DNA from: Solimonas sp. K1W22B-7
GTDB lineage: Bacteria; Pseudomonadota; Gammaproteobacteria; Nevskiales; Nevskiaceae
NCBI RefSeq assembly: GCF_003428335.1
Contig: NZ_CP031704.1
Coordinates: 3,224,001-3,288,000, forward strand
Length of the DNA stretch: 64,000 nt
Direction: 5' to 3'
Each line of letters opens with the position of its first letter. The first letter of the stretch is position 1. This document shows positions 1-64,000 of this stretch, one piece after another. The notes under the pieces are model-generated. The model ran no database searches, was not told the origin of the DNA, and saw only the letters and a program-made list of their open reading frames with translations. Made by a program: the position numbers and the translations under genes.

Positions 1-3000
1 ACCGGGCCATTGATCGTGAGCAGGCCGTCGGTGTCGAGATCGATGCCGCCATCAGCGGTCAGGTTGTCCAGCGTGACGCCACCGCCGAAGCCCTGGATCG
101 TTGCGAAGCCCGTCGCCGAAACGGTGTCGGCGCTGATCAGGCCGCTGGTGGTGCGGATGTCGAGGCTGCCGTTGCCGGCGATCACGTCCGCCAGAACCAG
201 CGGGCCATTGCCGGCCTGGACGGTGACACCGCCGTTGCCGGCCACCAGGTTGCCGACCACGTCCAGCGTGTCGCCGGAGATCAGGCTGATGCCGTTGCCG
301 CCCACGACCGCCTGCAGGTCGAGGAAGCCGCTGCCCTGGATGGCGACGCCGCCATTGAGCGCCGAGGCCGCGCCGCTCAAGGTGATGTCGCTGGCGTTGC
401 CGCCGAACTGGTTGCCGATGCGGATGCTGCCGCCAGTGGCGGTGACGCCCTGCAGGCCGATCGTGCCCGTCACGGTGTGCACGTCGATGACCTGGAAGCT
501 GGCACCGGCGCCGCTGATCGCGCCGTTCACCTGGACGCCGGTGCCGCCGTCCAGGGCGATGCTGCCGCCGATGGAGTTGACCGGACCATTGATCGTGAGC
601 AGGCCGTCGGTGTCGAGATCGATGCGGCCGTCGCCGGTCAGGCTGCCCAGCGTGACGTCGCCGCCGAAGCCCTGGATCGTCGCCTGCTGTGTCGCCGAAA
701 CGGTGTCGGCGCTGATCAGGCCGCTGGTGGTGCGGATGTCGAGGCTGCCGTTGCCGGCGATCACGTCCGCCAGAACCAGCGGGCCATTGCCGGCCTGGAC
801 GGTGACACCGCCGTTGCCGGCCACCAGGTTGCCGACCACGTCCAGCGTGTCGCCGGAGATCAGGCTGATGCCGTTGCCGCCCACGACCGCCTGCAGGTCG
901 AGGAAGCCGCTGCCCTGGATGGCGACGCCGCCATTGAGCGCCGAGGCCGCGCCGCTCAAGGTGATGTCGCTGGCGTTGCCGCCGAACTGGTTGCCGATGC
1001 GGATGCTGCCGCCAGTGGCGGTGACGCCCTGCAGGCCGATCGTGCCCGTCACGGTGTGCACGTCGATGACCTGGAAGCTGGCACCGGCGCCGCTGATCGC
1101 GCCGTTCACCTGGACGCCGGTGCCGCCGTCCAGGGCGATGCTGCCGCCGATGGAGTTGACCGGACCATTGATCGTGAGCAGGCCGTCGGTGTCGAGATCG
1201 ATGCGGCCGTCGCCGGTCAGGCTGCCCAGCGTGACGTCGCCGCCGAAGCCCTGGATCGTCGCCTGCTGTGTCGCCGAAACGGTGTCGGCGCTGATCAGGC
1301 CGCTGGTGGTGCGGATGTCGAGGCTGCCGTTGCCGGCGATCACGTCCGCCAGAACCAGCGGGCCGTTGCCGGCCTGGACGGTGACACCGCCGTTGCCGGC
1401 CACCAGGTTGCCGACCACGTCCAGCGTGTCGCCGGAGACCAGGAGGATGCCGTTGCCACCCACGACCGTCTGCAGGTCGAGGAAGCCGCTGTCGCGGATG
1501 TCGACGCCGCCGCCGACCGCCGAAATCGCGCCGGTCACGGTGATGTCGGCGCCGCCGCCGCCGAACTGGTTGCCGATGCGGATGCTGCCGCCGGTGGCGG
1601 TGACGCCCTGAAGATCGATCGTGCCGGCAGCGGTGTGCACGTCGATGATCTGGAAGCTGGCACCGGCGCCGCTGATGTTGCCGTTCACCTGGACGCCGGT
1701 GCCGCCATCCAGGGCGATGCCGCCGTTGGCGGCGTTGACCGGGCCATTGATCGTGAGCAGGCCGTCGGTGTCGACATTGATGCCGCCGTCGCCCCTCAGG
1801 CTGCCCAGCACGATGTCGCCACCGAAGCCCTGGATCGTCGCAAAGCCCCCGCCCGCGACGCTGCCCGCCGTCAGGTCACCGGCCGCGGTGCGCAGGTCGA
1901 TACTGCCGGTGCCGGCAGCGACGCTGGTCACATCCAGCGTGGTCCCCGCCAGCAGCGTGACGCCGGTCCCGGCGCCCACCGTCTGCAGGTTGATCAGGCC
2001 GCTGCCGCGGACGTCGACGCTGCCGGTCACCGCGGACAGGTCCTGCGTGATGACATTCGTCGCGCCCGTGGCGAACTGGTTGCCGATGCGGATGCCGCCG
2101 CCGGCGGTCACGTCCTGCAGGGTGATCGCGCCGCCTGCGGTGTGGACGTCGATGCTCTCGAAAGTGTCGTCGGCGCCGCTGATGTTGCCCAGCACCAGGA
2201 TGTCGCCGCCGGCGTCCAGGCCGATGTTGCCGTTGGCGGCGTCCACCGCGCTGTTGATCGTGAGCAGGCCATCGGTGTCGAGATCGATGCCACCGTCAGC
2301 TCTCAAGCTGTCCAGCAGGATGTTGCCGCCGAAGCCCTGGATCGTCGCGAAGCCCGATGCGGCGATGGTGCCGATCGTCAGGTTGCCGGCCGCGGTGCGC
2401 AGCTCGACATCGCCGGCGCCTGCATCGACGCTGGTCACGTCCAGCGTGGTGCCAGCCCGCAGGGTGGCACCGGTCCCTGCCATGACGCTCGGCAGGTCGA
2501 TCAGGCCGTCGGCCTGGATGTCGACGAAACCGCCGACCGCCGATGCCGGGCCCGCCAGGGTGATATTCGTGGCGCCGCCGCCGAACTGGTTGCCGATGCG
2601 GATGCCGCCGCCCGTGGCGGTCACGCCCTGCAGGTCGATGAGGCCGCCGACCGTGTGGATGTCGATGTTCTCGAAGGCGTCGTCGGCGCCGGCGATGTTG
2701 CCGCTCACCAGGACGCCAGTGCCTGCATCTAGGCCGATGTTGCCGGTGGCGGCATCGACGGTGGCGTTGATCGTCAGCAGGCCGCCGGCGTCGACCTCGA
2801 TGCCGCCGTCGGCATCCAGGCTGTTCAGCATGACGTCGCCGCCGAAGGCCTGCACCGTCGCGAAGCCCGAGGTGGTCACGCTGCCGATCGTCAGATCGCC
2901 CGCCGTCGCGCTCAAGGTGGCGTTGCCGATGCCCGCATCGACACTGGTCACGTCCAGCGTGGTCCCGGCCAACAGCGTGACTCCGGTGCCGGCGGTGACC

Positions 3001-6000
3001 GTCGGCAGATCCACCGCGCCGACATTGCTCTGCACGTCGATGAACCCGTTGAGCGCCGAAAGGGCACCGGTCTGGATCAGCGTGCTGGCACCGCCGAATT
3101 GGTCGCCGATGCGGATGCTGCCGTTGGTGGCAGTGACGTCGTTTAGAGTAATCGTGCCGGTGACTGTGTGGACATCGACGATGTTGACGCTGTTGCCGGC
3201 GCCGCTGATGTCGCCGTTGACCAGGATGCCGCTGCCGGCACCCAGGATAACGTTGCTGTTGACGCCGCTGACGGCGTTCACCGCTCCATTGATCGTGAGC
3301 AGGCTGTCGGTATCAACGTTGACGCCACCGTCAACCGTCAGGCTGCCCAGCGTGACGTCGCCACCGAGCCCCTGGATCGTCGTGAACCCCAAGGCCATGA
3401 CGCTATCGGCCGTCAGAGTGCCGGCCGCGGCGTGCAACTCGATATTGCCGCCGGCGTCGACGCTGGTCACGTCCAGTGCGGTCCCCGCCCGCAAATCGAT
3501 GTCGGTGCCTGCCACGACAGTCAGCAGATCCAAGGCGCCGACACTGCTAATCACGTGGACGGAGCCATTGAGCGCCGATAGGGCGCCCGTCTGGATCAGC
3601 GTGGTCGCACCACCAAACTGGTCGCCGATGCGGATGCCGCCGCCCGTGGCGGTCACGCCCTGCAGGTCGATGAGGCCGCTGGCCGTGTGGATGTCGATGT
3701 TCTCGAAGGCGTCGTCGGCACCGGTAATGTTGCCGCTCACCAGGACGCCGGTGCCTGCATCCAGGCCGATGTTGCCGTTGGCTGCATCGACGGTGCCATT
3801 GATCGTCAGCAGGCCGCCCGCGTCGACTTCGATGCCGCCGTCGGCATCCAGGCTGTCCAGCGTGACATCGCTGTCAAAGGCCTGGACCGTCGCAAAGGCG
3901 CTGGTCAGGATCGTGCTCACAGTGAGGGTGCCGCCCTGCGCAAAGATGCCGACGTTGCCGCTCCCTCCGTCCACGACACCGCCCGCCAGGTTGACGTTGC
4001 CGGCCGGCCCGCCGCCGGGGAAGCTGCTGCCGGCGGTAATGCTGACCTGGCTGGCTGCGCTAACAAGCTGCGCAGGCAGATTGACGTCGAGAAGAGCGGT
4101 CAGGAAAACACCACCCGTGGTGGACTCCAGCAGGCTTGCGGTCCCCAGTAGACTACCGGCGGTGGACGTCAGCGTCAGTGTGCCGCCGCTCAGGCTCAGG
4201 CCCGTCAGGTCGAAGTCGCCGGCATTGTCCGTCAGCTGCAGGTCGCCACCGAAGTCAAGGTCGGCACCGGTCAGCAGGATGTTGTCCACCGAGGCCGTGA
4301 AGCTGCCCGGCGCGATGAGCGTCGCATTCGTCAGGTTCAGTGTGCCGCCGACCGTGATGCCGATCGTGGCGAACGGGCTTCCGCCCGCGATGGTCACGTT
4401 GGCTCCGCTGAGATCGACGTTCCCGGCCGCCGCGGACAGCGTCACGTCCTCGGTCGACATCAGCGTCGAGTTGGCGGCCAGGATATTGGTGTCCGAGGTG
4501 ATGCTGATGCCGCCGGCGGTCGCCTCCAGCAAATTGTTGTTGATATCCACCACTGCGCCGTTGAACGTCAGCGAGGTTGCCTCCAGCATCCCCGCCTCGA
4601 TGCGGGCATTGTCCGCGGTCAGGCTGAGCGTGCCGTCGAAGGTGGAATTGGTCACCGACAGCTCATCGGTGGGAGCGGTGCCGTTGACGGTGATCTGCGA
4701 GGCGCCGCCACCCGTGAAGGTCACGCCGCCGATGGCGACCGTGTTGCCGACGTTGAAGAAGAATCCGCCGAGAGCATTGAGTGTCGAACCGCCGCTCATG
4801 GTCAACGAGGTCACGGCATCGCTGGTGATCTGGCCGCCGAAGTCGGCGGTGCTGCCATTGCGGAAGATCACGACATCGCCGTTGAAGATCAACGATCCGC
4901 CGCCGCTGAGGTCGCTGTTGTCGATCGTCAGCGTGCCCCCCTGCGCGCGCAAGTCGACGTTCTCGCCGCCGACGACATCCGTGTCCGCGGCAACGGTGGC
5001 ACCGATCAGGGAAATATTGCCGCCGCCACCGCCGGAACCGGACTCCAGGGTCACATCACCCGTCGCCCTGAGCAAGGCATTGTTGGCCAGGATGTCGACG
5101 TCGGAGTAGAGCCGGACATTGCCAGCCGTGGCCGTCAGCAACTGGCCGTTGACGTTAACGCCCACCCCGCTGTCAATCAGGATATCGGTAGCGGTGAGAC
5201 CACCCGCCTGGATTCCGCCGTTGTCCGCCGTCAGGCTGAGCGTGAAGTCGAAGGTCGAACCCGTCACCAGCAGCGTGGAAGGACCGGTGCCGTTGGATGT
5301 GATCTGCGTACCGCCGCCACCCGTGAAGCCCACGCCGGCGATCGTCGCCGTGCCGTCCGAAATCAGCAGGAACCCGCCGGCACCGTCGAGCGTGGACCCG
5401 CTGATCGTCAGTGCCGTGTTCGCGTCGCTGGTAATGAGGCCGCCGAAAGTAGCCGACGTGCCGTTGATCATGCTCACCACATCGCCGTTGAAGATGAGCT
5501 GTCCGGCACCCGTGAGATCCGCGTTGTTGATCGTCAGCGCACCGCCCTGGGCCCGCAAGTCGACATTGTCGGCCGGCGAATCCGTACCCGCGGTCAGCGT
5601 GGCACTGGCCAGGCTGATGCTGCCGGCGCCACCGTTATAGCCGGCTTCCAGGATCACGTTGTCCTCTGCGGTCAGCACCGTCCCGTTGGCAGAGATGCTC
5701 GCTTCGGAATAGATGGCAATGCTGGTCCCGGTCGCCGTCAGCGTCTGGCCAGCGATATCCACGCCGGCACCACCGAGGATGAGAATGTCCGTGGCACTGG
5801 TGCTGCCGGCCATGATGCCGCCGTTGTCCGCCGTCAGGCTGAGCGTACCGTCGGAGATCGAACCGGTCACGGAAAGCACCGTGGCACCCGTGCCATCGGC
5901 CGTGATCTGCGTCCCGGTGTTACCGATGAAGGTCATGCCCGAGACGTTCGCCGTACCGCCCGAAAGGAACTGGAACCCGGTGCCGAACGGCGTGGTGACC

Positions 6001-9000
6001 GTCAGCGTCGAATTGCTCAGCGTCAGGGTCGTCCCGATGTCGCTGGAGATCTGGCCGCCGAAGGTCGCGGTGGTGCCGTTGACCAGGTTCACCACGTCGC
6101 CGTTGGCAATCAACCGGCCGCCGCCGCTGAGGGTCGCGGCATCCAGCGTCAGGATGCCACCCTGTGCACGCAGGTCAACGTTGTCACCCGCATCGATGCC
6201 TGATCCGAAGGTGGTCCCCACCGCCGAAAGGTCACCGTTCCCGGTGATGTAGCCGGCTTCCAGGATGACCGTATCGGCAGCCGTCAGCGTCGCGCCGTCA
6301 GCCAGGATGTCGGCGCGGCTGTAGAGGCTCAGTCCGCTGGCCGTGGCATTCAGGACCACGCCTCTCAGGTCCAGCGTACCGGTATAGATGTCGATACTGA
6401 TCGTGCCGCCGCTGATCGGGCCGTTCAGGGTGGCCGAGTCGACGTCGATGTCGACCGTGGCCGCCGTGATCGCATCCACCGTCAGGGCACCCTCGGAGTT
6501 GCCCATGTCGGCCGTGCCGGCCGTCGCCGTGACACTGCCGGTCGTGATCGAGTTCGTGCCGTTGACCGTGACGCTGCCCGTGGTCGAGGTGAGATTGCCG
6601 ACGTCGACGTTGCCGGCGTTCAGGCTGCCCGTGCCGCCTGTGTTGGTCGCGTTGATCGTGATCGAGTTGCCCGCCAGCACCACACCGCCGCCACCCGCCC
6701 CGTCGGAGCCGACGACGTTGCCGTGATCGGCCGCCAGCGTGACACTGCCGCCCGCCGTCAGGTTGGTGAAGAGCACGTCCGGACCGGGCGCGCCGGTGGC
6801 GTGCAGGTCGATGTTGCCGCTGACGTCGACGTCGCCGCGCAGCTGCACGCCGTTGGCGCCGGTGGCCGTGATGTTGCTGCCTTCCAGCGTGCCGACGTCG
6901 ATCTTGCCGCTGCTTGCATTCAGGGTGACGTCGCCCGCCGATGCGGTCAGCACGTTGGCCGGGTCGCTGGTCAGGTCGCCGGTGGTGGAAATGTCGATGA
7001 GGCTGGCCGCGTTGACGTTGCCGTGCAGGGCAACGCCGCCGTTGTAGGCGTCGATGTCGACGCTGCCCGAGGTGGCGTTGATGAAGCCGTTGATCGTGGC
7101 GGAGTCGACGTCGATGTCGACGATGGCGGCCGTGATCGAGCCCGCCGTCAGGGCACCATCGAAGCTGCCGAGCCTGGCCGTGCCGCTGCTGCCGGTCATC
7201 ACATTGCCGACACCGATCGACACCGTGCCAGTGACCGTGACACCGCTCGCAGCCGCGGCAGTGCCCGCCGTCAGGTCGCCGACGTCGACGTTGCCGGCGT
7301 TCAGGCTGCCCGTGCCGCCTGTGTTGGTCGCGTTGATCGTGATCGAGGTGCCCGCCATCACCACGCCGCCACCGCCTGCGCCGTCGGAGCCGACGACGTT
7401 GCCGTGATCGGCCGCCAGCGTGACGCTGCCGCCCGCCGTCAGGTTGGTGAAGAGCACGTCGGGGCCGCCGGTGCCGGTGGCATGCAGGTCGATGTTGCCG
7501 CTGACGTCGACGTCGCCGCGCAGCTGCACGCCGTTGGCGCCGGTGGCGGTGATGCTGTTGCCTTCCAGCGTGCCGACGTCGATCTTGCCGCTGCTTGCAT
7601 TCAGGGTGACGTCGCCCGCCGAAGCGGTCAGCACGTTGGCCGGGTCGCTGGTCAGGTCGCCGGTGGTGGAAATGTCGATGAGGCTGGCCGCGTTGACGTT
7701 GCCGTGCAGGGCAACGCCGCCGTTGTAGGCGTCGATGTCGACGCTGCCCGAGGTGGCGTTGATGAAGCCGTTGATCGTGGCGGAGTCGACGTCGATGTCG
7801 ATGATGGCGGCCGTGATCGAGCCCGTCGTCAGGGCACCCTCGGAGCTGCCCAGGTTGGCCGTACCGGCTGCCGCCGTGACGCTGCCGGTCGTGATCGAGA
7901 TCGTGCCGTTGACCGTGACGTCGCCCGTGGTCGAGGTGAGGTTGCCGACGTCGACGTTGCCGGCGTTCAGGCTGCCCGTGCCGCCTGTGTTGGTCGCGTT
8001 GATCGTGATCGAGTTGCCCGCCAGTACCACACCACCACCGCCCGCGCCGTCGGAGCCGACGACGTTGCCGTGATCGGCCGCCAGCGTGACGCTGCCGCCC
8101 GCCTTCAGGTTGGTGAAGAGCACGTCCGGACCGATCGCGCCGGTGGCATGCAGGTCGATGTTGCCGCTGACGTCGACGTCGCCGCGCAGCCGCACGCCGC
8201 TGGCGCCGGTGGCGGTGACGTTGACGCCCTCCAGGGTGCCGACGTCGATCTTGCCAGCGCTCGCGCTCAGCAGGACGTTGGCGGTCGCCGATGTCAGGGT
8301 GTTACCCGGATCACTGGTCAGGTCGCCCACGGAGAAGATGAAGAGGCCACTACCGGCACCGGTAACGTTGACATCGCCGTGCAGGGCGACCCCGCCGGTG
8401 TAGGCATGGATGGCAAGGGAACTGACGGTGGCGTCGATATCGCCATTGATCGTTGCCGAGCCGACGTCGATGAGGACCAGGCTACCGCTGATCGCGCCCG
8501 TCGTCAGGACGCTGTTGACGCTGTTGAAGTCCACCGTGCCATTGGCGGCGGTGACATCGTCGACGTCGATCGAAACCGTGCCCTGCACCCTGACCGCCAC
8601 GTTCAGTGACGTCAGGTTGCCGGTAACGACATTGCCGCCGTCCGCGTTGCCCGTGCCGCCACCCGTGTTGTACGCGTTGATCGTGATCGAGTTGCCCGCC
8701 AGCACCACACCGCCGCCACCCGCCCCGTCGGAGCCGACGACGTTGCCGTGATCGGCAGCCAGCGTGACACTGCCGCCCGCGGTCAGGTTGGTGAAGAGCA
8801 CGTCCGGACCGATCGCGCCGCTGGCGTGGAGGTCGATGTTGCCGCCGATGTCGACGTCGCCGCGCAGCCGCACGCCGCTGGCGCCGGTGGCGGTGATGTT
8901 GTTGCCTTCCAGCGTGCCGACGTCGATCCTGCCGCCGCTCGCGCTCAGGATGATGTCGCCGGCTGCCGCCGTCAGGATGTTGCCCGGGTCGCTGGTCAGG

Positions 9001-12000
9001 TCGCCGGTGCTGGCGATGTCGAGGTTGCCCGTGGTGGCATCGACGTTGCCGTGCAGGGCGACGCCGCCGTTGTAGGCATCGATGTCGACGTTGCCGACGG
9101 TGGCATCGATGAAGCCGTTGATCGTGGCCGAATCGACATCGATATCGACCACTTCCGCCGTGATCGAGCCGGCCGTCAGGGCGCCGTTGGAGTTGCCCAG
9201 ATCGGCCGTACCGCTGGTGGCGGTGACGCTGCCGGTCGTGATCGAGATCGTGCCGTTGACCGTGACATCGCCCGTGGTCGAGGTGAGGTTGCCCACGTCG
9301 ACGTTGCCGGCGTTCAGGCTGCCCGTGCCGCCTGTGTTGGTCGCGTTGATCGTGATCGAGTTGCCCGCCAGCACCACGCCGGCCGCGGCGCTGGAGGCCG
9401 TGACGTTGCCGTGGTCGGCACGCACGGTGACGCTGCCACTCGCCGTCAGGTTGGTGAAGAGCACGTCCGGACCGGCCGCGCCGGTGGCACGCAGGTCGAT
9501 GTTGCCGCCGACGTTCGCGTCATCGCGCAGGATCACGCCCGCGGCGCCATCGATATCGACGTTGTTGCCCGCCAGCTTGTCCACATCCACCTGGCCAGTG
9601 CTGGACTGTAGCCGCGTCGTGCCGCCGGCGCTGAGCGTGGTGCCGTCCACCGCCTTCAGCAGTCCGGTGGTGAGCACGTCGATATCACCGAGCGTGCTCG
9701 TGACGTTGCCGTTGAGTGTAGCGCTGGCGGCATCGATATCGACGCCGGTGTCGGCGCTCAGGGTGCCCAGCGTGACGTCGCCGCTCAGGGCCTGGACCGT
9801 GGCAAGGCCCGAGGTGTCTACAGTGCCGACCGTCACGTCGCCCGTCATCACCAGCAGGTCGATGTTGCCGGTGCCGGCGTCGATGCTGACCGCATCCACC
9901 GAGCCGTCCGCCAGCAGCCGGACGAAGGTTGTGCCGGCGGTGATGGTCTGCAGGTCGAGATCGCCGCTGCCGGCGATTTCCACCGAACCGGTGACCGCCG
10001 AGGCGGCACCGCTCAGGGTGACGTTGGTGGCGCCTGCCGCGAACTGGTTGCCGACGCGGATGCCGCCCGCCGTGGCGGTCACGCTGGCGAGATCGATCGT
10101 GCCGCCGCTGGTGTGGATATCGATGAAGTCGCTGAGAGCACCCGCACCGCTGATCGCCCCCGTCACCAGGATATTGCCGCCCGCGTCCACCTGGAACACG
10201 CCACTTCCATTCGAGATCGCGCCATTGACGGTCAGCGAACCGCCGGCATCCACGTCGATGTTCGTGTTGACGCTGAGGCTGTCGAGGGTGACGCTGCCAC
10301 CTGTCGCATTGATCGTTGCACTGCCCAGCGTCGTCAGGACATCGCCAAGGTCGATGTTGCCGGCGCCGGAGACGGCGCCGGCACTGACATTGATGGCGCC
10401 AACGGCCGTGATGTCACCCTCGCCCGCCGTGCCCAGCACGTCGCCGCGATCGGCCGTCAGGGTCACCGTCGTGTTCGCATCGAGCTGGGTGTAGCTGACG
10501 TCCGCACCGGCACCCGTGGCATGCAGTTCGATGCTCTCCGCCGTGATCGTATCCGCCGTGATCGATGCCGCACCGCCACTGCCGAGAACAAACACCTCGC
10601 CACCCTGCAGGAAGTTCCCCAGGGTGATGGCGCCATTGACGCCCCGGACCTCGACACCACCGCCCGCGCCCACATTGGCCGCATTGACGGTGATCGCGCC
10701 GTTGAGGTTGCGGATGAAGGCATGTCCGTCGCTGACGTCGGTGGCCACGCCGCCGACCAGGATGGCACCCGCGCTGGTGTGCACGTAGAGCGGCGCGCTG
10801 CTGCCGGTACCGGCACCGCCGTCCGCGGTGAGGGTGCCCACAGTAATGGCAGCGTCGTTGGAGACCGCCACCGTGCTGCCGCTGACGTCCAGCAGGGTGA
10901 TCGCGCCGGCACCCGTGAAGCTGGAGTCGATATCGACCGCGCCAGCTGCGGAAATCGTTCCCGTGGCCGTGATGCCCGTGGCCGCGCTGAGGGTCACCAG
11001 CCCGGTGGAAACGATGCCGGCGGTATTGATGCTGCCGCTGGCGGAAGCATCCAGCGACACGTCCCCCGCGTTCAGGACACCGGAGGTGATGCCGCCGGCC
11101 GTGTTGAGCGCGGTGATGCTGGCGCTGTCGGTGATCGTGCCCAGGGCAATGGTTCCGCCATCGGCGGTGACCTTGAGATTGCCGTCGAGGTCGATTCCGC
11201 CGGTCAGCGTCGCGCCGCCGTCGCCATGAATGGCGGCGAAGCCCGCGCCGGCCGCGCTGGTGGTCAGCAAACCGACTGTCGCCGTACCGCCGGCATCCAC
11301 ATCGATGGCCGGCGCCACGAGGCTGCCATTCTGCGTGGCGGTCAGGGCCCCTGCGCTGATGGAGCCGTCGTTGGACAGTAGTACGGTGCTGCCACTGACA
11401 CCCAACAGGTTGACCACGCCAGCGCCGGCGAAACTGGAGTCGATATCGACCGCGCCAACCGCGGAAATCGTCCCCGTGGCCGTGATGCCCGTGGCCGCGC
11501 TGAGGGTCACCAGCCCGGTGGAAACGATGCCGGCGGTATTGATGCTGCCGCTGGCGGACGCATCCAGCGATACGTCGCCTGCGTTCAGGACCCCGGAGGT
11601 GATACCGCCGGCCGTGTTGAGCGCGGTGATGCTGGCGCTGTCGGTGATCGTGCCCAGGGCGATGGTTCCGCCATCGGCGGTGACCTTGAGATTGCCGTCG
11701 AGGTCGATGCCGCCGGTCAGGCTCGCGCCGCCGTCGCCATGGATGCTGGCAAAGCCTGGCGTAGCCCCCGCACCGCCCGGAGTGGTGGTCAGCAGACCGA
11801 CCGTGGCGGTGCCGCCGGCATCCACCGTGATGGCGGGCGCCACCAGGCTGCCGTTCTGCCGGGCCGTCAGGGCACCTGTCTGCACGTTGCCAGTGGCGTC
11901 GAGTTGCACCAGGCCGCCGGTAACAGCCCCGACCTGCAGGTTGCCGCCATTGGCGTGCATCTCCAGCAGCAGGCCGGCGGCGGAATCCAGGGACGCATCG

Positions 12001-15000
12001 CCGCTCAGCGTGATGCCGGTAGTGGCGTTCAGCGCCATGGTGTCGTAGGCGCGCAGATTGTTGCCGACGATGCTGTCGGCCTGGGCGTCGAGCGCGCCGG
12101 TCACGTTCACGGAGTCCGCGACGCCGGTGCCGAAGGACAGCTGACCGCTCGCATCGATCTCCAGCAGTCCGCCGTAGCCGACCGAGAACAGGCCGCCCGG
12201 GGTCAGGTTGACGTCGCCGCCCTCCAGGGTGGCCTCACCGACGCCACCGATATTGACACCGCCAATATCCAGCGTGCCGCCAGCCTGGGCCTGCACGAAG
12301 ATGTCCGGAGACGCCGTGGCGCTGGTGCCGCTGTTGACGGTGCCGCTGATGCTGATGGCACCGTCATTGACGATCTTGACCTGGCGTCCCGAAACGCCCT
12401 GGAGGCTGATGTTGCCGGTTCCGCCGACGCCGTCGATTTCCAGCGTGCCGCCGGGCCCGCCGGTGAAGTCGGAGTTGGCGGTCACGGCGCCGATGAAGGT
12501 GATATTGCCCGTCGACCGCAGATCGATGCTGTCCGTCGCCTCCAGCGCGCCGCCGTCGATCTGGCCGGCCGTGGCGTCGAGGTTGCCGACCAGGGAAAAG
12601 TCGGTACCGAAAAACAGGGCCCCGGTCGCTACCAGCTTCAACGTGGCGTTGCTGCCCACGGCATAGCTGGCGCCCGCCACCGAGATGCTGGAGCCGTTGA
12701 GGTAGGCGCGGCCGCCGCTGCCCGTCAGGCTGATGCCGGCAACATTGATGTTGCCGGTTGCGGTGACATCGATATCGAAATCGCCGGAACCTGAGCTGAG
12801 GCCCTGGGCCGTCAGCAGGTTCGCGGAAACATCACCGGTGTTGCCGATCTGGACACGCTGGCCCGTCACGCTGCCAAGGTCGACCAGCCCGGCGATGTCG
12901 ATGCCGCCGTCAATGTCGACCAGCGCCGCCGCCATGACCGAACCGGCCGTGACATTACGGCCCGAGGTGATCGACACGCCGCCGCCGGCATCCAGCGTCC
13001 CGGCACTGATGTCGCCCGCGAAGGCCGGACCGAAGGTATTGACCAGCGTGATGTCGCCATCGGCGACGATGCGGCTGGCATTGAAGGAATAGGACCCTGC
13101 GATGTTGGTGAGCATCTGCAGGTAGACGTCACCGTCCGCCGTGTCGATGTTGGCGTAGATGCCGGCACCGGAGTTGGCGGTGCCGGTGAGATTGCCGGAG
13201 ACGACACTGAAGGCATCGAGGCTGGTGCCCAGCGACAGCGTGCCGCCGTCGGCGCGTATGCTGATCGATCCGCTGGAGCCCGCGGCCACGGAACCGGTCA
13301 CGGTCACGCCGGCGACGCCGTAGAGGCTCACCTTGCCGGCGCCGCCGAGCACATTGATGTTGCCGATGCCAAGGATCTGCCCGCCGTTGAGCGCGTTGAC
13401 ATTGACATCGTTGGTCGAGGGCAAAGCGTTCGCACTGGCCGTGATCGAGCCGGTACCGATCAGGTCACCATAGATCTGCAGCTCCACGCGCTGCGCGACC
13501 AGCGCGCTCAGGTCCATGCTGCCGACCGCGCCGCCGCTGGAGCCGGCGAACATCACCAGGTCGCCCGCGGCCTGGATCAGCGCCGTAGCCGTGATGTCGC
13601 CGAGCGCATCGATGCTGATGTCGCCCGCCGTAGCCTGCACCGGGCCGTCGAGGATCACATCATTGCCGGCATCGATGACGATGCCAATCGTGTCGTTGGC
13701 GCCGAGCGACGCGCCCGCCTGCACTTCCACGTCACGTACCGAGTTGATCGTGACATTGCCGCCCGCGTTGACGATGCCGCCGATCACCACGTTGTTGGCC
13801 GTGCCGCCGCCGGAGGCATTGTTGACCGTCAGGTCGCCGTTCACGCTGACGTCGAAAAGGAGGATGTCCGCCGCCGGGCCACCGTTGCTGCGCAACTGCA
13901 GGCTGACGTTGTCGCCGCTGGCGATCCAGGCGGACAGGCTGCCGCCGTTGTCGGCGTAGGCCGTGAAGTTACCGGTCAGGTTGACCGGGCTGCTGGTGCC
14001 CGAGGATCCGAGGTGCACGAAGCCACCGGTCGAACGCACCGTGATCGTGCCGCCGGCCCCGGCGTTGGCATCGCCGTCCAGGGTTACATTGCCCTGTCCG
14101 AAAACGTCGATGGTGCCGACAGCGCCGCCAAGCGTGAGCGCGCTGTCGATGAAGATTGCACCCGTGCCATGGGCATCGATGTCGATGCCGCCGGCCGTGC
14201 CGCCGGTGGCGCTGACGCCGTTGATGCTGATGCCGCCGTTGCCGACGAAGGCCGCGGCATTCAGCGTCACCTTGCGGCCGGCGATATCGCCGGTCGCCGT
14301 GATATTGCCACCGTTACTGGTTGTCGCGATCAGGTTGCCGCCCTGCGTCACCACCCCCATGGCAATGTTGCCGTTGTTGGTGGTGAGCTTCAGCGTACCG
14401 CCGAGACCGACGTCGGCATCCCCCGTCAGGGTCACGCCGCCGTGACCCTGCAGGGTCACATAGCCATTGGGCGTTGTTGTCAGGATGTCCCCCGCGGAAA
14501 CCGTGGCACCGGTGTCGAAGGCAAACAGGCTGATGTCGCGGCTGCCCGAATTGCCACCGCCGCCGGCGGTCAGCGCACCGACGGTGATGCCGCCGCCCGC
14601 GGTCACCTCGATACGGTCCGCCGTCACGCCGCCCAGCAGCGAGACCGTACGGCCGAAGCCGGCGGCGATGTCCGCCAGCGTGCCATCGGCGGTGCCCGCC
14701 GAAACCGCGCCGGTCACCGTGACGTTGCCATTGACGGCGCTGAGGCCCAGGCTGCCGGTAACGCCGACAGCGCTGGCCGTGACGCCGGTGTTGCCGCTGG
14801 CCATCAGGTTGCCGGTCAGGCTGAAGTTGCCGAGGTTGAGCGTGCTCTGGGTATTCAGTGTCAGCGTACCGCCGCCGACATCGTAACTGCCCGTAGGCAG
14901 GGTGATGCCGCCGTTGCCCGACAGGGAGACGAATCCAGCCCCGACGAGGTCGATCGCCGCCACGTTGGTGATACCGGCGCCCGACACCTCGATATCGCGG

Positions 15001-18000
15001 TCAAACGAATCACCCGTACCCGCGGTGCTCAAGGTACCGGTCACCGTGACGCCGCCGTTGAAGGCGATGATGTCGATGCGGTCCGCCGAGATATCATCGA
15101 CGGTCACGCCTCCCGGGGGTCCGGCGAGGCCACCACCCAGCGTCACGTTGCCGTTGCCGCTGATTCCCCCCACCACCGATACAGCGCCGCGCGCCATCAG
15201 CGACAGGTCACCATCGACAGTCATGCCGGTGGTGATATCGACATCACCGATGCCCAGGCCGGAGGTGGTGCCGGTGAGGTTGCCGACCAGATTGAAGTCC
15301 GTGGAGGGACTGACGCCCTGGAAGAAGATATCTCCGCCCTGGGTCGTGATGTCGATGGTGCCGGCGGTGCCGACATCCGCAGCACCTTGCAGCTCCACGC
15401 GCGTGCTGCCGCCGAGGCCCTCGATCAAGACGCGCCCGCCGCCGGCCTCGGTGACCGTCAAGCCATTGATATCGATGTCGCTGAAGCTGCTGACATGGAC
15501 GTCGTTACCCGCACCAGCGACCCCGCGAGCCAGGATCGATCCCACGGTGATGGTGCCGCTGAGGATCTCCACCGCGTCACCGGTCGCCTGGCCGATGTTC
15601 ACGGCACTGCCGACGCTGATGTTGTCGCCGATCACCAGCAGGTCCGCACCGGCGGACAGCTGCGTGAAATTCATCGTGGCGCGGCTCTGTACGAACAGGT
15701 CGCCCGTGGCGGTCAGGGCACCGCCGCTGAGGTCGTCGGCCGTGACATTGAGATTGCCGTCGAAGTTCTGGCTGCCCAGGGCCAGGTCGGCGTTGGTCAC
15801 CAGGCTCAGCGTGCCGCTGGCACCGACATCGTAGGTGACGAGGCTGGTATTGCTGAATCCGTTATTGGCGAAGAGATAGGCCACGCCGTCGCTGGACAGG
15901 GTCAGGCCGCCGATATTGGCGAAGGCCCCGCTCCCTTCGGCGCTGATCTCGACATCCGGCAAGGACGGGCTACCGCTTCCACCGGCAAGGACGCTATTGA
16001 TCGTGATGGTGCCATTCTGGTTCTGCACCAGGACACGATCGGCGGAGGCAAGGGTAATAGACACCGAGTCCGCACTGCCACCGCCGATGCCGGCGACCAC
16101 GCTCAGGGTTCCTGCGGCGGTGGCGCCGGTCAGGCTGACGCTGCTCTGCGCTTGCAGTGTCAGGTTGCCACTGGCATCGACCGCGCCGCCGCTGATGTTG
16201 TTGGCCTCCACGACCAGGTTGCCGACGTAGTTCGACGTGGCCAGGCTGATGTTGTTGGGCCGGAAGTGCAAGGTCCCGTTGGCACCGACGTTGAAGCTGC
16301 CGGCCGCGGTGTTGGCGATGTTGTTGCCGCCAAGGAGGACATAGCCGGAGCTGTCCAGCGTCACGCTGCCGATAGTGACCGTGTTGCCCGCGTTGATGTA
16401 CACGTCGGCCACGGTGGAGCCAGGGCCCGTGCCACCGCCACCTGCGCTGATGCTGGTGGCGGTGATGTCGTCCTTGTTCGTCAGGATCACCCGATCGCCA
16501 CGAACCGACAGCACGTTGATGGCCCCGCCAGCGACATCGATATCGGCAACCCCGCCGGCAAAGATCGCGCCGCCATAGGCGCCGGCAAAGTTGACCTGGG
16601 TAGCCGCATCGATCTCCAGCGAGCCACCGACATCCAGCACGGTGCCGGGGCCGGCAATGCTGCCGACACTGCCCGTGACCGTCCCGGCACTGATCTTCAG
16701 GCTGCCGTCCACGGTGACCGAGGTGATCGAGAAGAAATTGCCCAGGTTGGTGGCGTTGGCGCTGGTCACATCCAGCATGCCGCCGCTGCCGACGTCGTAG
16801 CTGCCGCCGCGCAGGTTGACGACATCAGCGGCATCGATCACCGCCCGGCCATCGGACAGCAAGGTCAGGCCATTGAGGGTGATCGAGCCGCCGCCGGTGG
16901 TCTCGATGGAGATGTCTCCGCCCACCCCGAACCCGCCGCCCGCGGTGATCTGGATACTGCTGATACCGGTGTTGAAGGCGGACAGGTGCACGTCCTCGCC
17001 GGTGATCATGGCAAGGTTGATGCCGCCGCTGCTGGCGTTGAGGCCGGACTGGAGCGTGATGATCGCCGTCCCGGCATCGATCGACGTACCATTGATGTGC
17101 CGGCTCGCGTCGATGTCGACCGCGGCCGCGTTGGCGGCGGTGATCGTGGTGAGGTTGATGTCGGCGCTGCTAGCGCTGCTGTTGCTGATGTCGATACTGC
17201 CACCCGTGCCCGTCAGCGTGACGGCGCCAAGGTCGATGCCGGCAACACCGGAAACGGTGATATCGGAGGCAGTGATCGTGCCGGTCCCGATGGCGCCGCT
17301 GCTGCCAAAGGTATTGCTGATGACGACGGCGCCGCCCGCCGTGATATTGCCGACATTGATGTCGTCGGCGCCGGTCACGTCGAGATCGTCACCCGCCTCG
17401 AGGTCTCCGACATTGATGTCGCCGAACGCGGTACCGCCCGAGATGCGCAGGCGCCCGTCGACGCGAATGGCGTTACCCAGGTTCTGGAAGAAGATGCCGC
17501 CGTAGCTGCCGCCCCCGCTGGGATTGAAGTTGGTGAAGATGGAACCGGACGCCGGCGGGCCATCGACGAACTTGCCGCCGTTGGAGCCGGCGATGGTACC
17601 GATGCCCAGCAGCAGGCTGCCGCCGTTGCCGGCGCTCCGGCCATCCAGGGCGCCACCGTTCATCGCCGCCATCGATATGCTGTTTGTCGCCACGATCGCG
17701 ACGTCGGCACCCGATTGCAGCTGCGCCTCGATGAAATTCTCGCGAACCGTGGCGTTGGGTCCGATGGAACCCGAAGTGCCCGAACCCGCCGCGATGGTCA
17801 CATTGGTCGGATCGATCAGGATACGGCCGCCGCGGCCCACGTTGACCGTGCCGCGCACCACCAGGCTGCCGTGCCCGGACAATTCGACGAAACCGCCGAG
17901 GCGCCCGGCAGGGCCCGCGGTCGCGCTGATCAGCGAGCCTTCCGCCGTGCGTGCATCACCTTCCGCGATGAAGCGCACCATGCCGCCGTCGCCGCTGCCG

Positions 18001-18974
18001 GCGCCATCGGCACGGATCACGCCCGTCTCGGTCAGCGTGACGTCCTGCTGGCCATGCACGATGACACGGCCGCCGTCGGCATTGCCGGTGCCCGAGGCAT
18101 CCAGCGTGCCGGAGTTCTCGATGTCGCCGCCCTCGGCGGTCAGGAAGATCGCGCCGTCGCGCTCTTCCACCGAGCGCGCCGTGATCTTGCCGCTGTTGTT
18201 GATGACGTTGCCGATCAGGCTGCGCGCCACCTTGGCGTCCAGCACCACGGTGCCGCCGTTGGCGACGATCTCGCCGATGTTCTCGATGCCGGCACGGTCG
18301 GACAAGGCCGCCGCGTCGATGGAATAGCCCACCAGGCCACTGTCGTCCAGGGTCAGGGTCAGCCTGCTGCCCGAAGCCAGCAACACTTCGCCACGGTCGG
18401 CGCTGATCACGCCGGCGTTCTCGACGCGATCCGCCGCCAGCACCACGAAGCCGCCCTTGCCGGCGCGGAGGTTGCCCTCGTTGCGGATCGTGCCGGGCGC
18501 GGCCGTGCCCTGGGCGAAGACGTGACGGCCGGACATGAAGTCCTGGTTGCCGATGTCCAGCGTCGAGGCCACCAGGCCACCGACATCGACACGCGAACCG
18601 GCGCCGAACATCACGCCCTGCGGGTTGATGATGAAGACGCGGCCGTTGGCGCTGACGTTGCCGAGAATCTCCGAGGGCAGCCCGCCGATCACGCGGTTGA
18701 GCACCGCGGCCGAGGCATTGGGCTGGTTGAAGACGACGAACTCGCTGCCGCCGACCGAGAACTGCTGCCAGTTGATGACGGCGTTCTGCGAGGTCTGGTT
18801 GATGACCGTGTTGTTCGCGGAGGGAGTGCCGATCGTGGCCTGGCCGGCCACCACACTGCCGCCGGTAGGGCCTGCCAGCGCCAGGCCTGGGACGAGCGCT
18901 CCCGCAGCCGCACCGTAGAAACGCAGGAGTCCCGGGGAAGAAAGGGGACGCAGCTTGAAGAAAGGCTTGCTCAT
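1..18974 (-). CDS. Giant filamentous-haemagglutinin-like two-partner-secretion exoprotein (TpsA type), 3' end outside window
   Basis: Start ATG at 18974 follows GGGAGAG at a normal distance; the frame stays open to the window edge, giving at least 6,324 codons. The N-terminus has basic residues, a hydrophobic stretch and a likely signal-peptidase site after LALA (about residue 34). A TPS/haemagglutination-activity domain follows, with NWQQFSVG, VLNRVIGG, SEILG and INPQGVMFG. In this family the domain is threaded through a TpsB outer-membrane pore. The rest is Gly/Asn/Thr/Val-rich beta-helix repeat sequence (for example DGLLTINGPV at the window edge), arranged in larger tandem units listed separately. 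Expected location is the cell surface or medium, as an adhesin; a C-terminal toxin domain cannot be judged because the end is missing. No TpsB gene is visible in the window. The long plus-strand ORFs across this region are codon-aligned antisense shadows. Confidence 0.93.
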   Translation of the reverse strand, partial: MSKPFFKLRPLSSPGLLRFYGAAAGALVPGLALAGPTGGSVVAGQATIGTPSANNTVINQTSQNAVINWQQFSVGGSEFVVFNQPNASAAVLNRVIGGLPSEILGNVSANGRVFIINPQGVMFGAGSRVDVGGLVASTLDIGNQDFMSGRHVFAQGTAAPGTIRNEGNLRAGKGGFVVLAADRVENAGVISADRGEVLLASGSRLTLTLDDSGLVGYSIDAAALSDRAGIENIGEIVANGGTVVLDAKVARSLIGNVINNSGKITARSVEERDGAIFLTAEGGDIENSGTLDASGTGNADGGRVIVHGQQDVTLTETGVIRADGAGSGDGGMVRFIAEGDARTAEGSLISATAGPAGRLGGFVELSGHGSLVVRGTVNVGRGGRILIDPTNVTIAAGSGTSGSIGPNATVRENFIEAQLQSGADVAIVATNSISMAAMNGGALDGRSAGNGGSLLLGIGTIAGSNGGKFVDGPPASGSIFTNFNPSGGGSYGGIFFQNLGNAIRVDGRLRISGGTAFGDINVGDLEAGDDLDVTGADDINVGNITAGGAVVISNTFGSSGAIGTGTITASDITVSGVAGIDLGAVTLTGTGGSIDISNSSASSADINLTTITAANAAAVDIDASRHINGTSIDAGTAIITLQSGLNASSGGINLAMITGEDVHLSAFNTGISSIQITAGGGFGVGGDISIETTGGGSITLNGLTLLSDGRAVIDAADVVNLRGGSYDVGSGGMLDVTSANATNLGNFFSITSVTVDGSLKISAGTVTGSVGSIAGPGTVLDVGGSLEIDAATQVNFAGAYGGAIFAGGVADIDVAGGAINVLSVRGDRVILTNKDDITATSISAGGGGTGPGSTVADVYINAGNTVTIGSVTLDSSGYVLLGGNNIANTAAGSFNVGANGTLHFRPNNISLATSNYVGNLVVEANNISGGAVDASGNLTLQAQSSVSLTGATAAGTLSVVAGIGGGSADSVSITLASADRVLVQNQNGTITINSVLAGGSGSPSLPDVEISAEGSGAFANIGGLTLSSDGVAYLFANNGFSNTSLVTYDVGASGTLSLVTNADLALGSQNFDGNLNVTADDLSGGALTATGDLFVQSRATMNFTQLSAGADLLVIGDNISVGSAVNIGQATGDAVEILSGTITVGSILARGVAGAGNDVHVSSFSDIDINGLTVTEAGGGRVLIEGLGGSTRVELQGAADVGTAGTIDITTQGGDIFFQGVSPSTDFNLVGNLTGTTSGLGIGDVDITTGMTVDGDLSLMARGAVSVVGGISGNGNVTLGGGLAGPPGGVTVDDISADRIDIIAFNGGVTVTGTLSTAGTGDSFDRDIEVSGAGITNVAAIDLVGAGFVSLSGNGGITLPTGSYDVGGGTLTLNTQSTLNLGNFSLTGNLMASGNTGVTASAVGVTGSLGLSAVNGNVTVTGAVSAGTADGTLADIAAGFGRTVSLLGGVTADRIEVTAGGGITVGALTAGGGGNSGSRDISLFAFDTGATVSAGDILTTTPNGYVTLQGHGGVTLTGDADVGLGGTLKLTTNNGNIAMGVVTQGGNLIATTSNGGNITATGDIAGRKVTLNAAAFVGNGGISINGVSATGGTAGGIDIDAHGTGAIFIDSALTLGGAVGTIDVFGQGNVTLDGDANAGAGGTITVRSTGGFVHLGSSGTSSPVNLTGNFTAYADNGGSLSAWIASGDNVSLQLRSNGGPAADILLFDVSVNGDLTVNNASGGGTANNVVIGGIVNAGGNVTINSVRDVEVQAGASLGANDTIGIVIDAGNDVILDGPVQATAGDISIDALGDITATALIQAAGDLVMFAGSSGGAVGSMDLSALVAQRVELQIYGDLIGTGSITASANALPSTNDVNVNALNGGQILGIGNINVLGGAGKVSLYGVAGVTVTGSVAAGSSGSISIRADGGTLSLGTSLDAFSVVSGNLTGTANSGAGIYANIDTADGDVYLQMLTNIAGSYSFNASRIVADGDITLVNTFGPAFAGDISAGTLDAGGGVSITSGRNVTAGSVMAAALVDIDGGIDIAGLVDLGSVTGQRVQIGNTGDVSANLLTAQGLSSGSGDFDIDVTATGNINVAGISLTGSGGRAYLNGSSISVAGASYAVGSNATLKLVATGALFFGTDFSLVGNLDATAGQIDGGALEATDSIDLRSTGNITFIGAVTANSDFTGGPGGTLEIDGVGGTGNISLQGVSGRQVKIVNDGAISISGTVNSGTSATASPDIFVQAQAGGTLDIGGVNIGGVGEATLEGGDVNLTPGGLFSVGYGGLLEIDASGQLSFGTGVADSVNVTGALDAQADSIVGNNLRAYDTMALNATTGITLSGDASLDSAAGLLLEMHANGGNLQVGAVTGGLVQLDATGNVQTGALTARQNGSLVAPAITVDAGGTATVGLLTTTPGGAGATPGFASIHGDGGASLTGGIDLDGNLKVTADGGTIALGTITDSASITALNTAGGITSGVLNAGDVSLDASASGSINTAGIVSTGLVTLSAATGITATGTISAVGAVDIDSSFAGAGVVNLLGVSGSTVLLSNDGSISAGALTATQNGSLVAPAIDVDAGGTATVGLLTTSAAGAGFAAIHGDGGATLTGGIDLDGNLKVTADGGTIALGTITDSASITALNTAGGITSGVLNAGDVSLDASASGSINTAGIVSTGLVTLSAATGITATGTISAAGAVDIDSSFTGAGAITLLDVSGSTVAVSNDAAITVGTLTADGGAGTGSSAPLYVHTSAGAILVGGVATDVSDGHAFIRNLNGAITVNAANVGAGGGVEVRGVNGAITLGNFLQGGEVFVLGSGGAASITADTITAESIELHATGAGADVSYTQLDANTTVTLTADRGDVLGTAGEGDITAVGAINVSAGAVSGAGNIDLGDVLTTLGSATINATGGSVTLDSLSVNTNIDVDAGGSLTVNGAISNGSGVFQVDAGGNILVTGAISGAGALSDFIDIHTSGGTIDLASVTATAGGIRVGNQFAAGATNVTLSGAASAVTGSVEIAGSGDLDLQTITAGTTFVRLLADGSVDAVSIDAGTGNIDLLVMTGDVTVGTVDTSGLATVQALSGDVTLGTLSADTGVDIDAASATLNGNVTSTLGDIDVLTTGLLKAVDGTTLSAGGTTRLQSSTGQVDVDKLAGNNVDIDGAAGVILRDDANVGGNIDLRATGAAGPDVLFTNLTASGSVTVRADHGNVTASSAAAGVVLAGNSITINATNTGGTGSLNAGNVDVGNLTSTTGDVTVNGTISITTGSVTATSGTADLGNSNGALTAGSITAEVVDIDVDSATINGFIDATVGNVDIDAYNGGVALHGNVDATTGNLDIASTGDLTSDPGNILTAAAGDIILSASGGRIDVGTLEGNNITATGASGVRLRGDVDIGGNIDLHASGAIGPDVLFTNLTAGGSVTLAADHGNVVGSDGAGGGGVVLAGNSITINAYNTGGGTGNADGGNVVTGNLTSLNVAVRVQGTVSIDVDDVTAANGTVDFNSVNSVLTTGAISGSLVLIDVGSATINGDIDATVSSLAIHAYTGGVALHGDVNVTGAGSGLFIFSVGDLTSDPGNTLTSATANVLLSASAGKIDVGTLEGVNVTATGASGVRLRGDVDVSGNIDLHATGAIGPDVLFTNLKAGGSVTLAADHGNVVGSDGAGGGGVVLAGNSITINATNTGGTGSLNAGNVDVGNLTSTTGDVTVNGTISITTGSVTAAAGTANLGSSEGALTTGSITAAIIDIDVDSATINGFINATSGSVDIDAYNGGVALHGNVNAASLIDISTTGDLTSDPANVLTASAGDVTLNASSGKIDVGTLEGNSITATGANGVQLRGDVDVSGNIDLHATGTGGPDVLFTNLTAGGSVTLAADHGNVVGSDGAGGGGVVMAGTSITINATNTGGTGSLNAGNVDVGDLTAGTAAAASGVTVTGTVSIGVGNVMTGSSGTARLGSFDGALTAGSITAAIVDIDVDSATINGFINATSGSVDIDAYNGGVALHGNVNAASLIDISTTGDLTSDPANVLTASAGDVTLNASSGKIDVGTLEGSNITATGANGVQLRGDVDVSGNIDLHATGAPGPDVLFTNLTAGGSVTLAADHGNVVGSDGAGGGGVVLAGNSITINATNTGGTGSLNAGNVDVGNLTSTTGSVTVNGTNSITTGSVTATAGTADMGNSEGALTVDAITAATVDIDVDSATLNGPISGGTISIDIYTGTLDLRGVVLNATASGLSLYSRADILADGATLTAADTVILEAGYITGNGDLSAVGTTFGSGIDAGDNVDLRAQGGILTLDAATLSGGGRLIANGDVVNLVNGTTATFGGQISSDIGTTLTLSNSTLTVTTPFGTGFQFLSGGTANVSGMTFIGNTGTQITADGTGATVLSVTGSISDGTLSLTADNGGIMAGSTSATDILILGGAGVDIAGQTLTATGTSIAIYSEASISANGTVLTAEDNVILEAGYNGGAGSISLASATLTAGTDSPADNVDLRAQGGALTINNADLTGAGQLIFNGDVVSMINGTSATFGGLITSDANTALTISGSTLDGAGGFLLISDGTATIAGVGFTGGGGTQITSNGTGPSTLLVTGSTFDFTLSLTADNGGIQAGGLTATDILIDSGVGVNVNGQLLTATAGNVRLYSDVDILANNALLRATGDVTLESGSGGGGGNISLIGATVAADTDVVGGENVDLRAQGGTLTIDNSDLSGGGSLIFNGDVVIFRNGSTADFGGQITSDAVTSLTMSGGSTLNALGGFFFNVGNTVAIGGVTFTGGGASQITVNGTAPTDELSVTNSTFDGTLSLTADNARIEAGMLEATSLTFNGAVVDINNNLLEATAGGISITSDTNILAANSTLMSTEDVTLSAAAGNVDLSGANVTIAGGSPFATIGITVGGTLNLTNATLIAPGSFTASVDNILLTGADLDFGGDLQLTDNAGDFDLTGLSLSGGTLTLTSTAGSLLGTASLLESTTGGVFLTALLDVNLPAQLVSAASQVSITAGSSFPGGGPAGNVNLAGGVVDGGSGNVGIFAQGGTLTVSTILTSAFATVQAFDSDVTLDSLDADGGIEVDAGGLLTINGTVDAANGNIGLDAGTGVLVSGNITGADDAFENIDIHTASGLIDLQGVTATGGGIRIGDQFGGATTLIQTGALSALNGSVHVISSVGALDLLTVVAGTDIDLRAGTALDVTSVDAGGNIELHAAAGTLTADSVMALGFTTIQGLGGDVTLGSLTVDGGVNVDTDSLLTINGAVNAVSGVNSNVILGAGSGILVNGDISGAGNSVNIVDVHTVTGTITLNDVTATNGSIRIGDQFGGASTLIQTGALSALNGFIDVQSNVGAVDLPTVTAGTGVTLLAGTTLDVTSVDAGIGNATLSATAGDLTIGSVTTSGFATVQAFGGDVMLNSLDADGGIEVDAGGLLTINATVDAATGNIGLDAGTGVLVSGNIAGADDAFENIDIHTVGGLIDLQGVTATGGGIRIGNQFGGGATNITLAGPASAVGGFVDIQADGLIDLPSVMAGTGATLRAGTTLDVTSVDAGAGDVELRTAAGNLTIGTIAASGFATIQGFGGNILLDSLRADGGIDLDTDGLLTINSAVDAANGNIGLDAGGDILVLGNISGADDTFESIDVHTAGGAITLQDVTAGGGIRIGNQFATGATNVITQDLSAVTGSVDVRGSGLINLQTVGAGTGVTLLAGTTLDVTSVAAGTGSIDLRTAAGDLTAGSVAGGGFATIQGFGGDIVLGSLRGDGGINVDTDGLLTINGPVNAANGGIALDGGTGVQVNGNISGAGASFQIIDVHTAAGTIDLQGVTATGGSIRIGNQFGGGGADITVTGAISAVGGGVDIRDSGFLDLQTVVGGNGILLVSGDTLDVVGNLVAGNGGVTVQAGNGPLVLADVIAGNGSLDIRTTSGLISADTVSATQQATIQGFGGDVTLGSLTGDGRIDLDTDGLLTINGPVNSIGGSIALDGGTGVQVNGAISGAGASFQVIDVHTVTGTIGLQGVTATGGSIRIGNQFGGNASDITLSGAASALNGGVAIQGSGFLDLQAVVGGNGISLISGDTLDVVGNLVAGNGGVTVQAGNGPLVLADVIAGNGSLDIRTTSGLISADTVSATQQATIQGFGGDVTLGSLTGDGRIDLDTDGLLTINGPVNSIGGSIALDGGTGVQVNGAISGAGASFQVIDVHTVTGTIGLQGVTATGGSIRIGNQFGGNASDITLSGAASALNGGVAIQGSGFLDLQAVVGGNGISLISGDTLDVVGNLVAGNGGVTVQAGNGPLVLADVIAGNGSLDIRTTSGLISADTVSATGFATIQGFGGGVTLDNLTADGGIDLDTDGLLTINGP
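12..3900 (-). repeat. Tandem internal repeat array 1 of the giant adhesin (507-579 bp units)
   Basis: The anchor gatcgtgagc/gatcgtcagc (plus strand) recurs at 12, 591, 1170, 1749, 2256, 2769, 3291 and 3801. The first three intervals are exactly 579 bp (193 codons); later ones are 507, 513, 522 and 510 bp, all multiples of three. Units 1 and 2 look identical from about 112 to 590 and 691 to 1169. Units 2 and 3 are nearly identical over their first ~270 bp, then diverge. This looks like recent duplication or gene conversion within the beta-helix shaft. The array probably continues beyond the left edge. Confidence 0.9.
6701..9411 (-). repeat. Tandem internal repeat array 2 of the giant adhesin (about 666-681 bp units)
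   Basis: The block cgtcggagccgacgacgttg (plus strand) recurs at 6701, 7382, 8048 and 8726 (spacings 681, 666, 678 bp, all multiples of three). A diverged fifth copy follows near 9400. Each unit encodes about 222-227 residues of beta-helix sequence. Neighbouring units share long identical stretches, such as the segment beginning gccagcgtgac and gtcaggttggtgaagagcacgtc. Confidence 0.85.
10873..11898 (-). repeat. Internal repeat pair 3 of the giant adhesin (513 bp unit, two copies)
   Basis: The copies start at 10873 and 11386, exactly 513 bp (171 codons) apart. The best-conserved part is the run from ctggagtcgatatcgacc (10921 and 11434) through cgtggccgtgatgcccgtgg. This unit type differs from arrays 1 and 2, so the shaft was built by separate duplication events. 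Confidence 0.8.
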
Positions 18975-19094
18975 GAAGCTCTCCCTACATCCAGACGGCC
19001 GTGTGGCGGCTCTTTGCGCTGCAAAACAAGCAATAGGTCGGTGAGGCCCCCGTCATTCCAGGTTTGAATGACTGCCTCGCACGATCTCGATTTG

Positions 19095-19123
19095 ACTCTA
19101 GGCGGAGGTTAAACCCCCGTCAA
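19095..19123 (-). promoter_or_regulatory. Near-consensus sigma70 promoter of the giant adhesin gene
   Basis: On the minus strand TTGACG (19123-19118) is followed by a 17-bp spacer and TAGAGT (19100-19095). That gives a leader of roughly 115 nt before the ATG at 18974. It is the only good promoter-like pair seen in the 211-bp gap between the sulfotransferase and the adhesin, so the adhesin probably has its own transcription unit. Confidence 0.6.
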
Positions 19124-19185
19124 CGCTTAATTTTTGACGTACTTCACAGCCTTGTGACGGTATCGCCCACCCCCTGTTCCGGGGG

Positions 19186-20274
19186 TTACCAGGCTTCCAT
19201 CATCTGATCGACCGGAAAAGGCAGCTGCACCCGCTCCCAGACCGCCGCCACCCGCTCGATCACCGGCTGCGCGCGCTGCATCCATTCCGGGTGCTTTTCC
19301 CGGGCAGCGGCGAAGACCTTGAACTCCCCCGGCTGGGCCCGGCTGCCATAGCGCCGGTGGAAGCCGTCGGCCATGTCTTCCAGCCGCTGCTTGCCGTAGA
19401 CCACCACCTTGAGGTCGCGGTTGGCGGAAAGGCCGGTGGTGGCGATGTACAGGTGGTACTGCTCCCAATAGCGCAGGTAGACGTCAAAATAGTCCATTTG
19501 CGCAAGCATTTCGCCGGAGATGCCGACATATGCAAGATCCCGCCGGCACCATTCCTCGATGTTGGAGCGCAGCGCGAAGCGGCCGTTGGCCGGCAGGCCG
19601 CCCGACTTCTCGTAGGTCGAGATGCAGGAGGCCACCGGGTGGCGCAGCGTCACGATGTGCTCCACCGCCTCGCCCAGCACGCGGTGGAAGAAGCCGCCGG
19701 CGTAGATGCCCTTGGTGAGCTTCTTCGGCACCACGATCTTGCCGCTATGACGCGGGCGGTGGCCGAAGAAGGCCTCCACCATCACCAGGTACTCCGCCAT
19801 CGTCTGCAGGCTCACGACCCAGGAGTTCGCCCCCTCGGTGAGCTGGAACGGACCCGCCTCGGGGAAGCCGTCGTGCGCCAGGGCGTTGTGCACCGTGCTG
19901 GGCTCAATGCCCAGCGCGCGGTACAGCTCCTTGGTCAGGTAGGAGCCGCCGGTGCGGGGGATGCCGATGACGTTGACGAAGTGGAACTTCAGCTGCAGCT
20001 CGCGCAGGGCCTGCTGGTTGCCGGACAGCAGCGCCAGCAGCCAGTGGTAGGAGCGCGCCACGGCGGCACGCCCCTGCGCATGGCCCATGACCCGTCCCGC
20101 GTCCTTGGGCGCGCGCTCCACCAGGTCGCGCTGTGCGTAATTGAGTTCCTCGGAGAGCTGGTCGCCCCATTCGTGGTTAGCGAAGGGCCGGCCGTCGACG
20201 AGGTGGGCCAGGAAATCCACGAACGCCGGCGATACCGGCAGCTCGCGATCGGTCAGCTTGAGCTCAACCCCCAT
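19186..20274 (-). CDS. Sulfotransferase family protein
   Basis: This 362-residue protein has a PAPS-type sulfotransferase layout. A 5'-phosphosulfate-binding loop IGIPRTGGSYL lies at about residues 103-113, matching the family PRSGT-like loop. A 3'-phosphate-binding segment LRHPVASCIST lies at about 210-220. The ATG at 20274 overlaps the 3' end of the upstream SapC-family gene by 11 bp, and no strong Shine-Dalgarno precedes it, so translational coupling is likely. An upstream in-frame extension to 20466 would be the shifted frame of the SapC gene and was rejected. The acceptor is unknown. Pairing with SapC and closeness to a giant surface protein hint at an envelope substrate, but that is inference. 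Confidence 0.8.
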   Translation of the reverse strand: MGVELKLTDRELPVSPAFVDFLAHLVDGRPFANHEWGDQLSEELNYAQRDLVERAPKDAGRVMGHAQGRAAVARSYHWLLALLSGNQQALRELQLKFHFVNVIGIPRTGGSYLTKELYRALGIEPSTVHNALAHDGFPEAGPFQLTEGANSWVVSLQTMAEYLVMVEAFFGHRPRHSGKIVVPKKLTKGIYAGGFFHRVLGEAVEHIVTLRHPVASCISTYEKSGGLPANGRFALRSNIEEWCRRDLAYVGISGEMLAQMDYFDVYLRYWEQYHLYIATTGLSANRDLKVVVYGKQRLEDMADGFHRRYGSRAQPGEFKVFAAAREKHPEWMQRAQPVIERVAAVWERVQLPFPVDQMMEAW

Positions 20275-21019
20275 CGTTCTGGGCGTAGTCGAGCAGGCGG
20301 GCGAAGTTCTCCAATGACAGCAGATGCGCGTAGATCGCGCGCAGTTCGCCCTTCTTGGTGAGGATCTTGAAGTCCTTGGCCTGGATTTCGGCAAGCTTCT
20401 CCTCGTCCACGCGGAACAGGCCCTGCAGGCGGCTGCGCTCGCCCTGCTTGGGCATGGCCACGGCATCGAAGGGCACCAGCAGGCCCAGCGCCTCCAGGCG
20501 GCGGGTCAGCACGCGGGTCTGCTGGCGCGCGCCCTCCATCGCTTCCAGCAGCTTGTGGGCCGTCTCCCAGGCCGGGGTCGGCTCACCGGCGGCCGTGAAC
20601 AGCGGCGTGACACTGCCCTTGGCCAGGGCCTCCGGGTCCACGCAGACCAGGCGCTGAGTCCCCTCGCCTTCCTTCGCCGGCAGTTCGGCGATGCAGAAGG
20701 GATAGCGCCGGAAGTAGGCCGGCAGATAGGTGTGCGGCCGCCAGCGGCCCTTGCCGTCCACGTAGAGGTTCTGTTTGGCCTTGAGTCCCAGGATCGCCAT
20801 CGGCAGGAACTCGCCGCTCTTGGGCTCGCGCACGAAGGCGATGGGATAGTCCAGCGCCGCCTTGAAGAACTCCGCCGCATTCAGGAACACGGCGTTGATC
20901 TCCGCGCTCCAGGCGAAGCCGACATCCTTCTTCAGGCCCAGGCCAGCGTGCTTCTGCTTGTCCAGGGGCTCCACCGCTCCATACCCCGGCGGCGCGATCA
21001 GTTTTACGCTCTTGGCCAT
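20264..21019 (-). CDS. SapC family protein
   Basis: A 251-residue protein matching the SapC family. The N-terminal part places the family NA-L-EF--AA-DYPI-FV motif (about residues 42-65) before the block LGLKAKQNLYVDGKGRW, then the conserved AYFRRYPFCIAEL segment (about 101-113). The family is named after a gene of a Campylobacter S-layer locus; its biochemical role is not established. There is no signal peptide or membrane helix. The start ATG follows AAGGGAAA. It forms a two-gene unit with the sulfotransferase (11-bp overlap) and is divergent from the dihydroorotase gene across a 133-bp gap. Confidence 0.8.
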   Translation of the reverse strand: MAKSVKLIAPPGYGAVEPLDKQKHAGLGLKKDVGFAWSAEINAVFLNAAEFFKAALDYPIAFVREPKSGEFLPMAILGLKAKQNLYVDGKGRWRPHTYLPAYFRRYPFCIAELPAKEGEGTQRLVCVDPEALAKGSVTPLFTAAGEPTPAWETAHKLLEAMEGARQQTRVLTRRLEALGLLVPFDAVAMPKQGERSRLQGLFRVDEEKLAEIQAKDFKILTKKGELRAIYAHLLSLENFARLLDYAQNDGG

Positions 21020-21152
21020 GTTTTCCCTTTTAATTGGTTTGACGACGCTGGCTGAACCCCCACACTAGCCGCCCGGAGCCTCCCCCGGCAACCTGACGGA
21101 GGCTCCAAAGCGGTACCATTTCACAACGACAAGAAAGATCCTGGAGCCCGCG

Positions 21153-22475
21153 ATGCTGATCACCAACGCCCACATCATCAACGAAGGCCATGAAACCGCC
21201 GCCGACCTGCTGATCCGCAACGGCCGCATCGAGAAGATCGCCAGCAAGATCGACGCGCCGGCCGGCACCGTGGTGTTCGACGCCAGGGGCCAGTGGCTGC
21301 TGCCGGGCGTGATCGACGACCAGGTGCATTTCCGCGAACCGGGCCTGACCCACAAGGGCAACCTGTTCACCGAGTCCCGCGCCGCGGTGGCCGGCGGCAC
21401 CACGTCGTACTTCGACATGCCGAACAACATCCCGGCCATCACCACGCGCGAACTGCAGCGCCAGAAGTATGCGATGGCCGAGGGCCGCAGCTTCGCCAAC
21501 TACGCCTTCTACTTCGGCGGCGCCAACGACAACCTCGAGGAGATCGCCGCGCTGCAGCGCGACGAGGCCTGCGCCATCAAGGTCTTCATGGGAGCCTCCA
21601 CCGGCAACATGCTGGTCGACAACCCCACGACGCTCAACGGCATCTTCGAGCGCGCGCCGATGCTGGTGGTGACGCACTGCGAGGACACGCCGATGATCAA
21701 GGCCAACGAGGAAGCCGCGCGGCAGAAGTATGGCGAGGACGTGCCCTGGTCCGAGCACCCCAACATCCGCTCCGCCGAGGCCTGCTACCAGTCCACCCTG
21801 CTGGCCACGACGCTGGCGAAGAAGCACAGCGCCGACCTGCACGTGCTGCACCTGACCACCGCCCGCGAGCTGGTCTTCTTCACCCCGGGCCCGGTCAAGG
21901 GCAAGAAGATCACGGTGGAGGCCTGCGTCCATCACCTGGCGATGGACGACCGCGACTATGCCGCGCTCGGCGCCCTGATCAAGTGCAACCCGGCGATCAA
22001 GACGCCGGAAGACCGCCGCGCCCTGGTCAAGGCGGTGATGGAAGACCGCATCGACATCGTCGCCACCGACCACGCCCCGCACACCGCCGAGGAAAAGGCC
22101 AACAAGTACTTCAAGGCACCCTCGGGCCTGCCGCTGGTGCAGCACTCGCTGCTGATGCTGATCGACCTGGTCAAGCGCGGCGAGATGAACATGCGCACCG
22201 TGGTGCGCAAGACCAGCCACGCCGTGGCCGACCGCTTCGGCATCCCCGACCGCGGCTACATCCGCGAGGGCTACTGGGCCGACCTGGTGCTGGTGGACCC
22301 GCACGGCACCACCACGGTGCACAAGTCCGACCTGCTCTATCACTGCGGCTGGTCGCCGGTGGAAGGCCGCACCTTCCCGGCGCGCATCCTCAACACCTGG
22401 GTCAACGGCGAGATCGTCTATGAGCACGGCCAGGTCGTCGGCGCGCCACGCGGCCAGCGCATGCGCTTCGTCTGA
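21153..22475 (+). CDS. pyrC: Dihydroorotase (catalytically complete)
   Basis: This 440-residue amidohydrolase cyclises carbamoyl-aspartate to dihydroorotate in pyrimidine synthesis. The metal and substrate motifs are intact: DDQVHFREPG with family histidine and arginine (about residues 51-60), the carboxylated-lysine region AIKVFMG (about 146), VTHCED (about 176), HVLHLTT (about 231) and the catalytic DHAPH (about 307). The family usually has D-H-H-R; here the first position reads DQVH, so one of the two N-terminal histidines appears as Gln and deserves a structural check, although the rest of the site is conserved. The ATG follows GGAG. It should supply the activity missing from the pyrC' copy at 43807. 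Confidence 0.85.
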   Translation: MLITNAHIINEGHETAADLLIRNGRIEKIASKIDAPAGTVVFDARGQWLLPGVIDDQVHFREPGLTHKGNLFTESRAAVAGGTTSYFDMPNNIPAITTRELQRQKYAMAEGRSFANYAFYFGGANDNLEEIAALQRDEACAIKVFMGASTGNMLVDNPTTLNGIFERAPMLVVTHCEDTPMIKANEEAARQKYGEDVPWSEHPNIRSAEACYQSTLLATTLAKKHSADLHVLHLTTARELVFFTPGPVKGKKITVEACVHHLAMDDRDYAALGALIKCNPAIKTPEDRRALVKAVMEDRIDIVATDHAPHTAEEKANKYFKAPSGLPLVQHSLLMLIDLVKRGEMNMRTVVRKTSHAVADRFGIPDRGYIREGYWADLVLVDPHGTTTVHKSDLLYHCGWSPVEGRTFPARILNTWVNGEIVYEHGQVVGAPRGQRMRFV

Positions 22476-22505
22476 CACCTGAGTCCACGCCGCCGAGAGC
22501 GCCAC

Positions 22506-23081
22506 ATGCCCACCGTCGCCGCGCCCTGCCCCTGGTGTCTTGCGACACCCCAGTACCGCGAGTACCACGACCGCGAATGGGGCGTGCCGGTCCATGACGA
22601 CCGCGTGCTGTTCGAGTTCCTGATCCTGGAAGGCGCGCAGGCCGGCCTGTCCTGGCGCACGATCCTCGAGCGCCGCGAGGGCTACCGCAAGGCCTTCGCC
22701 GACTTCGATCCGCAGAAGGTCGCACGCTACACCGACGCGAAACTGGAGAAGCTGCTGCTGGACCCCGGCATCATCCGCAACCGCCTCAAGGTCTGGTCCG
22801 CGCGCAGCAACGCCCAGGCCTTCCTGCAGGTGCAGAAGGAGTTCGGCAGCTTTGCCGCCTACCAGTGGGCGTTCGTCGGCGGCAAGCCCACCGTCAACCA
22901 GCGCGCATCGATCAAGGACGTGCCGGCCCGCACCGAGGTCTCCGACCGCTTCAGCAAGGACCTGCAGAAGCGCGGCTTCAAGTTCGTCGGCACCACCATC
23001 ATCTATGCCCACATGCAGGCCGTGGGGATGGTCAATGACCACCTGGTGAGCTGCCCGCGGTACAAGCAGGTCGGGCGCTGA
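22506..23081 (+). CDS. tag: DNA-3-methyladenine glycosylase I
   Basis: A 191-residue protein of typical Tag length. It carries the family N-terminal CPW motif (CPWCLATPQYREYHDREWG), the LFEFLILEGAQAGLSW helix region, and the C-terminal YAHMQAVGMVNDH segment with a His and a Cys (CPRY) expected to complete a zinc site. Tag removes 3-methyladenine from alkylated DNA in base-excision repair. It lies 30 bp downstream of the dihydroorotase stop and may be co-transcribed, although the two functions are unrelated. Confidence 0.93.
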   Translation: MPTVAAPCPWCLATPQYREYHDREWGVPVHDDRVLFEFLILEGAQAGLSWRTILERREGYRKAFADFDPQKVARYTDAKLEKLLLDPGIIRNRLKVWSARSNAQAFLQVQKEFGSFAAYQWAFVGGKPTVNQRASIKDVPARTEVSDRFSKDLQKRGFKFVGTTIIYAHMQAVGMVNDHLVSCPRYKQVGR

Positions 23082-23095
23082 CCAGCCGCAGGGGC

Positions 23096-23127
23096 TTGAC
23101 CCTGGACCCTGGTCAAGGGTCTAGGAT
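23096..23127 (+). promoter_or_regulatory. MerR-type promoter with overlapping dyad operator
   Basis: TTGACC (23096-23101) and TAGGAT (23122-23127) are separated by 20 bp, the over-long spacer typical of MerR-family promoters. The spacer holds an 11-bp dyad, GACCCTGGACC (23098-23108) and GGTCAAGGGTC (23111-23121), with one mismatch and a 2-bp centre. It sits directly upstream of the MerR gene at 23157, so autoregulated control of merR and the DUF4396 gene is expected. Confidence 0.8.
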
Positions 23128-23156
23128 TGGCTCATCGACCCCACAGAGCCCTCCCC

Positions 23157-23567
23157 ATGGCCCGCTCGCTGACCATCAGTCCCCTCGCCCGCCAGGCCGG
23201 CGTCGGCATCGACACCGTGCGCTACTACGAGCGTCTCGGCCTGCTGCCGGAGCCGCCGCGGCGCGCCTCGGGCTACCGCGTCTACCCGGCCGACACCCTG
23301 CAGCGCCTGCAGTTCATCCGCCGCGCCAAGAACCTCGGCTTCAGCCTGGAGGAAATCCGCGAACTGCTGGAACTGAGCCGCCAGAGCGGCAGCGGCGTGA
23401 GCGCGGTGAAGGCCACCGCAGCAGCCAAGCTCAAGGACGTGGAAGAGCGCATCGCCGAGCTGGAGCGCATGCGCGACGGCCTGCGCCAACTGGTCGATGC
23501 CTGCCCCGGCCACGGCGCCGCGCAGGACTGCCCGATCCTCAACGCCCTTTCAGGAGAACCCCAGTGA
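23157..23567 (+). CDS. MerR-family regulator (heavy-metal-type)
   Basis: This 136-residue regulator has an N-terminal winged HTH (ISPLARQAGVGIDTVRYYERLGLL), the FIRRAKNLGFSLEEIRELL helix and a long dimerisation coiled coil. It ends in a loop with Cys-Pro and Cys-Pro-Ile (DACPGHG...DCPIL), as in ZntR/CadR/PbrR-like proteins. The family's ligand cysteine at the start of the dimerisation helix is not obvious (SGSGVSAVK), so the ligand may differ from zinc or lead. The ATG at 23157 begins the recognisable domain; an in-frame start 30 bp earlier would lie at the promoter's -10 box. The 3' end overlaps the next start codon (GTGA). Confidence 0.85.
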   Translation: MARSLTISPLARQAGVGIDTVRYYERLGLLPEPPRRASGYRVYPADTLQRLQFIRRAKNLGFSLEEIRELLELSRQSGSGVSAVKATAAAKLKDVEERIAELERMRDGLRQLVDACPGHGAAQDCPILNALSGEPQ

Positions 23568-24064
23568 GCGATTGCTGCCATCCGCCCGCCGCCACGCCGC
23601 CGCAGGCGGCCCACGCTCACGAACATCACGGCCACGCCCAAGGCGGCAGCTGGCGCGCCGCCGCCAGCATCACCCTGCACTGCCTGACCGGCTGCGCGAT
23701 CGGCGAATGGACCGGCCTCGCCATCGGCGTGAGCCTGGGCCTGGAGTCGCATCACACCATCATGCTGGCGGTGACGCTGGCCTTCCTCTGCGGCTTCGGC
23801 CTGACCCTGCTGCCGCTGATGCGCCGCGGCATGTCCTTCAGCCAGGCCTGGCGCCTGGTGTGGCTGGGTGAAGTGGTATCGATCTCGGTGATGGAACTGG
23901 TGATGAATATCGTCGACTACCACCTGGGCGGCATGGGCAGCGGCATGAGCCTGCTGCACCCGCAGTACTGGATCGCCTTCGGCATCGCCGCCGTGGCGGG
24001 CTACTTCGCCGCCCTGCCGGTGAACTGGTGGCTGCTGCGACGCAATCTCAAGAATTGCCACTGA
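23564..24064 (+). CDS. DUF4396 membrane protein with Cys/His-rich N-terminus
   Basis: The GTG start at 23564 overlaps the MerR stop codon (GTGA) and follows AGGAG, so the two genes form an operon. The 166-residue product begins with a likely metal-binding tail (CCHPP..., then HAHEHHGHAQ within the first 27 residues). About four hydrophobic helices follow, including HCLTGCAIGEWTGLAIG and PVNWWLLRR at the C-terminus. The pattern matches DUF4396, a family without a proven function. Control by a metal-type MerR protein and the Cys/His tail suggest a role in metal or stress handling in the inner membrane; this is inference. Confidence 0.75.
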   Translation: MSDCCHPPAATPPQAAHAHEHHGHAQGGSWRAAASITLHCLTGCAIGEWTGLAIGVSLGLESHHTIMLAVTLAFLCGFGLTLLPLMRRGMSFSQAWRLVWLGEVVSISVMELVMNIVDYHLGGMGSGMSLLHPQYWIAFGIAAVAGYFAALPVNWWLLRRNLKNCH

Positions 24065-24110
24065 TCAGATAGCAAGCTCTCCTGCGCATACGATGAAACC
24101 GTAGCGAGCA

Positions 24111-24181
24111 GCCCCGAGGTTGCGGCTGCGGCGCACAGCCGTACTGAAGTACGGCGAGCACCGCAGGCGCAAGATCGGGGC
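24111..24181. repeat. 71-bp nested palindrome between convergent genes
   Basis: Three nested stems share one axis: GCCCCGA (24111) with TCGGGGC (24175), TGCGGCTGCGG (24121) with CCGCAGGCGCA (24161, one mismatch), and GCCGTAC (24138) with GTACGGC (24149) around a TGAA loop. The spacers on the two arms are 3/3 and 6/5 nt, so the arms are nearly symmetric. It separates the convergent DUF4396 and cysS genes and could be a REP-type repeat or a bidirectional transcription barrier. No long T-tract follows either arm. Confidence 0.7.
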
Positions 24182-24192
24182 GCACAGCAGGT

Positions 24193-25575
24193 TTATTCGT
24201 GTGCGTAGCGCCAGCGCTGGCCGTCCTTGCCGTCTTCCACCAGCACACCCTTGGCCTTCAGCTCGTCACGAATGCGGTCGGAACCCGCCCAGTCACGGCT
24301 GCGGCGGGCCTCGGCGCGCTGCGCCAGCAGGGCGTCGATCGCCTCGGGCGACAGCTGCTGCCCAGCCTGCCCACTCCAGGCGAACCATGCGGCCGGATCC
24401 TGCTGCAGCAGGCCGATCAGGCGGCCCGCCTCCAGCAGCTGCGCCTTGATGCGCGCCCGCTCGCCGGCATCGGCGCTCTTGTTCGAGGCATGACTCAGCG
24501 CAAACAGTTCGGCCAGCGCCATCGGCGTATTCAGGTCGTCTTCCAGCGCGTCGACGAAGGCCTGCGGCGCGCCGGCATCGGCGGCCGGCGCGACATCGGC
24601 CAGGTCGCGCAACGTGCCGTAGAGACGGTCGAGCTTCTTGCGCGCCTCGGCAATGACCTCGTCGTTCCAGTCCAGCGGCTGGCGGTAGTGCCCCGACAGC
24701 AGCGCCAGGCGGATCGCCTCGCCGGGTGCCTGCTTGAGCAGTTCGCGCACCAGCAGCACGTTGCCGACCGACTTGGCCATCTTCTCGCTGTTCACGGTGA
24801 GAAAGCCGTTGTGCATCCAGTAGCGCGCGTAGGCCTTGCCGCCGTGCGCGCAGGTGGACTGCGCGATCTCGTTTTCGTGGTGCGGGAAGATCAGGTCGTG
24901 CCCGCCGCCGTGGATGTCCAGGGTGTCGCCAAGCAGCGCCTCGGACATCGCCGAGCACTCGATGTGCCAGCCCGGACGGCCGCGGCCCCAGGGCGAATCC
25001 CAGCCCGGCTGCTCCGGCGTGGAAGGCTTCCACAGCACGAAGTCGCCGGCGTCCTTCTTGTACGGCGCCACCTCGACGCGGGCGCCGGCCAGCAGCTGCT
25101 CCGGGTCGCGCTTGGACAGCTTGCCGTAGTCGGCGTAGCTGCGGGTATGGAACAGCACATGCCCCGAGGCCTCGTAGGCGTGGCCGCTGGCGATCAGGCG
25201 CCCGATCATGGCGATGATCTGCGGCAGGTGCGCGGTGACGCGCGGCTCGAAGTCCGGCGGCAGCACACCCAGGGCCTCGAGGTCCTCGTGGTAGGCGGCG
25301 GCGAACTTCGAGGTGATCACACCGATCTCGACACCCTGGTCGGCAGCGGCCTTGTTGATCTTGTCGTCGATGTCGGTGATGTTGCGGGCGTACAGCACGC
25401 CGGGGTAGCGGCGGCGCAGCACGCGCGCCAGCACGTCGAACACCACCGCCGGGCGGGCGTTGCCGATGTGGGCATAGCTGTAGACCGTCGGCCCGCAGAC
25501 GTACATCGTCACGCGGTCGGGATCCAGCGGCTGGAAGGGCTCTTTACGGCCGGTATAGGTGTTATGGACTTGCAT
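24193..25575 (-). CDS. cysS: Cysteinyl-tRNA synthetase
   Basis: A 460-residue class I aminoacyl-tRNA synthetase charging tRNA-Cys. It has a Cys zinc ligand in MYVCGPTVY (about residue 27), the HIGH-type signature HIGN (about 36-39), further zinc ligands in HIECSAM and FPHHENE, and the KMSKS-type motif KMAKS (about 264-268). A C-terminal anticodon-binding helical domain follows. The start is ATG at 25575. No clear Shine-Dalgarno is visible; instead a GCGGGT/ACCCGC hairpin lies just upstream of the start (25577-25597). Only about 55 bp separate the start from the MITE-like element, so its promoter must be very close or lie inside that element. Confidence 0.97.
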
Positions 25576-25630
25576 GGCGGGTCAGGCAAAAACCCGCAAA
25601 GGATACCGCCCGGCGCGGGCGCTGTCGCCC

Positions 25631-25970
25631 TAGGGCCTGTTAGCACTACGGCAGTCGCTGCGACGGAGACCGTTTTGGCGCAGGGCTATGTCCCGACGCG
25701 CGCGGTGTACATAATGTACATAAGCGGGGCGGGACGACGCCATGCGCCAAAACGGTCCCGCCCTACGGGTGCCCCCGTCTTCGCCTGGAGGCGCCTACTG
25801 TTGGTGCCGCCATGCTGGCCATTGGCTTACTTCAGAGCGACATTGAGTCGCTCCTCAGCGGGGCCAATGGCCTCGTCAGTTACTTGGAACCACCAAGCGC
25901 CTTCCTCGCGTCGTGCCTGGCGGCAAATACGTGGGTATCGCAGCGATTGCCGTAGTGTTAACAGGCCCTA
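25631..25970. mobile_element. 340-bp MITE-like palindromic element with 32-bp terminal inverted repeats
   Basis: The left end (25632-25663) and right end (25938-25969) are inverted repeats matching at 30 of 32 positions. TA dinucleotides lie at both borders (25631-25632 and 25969-25970), compatible with a TA target duplication. Inside are further perfect inverted repeats: a 15-bp pair at 25668-25682/25743-25757 and a 10-bp pair at 25817-25826/25863-25872 enclosing a 7-bp stem (25835-25841/25847-25853). There is no transposase ORF, so it would need a helper in trans. It fills most of the gap between cysS and the aminopeptidase gene. The superfamily is not certain. Confidence 0.7.
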
Positions 25971-26096
25971 GCCCATCAAGGTCAGGAAAATGACCGCCAC
26001 GGAAATCATGCCGGCGGCATAGCCCCACGCGCCCCAGACATAACGCCGCTTGATACGGTTGCGGCCGGTAACGGAATCGAAGTAAGTCAGACCCAC
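25968..26096 (-). CDS. Possible 42-residue single-helix membrane protein
   Basis: On the minus strand a GTG at 26096 opens a 42-codon frame ending in TAG at 25970-25968. The product has a polar, basic N-terminal part (FDSVTGRNRIKRRYVWGAW) and a hydrophobic helix (AAGMISVAVIFLTLMG) at the C-terminus, the arrangement of a small inner-membrane protein. The frame extends upstream to about 26170 without ATG, so a TTG start is also possible. The upstream AGCGAGA is a weak ribosome site. The stop codon coincides with the TA border of the MITE-like element; removal of the element would leave TAG intact. I recognise no family. Confidence 0.4.
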   Translation of the reverse strand: MGLTYFDSVTGRNRIKRRYVWGAWGYAAGMISVAVIFLTLMG

Positions 26097-26214
26097 GGGA
26101 ATTTCTCGCTTAAGGGTTGTCAGGCTACCCAAGCCCTGTTTCAGGTACGCGAAATGAACAGCTTTTCACGCGCAACAAGCGTGCCTTCCACCACTGGTCA
26201 ACAACACCCCCCAA

Positions 26215-27306
26215 CTAGGGCGTATCCATTCCCGTTTGCTGACGCGCGAGGGTTCGCAGCCGCTCGAGACGTTGACCGGATGGCAGCTTCGAGAGTTCCC
26301 GGACCGCGCCGTGAAACTTCGCCCAGTCTCCACCGGCCTGCTGGAATATCACCGCAAATGCCGGCTTGTGCTCGTCATACAGCGCGAACGGCAACAGTCG
26401 GGCGTTGTTCGGCTCGCCCTTGGCAAACCAGCCGTCGAAGCCGGCATAGCCCGCCCAGGGTCCGTCACGCAGTTGCTGGTAGTCCTGCGCCAGCTGCTCG
26501 AACTGACGCTTTTTTGCCGCACGCTTGTCACTGTCTGACAAATCCGCGCTGAAGACCTGCACCAATCTGGAGCGCGTTGCCAGCACCAGGTCGACGAACT
26601 CGTGGCGGCGGCGATCGAACAGCTGCCAGGCCTCGCGCGTGCCACCCTTCTCCGCAAGGTACTCCTGCAAGCCCTGCTCCTCGACAAACTCGGCATAGGA
26701 CTCGTTGAAGGCGGTGTCGTCGCGCACGTAGACCACCTGGTGCGCCAGTTCGTGGAAGATCATCCCCACCAGCACCTCGTCGGACCAGCGCATCATCGTG
26801 CTCAGCACCGGGTCGGCGAACCAGTTGAGCGTCGAGTAGGCCGGTACACCGCCGACATGGACGTCGTAGCCCTGATGGCGCAACTGGTCTGCGCGCTGCT
26901 CGGCCTGCTGCTGGCGATAGTAGCCACGATAGGCCATGCAGCCGATCAGGGGGAAGCAGTTCTGCAGCGGCTCCAGCGACAGCTCCGGCGCGGCGAACAC
27001 ATTCCACACCACGTAGGGACGACCGAGGTCGGCATAGGTGGTGTAGCTCTGGTTGTCAGGCAGCTTCAGATGCCCTACCGCCCAACGCCGCGCTTCCTGC
27101 ACCTTCTGCAGGCGCCGGCGCAACTCGGGATCACGCTGTTCGTCGCCGACGATGCGCTCGATCGGCTCGCGGGCCTTGAGCAGGGCACGTTGCCCCTGCG
27201 CGAGGCTGGCGTAGTAGCCCAGGCTGCTGCAGCCACCCAGCAAGGGCAGCAGGAGCAGCAGCGTAGTGGCGATTCGCCTTGGATCGATGCGTCGGGTCGG
27301 GCTCAC
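26215..27306 (-). CDS. Putative aminopeptidase lipoprotein (zinc-metallopeptidase-like)
   Basis: This 363-residue protein has a lipoprotein signal: basic start, LLLLLPLLGG and the lipidated Cys at about residue 26. The HExxH motif HELAHQ lies at about 185-190, followed by NESYAEFVEE about 15 residues later, whose acidic residue may be the third metal ligand. This matches the uncharacterised predicted-aminopeptidase family of gammaproteobacteria. It is expected on the periplasmic face of an envelope membrane. The start ATG overlaps the stop of the upstream hydrolase gene by 4 bp (ATGA), so the two are co-translated. Confidence 0.8.
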   Translation of the reverse strand: MSPTRRIDPRRIATTLLLLLPLLGGCSSLGYYASLAQGQRALLKAREPIERIVGDEQRDPELRRRLQKVQEARRWAVGHLKLPDNQSYTTYADLGRPYVVWNVFAAPELSLEPLQNCFPLIGCMAYRGYYRQQQAEQRADQLRHQGYDVHVGGVPAYSTLNWFADPVLSTMMRWSDEVLVGMIFHELAHQVVYVRDDTAFNESYAEFVEEQGLQEYLAEKGGTREAWQLFDRRRHEFVDLVLATRSRLVQVFSADLSDSDKRAAKKRQFEQLAQDYQQLRDGPWAGYAGFDGWFAKGEPNNARLLPFALYDEHKPAFAVIFQQAGGDWAKFHGAVRELSKLPSGQRLERLRTLARQQTGMDTP

Positions 27307-28811
27307 GTTCCCCGCAGCATAGCGCGCCGCCGCAGTGCCAGCGCCAGCAGCACCAGCAGCAGGCCGGCGGCCGGCGCGCCGCCACCCGAACCGCCGCTAC
27401 CGCCGTTGTCGCCGCCCGCAGACAGGGGCGCACAACCCGCGCGCACATCCTCGCAGGCTGCGCTGCGGCCATCGCGCGTCGGGTAGTGCCGCGCCGAGCG
27501 GGAATGGAAGCTGTAGCGCTCCTGCCAGTCGGCATCGGCCAGCAGTCGCCGGTCGGCGTCGGCGTAGCCCGGCTCGCCCGGCTGCTTCAGCCAGCGATCC
27601 AGCCAGGCCACCGAGTAGTGCTCCGCCAGCGGCCGCCCCCAGCCGCCCTCGCAGCGTCCCCGGGACGTATCGGGACACCAGGAGCTGGACGGAAAGGTCG
27701 GGATCAGGCTCCATTCGAAATGCGTGCTGCCCTGGATCGTCAGCTGGTAGACCGGCACGCCGGCGGCGACCCACTGCCGGTAGGCCGCCTTGTTCCCCTC
27801 GGGGTCGGGCGGCGCCGTGAACGGCGTGCCGCCGATGCCGTACTCGGAGGTCTGCCCCATCGCAGGCACGCGCGGCACGATGCCCTCGCCCGCGCTCAGG
27901 CTGTCCCAGGCCACCACCGCGTCCACCGGATTCTGCGCGTCCAGCAGGCCCGGCCAGGGCTCGCCGCCGGGCGCGCCGTAGGACTGCACCACCGACACGC
28001 CGCGCGCGCCCAGCGAATGCCCGACGATGCCCAGGCGGCCCAGGTCGAGCACGGCGTAGTCCGGATTGAAGGCCGTGACCTCGGTGGTATAGCGGTCGGC
28101 GCAGGCCGGGTTGTGCGGATACGGCGCCACCGGCGTGGAATGCAGGAAGTCGATGGCATCGACCAGGCCTTCCCAGAACACCGCCGCATTGAAGTTGCCG
28201 CCCTGTCCGCCGGTCGGCGTCTGCAGGTCGGACCGCCCCTGGCCGCGCGGATCGAAAGTGAGCACGGCATAGCCCTGCCGCACCAAGGCCTGCGCCATCC
28301 ACCAGTACAGCGTCTCCGGCGCCTGGATCGAACCGTTCTCGATCACCACGCCCGGCAGGCGGCGGTTGCCCGCCTGCTTCGGCTTCCACACACGGCCGGA
28401 GATGCGCGCACAGCCACGGTCGTAGAACACCACCGGCGTGACTTCACCCTCGGTGTCGTAGAAGGGATCGCTGCCGGGATAGCGGTAGGGGTCGCCAGTA
28501 CACTGCTCGGCCCAGGACGCACACAGCGGCAGCACCAGGGTATTGCCCGCCAGCGGGCTGAGCCAGGACGGATCCTGCAGTCCGCGCTGCAGCCATTGCT
28601 GCGTGTTGGTCAGGCCCTGCAGTTCCAGGCGCAGCAGGAAGGCCGGATTGGTGGCCTGCTCGGCCGGCCCTTCCAGCGTGCGGGCGTAGTTGGCCAACTC
28701 GCGCTGCGTCCAGGCGGCCGAAGGGAATCCGGGGCCTTCCGGGATGGCGGAAGCCACCGACGACACACAGGCCAGGACAACGGCCACAAGGCCGCGAAGA
28801 CGACACCGCAT
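27303..28811 (-). CDS. Secreted alpha/beta hydrolase with GlyGly-CTERM sorting signal
   Basis: A 502-residue exported protein. A signal peptide ends near VASA (residue ~22). The alpha/beta-hydrolase core carries VLTFDPRGQGRSD, the nucleophile elbow GHSLGA with Ser about 266, and a late THFEW that may hold the catalytic His. The C-terminus has a Gly-rich linker (GGDNGGSGGSGGG), a hydrophobic helix (AAGLLLVLLALAL) and RRR, the tripartite GlyGly-CTERM signal processed by rhombosortase and associated with type II secretion. The substrate is unknown; the family includes lipases and peptidase-like esterases. It is the first gene of a two-gene unit with the aminopeptidase lipoprotein. Confidence 0.8.
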   Translation of the reverse strand: MRCRLRGLVAVVLACVSSVASAIPEGPGFPSAAWTQRELANYARTLEGPAEQATNPAFLLRLELQGLTNTQQWLQRGLQDPSWLSPLAGNTLVLPLCASWAEQCTGDPYRYPGSDPFYDTEGEVTPVVFYDRGCARISGRVWKPKQAGNRRLPGVVIENGSIQAPETLYWWMAQALVRQGYAVLTFDPRGQGRSDLQTPTGGQGGNFNAAVFWEGLVDAIDFLHSTPVAPYPHNPACADRYTTEVTAFNPDYAVLDLGRLGIVGHSLGARGVSVVQSYGAPGGEPWPGLLDAQNPVDAVVAWDSLSAGEGIVPRVPAMGQTSEYGIGGTPFTAPPDPEGNKAAYRQWVAAGVPVYQLTIQGSTHFEWSLIPTFPSSSWCPDTSRGRCEGGWGRPLAEHYSVAWLDRWLKQPGEPGYADADRRLLADADWQERYSFHSRSARHYPTRDGRSAACEDVRAGCAPLSAGGDNGGSGGSGGGAPAAGLLLVLLALALRRRAMLRGT

Positions 28812-28887
28812 GTTCTCCCCCTGCCCCTTGAGGGCCTGTTACTTCTGCATGGTCGGCCAGCGCGGGGGGTCGCTGCCGAAGCCGGAC

Positions 28888-29814
28888 TCAGGCCGCTTTC
28901 GCGATCTTGGAAGTCTGCAGGAGATTGACCAGTTCCTCGCGGCGGAAAATCCCCAGCTTGCGGTAGATGCGCGAGGCGTGGTTCGCCACCGTGCTGACGG
29001 CGATGTCGAGCTGCCGCGCCACGGTCTTGAAGGTCTTGCCCTCGGCCAGGGCGCGGGCGATCTCCTGCTCGCGCGGCGACAGGCCGTCCAGCGGCAGCGG
29101 ACGGCGCGCATGCAGCAGGAACAGGCGCCCATGCGTGGACACGCGCAGGTGCAGCGTACCGACGGTGAAGATGCCCTGCTCCTCCAGCGCTGCGCGCGGC
29201 AGGCGGAACGGCAGATCGTGGAAGTCGCCCTCGCCGAACTCGCCCGCCAGCAGGTCGCGGAAGCGTGCGCTGGCGGCATAGACGGTGCCTTCCTCGTCCA
29301 CCAGCGCGGCGGAGCCGCGCGAGGGCCGGCCCAGGGCCATCAGCCATTCGTCGCGCTGCACGATCTGGCGCAGCGACAGCGTGCTGGCCTCGACCATGTG
29401 GCCGACGGCACGGCGCAGCTCTTCCTTCATCTCGATCTCGGCGCCCTGCGGAAACTCCAGCAGCACCAGGCTGTTGAGCAGCGTGCTGCTGCGGTGGGAG
29501 TAGTTCAGCAGCAGGCCCTGGCGTGCAGCCTGCCCGGGCACCTCCACGGGCAGCGACTCGACCCAGCGCTCGCGCTGGTTGCCGGGGGGAGCGAGGGTCA
29601 GCAGGATTTCGGCGTCACCGCTGCTGCCCGGCCATTCGCTGAACTCGCCGTGGCGGCTGCCGCGCGAACGCGTCAGCCAGCGACCGGAGGCGGCGCCGCT
29701 GGCGCGGCAGACCAGGGCCAGTGCCTCGCGCCTGAACGTAGGCCAGTCCAGATCCAGCGCAGTGCCGTACAGCACCTGGATCAGTCGATCGATTTCCTTG
29801 AGTGTCGCCGACAC
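28888..29814 (-). CDS. LuxR-type HTH transcriptional regulator
   Basis: A 308-residue regulator with a C-terminal LuxR/FixJ helix-turn-helix (LSPREQEIARALAEG, then TVARQLDIAVSTVANHASRIYRKLG). The ~230-residue N-terminal part shows no receiver aspartate pocket and is more like a PAS/GAF-type sensor. The GTG at 29814 is preceded by GGGAGG at about 6 nt and lies 22 bp after the wax ester synthase stop. The longer frame to 29868 would overlap that gene by 32 bp and was not chosen. Position suggests co-transcription with the wax ester synthase; the ligand and targets are unknown. Confidence 0.8.
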   Translation of the reverse strand: MSATLKEIDRLIQVLYGTALDLDWPTFRREALALVCRASGAASGRWLTRSRGSRHGEFSEWPGSSGDAEILLTLAPPGNQRERWVESLPVEVPGQAARQGLLLNYSHRSSTLLNSLVLLEFPQGAEIEMKEELRRAVGHMVEASTLSLRQIVQRDEWLMALGRPSRGSAALVDEEGTVYAASARFRDLLAGEFGEGDFHDLPFRLPRAALEEQGIFTVGTLHLRVSTHGRLFLLHARRPLPLDGLSPREQEIARALAEGKTFKTVARQLDIAVSTVANHASRIYRKLGIFRREELVNLLQTSKIAKAA

Positions 29815-29836
29815 AGCCCCTCCCGCCTTCCTTGTG

Positions 29837-31282
29837 TCACCCCGCCTTGCGCAACTGCTGTTGCGCACGGTGCTTCAGCTGCGCCAGCGCTGCGGCCATC
29901 CCCTCCATGATCACCTCCACGTCAGGAACCGTACCCCGGTGCGCGGTGATGCCCACATCCAGGCTGTCCTGGTAACTGAACACCGTGATGTTGCAGGCCA
30001 GCCCATGGTACGGGATCGAGATCGGATAGTGGGCTTCCACCTTCGCGCCATCCAGATAAAGCGGCAGCTTGGGCCCCGGCACGTTCGAAATCACCAGGTT
30101 GAACGGCGGATGGACCAGGTCCTGGATGCTGAAATTCTCGTACAGGCGGGCCGCCTGCGCCATCACCGACGGCGGCGGCGTATGCGCCCAGTCCAGCATC
30201 AGGCTGGCCGGGATCGCCTTCATGGTGCGCTTGACCCCCACCATCTTGGCGCTGAGGGCCTGCAGGCGCTCGACCGGATCGGCAATGTCGGTGGCCAATG
30301 CGGCGCGCAGCATGGAGATGCGGTTGCCGCCGCGCTCGCCGTTGCCGCGCACCGACATCGGCACTGCCGCGATCAGCGGCCGGTCCGGCAGTTCCTTGCC
30401 GGCCAGCAGGTAGTTGCGCAGGGCCTCGGCGCAGATCCCCAGCACGACGTCGTTGAGCGACACGCCGAAGGCGTTCTTGACCAGCTTGATGTCCTTCAGC
30501 GACAGCGAGCCCGAGGCATAGGAGCGGCGCGCCGTGATGGTGGTGTTGAAGCGCATGCGCGGCGCCATCACCGTGGGCTTGCGGTTGGTGTCCGCGTCCA
30601 CCGTGCTGGCGCGGCGGGTCGCCTGCTGGCGCGCCATCGCCTCGCGGCGCACCTCCAGCACCAGCGGGATGGTGCGCCGGGCCAGCTTGTAGATCTTGCC
30701 CGGCCGCGCCAGGAAGTTCCTCGCCGTGATCAGGCTCAGCTTCAGCGGCGGCGGCAGTTCGTCGGGAATCCAGGGTGCGTCCGGCGGCGCCACCTCGCGC
30801 GGCTGCGGCGTGACGTCCAGCAGGGTACTGAACAGCTCGGACCCGGAAACGCCATCGATGCAGGCATGGTGGATCTTCGACACCAGGGCCACCTTGCCGC
30901 CCTCCAGGCCCTCGACGTAGTAGACCTTCCACAGCGGCATGCTGCGGTCCAGGCGGATGCTCATCACGTCGCAGACCAGGTCGTTGAGCTGCTTGAGCGT
31001 GCCCGGCCGCGGCAGCGCGCGATGGCGCACGTGACTCTCGATGTCGAAGTCCGGATCCTCGATCCAGTAGGGCTGGTCCAGGCCCAGCGGCGTGGTCATC
31101 AGGCGACGGCGGAACATCGGCAGCAGGTGCAGGCGGCGCTCGATCAGGCGACGCACCGACTCGAAACCGAAGTCGGGACCGGCAGCGCCGGGATCGATGA
31201 TCGCCAGGCTGCCGATATGCATCGGCACGGCGTTGGTTTCGAGATTGAGGAATACCGTGTCGAGACCACTGAGTTGCTGCAT
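29837..31282 (-). CDS. Wax ester synthase / diacylglycerol acyltransferase (WS/DGAT)
   Basis: A 481-residue bifunctional acyltransferase. The catalytic HHxxxDG motif is HHACIDG (about residues 138-144), preceded by PLWKVYYVEGL. The C-terminal half has the conserved segments SLNDVVLGICAEALR and NLVISNVPGP typical of WS/DGAT proteins. The N-terminus MQQLSGLDTVFLNLET matches the family start, so ATG at 31282 was preferred over the 58-residue extension to 31456. The enzyme transfers acyl-CoA to fatty alcohols or diacylglycerol, forming storage lipid at the inner membrane. A short tandem duplication of gttgatgcgctgag lies just upstream (31299-31326). Confidence 0.92.
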   Translation of the reverse strand: MQQLSGLDTVFLNLETNAVPMHIGSLAIIDPGAAGPDFGFESVRRLIERRLHLLPMFRRRLMTTPLGLDQPYWIEDPDFDIESHVRHRALPRPGTLKQLNDLVCDVMSIRLDRSMPLWKVYYVEGLEGGKVALVSKIHHACIDGVSGSELFSTLLDVTPQPREVAPPDAPWIPDELPPPLKLSLITARNFLARPGKIYKLARRTIPLVLEVRREAMARQQATRRASTVDADTNRKPTVMAPRMRFNTTITARRSYASGSLSLKDIKLVKNAFGVSLNDVVLGICAEALRNYLLAGKELPDRPLIAAVPMSVRGNGERGGNRISMLRAALATDIADPVERLQALSAKMVGVKRTMKAIPASLMLDWAHTPPPSVMAQAARLYENFSIQDLVHPPFNLVISNVPGPKLPLYLDGAKVEAHYPISIPYHGLACNITVFSYQDSLDVGITAHRGTVPDVEVIMEGMAAALAQLKHRAQQQLRKAG

Positions 31283-31412
31283 GAGGGGCGTCCTGCCGGT
31301 TGATGCGCTGAGGTTGATGCGCTGAGTGGATATTCGGCCTAGATATACCACTCCCTTATGACAGGTCCAAGCCCGCATTTGTGCCGCATTTCCCGGGCTT
31401 GTGCAAAGCGCA

Positions 31413-31437
31413 GCAAAAAGCCCGCGACAGCGGGCTT
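31413..31437 (-). terminator. Intrinsic terminator of the pilG-pilI-chpA-chpC operon
   Basis: Read on the minus strand, GCCCGC (31435-31430), a TGTC loop and GCGGGC (31425-31420) are followed by five T residues (31419-31415). It lies about 33 bp after the chpC stop codon. Confidence 0.85.
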
Positions 31438-31469
31438 CGGCGGCCAAACAGTACACAACTTTTTGCGCC

Positions 31470-31937
31470 CTACGGAATCGCCTGGACCCGCGAAATCTCC
31501 GCTTCCAGCGCCGTCAGGTCCGGAATGGCCGCTTCCTGGTTGGCGATGCGCACCCGCGCCAGCACCAGGTCGGCGCGGTCGGTGGGGCGCAGTTCCAGCG
31601 GCTTCACCGCCGGGCGGTTCAGCGTCACCAGGTGCGGGTAGCCCTGGCTGACGATGGCCAGCAGGCCGCTGGGCAGGTGCGTGCCGAAGGAGTTGAGCAC
31701 CACCACGCGGGCACGGCGCGATTCGGCGTTGCGGCCGGAGCCATTGGCCGTCTCGAAGCTGATCACCGGCACGCGGCGGTTGTTCCAGTCGCAGTAGCCG
31801 GCCAGCCAGGCGGGAGCACCGCTTTCCGCCGGCTGCAGGGCGTCGCGTGCCACCACCTCGGCCACGGCCGCATTGGGCAGCAGCAGGGTGTCGCCCTCCA
31901 GGGCGATCAGCACGGCATAGATTTGCTCGCGGTTCAT
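31470..31937 (-). CDS. chpC: CheW-like adaptor, ChpC type
   Basis: A 155-residue CheW-fold protein (ALEGDTLLLPNAAVAEVV..., WLAGYCDWNNRRVPVISFE, and ARVVVLNSFG). It is the last gene of the chemosensory operon, and its ATG overlaps the chpA stop by 4 bp. Position immediately after the ChpA kinase matches ChpC of the Pseudomonas Pil-Chp system, which links a chemoreceptor to the kinase. The identity as ChpC rather than another CheW paralogue rests mainly on gene order. A terminator follows. Confidence 0.75.
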   Translation of the reverse strand: MNREQIYAVLIALEGDTLLLPNAAVAEVVARDALQPAESGAPAWLAGYCDWNNRRVPVISFETANGSGRNAESRRARVVVLNSFGTHLPSGLLAIVSQGYPHLVTLNRPAVKPLELRPTDRADLVLARVRIANQEAAIPDLTALEAEISRVQAIP

Positions 31938-34900
31938 GTGGTCTCTTCGATCACTTCACGCAGTTCGCCGACCAGCTGCTCTTCCTGGTAAGGCTTGATC
32001 AGGTAGCGGTTGACACCGATCGACCGGGCCCGCTCGCGGTGTTTGTCGCCCGAACGCGAGGTGATCATGATGATCGGGGTCGCGGAGATGCGTGTGCTGT
32101 TGCGCACGAAGGTCGCCACCTCGAAGCCGTCGGCACGCGGCATCTCGATGTCCAGCAGGATCGCCGCCGGGGTCTCGGTCTGCAGCTGCGCCATCGCGTC
32201 GAGGCCGTCCTTGGCGGTCACCACGCGGTAGCCGTTCTTGAGCAGCAGGCGCTCGGTGACGCGGCGGATGGTGATGGAGTCGTCCACCACCATGATCAGG
32301 TTGCGCACATCCTCGGCCTTGTCCGCGGCATCCGCCCTGCCCGCGGCTAGGCTGGCCAGGGTGCGGCGGGCGCGGTCCTGGGCCAGGGCGCCCGGATCCA
32401 GGATCAGCACCACGCGGCCGTCGGCCAGGATCGTGGCGCCGGTGACACCGCCCACCGAGCTGACCTGGGGACCGACCGCCTTGGACACGATTTCACGGTT
32501 GCCCAGCAGCTGGTCCACCACCACCGCGATGCGGCGCTCGGCGGCGCCCAGGCCTTCGCCCATGCGGACCAGGATGGCGTTGACGGTGCGCGATTCGGAG
32601 GCCTTGTCGCGCGGCACGTCGATGAAGTCGCCGAGGTAGCGCACGCGGTACTCGGCACTGCCGTAGCTCAGCAGCGGGCCGTCCTCGTTGTAATAGTCGT
32701 CGAGCTGCTCGCGCGGGATGCGGGCGATGCCCTCGACACTGGACAGCAGCACGGCGTACTGCTCGTGGCCGACGCCGACCAGCAGCGCCTGCGACATCGC
32801 CAGGGTCAGCGGCAGGCGCACCAGGAAGCGCGTGCCCTTGCCCCACTCGGAACTCAGTTCCAGCGTACCGCCGAGCTGCTTGACCTCGCTGGCAACCACG
32901 TCCATGCCGATGCCGCGGCCGGCATCCTGGGTCAGCTTCTTGGCCGTGGAGAAGCCCGGCTGGAAGATGAACTGCGCCACTTCGTCGTCGCTCGCCTGCG
33001 CATCCGGCGGCATCAGGCCCTTGCGGATCGCCTGGGCGCGGATTGCCTCGAAGTCCAGGCCCTTGCCGTCGTCGCGCAGCTCGATCAGCAGTTGCGAGCC
33101 ATCGCGCCAGAGGCTGACTGCGATGCGCCCCTGGCCTTCCTTGCCGGCACCGGCGCGGGTGGCCGGATCCTCGATGCCATGCACCACGGCATTGCGCAGC
33201 AGGTGTTCCAGCGGCGCCGTCATGCGCTCCAGCACGTTGCGGTCCAGCTCGCTCTCGACACCGGCGAAGACCGCTTCGGCCTGCTTGCCGTTTTCGCTGG
33301 CGGTCTGCTTGACCACGCGCTGCAGGCGCGAGACCTGGCGCGAGAACGGCACCATCAGGGTGCGCATCAGGCCCTGCTGCAGCGAGGTATTCACGCGGCC
33401 CTGCTGCATCAGCAGGGTATCGGCCTCGCTGATCAGGCCGTCCATGGTGGCGTGCAGGCCGGCAAGGTCGCCGATGGATTCGTTGAGTGCGCGCGACAGT
33501 TCCTGCATGCGCGTGTAGCGGTCCATTTCCAGCGGGTCGAACTCCGCCGCGTAGCGATCCGACTGGTCAGGCGTGTGTCCGAGGCCGCGCGCCGCGATCT
33601 GCGCGTCGGTCTCGGTATCCATCTGCCGGAGCTGGTCGCGAATACGCGCGATGGCCTGGCGCATTTCGTCCAGCTGCGCCTCGACGCCGCTGTTGTGCTC
33701 TTCCAGGCGCGAGCGGTAGATCGAGATTTCACCGGCTTCGTTGAGCATGCCGTCCAGCGCTTCCACCGGCACGCGCGCGGTTTCACGGCGGAACGAGGCC
33801 TCGCTCTCTTCCTCGGGGCGCCAGAACAGCAGCGGATCCCAGGCGTGGACCGGCAAGGCGACAGGCGCCTCTTCGGGCAGGGTCAGGCGTTCCTCGGCGA
33901 CTGCTGCCGCCTCGCCCTCGCCTTCGGTCAGGGCGGAGATGTCGCCGCGCTCGAGCAGGTCGTGCATGTGGTGCAGGCGCTCGCCTTCCTTCGACAGCTC
34001 GGCCAGCGTCGCCGCATCTGCCGCTTCCAGCCCGGCCTCGATACGGTTGATACGGGTTTCCATGTCATGGGCGAGGTCGCCCATGGCATTGAGGCCAGCC
34101 ATGCGCGCGCCGCCCTTGAAGGTGTGCAACACGCGCTGCAGGTCGCGGATCGGCGCCGGGTTGGTCGGCTCGCCGACCCAGACGCGCAGCGACTGCTCCA
34201 GCGCTTCCAGCAGTTCGGCGGCTTCGCCGGAGAAGATTTCGCCCAGTTCGGCGTCGTAGCTGCGCAGCGACTCGGCCGACGGCGCGTAGTCGGCTACCGG
34301 CGCCGGTGTGGGCTCCGCCGCTGCACGCTCTTCGGTGAGATCGGCCAGCAGCGCCTGGGTGTTGGGAATCTTGCCGCGACGCAGGTCGTCCAGCACCATG
34401 TGCAGGCCGTCGGACGCGGAGTGCATCTGCGCGAAGAACCCGGCGTCGGCACGCGCCTGGCCGCGTTCGATGCGCTCGAACAGCGTCTCCAGGTGATGCG
34501 CCACCTCGCCGATGTCGTCCAGGCCCGCCATGCGCGCACTGCCCTTGAGCGTGTGCAGGACGCGCTTGAGTTCGGCCGTGGCCGGCAGGTCATGGATGTT
34601 GCGTTCCAGCGTCGAGTTGCTGCGGTCCAGCGACTCCAGCAGTTCCTCGGCCTCGGCCAGGAACACGCCCATCAGCTCGGTATCGAGCTCCTCGTCGACG
34701 ACGACTGCAGGCATCTCCAGCGCCGGCTCGGAATGTTCCGCCGCCACAGGCTCGATCCGTGCCTCGGCCTCGGCCGGCAGGTCCAGCAGCAGGCCCGCAT
34801 CGAGGACAGCGTCGCCGTCGGAGGCGGTGACCTCGACGACCGGCTCATCCAGGATTTCCAGGCTCAGGCCCGGCTCGGGCAACGATTCCGGCAGCGCTTC

Positions 34901-37900
34901 GGCAAGCCCGGCGGGTTCCACCGCCAGCTCGATGATCTCGGGCAGGGATCCGGCGTCCACCGCAGCCGCGTCCAGCTCGGCCCACTCTATTTCTTCGACC
35001 GGCTCCGCCAGTTCGATGACGGGCTCGACCTGTTCCAGCGCGGGTTCCGCCAGGTCGATGGCCGGCTCGGCCAACTCCAGGAGGATTTCCTCCTCCGCCT
35101 CGGGCTCGGACTCGACCGCCGGCATCTCGATCACTTCCAGCGCGGCCTCGACCTCGGCCGACAGCGGCAGCGCTTCGGCCGGCGGCGGCTCGGCCGCAGC
35201 GACCAGCTCGATTTCCTCGGCCGCCTCGGCAACCGGCTCCACCGTGATCGGCGGCATCTCCAGCGGCACCTCGGCCACGAGCGCAACCGGCGCGGCGGCT
35301 GCAGCGATGGCATCGCCACGCCAGGCAAAGTCGGCGGCACGCCGCACCCAGGCCGCACCCTCATCACGCAGGCGACCGTCGCGGTAGGCATCGAGCAACT
35401 GGTACATGCCCTCCGTCAGCTCGACCAGCGCTGCGAAGCCCGCGGCATCCGGCTGGATCTCGCCGCCGATCGCCTGGTCCATGCGCGCATGCAGGATCTT
35501 GGCGACGTCGCCGATCGGCTCGCAATTGGACATGTAGGCCGCACCCTTGAGGGTGTGCAGCACCACCTTGAGGTCCAGCGGCGCCTGGCGGTTGTCCGGG
35601 GCCTGCGACCAGGCCCTGGCGGTATCCTCGAATTTCTGCACCAGCTCCAGCGCTTCGCCGGAGAATATTTCGGCCAGCTGCCGGTCCTCGGCGGCCTGCA
35701 CGGCGTCCTCCGGAACCGCGGAACTGAGGTGCTCGATGCGTTCCAGCCAGGCCCGCGCATCCTGCTTCTCCACAGCCGGGGTACCGACTTCCTCGACCCA
35801 CTGGGCCAGCACGGCGGTGGCCTCTTCGAGCAGGTCGACATCGGCGCCACCCAGGCGCAGCGTGGCGCCGCGCACGGAATCCAGGTGTGCTTCCAGCGCC
35901 TCGGCCAGTTCGGCCAGGGCGGTGGCGGAAACGATATGACCGGCGCCGCGCAGGGTGTGGTAGGCGCGCACGACATCGTCGTTGACGTCGAAGTCGACGT
36001 CGCTGCGGTCCAGCCCCCCCAGCCAGTCCCTGATCTCGGCCAGCTTGCCGCGGGCATCCTCGCGGAAGATCTGCACCAGGTCCGGTTCGGGTTGCTCCTG
36101 CGCACCGCGGCCGGCGGCCAGGTTCTGCGCACGCTCCACCAGGCCGGCGAGCGGTGCCGGCGGGCCGAGACGCTCACGGAAGCTGTCGATCAGGCGCGGC
36201 AGCAGTTCCACCGCCTCGATCGCTACGGTCACCACCGGAGCCGACACGGACACGGAGCCGTCCAGGCACTTGTTCAGCAACTGCTCGAAGGCCCAGCCGA
36301 AGTCGCCGATCGCCGCGGCGCCCACCATGCGGCCGCTGCCCTTCAGGGTATGGAAGGCACGACGCAGCGTGGTCAGCGAATCGCGGTCCGAAGCATCGCG
36401 CGTCCAGCGCGGCATCGCCGACTGCAGGGTCTGCAGGACCTCCGCGGCCTCCTCGAGGAAAATCTCGCGGATCTCGGGGTCGACGTCGTCGGCCGACACC
36501 ACCACCGGCGTCGGGGTCGACACCGGCACGGGCTCGGGCGCCAGCTCGAGGACCGGCGAGTCGGCCGCTGCCGGCGGCTCCGCCAGCACCAGGTCGGCCA
36601 GCGACTGCATTTCCAGCGGCGCCGGCTCGGACGGCTCGGACGCGGCTTCCACCAGCGCCAGGCCCGGCCCGAAGTCCAGCTGGCCGACGAAACGCGCCAG
36701 GTTGTCGAGGATGTAGCCGGCGTCCGGCAGGTTGTCGCGTACCGCCTCGATGTAGTACTCGACGCAGGCCACCGCATCGGCGAAACGGTCGGCACGGTCC
36801 TGCGAGTCGCGCAGGGAGGCGAAGGCGGGGCTGCGCACCACCGTCACCAGGTGCTCCACCAGGCCGGCGGCGCGCTCGTCCTGCAGGATGCGGAAGCCGG
36901 AGGCGATCTCCTCGAGCATGCGCGCGGCGTCGACCACCACGATGCTGCCTTCCTGCCCGCGGATCACCGCGTCGACCTGCGACTTGAGCTTGGCCAGGTT
37001 GACCAGCGACTCGCGCTGCAGGGCATCGATGCCCTCGGCCAGGTCGCGGCTGTGCGGCACGATATCCTGGATGTTGTCTGCCGCCGGCTCGCCGGTACGG
37101 GCCTGGCGCAGTTGCTGGAACAGGGCGTCGTCGAGACTGTGCTCGACGCGCAGGATCGAGGTCGCCAGCTCCATCCAGGCCGTCGGCGTAGCGGCGTCGC
37201 CAAGGCCATCGAGCAGGTGCGACTGGTTGTCGACGATGCGCTGCAGTGTGCCCAGGCCGAGGATCGACAGGGTGTCGGAGATGCGCTTGAGGCTGCGCCG
37301 GGTGCCTTCGATGTCCGGCAGCGACTTGCCGCCGGCGCGCACCGCCAGGTCGATGACGTCCTTGATCTTGGCGAAGTCGGCGCGGATTTCGTCGGACACG
37401 CGCATCAGCAGCGTAGTGTTCGGGCCGTGGATGCGGCGGCGCAGCTCTTCGAGCTGCGTGGCGCCCGGCAGCAGCTGCTGCAGCTGGAAGGCCTTGCGCA
37501 TCACCGTGACGCGCGGCCCCTGGCCGCGCGAGCGGCCGATGAAATAGAGCAGCTGCAGCGACAGGTCACCCACCGCCAGCTCGGCCCGCGGCTCGCCTTC
37601 GGCCGCCATCAGCTTGATCTGCGCGCCGCTGCGGCCGATCAGGCGCTTGACCTCCAGCGATTCGTCCAGGCTGTGGCCCAGCAGGGCCTCGACCACGGCC
37701 GCCACCACGCGCCACAGCTGGTGTATTGCCGGCAGCTCGGCGCAGCCCGCCAGCAGCTCGGCGATCTTGCCGATGCGTGCCAGCGCGGTCGCCGCGTCGG
37801 CATCGCCCTTGAGCCAGTGCAGCAGCGAGGCCTGGTAGACACTCAGGTACTTGTGCGACTGCTGCTGCGCCGCGCCCGGCGTGCGGCCGTCGTCTTCCGG

Positions 37901-38365
37901 CAGCGGCAGGCCCAGGGCCAGGCCCTGCATCTGCATCACGAACAGGTCGGCTTCGGTCAGCACGGCCTTGCCGCGCGCCAGGCGCAGCTCGTTGATGGCC
38001 GGCTGCAGGATCAGCACGCAGTCGTCCATGCCGTCGGCCAGCGACTCGATGTAGTCGCTGAGCAGCACGGTGGCGCCGAGCAGGGCCGAATAGGCCGCAT
38101 CGGTCTCGCGGATGCGCCCATGCAGCAGGTCGCCGATGGCCTGCTTCATTTCCTCGGCCAGTTCGGCAATGCCGTAGCACTGGATCATGCTGGCGGTGCC
38201 GCGGACCTGGTGCAGCTCGACGAAGGCCTGCTGCATCGGCAGCGGGTCGGTGCCGCCCTCGGCATGCTGCTCGACCAGCGTACGGACGCGGGACAGGCTT
38301 TGTTCGATCTCGCCGCGGACCCAGTGCAGGCCGTTGGCGGTGTTGGCGCGGAGTCTGGCGTTCAT
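31934..38365 (-). CDS. chpA: Chemosensory hybrid histidine kinase ChpA/PilL of the type IV pilus system
   Basis: A 2,143-residue CheA-like kinase. Six Hpt-like sites are visible: an N-terminal HQVRGTAS, then HTLKGSGRM, HTLRGAGHI, HTLKGAAYM, HTLKGSARM and HTFKGGARM. Between them lie acidic, Pro/Ala/Glu-rich linkers, the longest about residues 1030-1220. The kinase core has HLLRNAVVHGIED (N box), DDGKGLD (G1) and GRGIGMDVV (G2), followed by a CheW-like domain and a C-terminal receiver with IMVVDDS and the phospho-acceptor in LLDIEMPRADG. This matches P. aeruginosa ChpA, which controls twitching and pilus-linked cAMP signalling. It starts 1 bp after the pilI stop and overlaps chpC by 4 bp. Confidence 0.95.
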   Translation of the reverse strand: MNARLRANTANGLHWVRGEIEQSLSRVRTLVEQHAEGGTDPLPMQQAFVELHQVRGTASMIQCYGIAELAEEMKQAIGDLLHGRIRETDAAYSALLGATVLLSDYIESLADGMDDCVLILQPAINELRLARGKAVLTEADLFVMQMQGLALGLPLPEDDGRTPGAAQQQSHKYLSVYQASLLHWLKGDADAATALARIGKIAELLAGCAELPAIHQLWRVVAAVVEALLGHSLDESLEVKRLIGRSGAQIKLMAAEGEPRAELAVGDLSLQLLYFIGRSRGQGPRVTVMRKAFQLQQLLPGATQLEELRRRIHGPNTTLLMRVSDEIRADFAKIKDVIDLAVRAGGKSLPDIEGTRRSLKRISDTLSILGLGTLQRIVDNQSHLLDGLGDAATPTAWMELATSILRVEHSLDDALFQQLRQARTGEPAADNIQDIVPHSRDLAEGIDALQRESLVNLAKLKSQVDAVIRGQEGSIVVVDAARMLEEIASGFRILQDERAAGLVEHLVTVVRSPAFASLRDSQDRADRFADAVACVEYYIEAVRDNLPDAGYILDNLARFVGQLDFGPGLALVEAASEPSEPAPLEMQSLADLVLAEPPAAADSPVLELAPEPVPVSTPTPVVVSADDVDPEIREIFLEEAAEVLQTLQSAMPRWTRDASDRDSLTTLRRAFHTLKGSGRMVGAAAIGDFGWAFEQLLNKCLDGSVSVSAPVVTVAIEAVELLPRLIDSFRERLGPPAPLAGLVERAQNLAAGRGAQEQPEPDLVQIFREDARGKLAEIRDWLGGLDRSDVDFDVNDDVVRAYHTLRGAGHIVSATALAELAEALEAHLDSVRGATLRLGGADVDLLEEATAVLAQWVEEVGTPAVEKQDARAWLERIEHLSSAVPEDAVQAAEDRQLAEIFSGEALELVQKFEDTARAWSQAPDNRQAPLDLKVVLHTLKGAAYMSNCEPIGDVAKILHARMDQAIGGEIQPDAAGFAALVELTEGMYQLLDAYRDGRLRDEGAAWVRRAADFAWRGDAIAAAAAPVALVAEVPLEMPPITVEPVAEAAEEIELVAAAEPPPAEALPLSAEVEAALEVIEMPAVESEPEAEEEILLELAEPAIDLAEPALEQVEPVIELAEPVEEIEWAELDAAAVDAGSLPEIIELAVEPAGLAEALPESLPEPGLSLEILDEPVVEVTASDGDAVLDAGLLLDLPAEAEARIEPVAAEHSEPALEMPAVVVDEELDTELMGVFLAEAEELLESLDRSNSTLERNIHDLPATAELKRVLHTLKGSARMAGLDDIGEVAHHLETLFERIERGQARADAGFFAQMHSASDGLHMVLDDLRRGKIPNTQALLADLTEERAAAEPTPAPVADYAPSAESLRSYDAELGEIFSGEAAELLEALEQSLRVWVGEPTNPAPIRDLQRVLHTFKGGARMAGLNAMGDLAHDMETRINRIEAGLEAADAATLAELSKEGERLHHMHDLLERGDISALTEGEGEAAAVAEERLTLPEEAPVALPVHAWDPLLFWRPEEESEASFRRETARVPVEALDGMLNEAGEISIYRSRLEEHNSGVEAQLDEMRQAIARIRDQLRQMDTETDAQIAARGLGHTPDQSDRYAAEFDPLEMDRYTRMQELSRALNESIGDLAGLHATMDGLISEADTLLMQQGRVNTSLQQGLMRTLMVPFSRQVSRLQRVVKQTASENGKQAEAVFAGVESELDRNVLERMTAPLEHLLRNAVVHGIEDPATRAGAGKEGQGRIAVSLWRDGSQLLIELRDDGKGLDFEAIRAQAIRKGLMPPDAQASDDEVAQFIFQPGFSTAKKLTQDAGRGIGMDVVASEVKQLGGTLELSSEWGKGTRFLVRLPLTLAMSQALLVGVGHEQYAVLLSSVEGIARIPREQLDDYYNEDGPLLSYGSAEYRVRYLGDFIDVPRDKASESRTVNAILVRMGEGLGAAERRIAVVVDQLLGNREIVSKAVGPQVSSVGGVTGATILADGRVVLILDPGALAQDRARRTLASLAAGRADAADKAEDVRNLIMVVDDSITIRRVTERLLLKNGYRVVTAKDGLDAMAQLQTETPAAILLDIEMPRADGFEVATFVRNSTRISATPIIMITSRSGDKHRERARSIGVNRYLIKPYQEEQLVGELREVIEETT

Positions 38366-38366
38366 G

Positions 38367-38915
38367 TCAGAGGCCCGCCATCAGGAATTCGCCGCCCTGC
38401 ACCACGCGGTGCAGGCTGAGCGCCAGCCAGGGCTGGCCGTCGCGGACGAAAGCGCCGAGAAGAAACGGCGCGTAGGCCCCTGATTCCTGCTTGATCTCAT
38501 GACGCTGTTCGGTAGGCGAAAACTGGCGGTAGCCGGCAACTTCGTCGACCAGGAAGCCCGCAGGGACACGCTCGGAATTGAACACCAGCAGTCGCCGCGC
38601 GCGGCTGTCGACATCGCCGTCCACGCCCAGCAGGCGCGGCAGGTCGACGATGGTCAGCAGCTCGCCGCGGACGTTGGCCACGCCGCTCATCCAGGCCTTG
38701 GCATTGGGCACGCGGGTCGGCTTGGGCGGCACGATCACCTCGCGCACGTCTTCCTTGGGCACGGCCAGCCAGTTGCGGCCGATCCTGAACCCCAGGCCGG
38801 TCCAGGTTTCCGCCTGGCCCGCCGCGATGTCCAGCTTGGTGGCGCGCAGGCGCATTTCGAGCAGCAGCAGCAGCTCGAAAGGGTCGTCACGCAGGCTTCT
38901 GAGTTCCGCGCTCAT
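38367..38915 (-). CDS. pilI: CheW-like adaptor PilI
   Basis: A 182-residue CheW-domain protein (GFRIGRNWLAVPKEDVREVI, GVANVRGELLTIVDLPRLLG, LLVFNSERVPAGFLVDEVAG). Located between pilG and chpA in one operon, it corresponds to PilI, the adaptor coupling the PilJ receptor to the ChpA kinase. It ends 1 bp before the chpA ATG, so expression is probably stoichiometrically coupled. The usual neighbours pilH and pilJ are not here but at 45190-47619. Confidence 0.88.
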   Translation of the reverse strand: MSAELRSLRDDPFELLLLLEMRLRATKLDIAAGQAETWTGLGFRIGRNWLAVPKEDVREVIVPPKPTRVPNAKAWMSGVANVRGELLTIVDLPRLLGVDGDVDSRARRLLVFNSERVPAGFLVDEVAGYRQFSPTEQRHEIKQESGAYAPFLLGAFVRDGQPWLALSLHRVVQGGEFLMAGL

Positions 38916-38929
38916 TGCCGTCTCCGCGC

Positions 38930-39316
38930 TTACTTACGCACGTGCGCGCGTACCGCGCCCAGCAATTCGTCGCGGGTGAATGGCTTGGTCAGGTACTCGT
39001 CGGAACCGACGATGCGGCCGCGGGCGCGGTCGAACAGGCCGTCCTTGGAGGACAGCATGATCACCGGCGTGCGCTGGAATTTCGGATTGGCCTTGATCAG
39101 GGCGCAGGCCTGATAACCATCCAGGCGCGGCATCATGATGTCGATGAAGATGAGGTCCGGCTGGTAATCAGCCACCTTGGACAGGGCTTCGAAGCCGTCC
39201 TGGGCGGTGATCACCTGGTAGCCTTCCCGGGCCAGCAGTGTTTCTGCGGTGCGACGAATAGTCTGGCTATCGTCGATCACCATGATTTTGGCGGTGTCCT
39301 TGGACTGCGTCGACAC
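38930..39316 (-). CDS. pilG: Response regulator PilG
   Basis: A single-domain CheY-like protein of 128 residues. The acidic pair and KIMVIDDS start the fold, the phospho-acceptor Asp is in LIFIDIMMPRLDGY, and the switch Thr/Ser and Lys lie in IMLSSKDG and YLTKPF. The GTG at 39316 has GGGAGG at about 6 nt; an in-frame ATG at 39397 would add 27 residues lacking the fold and was rejected. It heads the minus-strand chemosensory operon and is divergent from gshA, as pilG is from gshB in Pseudomonas. PilG promotes pilus extension and cAMP synthesis in the studied systems. Confidence 0.92.
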   Translation of the reverse strand: MSTQSKDTAKIMVIDDSQTIRRTAETLLAREGYQVITAQDGFEALSKVADYQPDLIFIDIMMPRLDGYQACALIKANPKFQRTPVIMLSSKDGLFDRARGRIVGSDEYLTKPFTRDELLGAVRAHVRK

Positions 39317-39452
39317 TAATCCCTCCCGGCTGCGGTCTTCTGCGCGCTTTATTCGCCGTTTTAACACAGTCTTGAGAGTAGTGCCTACCGGCCCCATAAG
39401 AGGGCACAGAAAAAGTTTGCGCTACCATCCGCGCACGAACCGGGGACCCCCA

Positions 39453-40763
39453 ATGCAAAGCTACGTACCGCACCTCGTCACAGCACAAACCGGGCCGCTG
39501 CAGCAGCTCGAGTCCACCCTGCTGCGCCGCATACCGGACATCGAGGCCTGGTTCCGCAGCCAGTGGCAGAAGCACACGCCCCCTTTCTACTCCTCGGTGG
39601 ACCTGCGCAACGCGGGCTTCAAGCTGGCGCCGGTGGACACCAACCTGTTCCCCGGCGGCTTCAACAACCTGAACCCCGCTTTCGAGCCGCTTTGCGTCCA
39701 GGCCCTGCAGACCGCCATCCAGCGCATCTGTCCCTCGGCCCGCGGCATCCTGCTGATCCCCGAGAACCACACCCGCAACAAGTTCTACCTGGAAAACGTC
39801 GCCACCCTGGTGGACCTGATCCAGAAGGCCGGCTACCGCGTGCACCTGGGCAGCCTCAATCCCGAGATCCGGGAGCCCACCGAGCTGACCCTGGAGCTGT
39901 CCGGCCGCAAGCTGTGGATGGAACCGGTGGAGCGGGCCGACAACCAGATCTTCGTCGGCGACTTCTCTCCCTGCTCGATCCTACTCAACAACGACCTGTC
40001 CGCCGGCATCCCGGAGATCCTGCAGAACCTCGACCAGGACATCATCCCGCCGCTGGACCTGGGCTGGCACAAGCGACAGAAGTCGCAACACTTCGGCTTC
40101 TACCGCGAGGTGGCCAAGGAATTCGGCAGCCTGCTGGAGCTGGACCCCTGGTTCTTCGACCCGCTGTTCCGCAACTGCGGCGAGATCAACTTCATGAAGC
40201 AGCAGGGCTGGGAGTGCCTGGAAGCCAATGTCGAGCTGCTGCTGGAAGACATCCGCGACAAGTACCAGCAGTATGGCATCACCGAAGAGCCGTTCGTGAT
40301 CATCAAGTCCGACGCCGGCACCTACGGCATGGGCGTGATGACCGCCAAGAGCGTGGACGACGTGCGCAACATGAACCGCAAGTCGCGCACCCACATGTCC
40401 AGTTCCAAGGAAGGCCGCGAGGTCACCGGCGCCATCATCCAGGAAGGCGTCTACACCTTCGAGAAGATGGGCGACGACCAGGCCACCGCCGAGCCGGTGG
40501 TCTACATGATCGACCGCTACGTGGTCGGCGGCTTCTACCGCCTGAACTCCAAGCGCGGCAACCAGGAAAACCTCAACGCCCCGGGCATGCGCTTCGAACC
40601 CCTGGCCTTCGAGGAGGACTGCATCACCCCGGACCCCAGCTGCGGCCCCGACGAACGCCCCAACCGCTTCTACGCCTACGGCGTGGTCGCCCGCCTCGCC
40701 GCCCTGGCGGCGGCGCGCGAGATCGCCGCCAGCGAGGAACTGGCCAAGGCGGCGGCGGCATGA
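39453..40763 (+). CDS. gshA: Glutamate-cysteine ligase (GshA, single-family proteobacterial type)
   Basis: A 436-residue protein of the glutamate-cysteine ligase family first annotated in Acidithiobacillus and unlike the E. coli enzyme. Recognisable segments are DTNLFPGGFNNLNP (about residue 63), LLIPENHTRNKFYLEN (about 101) and VIIKSDAGTYGMGVMTAKS (about 287), an ATP-grasp-like nucleotide loop. It makes gamma-glutamylcysteine, the first step of glutathione synthesis. The ATG at 39453 starts the conserved protein; an upstream in-frame start at 39249 falls inside pilG. The stop overlaps the gshB start (ATGA), so both glutathione enzymes are co-translated. Confidence 0.9.
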   Translation: MQSYVPHLVTAQTGPLQQLESTLLRRIPDIEAWFRSQWQKHTPPFYSSVDLRNAGFKLAPVDTNLFPGGFNNLNPAFEPLCVQALQTAIQRICPSARGILLIPENHTRNKFYLENVATLVDLIQKAGYRVHLGSLNPEIREPTELTLELSGRKLWMEPVERADNQIFVGDFSPCSILLNNDLSAGIPEILQNLDQDIIPPLDLGWHKRQKSQHFGFYREVAKEFGSLLELDPWFFDPLFRNCGEINFMKQQGWECLEANVELLLEDIRDKYQQYGITEEPFVIIKSDAGTYGMGVMTAKSVDDVRNMNRKSRTHMSSSKEGREVTGAIIQEGVYTFEKMGDDQATAEPVVYMIDRYVVGGFYRLNSKRGNQENLNAPGMRFEPLAFEEDCITPDPSCGPDERPNRFYAYGVVARLAALAAAREIAASEELAKAAAA

Positions 40764-41707
40764 GCCGGACCCTGGGTGTAGTGATGGATCCGATCGGATC
40801 CATCAAACCCTACAAGGACACCACCCTGGCCCTGATGCTGGCCGCGCAGAAGCGCGGCTGGCAGCTGCGCTACCTGGAAATGGGCGACCTGTGGCTGCGC
40901 GACGGCGTCGCCCGCGGCCGGGTGCGGCCGCTCACCGTGTTCGACGACAGGAAGCACTGGTTCGAACTGGGCGAGGCGCAGGACATCGCCCTGGGCGAGC
41001 TGGACGCGATCCTGATGCGCAAGGACCCGCCCTTCGACCTGGAGTACATCACCGCCACCTATATATTGGAGCGCGCCGAGGACCAGGGCGCCCTGGTGGT
41101 GAACAGGCCGCGCTCGCTGCGCGACGCCAACGAGAAGGTCTTCATCTCCTGGTTCTCGCAGTGCTGCGCGCCGACCCTGGTCAGCCGCGACGAGGCCCAG
41201 CTCAAGGCCTTCCACGCCGAGCACGGCGACGTCGTGCTCAAGCCGCTGGACGGCATGGGCGGCGCCGGCATCTTCCGCGTCGGCAGCGACGGCCTGAACC
41301 TGGGCGCGGTGATCGAAACCCTGACCGACAACGGCCGCCGCAGCATCATGGCGCAGCGCTACCTGCCGCAGATCGCCAACGGCGACACCCGCGTGCTGGT
41401 GATCGACGGCGAGCCGGTGCCCTATGGCCTGGCGCGCATTCCCAAGGCCGGCGAAACCCGCGGCAACCTCGCCGCCGGCGGCCGCGGCGAAGCCCGGCCG
41501 CTGACCGAGCGCCAGCGCTGGCTGGCCGCACAGGTGGGGCCGAAGCTCAAGGAAATGGGACTGCTCTTCGTCGGCCTGGACGTGATCGGCGATTACCTGA
41601 CCGAGATCAACGTCACCTCGCCCACCTGCGCCCGCGAGATCGACGCCGCCTTCGGCACCGACATCGGCGACATGGCGATCAAGGCGATCGAGGCACGGCT
41701 GGCCTGA
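40760..41707 (+). CDS. gshB: Glutathione synthetase
   Basis: A 315-residue ATP-grasp ligase adding glycine to gamma-glutamylcysteine. The N-terminus VVMDPIGSIKPYKDT, RKDPPFDLEYITATYIL, the ATP-binding VVLKPLDGMGGAGIFR and the metal-binding end LTEINVTSPT are all typical of GshB. The ATG overlaps the gshA stop by 4 bp. It heads the conserved gshB-yqgE-ruvX-pyrB-pyrC' order, lacking tonB3 and pyrR found in Pseudomonas. Confidence 0.97.
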   Translation: MSRTLGVVMDPIGSIKPYKDTTLALMLAAQKRGWQLRYLEMGDLWLRDGVARGRVRPLTVFDDRKHWFELGEAQDIALGELDAILMRKDPPFDLEYITATYILERAEDQGALVVNRPRSLRDANEKVFISWFSQCCAPTLVSRDEAQLKAFHAEHGDVVLKPLDGMGGAGIFRVGSDGLNLGAVIETLTDNGRRSIMAQRYLPQIANGDTRVLVIDGEPVPYGLARIPKAGETRGNLAAGGRGEARPLTERQRWLAAQVGPKLKEMGLLFVGLDVIGDYLTEINVTSPTCAREIDAAFGTDIGDMAIKAIEARLA

Positions 41708-41805
41708 TTGCGCTTGCATCCTGCACGCCCCATTCGGGTGCATGGACGCGACGAACGGGCTCCCGGGCGCTTGTGGCCCGGGGGATCGACCCGGATACTA
41801 GGGTC

Positions 41806-42363
41806 ATGGACGAGTCCCAGTTGAAGAACCAGTTCCTGATCGCCATGCCCAGCATGGAGGACGAGAATTTCAGCCATACCGTGTCCCTGCTCTGCGAGCA
41901 CAACGACAACGGCGCCATCGGCCTGGTGATCAACCGCCCCACCGACCTGAAACTCACCGAGATGATGGAGCAGATGGGCCTGGAGCACGAGGCGCTCAAC
42001 GACGAGCAGATCGTCTACTGGGGCGGTCCGGTGCAACCCGAACGCGGCTTCGTGGTGCACCGCACCCCGGGCGGCTGGGAATCCTGCCTGCAGGTCGATA
42101 CCGACCTGTTCATCACCACCTCGCGCGACATCCTCAAGGCCATCGGCAAGGGCGAGGGTCCGCAGGACTATTTCGTGGTGCTCGGCTACGCCGGATGGGG
42201 CGAGGGGCAGCTGGAGAAGGAAATCCTGCACAACGCCTGGCTCAACACCGACGTCAGCCAGCAGATCCTGTTCGAAACCCCCGCCCGCGACCGCTGGCAG
42301 GCCGCCACCCGCCTGCTGGGCGTGGAAGTGACCCAGCTCGCCGGCAACGCCGGCCACGCGTGA
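41806..42363 (+). CDS. yqgE: YqgE/AlgH family protein (UPF0301)
   Basis: A 185-residue protein with the family signatures LIAMPSMEDENFSHTVSLLCEHN, GAIGLVINRP and VYWGGPVQPERGFVVH. The molecular role is unknown; the name AlgH comes from alginate regulation in Pseudomonas. It is placed as usual between gshB and ruvX. Its stop codon overlaps the ruvX GTG by 4 bp. The 98-bp gap from gshB leaves room for its own promoter, but none is convincing. Confidence 0.95.
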   Translation: MDESQLKNQFLIAMPSMEDENFSHTVSLLCEHNDNGAIGLVINRPTDLKLTEMMEQMGLEHEALNDEQIVYWGGPVQPERGFVVHRTPGGWESCLQVDTDLFITTSRDILKAIGKGEGPQDYFVVLGYAGWGEGQLEKEILHNAWLNTDVSQQILFETPARDRWQAATRLLGVEVTQLAGNAGHA

Positions 42364-42776
42364 CCTCGGTCTACCTGGCCTTCGACTACGGGTCCAAGCG
42401 CATCGGGGTCGCCGTCGGCGACAGCCTGACCTGCAGCGCCCGCCCCCTGCCCGCCCTGCCCGGGGCGGACTGGACGGCGATCGGCCGCCTGGTCGCCGAA
42501 TGGCGACCCGCCGCCCTGATCGTGGGCCTGCCGCTGGACGAGGACGGTTCCGAACAGGCCATCACCGGCCCGGCCCGCAAGTTTGCCGCCGAGCTGCAAC
42601 GGCAGCTGAAACTGCCGGTACACCAGGCCGACGAGCGCTATTCCTCGCGTGCCGCCGACGACGCCCTGCGCGAGGCCCGCTCCAGCGGCCGCATGCAGCG
42701 CCGGGTGCGCAAGGGCGACCGCGACGGCCAGGCGGCGCGCGTGATCCTCGAGCAATGGCTCCAGGAAAACGGCTGA
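42360..42776 (+). CDS. ruvX: RuvX/YqgF putative Holliday-junction resolvase, 16S rRNA processing nuclease
   Basis: A 138-residue RNase H-fold protein. It has the N-terminal catalytic motif AFDYGSKRIGVAVGD, the VGLP strand (IVGLPLDEDGS) and ADERYSSRAA with the acidic residue. YqgF proteins help mature the 5' end of 16S rRNA in E. coli; a junction-resolvase role has also been proposed. The GTG start is fixed by the 4-bp overlap with yqgE (GTGA) and by the motif lying 7 residues in. Confidence 0.93.
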   Translation: MTSVYLAFDYGSKRIGVAVGDSLTCSARPLPALPGADWTAIGRLVAEWRPAALIVGLPLDEDGSEQAITGPARKFAAELQRQLKLPVHQADERYSSRAADDALREARSSGRMQRRVRKGDRDGQAARVILEQWLQENG

Positions 42777-42853
42777 AACCGCTAGATTTGCGCGGAAATC
42801 GTGCAAAAAACCTTCTAATTCATCGGCGCGACCCCTCATAATTCGCGTCCAAC

Positions 42854-43810
42854 ATGAACCCAAATCTCCAACTCACCCCCGACGGCAGGCTGCGGCACCT
42901 GCTGACGCTGGAAGGTCTCGAACCGGCCCTGCTGCGGCAGATCCTGGACAAGGCGGAGGAGCTGGAAGCCGCCACCCAGGGGCCCGAGAAGAAACTCGGC
43001 CTGCTGCGCGGCCGTACCGTCATCAACCTGTTCTTCGAGGCCAGCACCCGCACCCGCACGACTTTCGAACTGGCGGCCCAGCGCCTGTCGGCCGACGTGC
43101 TGAACCTGCAGGTCTCGGCGTCCTCGACCTCCAAGGGCGAGACCCTGCTGGACACGCTCAAGACGCTGGAGGCGATGCAGGCGGACATGTTCGTGATCCG
43201 CCACGAGGCCAGCGGCGCGGCGCATTTCTTCGCCGAGCACGCCGCCCCGGGGGTCGCGATCCTCAACGCCGGCGACGGCCGCCACGCGCACCCGACGCAG
43301 GGCCTGCTGGACCTCTACACGATCCGCAAGCACAAGGGCGACTTCCGCCAGCTCACGGTCGCGATCGTCGGCGACATCCTCCATTCCCGTGTCGCGCGCT
43401 CCGACATCCACGGCCTGCGCACGCTGGGCGCCAGGGAAATCCGCGTGGTGGCGCCGCCGACCCTGATCCCGGCCGGCATCGAGGAGATGGGCGTCAAGGT
43501 CTACCACTCGCTGGCCGCCGGCCTCGACGGCGCCGACGTGGTCATGCTGCTGCGCCTGCAGAAGGAACGCATGCTCGGCGCCTTCCTGCCCTCGCTGGGC
43601 GAATTCCACCGCGACTTCGGCCTGACCCGCGAGCGCCTGCGCCACCTCAAGCCCGACGCGATCATCATGCACCCGGGCCCGATCAACCGCGGTGTCGAGA
43701 TCGAGGGCGACCTGGCCTACGGCGAGCGCAGCCTGATCCTGCAGCAGGTGCAGTACGGCATCTCGGTGCGCATGGCGGTCATGGCATTGATTCTTGGAGG
43801 CGAAGCATGA
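42854..43810 (+). CDS. pyrB: Aspartate carbamoyltransferase catalytic subunit
   Basis: A 318-residue carbamoyltransferase with the carbamoyl-phosphate loop [16 protein letters not shown] (about residues 59-74), [13 protein letters not shown] with the loop lysine from the neighbouring subunit, [16 protein letters not shown], and [12 protein letters not shown]. It condenses carbamoyl phosphate with aspartate. There is no pyrI regulatory chain. The stop overlaps the pyrC' start (ATGA), as expected for class A ATCases that form a complex with an inactive dihydroorotase. The 77-bp leader contains no attenuator I can support, and pyrR is absent from the locus. Confidence 0.97.
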
Positions 43811-45081
43811 GCCTGCTGATCACCGGCGCGCGCGTGCTCGACCCGGCCTCCGGCCACGACGGCATCGCCGAGGTCGGCATCCGCGACGGCCGCATCGATC
43901 ACCTCGGCAGCGGCGCGCCCGCCGGCGCCTACGACGAAACCCTGGACGCCAGCGGCCTGTGGCTGATGCCCGGCGTGCTGGACCTGGCGGCGCGCTTCCG
44001 CGAGCCCGGCCAGAGCCACAAGGCCAGCTTCCGCAGCGAGATTCCGGCGGCCCTGGCGGCCGGAATCACCGGTATCGTGCTGCCGCCCGACACCAGCCCG
44101 GCGATCGACTCGCCGGCCATCGTCAACCGCATCCACCGCAGCGCCAGCGCCGCCGGCCCGCTCAATGTCCACGTGCTGGGCGCCCTGACCAAGGGCCTGG
44201 CCGGTGAAGCCCTGAGCGAAATGGGCGCCCTCAAGCAGGCCGGCTGTGTCGGCCTGGGCAACGCCCTGGCGCCGCTGGCCAATTCGCTGTTCGCGCGCCG
44301 CGCCCTGGAGTACGCCAACGGCCTGGGCCTGACGGTGCATGTGTTCGCGCAGGATGCCGCCCTGTCCAACGGCGGCTGCGTCCACGAGGGCCCGGTGGGC
44401 ACCCGCCTGGGCCTGGCGCCGATCCCGGCCGCCGCCGAGGTCGCCGCCCTGCGCTTCTGGATCTCGCTGGTGGAAGACACCGGCGCCAGCATCCATGTGG
44501 GACGCCTGTCCACCGCCCGTGGTGCCGGCCTGGTCGAGTCGGCCCAGCGCCGCGGCCTGCCGGTGACGGCCGACGTGGCGATTCACCAGCTGTTCCTCAC
44601 CGACGAGGACGTCGACGGCTTCAACGCCCAGTGCCACGTGATCCCGCCGCTGCGTTCGGCCGAGGATCGCGACGCGCTGCGCCAGGCGGTGAAGCGCGGC
44701 GTGATCGGCACGATCTGCTCCGACCACCAGCCGCACGAGATCGACGCCAAGACCAACCCCTTCCCGCAGACCGAGCCGGGCATCTCCGGGCTGGAAAGCC
44801 TGCTGCCCCTGGCGCTGCGCTACGCCGCCGAAGCCGGCGTGCCACCCCTGGATATCGTCGCCCGCCTCAGCAGCGGTCCCGCCGCCGTGATCGACACCGA
44901 CACCGGCAGCGTCGCGACCGGCCACACGGCAGACATCTTGCTGGTGGATCCGCAGGCACGCTGGCGCTTGCAGGCGGCGGCGCTGCTCAGCGCGGGGCGC
45001 AACACGCCCTTCGACGGCAGCGAAATGCATGGCCGCGTGGTACGCACGCTGGTCCGGGGACAGACCGTTTTCTCCGCCTGA
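43807..45081 (+). CDS. pyrC': Dihydroorotase-like, catalytically inactive partner of PyrB (pyrC')
   Basis: A 424-residue dihydroorotase homologue. The metal-binding HxH motif is lost: the place reads [11 protein letters not shown], although Arg, Glu, Pro and Gly around it remain. The carboxylated lysine region reads [10 protein letters not shown] without the usual lysine, and the middle HED/HVLH histidine motifs are not conserved. SDHQPH near residue 303 survives. This matches PyrC' of Pseudomonas, a structural subunit needed for ATCase assembly. It overlaps pyrB by 4 bp. A perfect 7-bp hairpin with an AAAAA loop (45074-45092) covers its stop codon but has no T-tract. Catalysis is probably supplied by the gene at 21153. 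Confidence 0.9.
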
Positions 45082-45114
45082 AAAACAGGCGGTAGCCAGC
45101 ACCGGGGCTTGGTG

Positions 45115-45120
45115 TATAGT
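45115..45120 (+). promoter_or_regulatory. Possible -10 box of pilH-pilJ
   Basis: TATAGT preceded by GGTG lies 70 bp before the pilH ATG. No convincing -35 hexamer is seen at 16-18 bp, so it would need an activator or an extended -10. It is offered because pilH-pilJ follow an unrelated operon after 108 bp and need some promoter or read-through. Confidence 0.3.
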
Positions 45121-45189
45121 CTCCGGCAAACATCTGTACTGAACAGAACCATTTGGGAGGCAGTCCTCACGGGCTGATCGAGGAAGCAC

Positions 45190-45555
45190 ATGGCGCGAGT
45201 GTTGATCGTTGACGATTCCCCTACGGACGTGCAGAACCTCAGGGCCATCCTGCAGAAGGCCGGCCATACGGTGATCGAAGCCTCCAGTGGCCACGACGTG
45301 CTGGATCGCGTCAAGCTGGAGCGTCCCGACATCGTCATCATGGACGTGGTCATGCCCGGGGTGAACGGCTTCCAGGCCACCCGCACGCTGAGCAAGGATG
45401 CGGCCACCGGCCATATCCCCATCATCGTGGTGAGCAGCAAGAGCCAGGAAACGGATCGCGTCTGGGCCCTGCGCCAGGGCGCCAAGGAATACATGGTCAA
45501 GCCGGTCAAGGAACCCGACCTGCTCGGCAAGATCACTGCACTGCTCGGCGGCTGA
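45190..45555 (+). CDS. pilH: Response regulator PilH
   Basis: A 121-residue CheY-like receiver: VLIVDDSPTD, the phospho-acceptor Asp in IVIMDVVMPGVNGF, IVVSSKSQETD, and the conserved Lys in MVKPVKEP. The short length without an output domain and the gene order pilH-pilJ identify it as PilH, which in Pseudomonas acts mainly as a phosphate sink and favours pilus retraction. The GAGGAAG ribosome site lies just upstream. It is separated by 5.9 kb from pilG and chpA, unlike the contiguous pilGHIJ order of Pseudomonas. Confidence 0.88.
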   Translation: MARVLIVDDSPTDVQNLRAILQKAGHTVIEASSGHDVLDRVKLERPDIVIMDVVMPGVNGFQATRTLSKDAATGHIPIIVVSSKSQETDRVWALRQGAKEYMVKPVKEPDLLGKITALLGG

Positions 45556-45594
45556 GCCGGCAGCGACAGACCTAGAAATTCGGGGGAGTAACGA

Positions 45595-47619
45595 ATGGCC
45601 GAAGATAAAAGTCAGGCCAAGGGCCTGACCGGTAGCAGTCGCGAACTGGTACTGCTGATTGCCGCCGCGGTGCTGATGGCGGGTGCGATGGGTGGCTTCG
45701 TGTACACCCAGTCGACGGAATCGCAGGACGAGGAATGGGTCACGCTGGCCCGGTCCATCCCCACCGATGTCAACGAAGTCGCGCAGATCGGCGAGGAAGC
45801 CGCGCGTGGCGTAGCCCCGGATTTCCAGACCCTGTCGGCCCGCGCCGACGACCTGGGCACCGTCATCAACGGCCTGGCCGTCGGTGACGAAGAGGCTGGC
45901 ATCGCCTCGGCCCCCGCGATCGTGCAGGGCGAGGTCAAGGCAGTCGCCGAGTCCTGGAAGAAGATGAAGGGTACCGTCGACGCGGTGCTGCAGGGCGAAG
46001 TGCCCTACAAGCGCGTCGCCAGCCACGTTTCGATCATCGCCGAGGCCATCCACACCTCCGAAGACCCGACGCAGGACAAGGGCATCTACGCGCTCTATGC
46101 CGAGATGGCCGAGCGCCTGGGCTCGCGTGGCGCCTCGTCGGCGCAGATCTACACCGCCGCCGGCCAGCTCAACCGCCTGGAACGCATCGCCTCCACCGCG
46201 CAGCGCGTGCTGTCGCAGGGCCGCGACGCCAAGGTCGCTGCCGATGCGCTGCAGCACGAGGTCGACGAGTTCCTGCGCAACAACGCCCTGCTGGGCGATG
46301 CCGCCGCACGCAGCGCCGCCGAGCGCTTCGAGCCGCTCAACGAGTCCAGCAAGGCGATCAACGTCGATGCCGAGGCGATCAACAAGATGCAGCTGGCCTC
46401 CGGCCAGATCAAGGGTGCCGCCGCCGACGTGATCGCCACCTCGGGCGCGCTGGAACAGCGCCTGATCGACACCCGCGTCAAGGAAGTGCTGCTGCCGATC
46501 CTGATCGGCCTGGCCGGCGTCGTCGCCCTGCTGCTGATCTTCGGTGCCGCGGCACTGGGCTTCCTCAACGTGCGCAGCCGCATCAAGTTCGCCGACGATC
46601 GCGACGCGCGCCAGCAGCAGGCCATTCTGGGACTGCTGGACGAAATCACCAACCTCGCCGACGGCGACCTCACGGTGGACGTGACGGTGACCGAGGACTT
46701 CACCGGCGCGATCGCGGACTCGATCAACTACACCGTCCAGAACATGCGTAACCTGGTCGGCACGATCAACAGCACCTCGGTGGAGATCGCGGCCTCGGCC
46801 GGCAACACCCAGCAGACCGCGATGCGCATGACCGATGCCTCGGAGCGCCAGGCCCGCGAGATCAACGCGGTGACCAGCACGATCGCCTCCACCGCCCAGT
46901 CCATGCAGCAGGTGTCCGCGCGAGCCGACCAGCTGGCGCTGCAGGCACAGCAGTCGGTGCAGGTGGCCCACAACGGCGCCCAGACCGTGGGTCGCACGAT
47001 CCAGGGCATGGCCGCGCTGCGCGAGCAGATCCAGGACACCTCCAAGCGCATCAAGCGCCTGGGCGAATCGTCGCAGGAAATCGGCAACATCATCGAGTTC
47101 ATCAACGACATCGCCGAACAGACCAACACGCTGGCGCTGAACGCATCGATCCAGGCCGCCATGGCCGGCGAAGCGGGCCGCGGCTTCGCGGTGGTCGCCG
47201 ACGAAGTCCAGCGACTCGCCGAACGCGCCGCTACCGCGACGCGCCAGATCGAAAACCTGGTCAAGACGATTCAGGCCGATACCAACGAAGCCATCATCTC
47301 GATGGAGCGCTCCACGCAGAACGTGGTGGTCGGCGCCAAGAGTGCCGAAGAAGCGGGCCAGTCGCTGACCCGAATCGAAAGCTCCTCGCAGGAACTGGCC
47401 AAGCTGATCACCGAGATCTCCTCCTCCGCCCGCAACCAGTCCGGCGCCGCGACCAAGATCGCCGGCACCATGCAGGTCATCCGGGACATCGCCATGCAGA
47501 CCTCCGGCTCCGCCAGCCAGACGGCGCAAGCGGTCGGCGAGTTGAACACGCTGTCGGAAAAGCTGCGCGAGTCGGTGTCGGGCTTCAAGCTGCCGGACGA
47601 GACGGGACTGGTGCCGTAA
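45595..47619 (+). CDS. pilJ: Methyl-accepting chemotaxis protein PilJ
   Basis: A 674-residue membrane chemoreceptor. TM1 is about residues 15-37 ([19 protein letters not shown]) and TM2 about 298-320 ([19 protein letters not shown]). The periplasmic part between them carries the PilJ-type helical bundle. After a HAMP-like segment, a long coiled coil carries the signalling hairpin tip ([24 protein letters not shown], then [19 protein letters not shown]). PilJ senses surface-engaged pilin or other cues and drives ChpA. It starts 39 bp after pilH with GGGGGAG upstream. An intrinsic terminator ends the unit. Confidence 0.93.
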
Positions 47620-47637
47620 GGCAACGTTGCTTCAAAC

Positions 47638-47662
47638 AAGCCCCGCCTCGGCGGGGCTTTTT
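47638..47662 (+). terminator. Intrinsic terminator after pilJ
   Basis: GCCCCGCC (47640-47647) pairs with GGCGGGGC (47650-47657), followed by TTTTT (47658-47662). It lies 20 bp after the pilJ stop codon and probably ends pilHJ transcription. Confidence 0.92.
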
Positions 47663-47669
47663 CGTTGCT

Positions 47670-47840
47670 CCCTCTCCCCGCCTGCGGGGAGAGGGTTGGG
47701 GTGAGGGGCGAACGCTAGCCCCTAGTAGCCAGCGCAGATGTGTAAGCCATGTCCTGGCGCACTTATTAGCCATGGCCTGGGACTGACGTCAAAAGACTGC
47801 CCCTCACCCCCAGCCCTCTCCCCGCACGCGGGGCGAGGGA
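47670..47840. repeat. Inverted pair of G/C-rich extragenic repeats
   Basis: Copy 1 (47670-47708) is a hairpin CCCTCTCCCCGC/GCGGGGAGAGGG followed by ttggggtgagggg. Copy 2 (47800-47840) is the same motif inverted and slightly diverged. The ~91 bp between them hold two related copies of agccatg(t/g)cctgg. The motif is of the kind found as dispersed extragenic palindromes in many proteobacteria. Together with the palindromes at 47894-47968 it fills the gap between pilJ and the CDF gene; no ORF is credible there. Confidence 0.7.
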
Positions 47841-47893
47841 GACAAGAGGTGGCGCCATCCATGGCGAGACATCCGCTCGCCCATTGAACCCCT

Positions 47894-47968
47894 GGGCGGC
47901 CATCCATGGCCGCCCGTGATTTGCCGCAGGCGATGACATTTAGTCATCGCCAAAGCGCGGCAAATCAC
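47894..47968. repeat. Two abutting perfect palindromes upstream of the CDF transporter gene
   Basis: Palindrome 1 pairs GGGCGGCCAT (47894-47903) with ATGGCCGCCC (47906-47915). Immediately adjacent, palindrome 2 pairs GTGATTTGCCGC (47916-47927) with GCGGCAAATCAC (47957-47968) and, nested inside, GGCGATGAC (47929-47937) with GTCATCGCC (47943-47951) around ATTTA. All arms match perfectly. It ends 22 bp before the CDF start codon, so it may be a REP-like element or affect expression of that gene. Confidence 0.75.
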
Positions 47969-47990
47969 CCTATCCGCTAAGCTTCGCACC

Positions 47991-49040
47991 ATGCCGCACG
48001 ATCACCCGCCCAAGTCCGCCCCTCACGGCCACCAGCACGGCGCCCATGACCACCAACACGGTGACCACCATGGCCACGCGCACGGGCATGACCGTGGGCA
48101 CGGCCACAAGCACGATCACGGGGATCACAGCCACGACCACGGCGGCCCCGGCCACTCTCACGACCGTCCCCAGGGCAGCGAACGCCAGCTGCTGATCGCC
48201 TTCATCCTCACCGCCGGCTTCATGTTCGCCGAGGTCATCGGCGGCCTGATCTCCGGCTCGCTGGCGCTGATCGCCGACGCCGGCCACATGCTGACCGACG
48301 CCGCCTCCCTGGCCCTGGCCCTGTTCGCCCTGCGCATCAGCCGCCGCCCCTCCGACCAGCGCCGCAGCTACGGCTACGGCCGCATGCAGGTGCTGGCCGC
48401 CTTCGTCAACGGCATTTCGCTGGTGGCCCTTGTGACCTGGATCGCGGTGGAAGCGGCCCTGCGCCTGTTCAAGCCGGTGCCGGTGCTGGCCGGACCCATG
48501 CTGGCCATCGCGGTGCTGGGCCTGCTGGTCAACCTGGCGGCGTTCTGGATCCTGCACCGCGGCGAGCGCGGCAACCTCAATGTCGATGGCGCCATGGCCC
48601 ATGTCCTGGGCGACCTGCTGGGCTCGGCGGCGGCCATCGTCGCGGCCCTGGTGATCATGGCGACCGGCTGGACCCCGGTGGACCCGCTGCTGTCGGTGCT
48701 GGTCGCCGGCCTGATCCTGCGCACCGCACTGCGCATCACCCGGGAATCGGGGCATATCCTGCTGCAGGGCGCCCCTACGGAACTGGACCCCACGCAACTG
48801 GAGCGCGAGGTGCGCGCCGCCGTCCCCGGGGTTGCCGGCGTCCACCACGTCCACCTGTGGTCCCTGACCCCGGATGAACGCATCATCACCCTGCACGCCG
48901 TGCTCGGGCCGGACGCCGACGGCGACCAGGTGACCGCGGCGATCGCCAATTTCCTGCGCAGCAGCAGGGGGATAGGTCATGTGACCGTGCAGATCGAGCG
49001 GCAGCCCTGCGCCGAACCGGAGCACCGCTGCGCCGGCTGA
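47991..49040 (+). CDS. Cation diffusion facilitator family metal exporter (zinc/cobalt type)
   Basis: A 349-residue inner-membrane antiporter. It starts with an unusually His-rich cytoplasmic tail (about 20 His in residues 3-58), then six predicted helices. The family metal-site motifs HxxxD occur in TM2 (ADAGHMLTDA) and TM5 (AHVLGDLLGSA). The C-terminal ferredoxin-like domain includes VHHVHLWSL. The pattern fits CzcD/ZitB zinc exporters. The start ATG at 47991 lies 22 bp after a perfect palindrome, with no strong Shine-Dalgarno. Confidence 0.93.
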   Translation: MPHDHPPKSAPHGHQHGAHDHQHGDHHGHAHGHDRGHGHKHDHGDHSHDHGGPGHSHDRPQGSERQLLIAFILTAGFMFAEVIGGLISGSLALIADAGHMLTDAASLALALFALRISRRPSDQRRSYGYGRMQVLAAFVNGISLVALVTWIAVEAALRLFKPVPVLAGPMLAIAVLGLLVNLAAFWILHRGERGNLNVDGAMAHVLGDLLGSAAAIVAALVIMATGWTPVDPLLSVLVAGLILRTALRITRESGHILLQGAPTELDPTQLEREVRAAVPGVAGVHHVHLWSLTPDERIITLHAVLGPDADGDQVTAAIANFLRSSRGIGHVTVQIERQPCAEPEHRCAG

Positions 49041-49191
49041 GCCGGACTCACCGGACCGGTTTGGCCCTACCGACAAGGGGGTGGCGCTCGCGCAACTTGC
49101 CTCCTACCCGCCCCCTCCTTACCATTTGCGCTCTTCAGCGGCCAGCCCCGCTCATTTTTTGCCCATTTTCTTGCCAGTTTAAGGATAGTTC

Positions 49192-50844
49192 ATGACCTTT
49201 CAGGCCGATCTCGAGAAGCTCTTCGGACTCAAAAACGTCAGTTACAAGTACAACCTGACCAAGCCGGAGCTGTTTCACGAAGCCATCGCCAACGACCGCG
49301 GCCGCGTCCGCCGTGGTGGTCCCAGCAATGAGCAGAAAGCTTTCCCGACCCAGCTGGGCTTGAATGGTCCGCTGGTCTATTACACCGACCCGGACTGCAC
49401 CGGCCGCCGCACCAAGGACACCTACGCGGTGAAATGGCCGGAGATCGCCGACGAGATCTGGTTCAAGGCCGACCTCAACCCCTACGATTCCGAGAAGTAC
49501 GAGGCGCTGCTCAAGCGCGTCGTCGCCCATCTGAACGAGAAGCAGGGCACGCTGTACGTGAAGGACCTGTTCATGGGTTCCGACGCGGACTTCGCCGTGC
49601 CTTACCGCTTCGTCGGCGAGTACGCCACGCATGCGATGTTCTGCCACAACATGTTCCCCAAGGACCTGCAGGGCGTGAAGGATGTCGACGCCCGCCGCTG
49701 GACCATGCTGAACGTGCCCAGCTTCGTCTGCGAGCCCGAGCGTGACGGCAGCCGCGCCGAAGCCGCGGTGATCATCGACACGCGCAACAAGATCTGCCTG
49801 GTGGCCGGCCGCGCCGACTACTGCGGCGTCAACAAGAAGACCATCTTCACGGTCGGCAACTACCTGCTGCCCAAGGAAGGCCGCCTGTCGATGCACTGCT
49901 CGGCCAACGTCGGCAAGAACAACGACGCGGCGATCCTGTTCGGCCTCTCCGGCACGGGCAAGACCACGCTGTCGGCCGACGCAAGCCGCCGCCTGATCGG
50001 CGACGACGAGACGATCTGGTCCGACAACGGCCTGTGCAACCTGGAAGACGGCTGCTACGCCAAGCTGATCGACCTGGACAAGCAGAACGAGCCGGTCATC
50101 GCCCAGGCGCTGAGCAAGGCCGGCACCATCATCGAGAACGTGCCGCCGCTGCCGGGCAAGACGATGGAAGAGTGCCACCCGGACGAGCTGGACCTGTTCG
50201 ACGGCTCGATCGCCGAGAACACCCGCTTCTCCTACCCGCTCGACGCCAACCCCAACGTCATGCCCAACGGCCAGGGTCCGCATCCGAAGACCATCGTGCT
50301 GCTGACCGCCGATGCCTTCGGCGTGCTGCCGCCGATCTCGATCCTGGAGCCCAAGGACGTCATGTACCACTTCGTCTCGGGCTTCACCGCCCGCGTCGCC
50401 GGTACGGAAGTGGGCGTGACCGAGCCGCAGCCGACCTTCTCGGCCTGCTTCGGCGGCCCCTTCATGGCGCAGAAGCCCAATGTCTACGCCAAGCTGCTGG
50501 CCGAGAAGATGGAGCAGCACCAGGCACGCTGCATCCTGCTGAACACCGGCTGGAGCGGCGGCCCGCACGGCGTCGGCAAGCGCATGTCGCTGAAGGTGAC
50601 CCGCGCCCTGCTCAATGCCGCCCTCAACGGCGAGCTGGACGGCGTCGAGACCGAGGTCCAGCCGACGCTGAACCTGAAGATGCCCAAGTCCTGCCCGGGC
50701 GTGGACAGCAACATCCTGAACCCGCGCAACACCTGGGCCGACAAGGATGCCTACGACGCCACCGCCACCAAGCTGCGCGACATGTTCCGCGACAACTTCA
50801 AGAAGAAGGGCTTTGCCGCCTTCGGCATCGAAGAGCGCATCTAA
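49192..50844 (+). CDS. pckA: Phosphoenolpyruvate carboxykinase (ATP)
   Basis: A 550-residue enzyme converting oxaloacetate and ATP to PEP at the entry to gluconeogenesis. The ATP-type kinase loop GLSGTGKTTL (about residues 251-260), IGDDE (about 269) and VMYHFVSGFTARVAGTE (about 386-402) are present. The GTP-type signature is not. RBS AAGGAT lies just before the ATG; the 151-bp leader is AT-rich near the gene. A strong terminator follows, so it is likely monocistronic. Its neighbour glpD also feeds gluconeogenesis from glycerol. Confidence 0.97.
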   Translation: MTFQADLEKLFGLKNVSYKYNLTKPELFHEAIANDRGRVRRGGPSNEQKAFPTQLGLNGPLVYYTDPDCTGRRTKDTYAVKWPEIADEIWFKADLNPYDSEKYEALLKRVVAHLNEKQGTLYVKDLFMGSDADFAVPYRFVGEYATHAMFCHNMFPKDLQGVKDVDARRWTMLNVPSFVCEPERDGSRAEAAVIIDTRNKICLVAGRADYCGVNKKTIFTVGNYLLPKEGRLSMHCSANVGKNNDAAILFGLSGTGKTTLSADASRRLIGDDETIWSDNGLCNLEDGCYAKLIDLDKQNEPVIAQALSKAGTIIENVPPLPGKTMEECHPDELDLFDGSIAENTRFSYPLDANPNVMPNGQGPHPKTIVLLTADAFGVLPPISILEPKDVMYHFVSGFTARVAGTEVGVTEPQPTFSACFGGPFMAQKPNVYAKLLAEKMEQHQARCILLNTGWSGGPHGVGKRMSLKVTRALLNAALNGELDGVETEVQPTLNLKMPKSCPGVDSNILNPRNTWADKDAYDATATKLRDMFRDNFKKKGFAAFGIEERI

Positions 50845-50860
50845 AGCAGCAGCGCAGTTC

Positions 50861-50889
50861 AAAAAGGCCGGGCATTGCCCGGCCTTTTT
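50861..50889 (+). terminator. Intrinsic terminator after pckA
   Basis: AAAAA, GGCCGGGC (50866-50873), loop ATT, GCCCGGCC (50877-50884), TTTTT. The flanking A and T runs make it symmetric. It separates pckA from glpD. Confidence 0.95.
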
Positions 50890-50928
50890 GTTTCAGAATA
50901 GGCCCTGTCCGCCCCACCCGGCTGCCCC

Positions 50929-52536
50929 ATGAAACTACGCGCCAGCAACATCGCCAAGCTCAAGGCCCAGGCCTTCGATGTCCTGATCATCGGCGGCGGC
51001 ATCAACGGCTCGGTCGCCGCGGCGGCGCTGGCCGCCCGCGGGGTCTCGGTGGGCCTGATCGACCGCGGCGACTTCGCCGGCTTCACCAGCCAGCAGTCCT
51101 CCAACCTGGCCTGGGGCGGCATCAAGTACATGGAGACCTACGAGTACCCCCTGGTACGGGCCCTGTGCATGAGCCGCAACCGGCTGATCCGCAGCTACCC
51201 TTCCACGGTCAAGGAGATCCGCTTCTTCACCTCGATCCAGAAGGGCTTCCGCTGGCACCCCTGGATCCTGTGGACGGGCACCTGGCTGTACTGGCTGATC
51301 GGCAACGGCTTCACCCGCATGCCGCAGCTGCGCCCGGTGGGCGCGATCCAGCGCGAGGAGCCGGTGGTGCGCACCGAAGGGCTCAGCGGCGGCTTCGAGT
51401 ACTCCGACTCCTACCTGCACGACAACGACGCGCGCTTCGTCTTCAACTTCATCCGCTCGGCCCTGAGCCGCGGCTGCATCGCCGCCAACTACGTCGCCGC
51501 CGAAGGCTCGCGCCGCGAGGGCACGGAATGGGTCACCGAGGCCCGCGACGAGCGCAGCGGCGAAACCTTCCCGATCCGCAGCAAGCTGCTGATCAACGCC
51601 GCCGGTCCCTTCGTCGACGAGGTCAACGCGAAGAACGGTATCAGCACACGGCACCGGCATGTGTTCTCCAAGGGCATCCACCTGATCGTGCCGCGCATCA
51701 CCGACAGCAAGCGCGTGCTGACCTTCTTCGCCGACGACGGGCGGTTGTTCTTCGCGATCCCCATGGGCACCCGCACCTGCATCGGCACCACCGACAACCG
51801 TGTCGATACACCTTTCGCCACAGTGACCGAAGCGGACCGCCGCTTCGTGCTGGACAACATCAACAAGCGCCTCAACCTCCCCAAGCCCCTGACCGAAGCC
51901 GACGTCATCTCCGAGCGCTGCGGTGTGCGCCCGCTGGTGGTGGAAGGCAATGCCGGCGAGAAGACCGACTTCCTGCAGCTGTCGCGCAAGCACGCGGTGG
52001 AAGTGGACGCCGCCTCGCAGCAAATCAGCATCTTCGGCGGCAAGCTCACCGACTGCATCAACGTCGGCGAGGAGATCTGCGACGAGGTGGAAAGCCTGGG
52101 CGTGAACATCCCGGAGCCGGGCTTCACCTGGTACGGCGAGGCGCCCGACTCGGTGCGCGACGAGTTCCTGCACCAGGCGCTGCTGATGAAGCTCGACAGC
52201 TACACCGCGCCCGAGTCCTCCGAGCCGCTGTCGCAGCGCCTGTGGCGGCGCTACGGCGCGCAGGCCATCGGCCTGCTGGAGAACATCCGCGAAGATCCGC
52301 GCGAGGCCGAGGTGCTGATCAAGGGCACCGAGTACACCCGCTGCGAACTGCGCCAGGCGGCGCGGCGCGAGATGGTGGTGACGCTGGCGGACTTCCTGCG
52401 GCGCCGCTCCAAGATCGCCCTGGTGGAGCGCCGCGAGGTGATCCGCGACTCGCCAGGCATCCTGGATGCCTGCCGCATCCTGTTCGGTGACGACGCGCAG
52501 GCACGGTACGACGAGTACTTCGGGGCGGGCCACTAG
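50929..52536 (+). CDS. glpD: Aerobic glycerol-3-phosphate dehydrogenase
   Basis: A 535-residue FAD-dependent dehydrogenase of the GlpD/DAO family. The FAD-binding loop VLIIGGGINGSVAAAALAARG lies at about residues 18-38, followed by QQSSNLAWGGIKYME, FSKGIHLIVPR, TCIGTTDNRVD and FGGKLTDC near the FAD pocket. It oxidises glycerol-3-phosphate to DHAP and passes electrons to the quinone pool. The ATG is 85 bp after pckA, beyond that gene's terminator. An FAH-family gene starts 1 bp after its TAG. Confidence 0.92.
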   Translation: MKLRASNIAKLKAQAFDVLIIGGGINGSVAAAALAARGVSVGLIDRGDFAGFTSQQSSNLAWGGIKYMETYEYPLVRALCMSRNRLIRSYPSTVKEIRFFTSIQKGFRWHPWILWTGTWLYWLIGNGFTRMPQLRPVGAIQREEPVVRTEGLSGGFEYSDSYLHDNDARFVFNFIRSALSRGCIAANYVAAEGSRREGTEWVTEARDERSGETFPIRSKLLINAAGPFVDEVNAKNGISTRHRHVFSKGIHLIVPRITDSKRVLTFFADDGRLFFAIPMGTRTCIGTTDNRVDTPFATVTEADRRFVLDNINKRLNLPKPLTEADVISERCGVRPLVVEGNAGEKTDFLQLSRKHAVEVDAASQQISIFGGKLTDCINVGEEICDEVESLGVNIPEPGFTWYGEAPDSVRDEFLHQALLMKLDSYTAPESSEPLSQRLWRRYGAQAIGLLENIREDPREAEVLIKGTEYTRCELRQAARREMVVTLADFLRRRSKIALVERREVIRDSPGILDACRILFGDDAQARYDEYFGAGH

Positions 52537-52537
52537 C

Positions 52538-53176
52538 ATGCAGGTCAACAGAATCTTCTGCATCGGCAAGAACTACGCCGATCACGTCGCCGAACTGGCA
52601 CACCTGGGCCACCAGGCCGACGGCGAGTGCGTGGTGTTCATGAAGCCCGCTTCCGCCATCGTGCCGGAGGGCCAGCCGATCCCCCTGCCGCGCAACCGCG
52701 GCAGCGTGCACTACGAGGCCGAGCTGGTGGTCCTGCTGACCGGCGGCGGCCGCAACGTACCGCTGAAGGAAGCACTGGGCTGCGTCGCCGGCATGACCCT
52801 GGGCCTGGACCTGACGCTGCGCGAGCTGCAGACCGAGCTGAAGAACAAGGGCAAGCCCTGGGAGATCGCCAAGTCCTACGACGGCAGCGCCGCCCTGGGC
52901 GACTTCAGGCCCTACCTGGAGCAGGACCTGCAGAAGCTGGAGTTCACGCTGCGGGTCAACGGCGAACTGCGCCAGCATGGCCGCACGCGCGACATGCTCT
53001 ACCCGGTGGCACGGCAGATCCATATCCTGTCGCAGAGCTGGGCGCTGCAGCCCGGCGACGTGATCTTCACCGGCACGCCCAAGGGCGTGGGGCCGCTGGC
53101 ACCGGGCGATGAGCTGGTCTTGGCGGGTGACGGCATCGGCAGCTTCAGCTGGAAGTGCAAGCAGGAACGCAAATGA
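52538..53176 (+). CDS. Fumarylacetoacetate hydrolase family protein
   Basis: A 212-residue FAH-fold protein of the short YcgM/UGL type. The metal-binding acid cluster is in VHYEAELVVLL, with WEIAKSYDG, GDVIFTGTPKGVGPLAPGD and an N-terminal NRIFCIGKNYADHV. Such enzymes act as acylpyruvases or oxaloacetate decarboxylases; the substrate here is not determined. The ATG follows the glpD stop by 1 bp. The 24-residue extension upstream would lie inside glpD and was not used. Its stop overlaps the next ATG (ATGA). Confidence 0.88.
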   Translation: MQVNRIFCIGKNYADHVAELAHLGHQADGECVVFMKPASAIVPEGQPIPLPRNRGSVHYEAELVVLLTGGGRNVPLKEALGCVAGMTLGLDLTLRELQTELKNKGKPWEIAKSYDGSAALGDFRPYLEQDLQKLEFTLRVNGELRQHGRTRDMLYPVARQIHILSQSWALQPGDVIFTGTPKGVGPLAPGDELVLAGDGIGSFSWKCKQERK

Positions 53177-53823
53177 ACGAGCAACAGAAACAACGGCTGC
53201 GCAAGTTCGCGGGCACCTTCTTCACCGGCCTGCTGGCGATCCTGCCGATCCTGGTGACGGTGGCGCTGGTGATGTGGCTGGTCGGCGCGGCGGAATCGGT
53301 ACTCGGCGGCCTGCTGGGCTTCCTGCTGCCGCGCGGCCTGTACCTGCCGGGCATGGGCCTGCTGGTGGCCATCCTGCTGATCTACCTCGTCGGCCTGGGC
53401 ATGCAGGGCCTGTTCGTGCAGCAGGCCTTCGGCTGGCTCGAGAGCGGCCTCAACCGCATCCCGCTGGTCAAGACCGTCTACGGCGCCGTGCGCGACCTCA
53501 CCGGCTTCATGTCGAACAAGCGCGAGCGCAAGTTCGGCCAGGTGGTCATGGTGCAGCTGCCGAACCTGCCGCTGCGGCTGGTGGGCTTCGTCACGGTGGA
53601 CGACCTGGGCGAGGCCGGCATCTCCGGCTGCGATACCGGGGGCTGCGTCGCGGTCTACCTGCCGATGAGCTACCAGATCGGCGGCTATACCGTGATGCTG
53701 CCGCGCCAGCACCTGACACCGATGGACATGAGCTTCGAGGAGGCGATGCGCTTCGTCATCACCGCCGGCATGTCGCGGCCCAGCGAGGAAGCGCCGCGCG
53801 GCGGCAATCCGCCCGCGGCATGA
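53173..53823 (+). CDS. DUF502 family membrane protein
   Basis: A 216-residue protein with two N-terminal membrane helices (LLAILPILVTVALVMWLV about 17-34; GMGLLVAILLIYLVGLGM about 60-77) and a soluble domain carrying RIPLVKTVYGAVRDLTGFM and VYLPMSYQIGGYTVMLPR. This is the DUF502 pattern, without a proven function. Both ends overlap neighbours by 4 bp, suggesting co-translation with the FAH-family and AmpG-like genes. Confidence 0.85.
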   Translation: MNEQQKQRLRKFAGTFFTGLLAILPILVTVALVMWLVGAAESVLGGLLGFLLPRGLYLPGMGLLVAILLIYLVGLGMQGLFVQQAFGWLESGLNRIPLVKTVYGAVRDLTGFMSNKRERKFGQVVMVQLPNLPLRLVGFVTVDDLGEAGISGCDTGGCVAVYLPMSYQIGGYTVMLPRQHLTPMDMSFEEAMRFVITAGMSRPSEEAPRGGNPPAA

Positions 53824-55049
53824 ACGGCAGCCGGAGCTACAAGCTGCTGCTGCTCGGCAGCCTCTACCTCGCGCAGGGCCTGCCCTACGGCTTCTTCACC
53901 CAGGCCCTGCCGGTACTGATGCGCGAGGCGGGGCTGTCGCTCAAGGCGATCAGCGCCACCAGCCTGCTGTTCCTGCCCTGGGCGCTGAAGTTCCTGTGGG
54001 CGCCGCTGGTGGACCGCACCGGGACACGGCGCCAGTGGATCCTGCCGCTGCAACTGAGCGCGGCGCTGGGCGCCGGTGTGCTGGCCTTCGTCGACATCGG
54101 CAATTCCTTCGGCGCGATCTTCGCCGCGCTGCTGCTGTTCAACCTGCTGGCGGCCATGCAGGACGTGGCCACCGACGGCCTGGCGGTGCGCCTGCTCAGC
54201 GAGCAGGAACGCGGCCTGGGCAACGGCCTGCAGGTGGGCGCCTATCGCCTGGGCATGGTGCTGGGCGGCGGCTGGCTGCTGTGGGTCTTCGCCAAATCCG
54301 GCTGGCAGACCATGTTCCTGGCGATGTCGGGCCTGTTGCTGCTGACCTGCCTGCCGGTGCTGTTCCTGCGCGGCGACGTCGCCGAAAGCCATGCCTCGCG
54401 CCCGCCGCTGCGGCGCCTGCTGTCCGGCTGGGCCTGGCGCCTGCGCCAGCCCGGCCTGCTCGCCTTCATCGGCCTGATCTGCGCCTACAAATTCGGCGAC
54501 AGCATGGTGTCCTCGCTGATCGGCCCCTTCCTGAAGGATTACGGCCTGTCCAAGGAAGAGATCGCGCTGCTCAAGGGCACGCTGGGCTCCGTCGCGGGCC
54601 TCGCGGGTGCGGCCTTGGGTGGCTGGACGGCCTGGCGCCTGGGCCGCCGCGCCGCGCTGCTGGGCTGCGGCCTGCTGCAGACCCTCAGCCTGCTGCCCTA
54701 TCTCGTCGTGGCGCTGGGCTGGGGCGGCAAGCAATGGATCTGGGCCGGCTGCCTGGGCGAGCACCTGCTCGGCGGCATGGCCACGGTGGCGCTGTTCACC
54801 CTGATGATGGACGCCAGCGATCCCGATCATGCCGGCACCGACTACACCCTGCTGGCCTGCGCGGTGGTGATCGGCACCGGCCTGGCCTCGTTCACCGGCG
54901 CCGCGATCGCCGACGCGGCGGGCTACGCGCCGATGATGGTGACCGGGCTGCTGCTGTCGGCGGCGGGCTGCATCACGCTGGTGGTGCGGCTGGATCGGGG
55001 TGCGGGGCCGGCGCGGCTGCGAGCAGTGTGGGCTGCGCGTGGGCCTTGA
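53820..55049 (+). CDS. AmpG-like major facilitator superfamily transporter
   Basis: A 409-residue protein with about 12 hydrophobic helices. The start LLLLGSLYLAQGLPYGFFTQALPVLM and the LKFLWAPLVDR/QDVATDGLAVRLL segments are typical of AmpG-family permeases. AmpG imports anhydromuropeptides for cell-wall recycling in enterobacteria, but many paralogues transport unknown substrates, so the function is left open. The ATG at 53820 overlaps the DUF502 stop by 4 bp. It is the last gene of the glpD-led run; no clear terminator follows. Confidence 0.85.
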   Translation: MNGSRSYKLLLLGSLYLAQGLPYGFFTQALPVLMREAGLSLKAISATSLLFLPWALKFLWAPLVDRTGTRRQWILPLQLSAALGAGVLAFVDIGNSFGAIFAALLLFNLLAAMQDVATDGLAVRLLSEQERGLGNGLQVGAYRLGMVLGGGWLLWVFAKSGWQTMFLAMSGLLLLTCLPVLFLRGDVAESHASRPPLRRLLSGWAWRLRQPGLLAFIGLICAYKFGDSMVSSLIGPFLKDYGLSKEEIALLKGTLGSVAGLAGAALGGWTAWRLGRRAALLGCGLLQTLSLLPYLVVALGWGGKQWIWAGCLGEHLLGGMATVALFTLMMDASDPDHAGTDYTLLACAVVIGTGLASFTGAAIADAAGYAPMMVTGLLLSAAGCITLVVRLDRGAGPARLRAVWAARGP

Positions 55050-55143
55050 TGCGTTCGCAGGAGCAGCTGCTGCTTTGTGAAAGCACAGGTGCGCTGTGGC
55101 ACCTAGACCTCCCGCAGGACAGGCAGCTATCAGAAGCGGACGT

Positions 55144-56187
55144 TCAACTGGACTTTACAAGTACCCGTGAACGGAACGCGCCGGGTGACTCACCGCTCCA
55201 TCGCTTGAACGCGCGCTGGAACGCACTCTGCTCCGAGTAACCCAGCAGGAAGGCGATCTCGGTGATGTGGATCAGGGGGTCGGCGAGATAGCGCTGCGCC
55301 AGTTCATGGCGCACGCCCTCGATCAGGGCGGAGTAGGTCATCCCGCGCTCGGTGAGCTTGCGCTGCAAGGTGCGCGTCGCCATGTGCAGTGACTGCGCAA
55401 CGTCCTCCACCCGCGGGACTTCCTTGGTCAGCTGGCGCGAGACGTAGGCACGCGCCTGCTCCAGCGGATCGTCGGAGGCGGCCGCCTGGATCAACAGGCG
55501 CTGGCCGTACTCGTCCATCATCCGCTGGATCATCGGATCCTGCCGCGGCATCGGCAGCCCCAGGATCGTCTCGTTGAACACCAGCGCTTCGCGCGGCGCG
55601 CCGAAGCGGATGGGGCACTGCAGAATACGTTCGTGCTCGCGCAGGTCGGTCGGCGCCGCGTGCCGGAACTCGGCGCGCGTGTAAATCCGCTGCACGCCCG
55701 TGGCCCAGCGCGAGAACACCACCCAGCTGGTCACGTCCAGCTCGGAGAAGGCGCGGCCCGGGTGGTAGTCCGTCGGCTGCCAGACCAGGGCCATGTCCTT
55801 GCCCATGGGCTCCACCGTCACCTTGTTGATGGTGTCGACCAGCGTCTGGTAGCGCACCGCGCGCTCCAGCGCCTCCGCCGCGGTGGCTGCGCTCATCACG
55901 GCATAGCCCTGCACGCCCAGGTGCCGCGGCTCCACGCTCTCGCCCACGTGCAGGCCGATATTCGGATCGCCGGTCAGGGCTGCGGCGTCGTCGAGCATCC
56001 GGACGTACTGGCGCGCCGGAATCTGGCCCGAGTCGTTGCCCGGATCGACACCGGCGCGCGTGGCAAAGGCCTTGGCGTCATGTCCACGTGCGCCGAGGTA
56101 GTCCAGCAGCGCGCCGACATAGGTGACGGCCACGGACAAGTGCTGCGGGATGGCGCGGTCAGTCATCGGCCTGGCATGCGTCGTCAA
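55144..56187 (-). CDS. AraC-family regulator with arabinose-binding-like N-terminal domain (OruR type)
   Basis: A 347-residue regulator. The C-terminal AraC double HTH spans about 240-345 (VEDVAQSLHMATRTLQRKL, then ITEIAFLLGYSEQSAFQRAFKRW). The N-terminal ~200 residues fit the OruR/arabinose-binding-like sensor fold (VGALLDYLGARG, NIGLHVGESVEPRHLGVQGYAVMSA). The TTG start at 56187 has AGGAGAG with a 7-nt spacing; ATG at 56166 is an alternative lacking a ribosome site. It is divergent from the truncated AraC gene. It is one of two candidate activators of the operators at 58024 and 61923. Confidence 0.88.
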   Translation of the reverse strand: MTTHARPMTDRAIPQHLSVAVTYVGALLDYLGARGHDAKAFATRAGVDPGNDSGQIPARQYVRMLDDAAALTGDPNIGLHVGESVEPRHLGVQGYAVMSAATAAEALERAVRYQTLVDTINKVTVEPMGKDMALVWQPTDYHPGRAFSELDVTSWVVFSRWATGVQRIYTRAEFRHAAPTDLREHERILQCPIRFGAPREALVFNETILGLPMPRQDPMIQRMMDEYGQRLLIQAAASDDPLEQARAYVSRQLTKEVPRVEDVAQSLHMATRTLQRKLTERGMTYSALIEGVRHELAQRYLADPLIHITEIAFLLGYSEQSAFQRAFKRWSGESPGAFRSRVLVKSS

Positions 56188-56294
56188 TACGACGCTCTCC
56201 TCTTGAGCCTACGTTGGGCTGGGCCGTCCCGCTCCTCGCGGCTGCGGCCTTTGGGTGCCTTGGAGCATATCAGGAGCAAGGGACGGGACACATC

Positions 56295-56900
56295 GTGGAC
56301 GGCATTTCCGGTAATGGCTGGGCAGCGGCGCGGCAGCAGGAATTCCCGCCCCCTCCCGCAGGCGAGGACGATGGCGTGCCGGCGCACTATGTCCTGGGGG
56401 TGATGGAGCTGGCGCTGGCCCGCGGCGTGCCGCGCGAGCGCATGCTGCGCCAGGCCGGCCTGCCCGAGGGATGGTGTCCCGCGCCGGAGTCCACCGTGGC
56501 CTGGGAGCTGTTCCGCCGCCTGCTGGCCGCGGGAGTGGATGCGCAGCCGGCACGGCAGGCGTCGGATTTCCCGGACCGGGTGCGGCAGGCGCTGCGCGCC
56601 CCCGGGGATCACTACCTGTGCCTGCGCGCCGTGGCGCAGCGTCTGTGCATGTCGGAGCGCACGCTCAAGCGCAAGCTGCAGCGCTGCGGTAGCGGCTACC
56701 GCCAGCTCCTCGACGAGCTGCGCTATCGCGAGGCCGCCGCCCTGATGCGCCAGGCCAGCCTCAGCGTCGAGGAGATCGGCGCGCGCATGGGCTATGCCTC
56801 CCCCGCCAACTTCAGCCGTGCCTTCCGCCGCTGGGCCGGCGCGCCTCCGGGGCAGTACCGCAGTTCCCGGCTGCTGGCGGCCACGGTGGCGCAGTCGTGA
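56295..56900 (+). CDS. AraC-family regulator with short N-terminal domain
   Basis: A 201-residue protein whose C-terminal half is a complete AraC HTH domain (LRAVAQRLCMSERTLKRKLQRCG, then VEEIGARMGYASPANFSRAFRRW). The N-terminal ~95 residues have only a fragment resembling the OruR-type sensor (VLGVMELALARGVPRERMLRQAGL), shorter than the usual ~200. The start is uncertain: GTG 56295 is used because it follows a GGGACGGGA stretch; TTG 56214 or ATG 56400 are possible. The stop overlaps the next gene's GTG (GTGA). It heads the exported-protein cluster, so it may regulate it. Confidence 0.75.
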   Translation: MDGISGNGWAAARQQEFPPPPAGEDDGVPAHYVLGVMELALARGVPRERMLRQAGLPEGWCPAPESTVAWELFRRLLAAGVDAQPARQASDFPDRVRQALRAPGDHYLCLRAVAQRLCMSERTLKRKLQRCGSGYRQLLDELRYREAAALMRQASLSVEEIGARMGYASPANFSRAFRRWAGAPPGQYRSSRLLAATVAQS

Positions 56901-58015
56901 AGGCCGCCACGGCCGGCGCGCTGCTGCTGGTCCTGCTGCTGTTGGCCTGCGGCGGCGGGGGAGTGCCGGGCATGGCAGGCCAGGAGCCCGAGGAGCCGCC
57001 GGTCGATCTCGATGGCCCGGGCCGCTACTACGTGTTCCGCACGCTGCCGCACCGGCCGCGCCAGCCCACGTCCGAGCAGCTGCGCCGCTGCTATGCGCAT
57101 TTCGGCCTGGTCGGTGGCCTGCTGACCAGCTTCGTGCAGACCAACGCCGTCAGCTTTGCCTTCTCCAGTGATCCCGACAGCGGCTTGGTCAGCGGCGAGA
57201 CCGCCACCTATCTCGGGCCAGGCTTCATCTGCGCCCGGCCCGCGCTCAACTCCGACTACACCGAGGCCTATGCCTACGCCAGTATCCCCGGTGCCGGAGA
57301 CATCGATGCCCAGGGCAACTGCCTGATTTCGCCGCAACTGCAGGGAGGCTCCACGCCAGCCGCCTTCGTCGGCTGCCGCATGGCGCTGCAGCCGAAGATC
57401 GAGGTCAACGTCGCCGGGGGCTTGGCGGTCAGCAACACCGTCTCCGGCTCCATCTTCACCGCCTACGTCGTGCCGGCCCAAGCCGGCACGGAACTGCCTG
57501 CCGCCGCGCCGCCGCCGCGCATCCCCGAAGAGGAGATCGGGGCCCTGCCCAACGACCCCGACTTCTGGGTCCTGCGCAGCTTCGACGAAAGCCTGCCTGC
57601 GGACTCCGGCGACTGTGCCGCGGGCGAGACACAGCGCTTGCTCGCACTCTCGCCGGTGGAGGCCGACGCGCAGACTTCGCGCCTCAACCCCTGGCAGCCC
57701 CTGCGCCGCGTCGCCGGCGCCCGGCTCTGCCTCGGCGCGGCGGGCGGCACGCGGCGCAGCGCAACGGCCAGCGTGGACCTGCTGCGCCACGGCGCGCCAC
57801 TGAGGGTCGAGGCCAGCGGCGACTGCGACTACCTCGAAACCCCCGCCGGCATGCATTGGCTGCAGCAGGCCTGCGTGCTGCGCTTCGTCCGCGCCAGCGA
57901 TCCCGCGGTCACCGGCGGCCTGCTGACGATCAGCGGCCTGGTCCAGGCCCAGGCGCCCCTGGTTCCGGCCAACTCGCAGGTCTGGACGCTGTCGCTGCTG
58001 CCTCCGGCACCGTGA
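56897..58015 (+). CDS. Lipoprotein of unknown function
   Basis: A 372-residue protein with a lipoprotein signal (AGALLLVLLLLAC, Cys about residue 18). It then has a Gly-rich linker and about nine Cys residues in the mature part, possibly disulfide-bonded. I recognise no domain. Features include GPGRYYVFRTL, HFGLVGGLLTSFVQTNAVSFAFSSDPDSG and a Pro-rich stretch (AAAPPPRIPEEE) near residue 200 that may divide two domains. The GTG start overlaps the AraC stop (GTGA). Downstream lies the AraC-type promoter at 58024-58086. Confidence 0.7.
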   Translation: MKAATAGALLLVLLLLACGGGGVPGMAGQEPEEPPVDLDGPGRYYVFRTLPHRPRQPTSEQLRRCYAHFGLVGGLLTSFVQTNAVSFAFSSDPDSGLVSGETATYLGPGFICARPALNSDYTEAYAYASIPGAGDIDAQGNCLISPQLQGGSTPAAFVGCRMALQPKIEVNVAGGLAVSNTVSGSIFTAYVVPAQAGTELPAAAPPPRIPEEEIGALPNDPDFWVLRSFDESLPADSGDCAAGETQRLLALSPVEADAQTSRLNPWQPLRRVAGARLCLGAAGGTRRSATASVDLLRHGAPLRVEASGDCDYLETPAGMHWLQQACVLRFVRASDPAVTGGLLTISGLVQAQAPLVPANSQVWTLSLLPPAP

Positions 58016-58023
58016 TCCGGCAT

Positions 58024-58086
58024 GGCGTACGCGGTCATCGGCTCGGCGCAGGCGGTCAATACCCCACCGGCCCCATGCCCTAATTT
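58024..58086 (+). promoter_or_regulatory. Putative class II AraC-type promoter of the esterase gene
   Basis: Two direct half-sites, GGCGTACGCGGTCAT (58024-58038) and GGCGCAGGCGGTCAA (58045-58059), have a 21-bp period. TAATTT at 58081-58086 fits a -10 box. A 17-bp spacer would put the -35 position at 58058-58063, overlapping the proximal half-site, where the sequence is not a -35 consensus; this is the layout of an activator-dependent promoter. The same layout occurs at 61923. Confidence 0.7.
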
Positions 58087-58092
58087 CCTCTA

Positions 58093-58113
58093 CGCCGGTG
58101 AACCTCACCGGCG
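58093..58113 (+). other. Predicted 5'-terminal mRNA stem-loop (esterase transcript)
   Basis: CGCCGGTGA (58093-58101), loop ACC, TCACCGGCG (58105-58113), a perfect 9-bp stem. It starts 7 bp after the TAATTT box, where transcription would be expected to begin. An unrelated stem sits at the same position in the 61923 promoter, which suggests a selected 5' hairpin, possibly for mRNA stability. Confidence 0.55.
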
Positions 58114-58176
58114 CGCCATGCCAGGACAGGTGACAGGAAATAGCCGGCAAGGTCGCCAGCCCCAAGGAGGAAAAAC

Positions 58177-59082
58177 ATGAAGTCGCTTCAACAAGTGTTG
58201 CGCACGGCCTGCGCCGTGATCGGACTGTCTTTCGCCGCGCCGTCGATGGCCATCGACCTGCCGTTCTGGAACCTGCCGGGATTCCCCGCACCGTCGACCT
58301 GCTCGGTGGCGCCGACCACCGGCATCGGCAGCTTCAATGGCACCCTGGCCGTGGTGCCGGTGGGCATCAGCGGGCGCTGGTACAGCCTGCATGTGCCGCC
58401 CGGCCTCACTCCCGGCCAGAAGGTCCCGCTGCTGATCGACCTGCACGGTGCCGGCGAGTCGGAAGACCTCGCCGAGTACCAGACCGGCTGGAGCCCGTAC
58501 GCCAACCAGAAGAAGTTCATCGTTGCCTACGGCCAGGCCCTGGGCACCGTCGTCGGCGGCACCTTCTGGAACGCCTACAGCGAGCATGGCAACGACGAGC
58601 AGTACCTGCGTGACGTCATCGAGCACGTCTCCGCCAAGTACTGCATCGATGCCAAGCGGGTTTACGTCGAGGGCTTCTCCAACGGCGGCGTCATGGCCCA
58701 GCGTGCCGCCTGCGACATGGCCGATACCGTCGCCGCGGTGGCCTCGCATGCCGGCGCCACGCCGACGATGCTCGGCGCCGCCTGCAACCCGATCCGCCCG
58801 ATCGGCGTGATGATGTCGGCCGGCGATGTCGATCCGACCCAGTTCACGCAGTACGACGAACAGGCGCGCGCCATGTGGATCGCCAAGAACGGTTGCTCCA
58901 CCTCACCGGTGAGCAGCAGCGACAGCTACGGCACCACCGACAGCCATGGCGGCTGCTCCGGCGGCGTCCGCGTCGACTGGCGCATCCTCACCAACACCAC
59001 CCACCAGTGGCCGCTGGGTGCGGGCCAGACCGATCTTCACGACCGCATCTGGAACTTCCTCACCTCGCACACGCTGCCCTGA
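58177..59082 (+). CDS. Secreted PHB-depolymerase-family esterase
   Basis: A 301-residue exported alpha/beta hydrolase. The signal peptide ends near PSMA (residue 25). The nucleophile elbow is GFSNGGVM (Ser about 169), the oxyanion-side motif is LLIDLHGAGES, and the His is likely in NTTHQW near residue 279. This fits the LpqC/esterase PHB-depolymerase family, which includes extracellular polyhydroxyalkanoate depolymerases and feruloyl esterases; the substrate is not decided. An AAGGAGG ribosome site sits at 7 nt. Six or more Cys may form disulfides. It is the first gene of the proposed AraC-controlled unit. Confidence 0.85.
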   Translation: MKSLQQVLRTACAVIGLSFAAPSMAIDLPFWNLPGFPAPSTCSVAPTTGIGSFNGTLAVVPVGISGRWYSLHVPPGLTPGQKVPLLIDLHGAGESEDLAEYQTGWSPYANQKKFIVAYGQALGTVVGGTFWNAYSEHGNDEQYLRDVIEHVSAKYCIDAKRVYVEGFSNGGVMAQRAACDMADTVAAVASHAGATPTMLGAACNPIRPIGVMMSAGDVDPTQFTQYDEQARAMWIAKNGCSTSPVSSSDSYGTTDSHGGCSGGVRVDWRILTNTTHQWPLGAGQTDLHDRIWNFLTSHTLP

Positions 59083-59107
59083 GCGCAGCCATTGCAGGGC
59101 TTCACCG

Positions 59108-59143
59108 CTGCGCCGGAGGGCAACCTCCGGCGCAGTCTTCCTT
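59108..59143 (+). terminator. Probable terminator after the esterase gene
   Basis: CTGCGCCGGAGG (59108-59119), loop GCAA, CCTCCGGCGCAG (59124-59135), a perfect 12-bp stem, then the pyrimidine tail TCTTCCTT. The tail is not a pure T-run, so termination may be partial and allow read-through to the FG-GAP genes, which have no other visible promoter. Confidence 0.6.
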
Positions 59144-59206
59144 GCAGGGATGGAACAGCAGAATATGAGCGCTTCGAAGCGCCCCAGGTCCGAGGAGAGG
59201 GAGTCG

Positions 59207-60535
59207 ATGAACAGGCAGGGAACCCGCATGCGCAGGTCCGCGGCGCCTCAACGGCGGTTGCTGGCCGCAGTCGCGGCAGCCCTGCTGCTGGCCGGCTGTG
59301 GCGCGGCCGACAGCGATCCCGTCGCGGACGGCGTGGGCGGCATCATCCGCCAGCTGAGCTTCACCGAGCCGGCCGGCTTCAGCGCCGGCACCGTGCCCTG
59401 GCTGGTGGTGACCGGTGACGTCAACGGCGACGGCCGCCCTGACGTGGTCACCGCCAACGTCGGGCTCGGCAATGCCGGCGTCTCCGTCGTGCTCAACCAG
59501 ACCGAGCCGGGCGCGGAAAGCCCCAGCTTCGCCGCGCCCAGGCATCTGGCCACCGGCATCCTCACCGGCATCGGCACGCTGGGCGTGGCGCTCGGCGACA
59601 TCAACGGCGACGGCCTGGTCGACATCATCGCCGCCAACAGCATCACCGCCCCCGCCGCCGCCATCTCGGTTTTCATCAGCCGCACGCCCAGGGGCTCCAG
59701 TGAGCTGGCCTTCGAGCCGGCGCGGCGCTACACCGCCGGCATCGGCGCCTCCCTGGTCTGCCCCGACGACGTCAATCGTGATGGCCGCATGGACCTCATC
59801 GTCACCAACTCCTTCGACAGCCCCGCCAGGGTCGTCTCGGTGCTGCTCAACCAGACCGCGGCGGGTGGCGATCTCGCCTTCTCCGCGCCGACCGCGTTCG
59901 CCGGAGGCAGCACGCCGGAAGGCATGGCCTGCGGCGATCTCAACGGCGATGGCCTGACCGACATCGTCGTCGGCAACACCAGCTCCAACGAGATGACCGT
60001 GCTGCTCAACCGCACCGCACGCGGCGCGGACACTCCCGACTACGCCGGCCCCTTCAGCATCGCCTCGCCCATGGCCACGGCGGTGAAGATGGCCGACTTC
60101 AACGGCGACGGCCGGCTCGACCTGATCACCGGCGAGGGCGTCAGCGGCGCCGGCGTCAACATCGCGCTCAACCTCACGCAGAACGGCGCCATGGAGCCGG
60201 CGTTCTCGGAGCTGACCCACTTCGACACGCAAGGCTGCGTCACCGAGGACATCGCCGTGGCCGACTACGACGGCGACGGCCTGCTGGACTTCGCCGCCGC
60301 CAACGACAACGCCCTGTTCTGCGCGCCGCGGCCCACCGGAGTCGCCGTGCTGGCCAACCGCACGCCGCGCGGCGCCGCCAAGCCCGAGTTCACCGAGGCG
60401 CTGACCTATCCGCCCGGCATCGCCTCCAACACCATCGCGCAGGCCGACTTCAACGGCGACGGCCGCCCCGATCTCGTCGCCGCCACGCCCACCGCCGGCG
60501 CGGTGCTGCGCGTGCTGTTCAACACCAGCCACTGA
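59207..60535 (+). CDS. FG-GAP/VCBS-type beta-propeller lipoprotein 1 (seven calcium loops)
   Basis: A 442-residue lipoprotein (AALLLAGC, lipid Cys about residue 30). Seven DxNxDGxxD-like loops recur every ~50-60 residues: DVNGDGRPD, DINGDGLVD, DVNRDGRMD, DLNGDGLTD, DFNGDGRLD, DYDGDGLLD and DFNGDGRPD. Seven repeats fit a seven-bladed integrin-like propeller binding Ca2+ in each blade. Interblade stretches repeat SVVLNQT/SVLLNQTAAG. The ATG at 59207 follows GAGGAGAGGGAG. It is expected on the outer membrane or periplasmic side. The stop lies 4 bp before the next paralogue. Confidence 0.85.
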   Translation: MNRQGTRMRRSAAPQRRLLAAVAAALLLAGCGAADSDPVADGVGGIIRQLSFTEPAGFSAGTVPWLVVTGDVNGDGRPDVVTANVGLGNAGVSVVLNQTEPGAESPSFAAPRHLATGILTGIGTLGVALGDINGDGLVDIIAANSITAPAAAISVFISRTPRGSSELAFEPARRYTAGIGASLVCPDDVNRDGRMDLIVTNSFDSPARVVSVLLNQTAAGGDLAFSAPTAFAGGSTPEGMACGDLNGDGLTDIVVGNTSSNEMTVLLNRTARGADTPDYAGPFSIASPMATAVKMADFNGDGRLDLITGEGVSGAGVNIALNLTQNGAMEPAFSELTHFDTQGCVTEDIAVADYDGDGLLDFAAANDNALFCAPRPTGVAVLANRTPRGAAKPEFTEALTYPPGIASNTIAQADFNGDGRPDLVAATPTAGAVLRVLFNTSH

Positions 60536-60539
60536 AGCC

Positions 60540-61916
60540 ATGCGCAGACTTCCAGGCCTGGTGGCGGCGACGGCGTCCGCGATCCTCGCGGCCTGTTCCG
60601 GCAGCGGCGCGGAGCAGAGCACCCCGTCGTCGCGCGCCGGCTGCGCCGCCGGCGTGGTGCTGGAGTTCATGGCCCCGTCCAACTTCCAGGTCGGCACCGG
60701 CTCCTGGTACGCCGTGGACAGCGACTTCAACCGCGACGGCCGGCGCGATCTCGCCGTGATCAACGCCGGCGCGGTGACCGGCGCCGGCGGCCTGTCGGTG
60801 CTGATGAACGCGACGGCGCCGCGCGCCGAGAGCGCGCAATTCCTAGACCCGGTGAAGTTCACCACCGGCGCCAGTCCGCAGGCCCTGGGCCTGGCCGACA
60901 TCGACGGCGACGGTCTCGACGACCTGCTGGTCGGCAACTGGCTCGGCAGCGGCCTGTCCGGCCTGCTGCCCGGCATCCTGCTGCCCAGCAACGGCGCGCT
61001 GTCGGTGCTGCTCAACCGCACACCGGCCGGCGCCGACGAGCCGCGTTTCTTGCCCAAGGTGGATTTCCGCGCCGGCCCCGGCACCGGCGGTGTCGCCGCC
61101 GCGGACTTCAACCGCGATGGCCGCATCGACATCGCCACCACCAACTTCAACACGCCGGGGCGCGGCGGCCTGTCCGTGCTGCTCAACCGCACGCCGCGTG
61201 GTACCGATACGCCGGCGTTCTCCGACACGGTGTTCTACGATGTCGGCGCCGCGCCGATCGGCCTGCAGGCCAAGGACATCAACGGCGACGGCAAGCCGGA
61301 CCTCGTGGTCGGCAACTCGCTGGGCTTCACCGTCTCGGTGCTGATCAACCGCACGGCCGACGGCGCCACGGAGCCGGACTTCGCCGCGCCGCTGGATTTC
61401 GCCGTCGGCAGCTTCGGCAACGGCCCGGAGACGCTCGACCTCGAGGACATCAACGGCGACGGCCGCCTCGACGTCGTCAGCCCGCATTTCTTCACCCCGG
61501 GCCCTGGCGTCATCTCCATCCTGGTCAACACCACGCCGCCGCGCGCCGCCACGCCCAGCTTCGCCGCGCAGGTCGTGGTCCATGCCGGCATCGCGCCGGA
61601 GCAGGTGATCCTGGAAGACATGGACGGCGACGGCCGCCGCGACATCGTCGTCGCCAACTTCGGCGAGGTCTCCACCGGCCGCGCCGTCGTGCCGGGCCTG
61701 CCCGGCGTCTCCGTGCTGCTGAATCGCACCGCGCCCGGCAGCGATCAGATCGAGTTCGCACCACGCCAGGACCACGCCGCCGGCAGCGGCCCCGCCGGCA
61801 TCGTCGCCAGCGATCTCAACGGCGACGGCCGTCCCGACCTCGCCGTCGCCAACATGCTCGCCATCGGCGGCGGCTTGTCGGTGCTGATGAACCAGGGTTG
61901 CGGACAGACACCGTAA
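60540..61916 (+). CDS. FG-GAP/VCBS-type beta-propeller lipoprotein 2 (seven calcium loops)
   Basis: A 458-residue paralogue of the gene before it. The lipobox is LAACS (Cys about residue 19). Seven calcium-type loops: DFNRDGRRD, DIDGDGLDD, DFNRDGRID, DINGDGKPD, DINGDGRLD, DMDGDGRRD and DLNGDGRPD. The connecting motif SVLLNRTPAG/SVLLNRTPRG is shared with lipoprotein 1, so tandem duplication is likely. The ATG is 4 bp after the upstream stop, with no separate Shine-Dalgarno, suggesting coupling. The AraC-type promoter at 61923 begins 7 bp after its stop codon. Confidence 0.85.
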   Translation: MRRLPGLVAATASAILAACSGSGAEQSTPSSRAGCAAGVVLEFMAPSNFQVGTGSWYAVDSDFNRDGRRDLAVINAGAVTGAGGLSVLMNATAPRAESAQFLDPVKFTTGASPQALGLADIDGDGLDDLLVGNWLGSGLSGLLPGILLPSNGALSVLLNRTPAGADEPRFLPKVDFRAGPGTGGVAAADFNRDGRIDIATTNFNTPGRGGLSVLLNRTPRGTDTPAFSDTVFYDVGAAPIGLQAKDINGDGKPDLVVGNSLGFTVSVLINRTADGATEPDFAAPLDFAVGSFGNGPETLDLEDINGDGRLDVVSPHFFTPGPGVISILVNTTPPRAATPSFAAQVVVHAGIAPEQVILEDMDGDGRRDIVVANFGEVSTGRAVVPGLPGVSVLLNRTAPGSDQIEFAPRQDHAAGSGPAGIVASDLNGDGRPDLAVANMLAIGGGLSVLMNQGCGQTP

Positions 61917-61922
61917 CGCCGT

Positions 61923-61986
61923 GGCGCAAGCGGTCATCGCGGCGGCGCAACGGGTCAATACCGCCGCGGAATACCTCACCTAATTT
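61923..61986 (+). promoter_or_regulatory. Putative class II AraC-type promoter of the third FG-GAP gene
   Basis: Half-sites GGCGCAAGCGGTCAT (61923-61937) and GGCGCAACGGGTCAA (61944-61958), again in direct orientation with a 21-bp period. TAATTT is at 61981-61986, 37 bp from the start of the proximal half-site (36 bp at 58024). The sequence between the half-sites and around the -10 is otherwise different from 58024, so the shared parts look selected rather than recently copied. Confidence 0.7.
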
Positions 61987-61992
61987 GTCGTA

Positions 61993-62010
61993 CCACCTCG
62001 GCGAAGGTGG
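61993..62010 (+). other. Predicted 5'-terminal mRNA stem-loop (third FG-GAP transcript)
   Basis: CCACCT (61993-61998), loop CGGCGA, AGGTGG (62005-62010). It lies at the same offset from TAATTT as the stem at 58093 but differs in sequence. Confidence 0.5.
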
Positions 62011-62036
62011 CAACACGACAAGCCGCGCGAGGGATG

Positions 62037-63290
62037 ATGATCACGATGGGTTCAAGCGCTTTGCGCCTTGCGGCGGCAAGCCTGCCGCTGCTGCTGGCCG
62101 CCTGTGGTTCCTCCGGCGGTGCGGCGCCCGCCGCGCCGCGCGATGGCGCGGGCACCGCGGCCAGGGACATTCGCCTCGAAGCCGACGAGCCCTACGCGCT
62201 GCCCGGCACGGGCACCGGCTTCGGCGCCGGCGGCGGCGCGGTCGGCGACTTCAACCACGACGGCCACGCCGACCTCGCGCTGGCCAACGGCCGTGGCGGT
62301 GGCATCAACATCCTCCTGAATCGCGGCGACGGCCGCTTCGCAGAAGCGCTGGTGGCGGAGGCTTCCGGCACGGTGCAGGCCATCGCCAGCGGTGACTTCG
62401 ACGGCGACGGCCTGCTCGATCTCGTCGCCGCCGGACTGCAGGACTTCTCCGTCACCATGCTCAAGGGCCAGGGCGATGGCCGCTTCGTCGCCGGCGCCTC
62501 CAGCATCGTCGGCCTGCTGCCGCAGGGCATCGTCACCGCAGACTTCAACCATGACGGCCGCAGTGATCTCGCCGTGCTCAACGGCTCGCTGACGCTGGCC
62601 GTGCTGCTGGGGCAAGGCGATGGCCGCTTCGGCCCGGCATGGCAGCTGCCGGGCGGCCTGTTCACCACCTCCATCGCCAGCGGCGATTTCGACGGCGATG
62701 GCCATGCCGATCTCGCGCTGGCCGATGGCGTCACCGAGATGCTGACCGTCTACCGCGGTGCCGGCGATGGCAGCTTCGTGCGCGGCGGCCTGAGCTTCGC
62801 CGGCGGATTCGCCGAGTCCATCGTCGCCGGCGATCTCAACGGCGACGGCCTCGACGACATCGTCGCCGGCCTGGTCGCCGCGCCGCTGCGTGCGCTGCTG
62901 CAGGAGTTGCCGGAGCAACAGCTGCGCCTGCTGGCCGGCCCTTACGGCAGCGGCGCCGACGTACTGCTCGCGGACGGCCAGGGTGGTTTCGCCGCGCCGG
63001 TCCACTACCTCGCCGGCACGGCCGCCACCGCCGTGGCGATCGACGACTACGACCGCGATGGCCGCGCCGATATCGCGGTGGCCAGCTTCCTGTCCAAGGA
63101 CCTGACCCTGCTGCGAGGCAGCGGCGGCGGCCTGTTCGCCCCCGGCCCGTCCTACGAGGCCAGCGGCGGCGCCCAACTGCTGCTCTCCACGGACTACGAC
63201 GGCGACGGCTGGCCGGACCTTGCCGTGCCCGGCGGCCTCGGCGCCGCCGAGCTGACGATCTTCCGCAACGTCTCCGGGAGCGCGCCATGA
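62037..63290 (+). CDS. FG-GAP/VCBS-type beta-propeller lipoprotein 3 (seven calcium loops)
   Basis: A 417-residue lipoprotein (SLPLLLAAC, lipid Cys near residue 23). Seven loops: DFNHDGHAD, DFDGDGLLD, DFNHDGRSD, DFDGDGHAD, DLNGDGLDD, DYDRDGRAD and DYDGDGWPD. It lacks the SVLLNRTPRG linker of paralogues 1 and 2, using GQGDGRF-type linkers, so it is more distant. The start is chosen at ATG 62037 with GAGGG upstream; ATG 62034 or 62046 are possible. The stop overlaps the kelch gene's ATG (ATGA). It is expected to be transcribed from the promoter at 61923. Confidence 0.85.
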   Translation: MITMGSSALRLAAASLPLLLAACGSSGGAAPAAPRDGAGTAARDIRLEADEPYALPGTGTGFGAGGGAVGDFNHDGHADLALANGRGGGINILLNRGDGRFAEALVAEASGTVQAIASGDFDGDGLLDLVAAGLQDFSVTMLKGQGDGRFVAGASSIVGLLPQGIVTADFNHDGRSDLAVLNGSLTLAVLLGQGDGRFGPAWQLPGGLFTTSIASGDFDGDGHADLALADGVTEMLTVYRGAGDGSFVRGGLSFAGGFAESIVAGDLNGDGLDDIVAGLVAAPLRALLQELPEQQLRLLAGPYGSGADVLLADGQGGFAAPVHYLAGTAATAVAIDDYDRDGRADIAVASFLSKDLTLLRGSGGGLFAPGPSYEASGGAQLLLSTDYDGDGWPDLAVPGGLGAAELTIFRNVSGSAP

Positions 63291-64000
63291 AGCCGGCGCG
63301 CATCAGCGGTCTCGCGCTGCTCCTGTTGCTGACCGCCTGCGGCAACTCCAGCGATCCCGCCGGCGGCCCCGCGGAGCCGCGCTACGACAACGCCGCCGGC
63401 CGCTGGGAGCAACTGCCGCCGAGCCCGCTGAAACGCCTCGAGGCCTTCGGCACGCGCGTCGGTCGCCACATCTACATCATCGGCGGCTACGAGGAGCAAC
63501 GCCTCGGCGCCTTCGGCTTCGGCCTGCCCCTGGAGGTCGAGCCGATCCCCGGCGCCAAGGTCGAGCGCTACAACCTCGACTCCGGGGCCTGGGACTTCGC
63601 CAAGCCGATGCCGCTCCACCTGGATCACGCGCGCGCCGTCGAGTACCAGGGCAAGCTCTACGTCACCGGCGGCAATGCCGCCGTGGCCTTGGCCCTGCCG
63701 CTGTTCTGGGAATACGACCCCGCGACCGACGCCTGGACCTCGATGCCGCCGATGCCGCAACCGGCCGCCGGCCACACCGCCGTCGTGCTCGGCGACCAAC
63801 TGGTGGTGGCGGGCGGCTACATCTTCCCGGTCAACTTCCCCTCGGTGCAGCTGTTCGACTTCGGCACGCGGCGCTGGAGCCGCGGCCCCAACCTGCCAGT
63901 GATGCCCGATCACGCCCAGGCCGTGGCGCTCGATGGCTACATGTACGTCATCGGCGGACGCCCCAACGACGTGATGCAGGGCCTGGCCTACAAGCAGGTG
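63287..64000 (+). CDS. Kelch-repeat lipoprotein, 3' end outside window
   Basis: 238 codons are visible and open at the window end. A lipoprotein signal ends in LLLLTAC (Cys about residue 18). Four kelch-type double-glycine blades are recognisable: IYIIGGY, LYVTGGN, LVVAGGY and MYVIGGR, each followed by a Tyr/Trp pair region such as ERYNLDSGAW and WEYDPATDAW. Kelch proteins form beta-propellers with five to seven blades, so at least one blade is missing here. The ATG overlaps the previous stop. Its place after three propeller lipoproteins points to a shared envelope function. Confidence 0.85.
   Translation, partial: MKPARISGLALLLLLTACGNSSDPAGGPAEPRYDNAAGRWEQLPPSPLKRLEAFGTRVGRHIYIIGGYEEQRLGAFGFGLPLEVEPIPGAKVERYNLDSGAWDFAKPMPLHLDHARAVEYQGKLYVTGGNAAVALALPLFWEYDPATDAWTSMPPMPQPAAGHTAVVLGDQLVVAGGYIFPVNFPSVQLFDFGTRRWSRGPNLPVMPDHAQAVALDGYMYVIGGRPNDVMQGLAYKQV

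Follow-up and report, generated by a model that had tools for sequence, protein, structure and literature searches.

Organization of the locus

The window, by which we mean the whole 64,000-nucleotide stretch of Solimonas sp. K1W22B-7 DNA that was analysed, carries two divergent AraC-family genes next to a series of genes for presumably exported proteins. AraC1 (55144..56166, minus strand), the regulator that we propose, combines an N-terminal Arabinose_bd domain (PF12625; 145.8 bits, E 2e-42) with a C-terminal tandem-HTH AraC DNA-binding domain (PF12833; E 3e-19). Its reading frame is open to 56187, and ATG 56166 was taken as the start. AraC2 (open reading frame 56214..56900, plus strand; likely start GTG 56295) has a complete AraC HTH domain, and domain search detected no sensor domain in it. 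AraC-HTH open frames of only some 140-230 aa, a length that leaves no room for a complete sensor domain, are found here (56214-56900) and elsewhere in the genome, at C1:1313125, 4220446, 1614873 and 4056435.

The genes downstream of AraC2 all lie on the plus strand and fall into three putative operons. A putative lipoprotein gene (56897..58015), which overlaps the AraC2 stop codon (GTGA), would form operon C together with AraC2; its product has a lipobox and yielded no family match in profile comparison. Putative operon A begins with a secreted PHB-depolymerase-like esterase (58177..59082), which has a signal peptide and lies near the short-chain PHA depolymerases (133 bits, with the cut-off at 150), and continues with two FG-GAP-repeat lipoproteins, the first at 59228..60535, with its start and lipobox assigned by eye, the second at 60540..61916. 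Putative operon B comprises a third FG-GAP-repeat lipoprotein (62046..63290; ATG 62034 is also possible as a start), a Kelch-repeat lipoprotein (63287..64000), which extends beyond the window to about 64534, and, outside the window, a cholesterol-oxidase-like GMC oxidoreductase, for which cholesterol oxidase is the best model (490 bits vs a cut-off of 850). Export signals and operon structure were judged by eye, and the AraC1 and AraC2 starts, as well as the operon limits, are predictions.

Elsewhere in the window, the minus strand holds a very long open frame of at least 6324 aa (3-18974), which leaves the window and carries an N-terminal TPS two-partner-secretion domain, and a 2143-aa CheA-like chemotaxis kinase (31934-38365) in which four Hpt domains are combined with one CheW and one receiver domain.

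Paired candidate operators in front of operons A and B

Two elements precede operons A and B on the plus strand: operator A (58023..58062; TGGCGTACGCGGTCATCG-GCT-CGGCGCAGGCGGTCAATAC) and operator B (61922..61961; TGGCGCAAGCGGTCATCG-CGG-CGGCGCAACGGGTCAATAC), each consisting of two direct half-sites with a 21-bp period. The four 15-mers that an earlier note on this DNA had picked out are present exactly as written (58024-58038, 58045-58059, 61923-61937 and 61944-61958), and the 21-bp period that it gave for the two direct pairs is borne out. The same applies to the distance to the -10-like box TAATTT (58081..58086 in promoter A, 61981..61986 in promoter B, both plus strand), which begins 36 and 37 bp, respectively, past the start of the proximal half-site; at homologous operators, a -10-like hexamer is found at the same offset. 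With the -35 hexamer placed by a 17-bp spacer (58058-58063 in A, 61958-61963 in B), the note's assertion that the proximal half-site lies over the -35 position is valid for the extended conserved block GTCAATAC, which covers the hexamer, and not for the 15-mer, which touches only its upstream edge by 1-2 bp. Identity between the two promoters falls to background outside the 40-bp element, the TAATTT box excepted. Since they are alike only in these two parts, they are not the products of a recent event that duplicated a longer segment, and a leftover of a longer segmental duplication was ruled out.

Single half-sites with up to two mismatches occur at near chance frequency in the window (9 vs 4.7 expected); the information resides in the pair. 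Whether the paired element is abundant had been left by the earlier note to a genome scan, and it is not: a 22-position pair pattern has 2 exact matches in the 5.37 Mb genome, plus one match with 3 mismatches elsewhere, and the only match among the controls was one to the backward pattern. A loosened pattern gave mere noise in the same genome (50 matches vs 36 for the backward control). In the contigs of 85,000 species, from which records near this genome are possibly absent, the exact pair pattern had 51 matches, which we judged to be chance hits because nearly all lie within long open frames and none has a correctly placed TAATTT after it. The genomes of 146 relatives, searched with a tolerance of up to 3 mismatches, gave scattered matches, including some recurring coding sequences, and none of them is A/B-like except the window's own sites; the operators of homologous regulators were missed in this search because their spacing or bases differ.

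A third, diverged candidate operator between the AraC genes

The earlier note saw no third copy in the window, which proved wrong: matrices built solely on A and B, with a 40-column matrix for scoring, detected operator C (56151..56190, plus strand; TGGCGCGGTCAGTCATCG-GCC-TGGCATGCGTCGTCAATAC), which is more diverged than A and B and keeps the 21-bp period. It is followed by the -10-like hexamer TACGTT (56210..56215, plus strand) in the same register as in B (CCTACGTT in C, CCTAATTT in B). Operator C lies between the divergent AraC genes, overlapping the first AraC1 codons (ATG 56166) and facing AraC2, its predicted target. Its score with the A/B matrix was attained 3 times in 15 million Markov-sequence positions. 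Real loci occasionally reach such a score as well, and many of these loci had been retrieved because they resemble the pattern, so that the location of C in a promoter region matters; its position relative to the regulator start recurs in AraC1 homologues. A 23-position pattern common to A, B and C, which was drawn from these sites themselves and thus matches all three exactly by construction, has no other match in the 5.37 Mb genome with up to 3 mismatches, nor does its reversed control have any. Of the proposal that two sites define a regulon of exported proteins, the regulon is supported, and the number of operators rises to three.

Association of the operator type with AraC1-like regulators

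No close orthologue of either AraC protein was found in the relatives searched, the best match being 54% for AraC2, across its HTH region, and at most about 43% for AraC1. As AraC1 lacks a close orthologue in these genomes, A, B and C could not be phylogenetically footprinted; a class-wide search for AraC1 homologues produced a match in one further genome. We scanned positions -70 to +10 relative to the gene start in 56 AraC1 homologues (31-43% identity, paralogues in the same genome included) with a matrix built from the A and B half-sites only (score at least 12). A paired site was present at the start of 28 of these 56 genes, in a set that is not statistically independent, several members being close relatives of one another, and all of these sites lie on the divergent strand. 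There were no same-strand pairs at the 56 starts, and shifted positions or a reversed matrix gave 0-1; about half of the homologues are without a clear site near the start. With the same matrix, not one of 28 AraC2 homologues had a paired operator at its start.

The sites of the homologues follow the consensus TGGCG-N6-GTCAA, N4-6, GGCG-N6-GTCAA, with a half-site period of 20-22 bp, compared with 21 bp in A, B and C, and have a -10-like hexamer (CAGAAT, CACAAT, AACAAT or similar) at a nearly fixed offset. The motif is thus not private to the AraC locus studied here: divergent versions of it stand at many AraC1-type gene starts. The sites, their register, their uniqueness in the genome and the association of this operator type with AraC1-type genes are the results of computation. 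An accidental likeness, or a remnant of a segmental duplication without a regulatory role, is hardly credible in view of this uniqueness, of the same element type at homologous regulators, and of a likeness that ends at the element and resumes only at the -10-like box, even if single half-sites come close to chance frequency in this GC-rich window.

The recognition helices point in the same direction. The HTH2 helix of AraC1, SEQSAFQRAFKRW, is of the SEQSAFxRAFKRW type, which it shares with operator-bearing homologues; that of AraC2, ASPANFSRAFRRW, differs from it. A distal half-site with GTCAT is shared by A, B, C and four homologues (L153-L156), which rank among the five best AraC1 matches, and is absent from the other 27 aligned homologue sites. 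It is because of the operator at the starts of its homologues, the 0/28 for the AraC2 type, the likeness in HTH2 and the shared GTCAT that we propose AraC1 as the binder. The earlier note had allowed for either AraC protein as the regulator; AraC1 is likely to keep this role, and AraC2, itself a predicted target, to lose it. Were AraC2 instead to activate A and B, with C as its autoregulatory promoter and AraC1 as a mere neighbour, this would agree with its complete HTH domain and with its gene lying directly 3' of C and 5' of A; the missing operators at AraC2-type starts, several of which show another repeat, the deviating HTH2 helix and the undetectable sensor domain make this improbable. 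The other repeat, TGGCG-N5-TGATAAGC ... CGTCTCACG, was seen upstream of AraC genes in a group with an AraC2-like helix (L216, L217, L218, L219 and L221). Most likely, then, AraC1 is the binder and AraC2 the target.

A related operator elsewhere in the genome

When a period of 22 bp is allowed, the genome contains one more exact match, at C1:4483062-4483099 on the minus strand (L230:1501-1538). It precedes a fatty-acid-hydroxylase/sterol-desaturase-like gene, which by eye resembles the divergent genes at the AraC1 homologues, and after that gene comes a Kelch-like lipoprotein frame. Another PF12625 regulator, C1:4489448, is encoded 6 kb away. The operator is conserved in three genomes of the same genus (L232, L233, L234), which have close homologues of C1:4489448 (L160, L162 and L169, by HTH sequence) and only distant homologues of AraC1; it probably belongs to C1:4489448, and crosstalk between AraC1 and this paralogue is possible. 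One could go further and regard A, B and C as sites common to several PF12625 paralogues, such as C1:4489448, in an overlapping network, for which the similar operator and its retention in genus relatives with close homologues of C1:4489448 would speak. We consider this unlikely, given that the period differs (21 bp in A-C vs 22), as do the flanking bases (GTCAATAC vs GTCAAGCG), that the strict A/B/C pattern separates A-C from the site at C1:4483062-4483099, and that the local divergent arrangement is the rule in the family.

Discussion

In class II activation by AraC proteins, the half-sites are spaced by two helical turns, the two elements within each half-site by one, and the proximal half-site adjoins the -35 hexamer on its upstream side. 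The operators described here consist of head-to-tail half-sites with approximately this two-turn spacing (21 bp; 20-22 in the homologues), and, in A-C as in the homologues, the distance between the proximal half-site and the -10-like box of the sequence-predicted promoters is compatible with class II. A, B and C are very probably operators of AraC1, which would drive a local regulon of three units in class II fashion. Class II AraC direct-repeat operators of an exported-protein regulon, as the earlier note had already put it, are the best-supported reading, now backed by comparative genomics.

We infer binding by AraC1, activation, autorepression, a ligand and the transcription starts. Two AraC1 subunits, or the two DNA-binding domains of a dimer, would be arranged head-to-tail on the half-sites, with TGGCG and GTCA, one helical turn apart in each half-site, taking up the two HTHs. 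As the proximal half-site abuts the predicted -35 hexamer, bound AraC1 could recruit RNA polymerase, leading to activation at the -10-like boxes TAATTT (A), TAATTT (B) and TACGTT (C), and so turn on the three units C, A and B, including AraC2. Because C covers the AraC1 start codon, occupied C is expected to block AraC1 transcription, and equivalent sites may act likewise at the starts of the homologues. From this overlap one might conclude that the operators, although bound by AraC1, act mainly as roadblocks that repress their promoters. Such a role is improbable: the sites lie just upstream of -35, at a near-fixed distance from the -10-like box in A, B, C and the homologues, which is the activating class II position, and two published regulators of broadly this kind, SphR and GliR, are activators.

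The genes divergent from the homologous regulators encode fatty-acid hydroxylases/sterol desaturases, an acyl-CoA dehydrogenase, DUF1302 proteins, a polyketide-cyclase/lipid-transport-like protein and a bile-acid-symporter-like transporter. From these genes and the targets of A-C it is a reasonable guess, no more, that AraC1 responds to a hydrophobic or lipid-like compound that the esterase releases or handles. The esterase paralogues in the same genome (C1:1852091 and C1:23813) have no A/B-type operator upstream; one of them (C1 about 1852088-1854098; L141:8089-10099) adjoins a divergent PF12625 AraC gene, again without such an operator.

What emerges is a well-supported new regulon with a known and ordinary type of bacterial control circuit. 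It assigns a regulator to poorly understood exported proteins, namely a PHB-depolymerase-like esterase and FG-GAP and Kelch lipoproteins, and provides promoters that can be tested. The occurrence of the operator at distant homologues amounts to a sequence rule for predicting the targets of a large, mostly uncharacterised AraC group, which often adjoins fatty-acid-hydroxylase/sterol-desaturase genes. In its most general form, which we offer tentatively, as somewhat more doubtful than not, PF12625 regulators of the SEQSAF type would carry a TGGCG-N6-GTCA direct-repeat operator that covers, or closely precedes, the start codon of their own gene and is directed towards a divergent target, and their regulons could be read from sequence; here, the sensor-bearing AraC1 would control a cascade of the sensor-less AraC2 and exported proteins that handle sterols or polyesters.

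A search of the accessible literature for a TGGCG-N6-GTCA operator, or for operators of QhpR or VirS, found nothing usable. AraC1 scores 226.8 bits against the QhpR NCBIfam equivalog, below the cut-off of 250, and its best relative of solved structure is the distant VirS of Mycobacterium tuberculosis (PDB 8rcx; E 2e-26 over almost the full length). With AraC at araBAD I1/I2, a case of class II activation described in PMC8151288, the operators share head-to-tail half-sites, the proximal one adjoining -35, and differ in half-site sequence and N-terminal domain; there is no evidence at A, B and C of DNA looping as at araBAD. GliR (PA3027) of P. aeruginosa, an AraC-family protein, has, according to the same source, a divergent main target, a motif YYGGCGHTDTYSGMC over -35 and lipid-related targets. 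AraC1 is likewise divergent from a predicted target and matches the GliR NCBIfam equivalog model, at 199.8 bits well below the cut-off of 570; a 21-bp direct-repeat pair like that of A-C is not described for GliR in the passages of PMC8151288 that we consulted. SphR of Pseudomonas aeruginosa, a sphingosine-activated AraC-family protein, uses direct TGNCCSNNRNNSNCC half-sites 6-8 bp apart and controls three promoters, sphA, sphBCD and cerN, including that of a secreted lipid hydrolase (PMC3900636, PMC5150637). Like A-C, it has two direct 15-bp half-sites starting with TGNC near the promoter and a small three-promoter regulon, with further predicted sites rare in the genome. Its ligand is sphingosine and its target genes are unlike those at A, B and C, where the sites read TGGCGNNNNNNGTCA, disagreeing with the SphR consensus at positions 5 and 15 and having GTCA instead of SNCC in the 3' part of the half-site. 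SphR and GliR are the closest published cases that we found, and their architecture and geometry match those of A-C.
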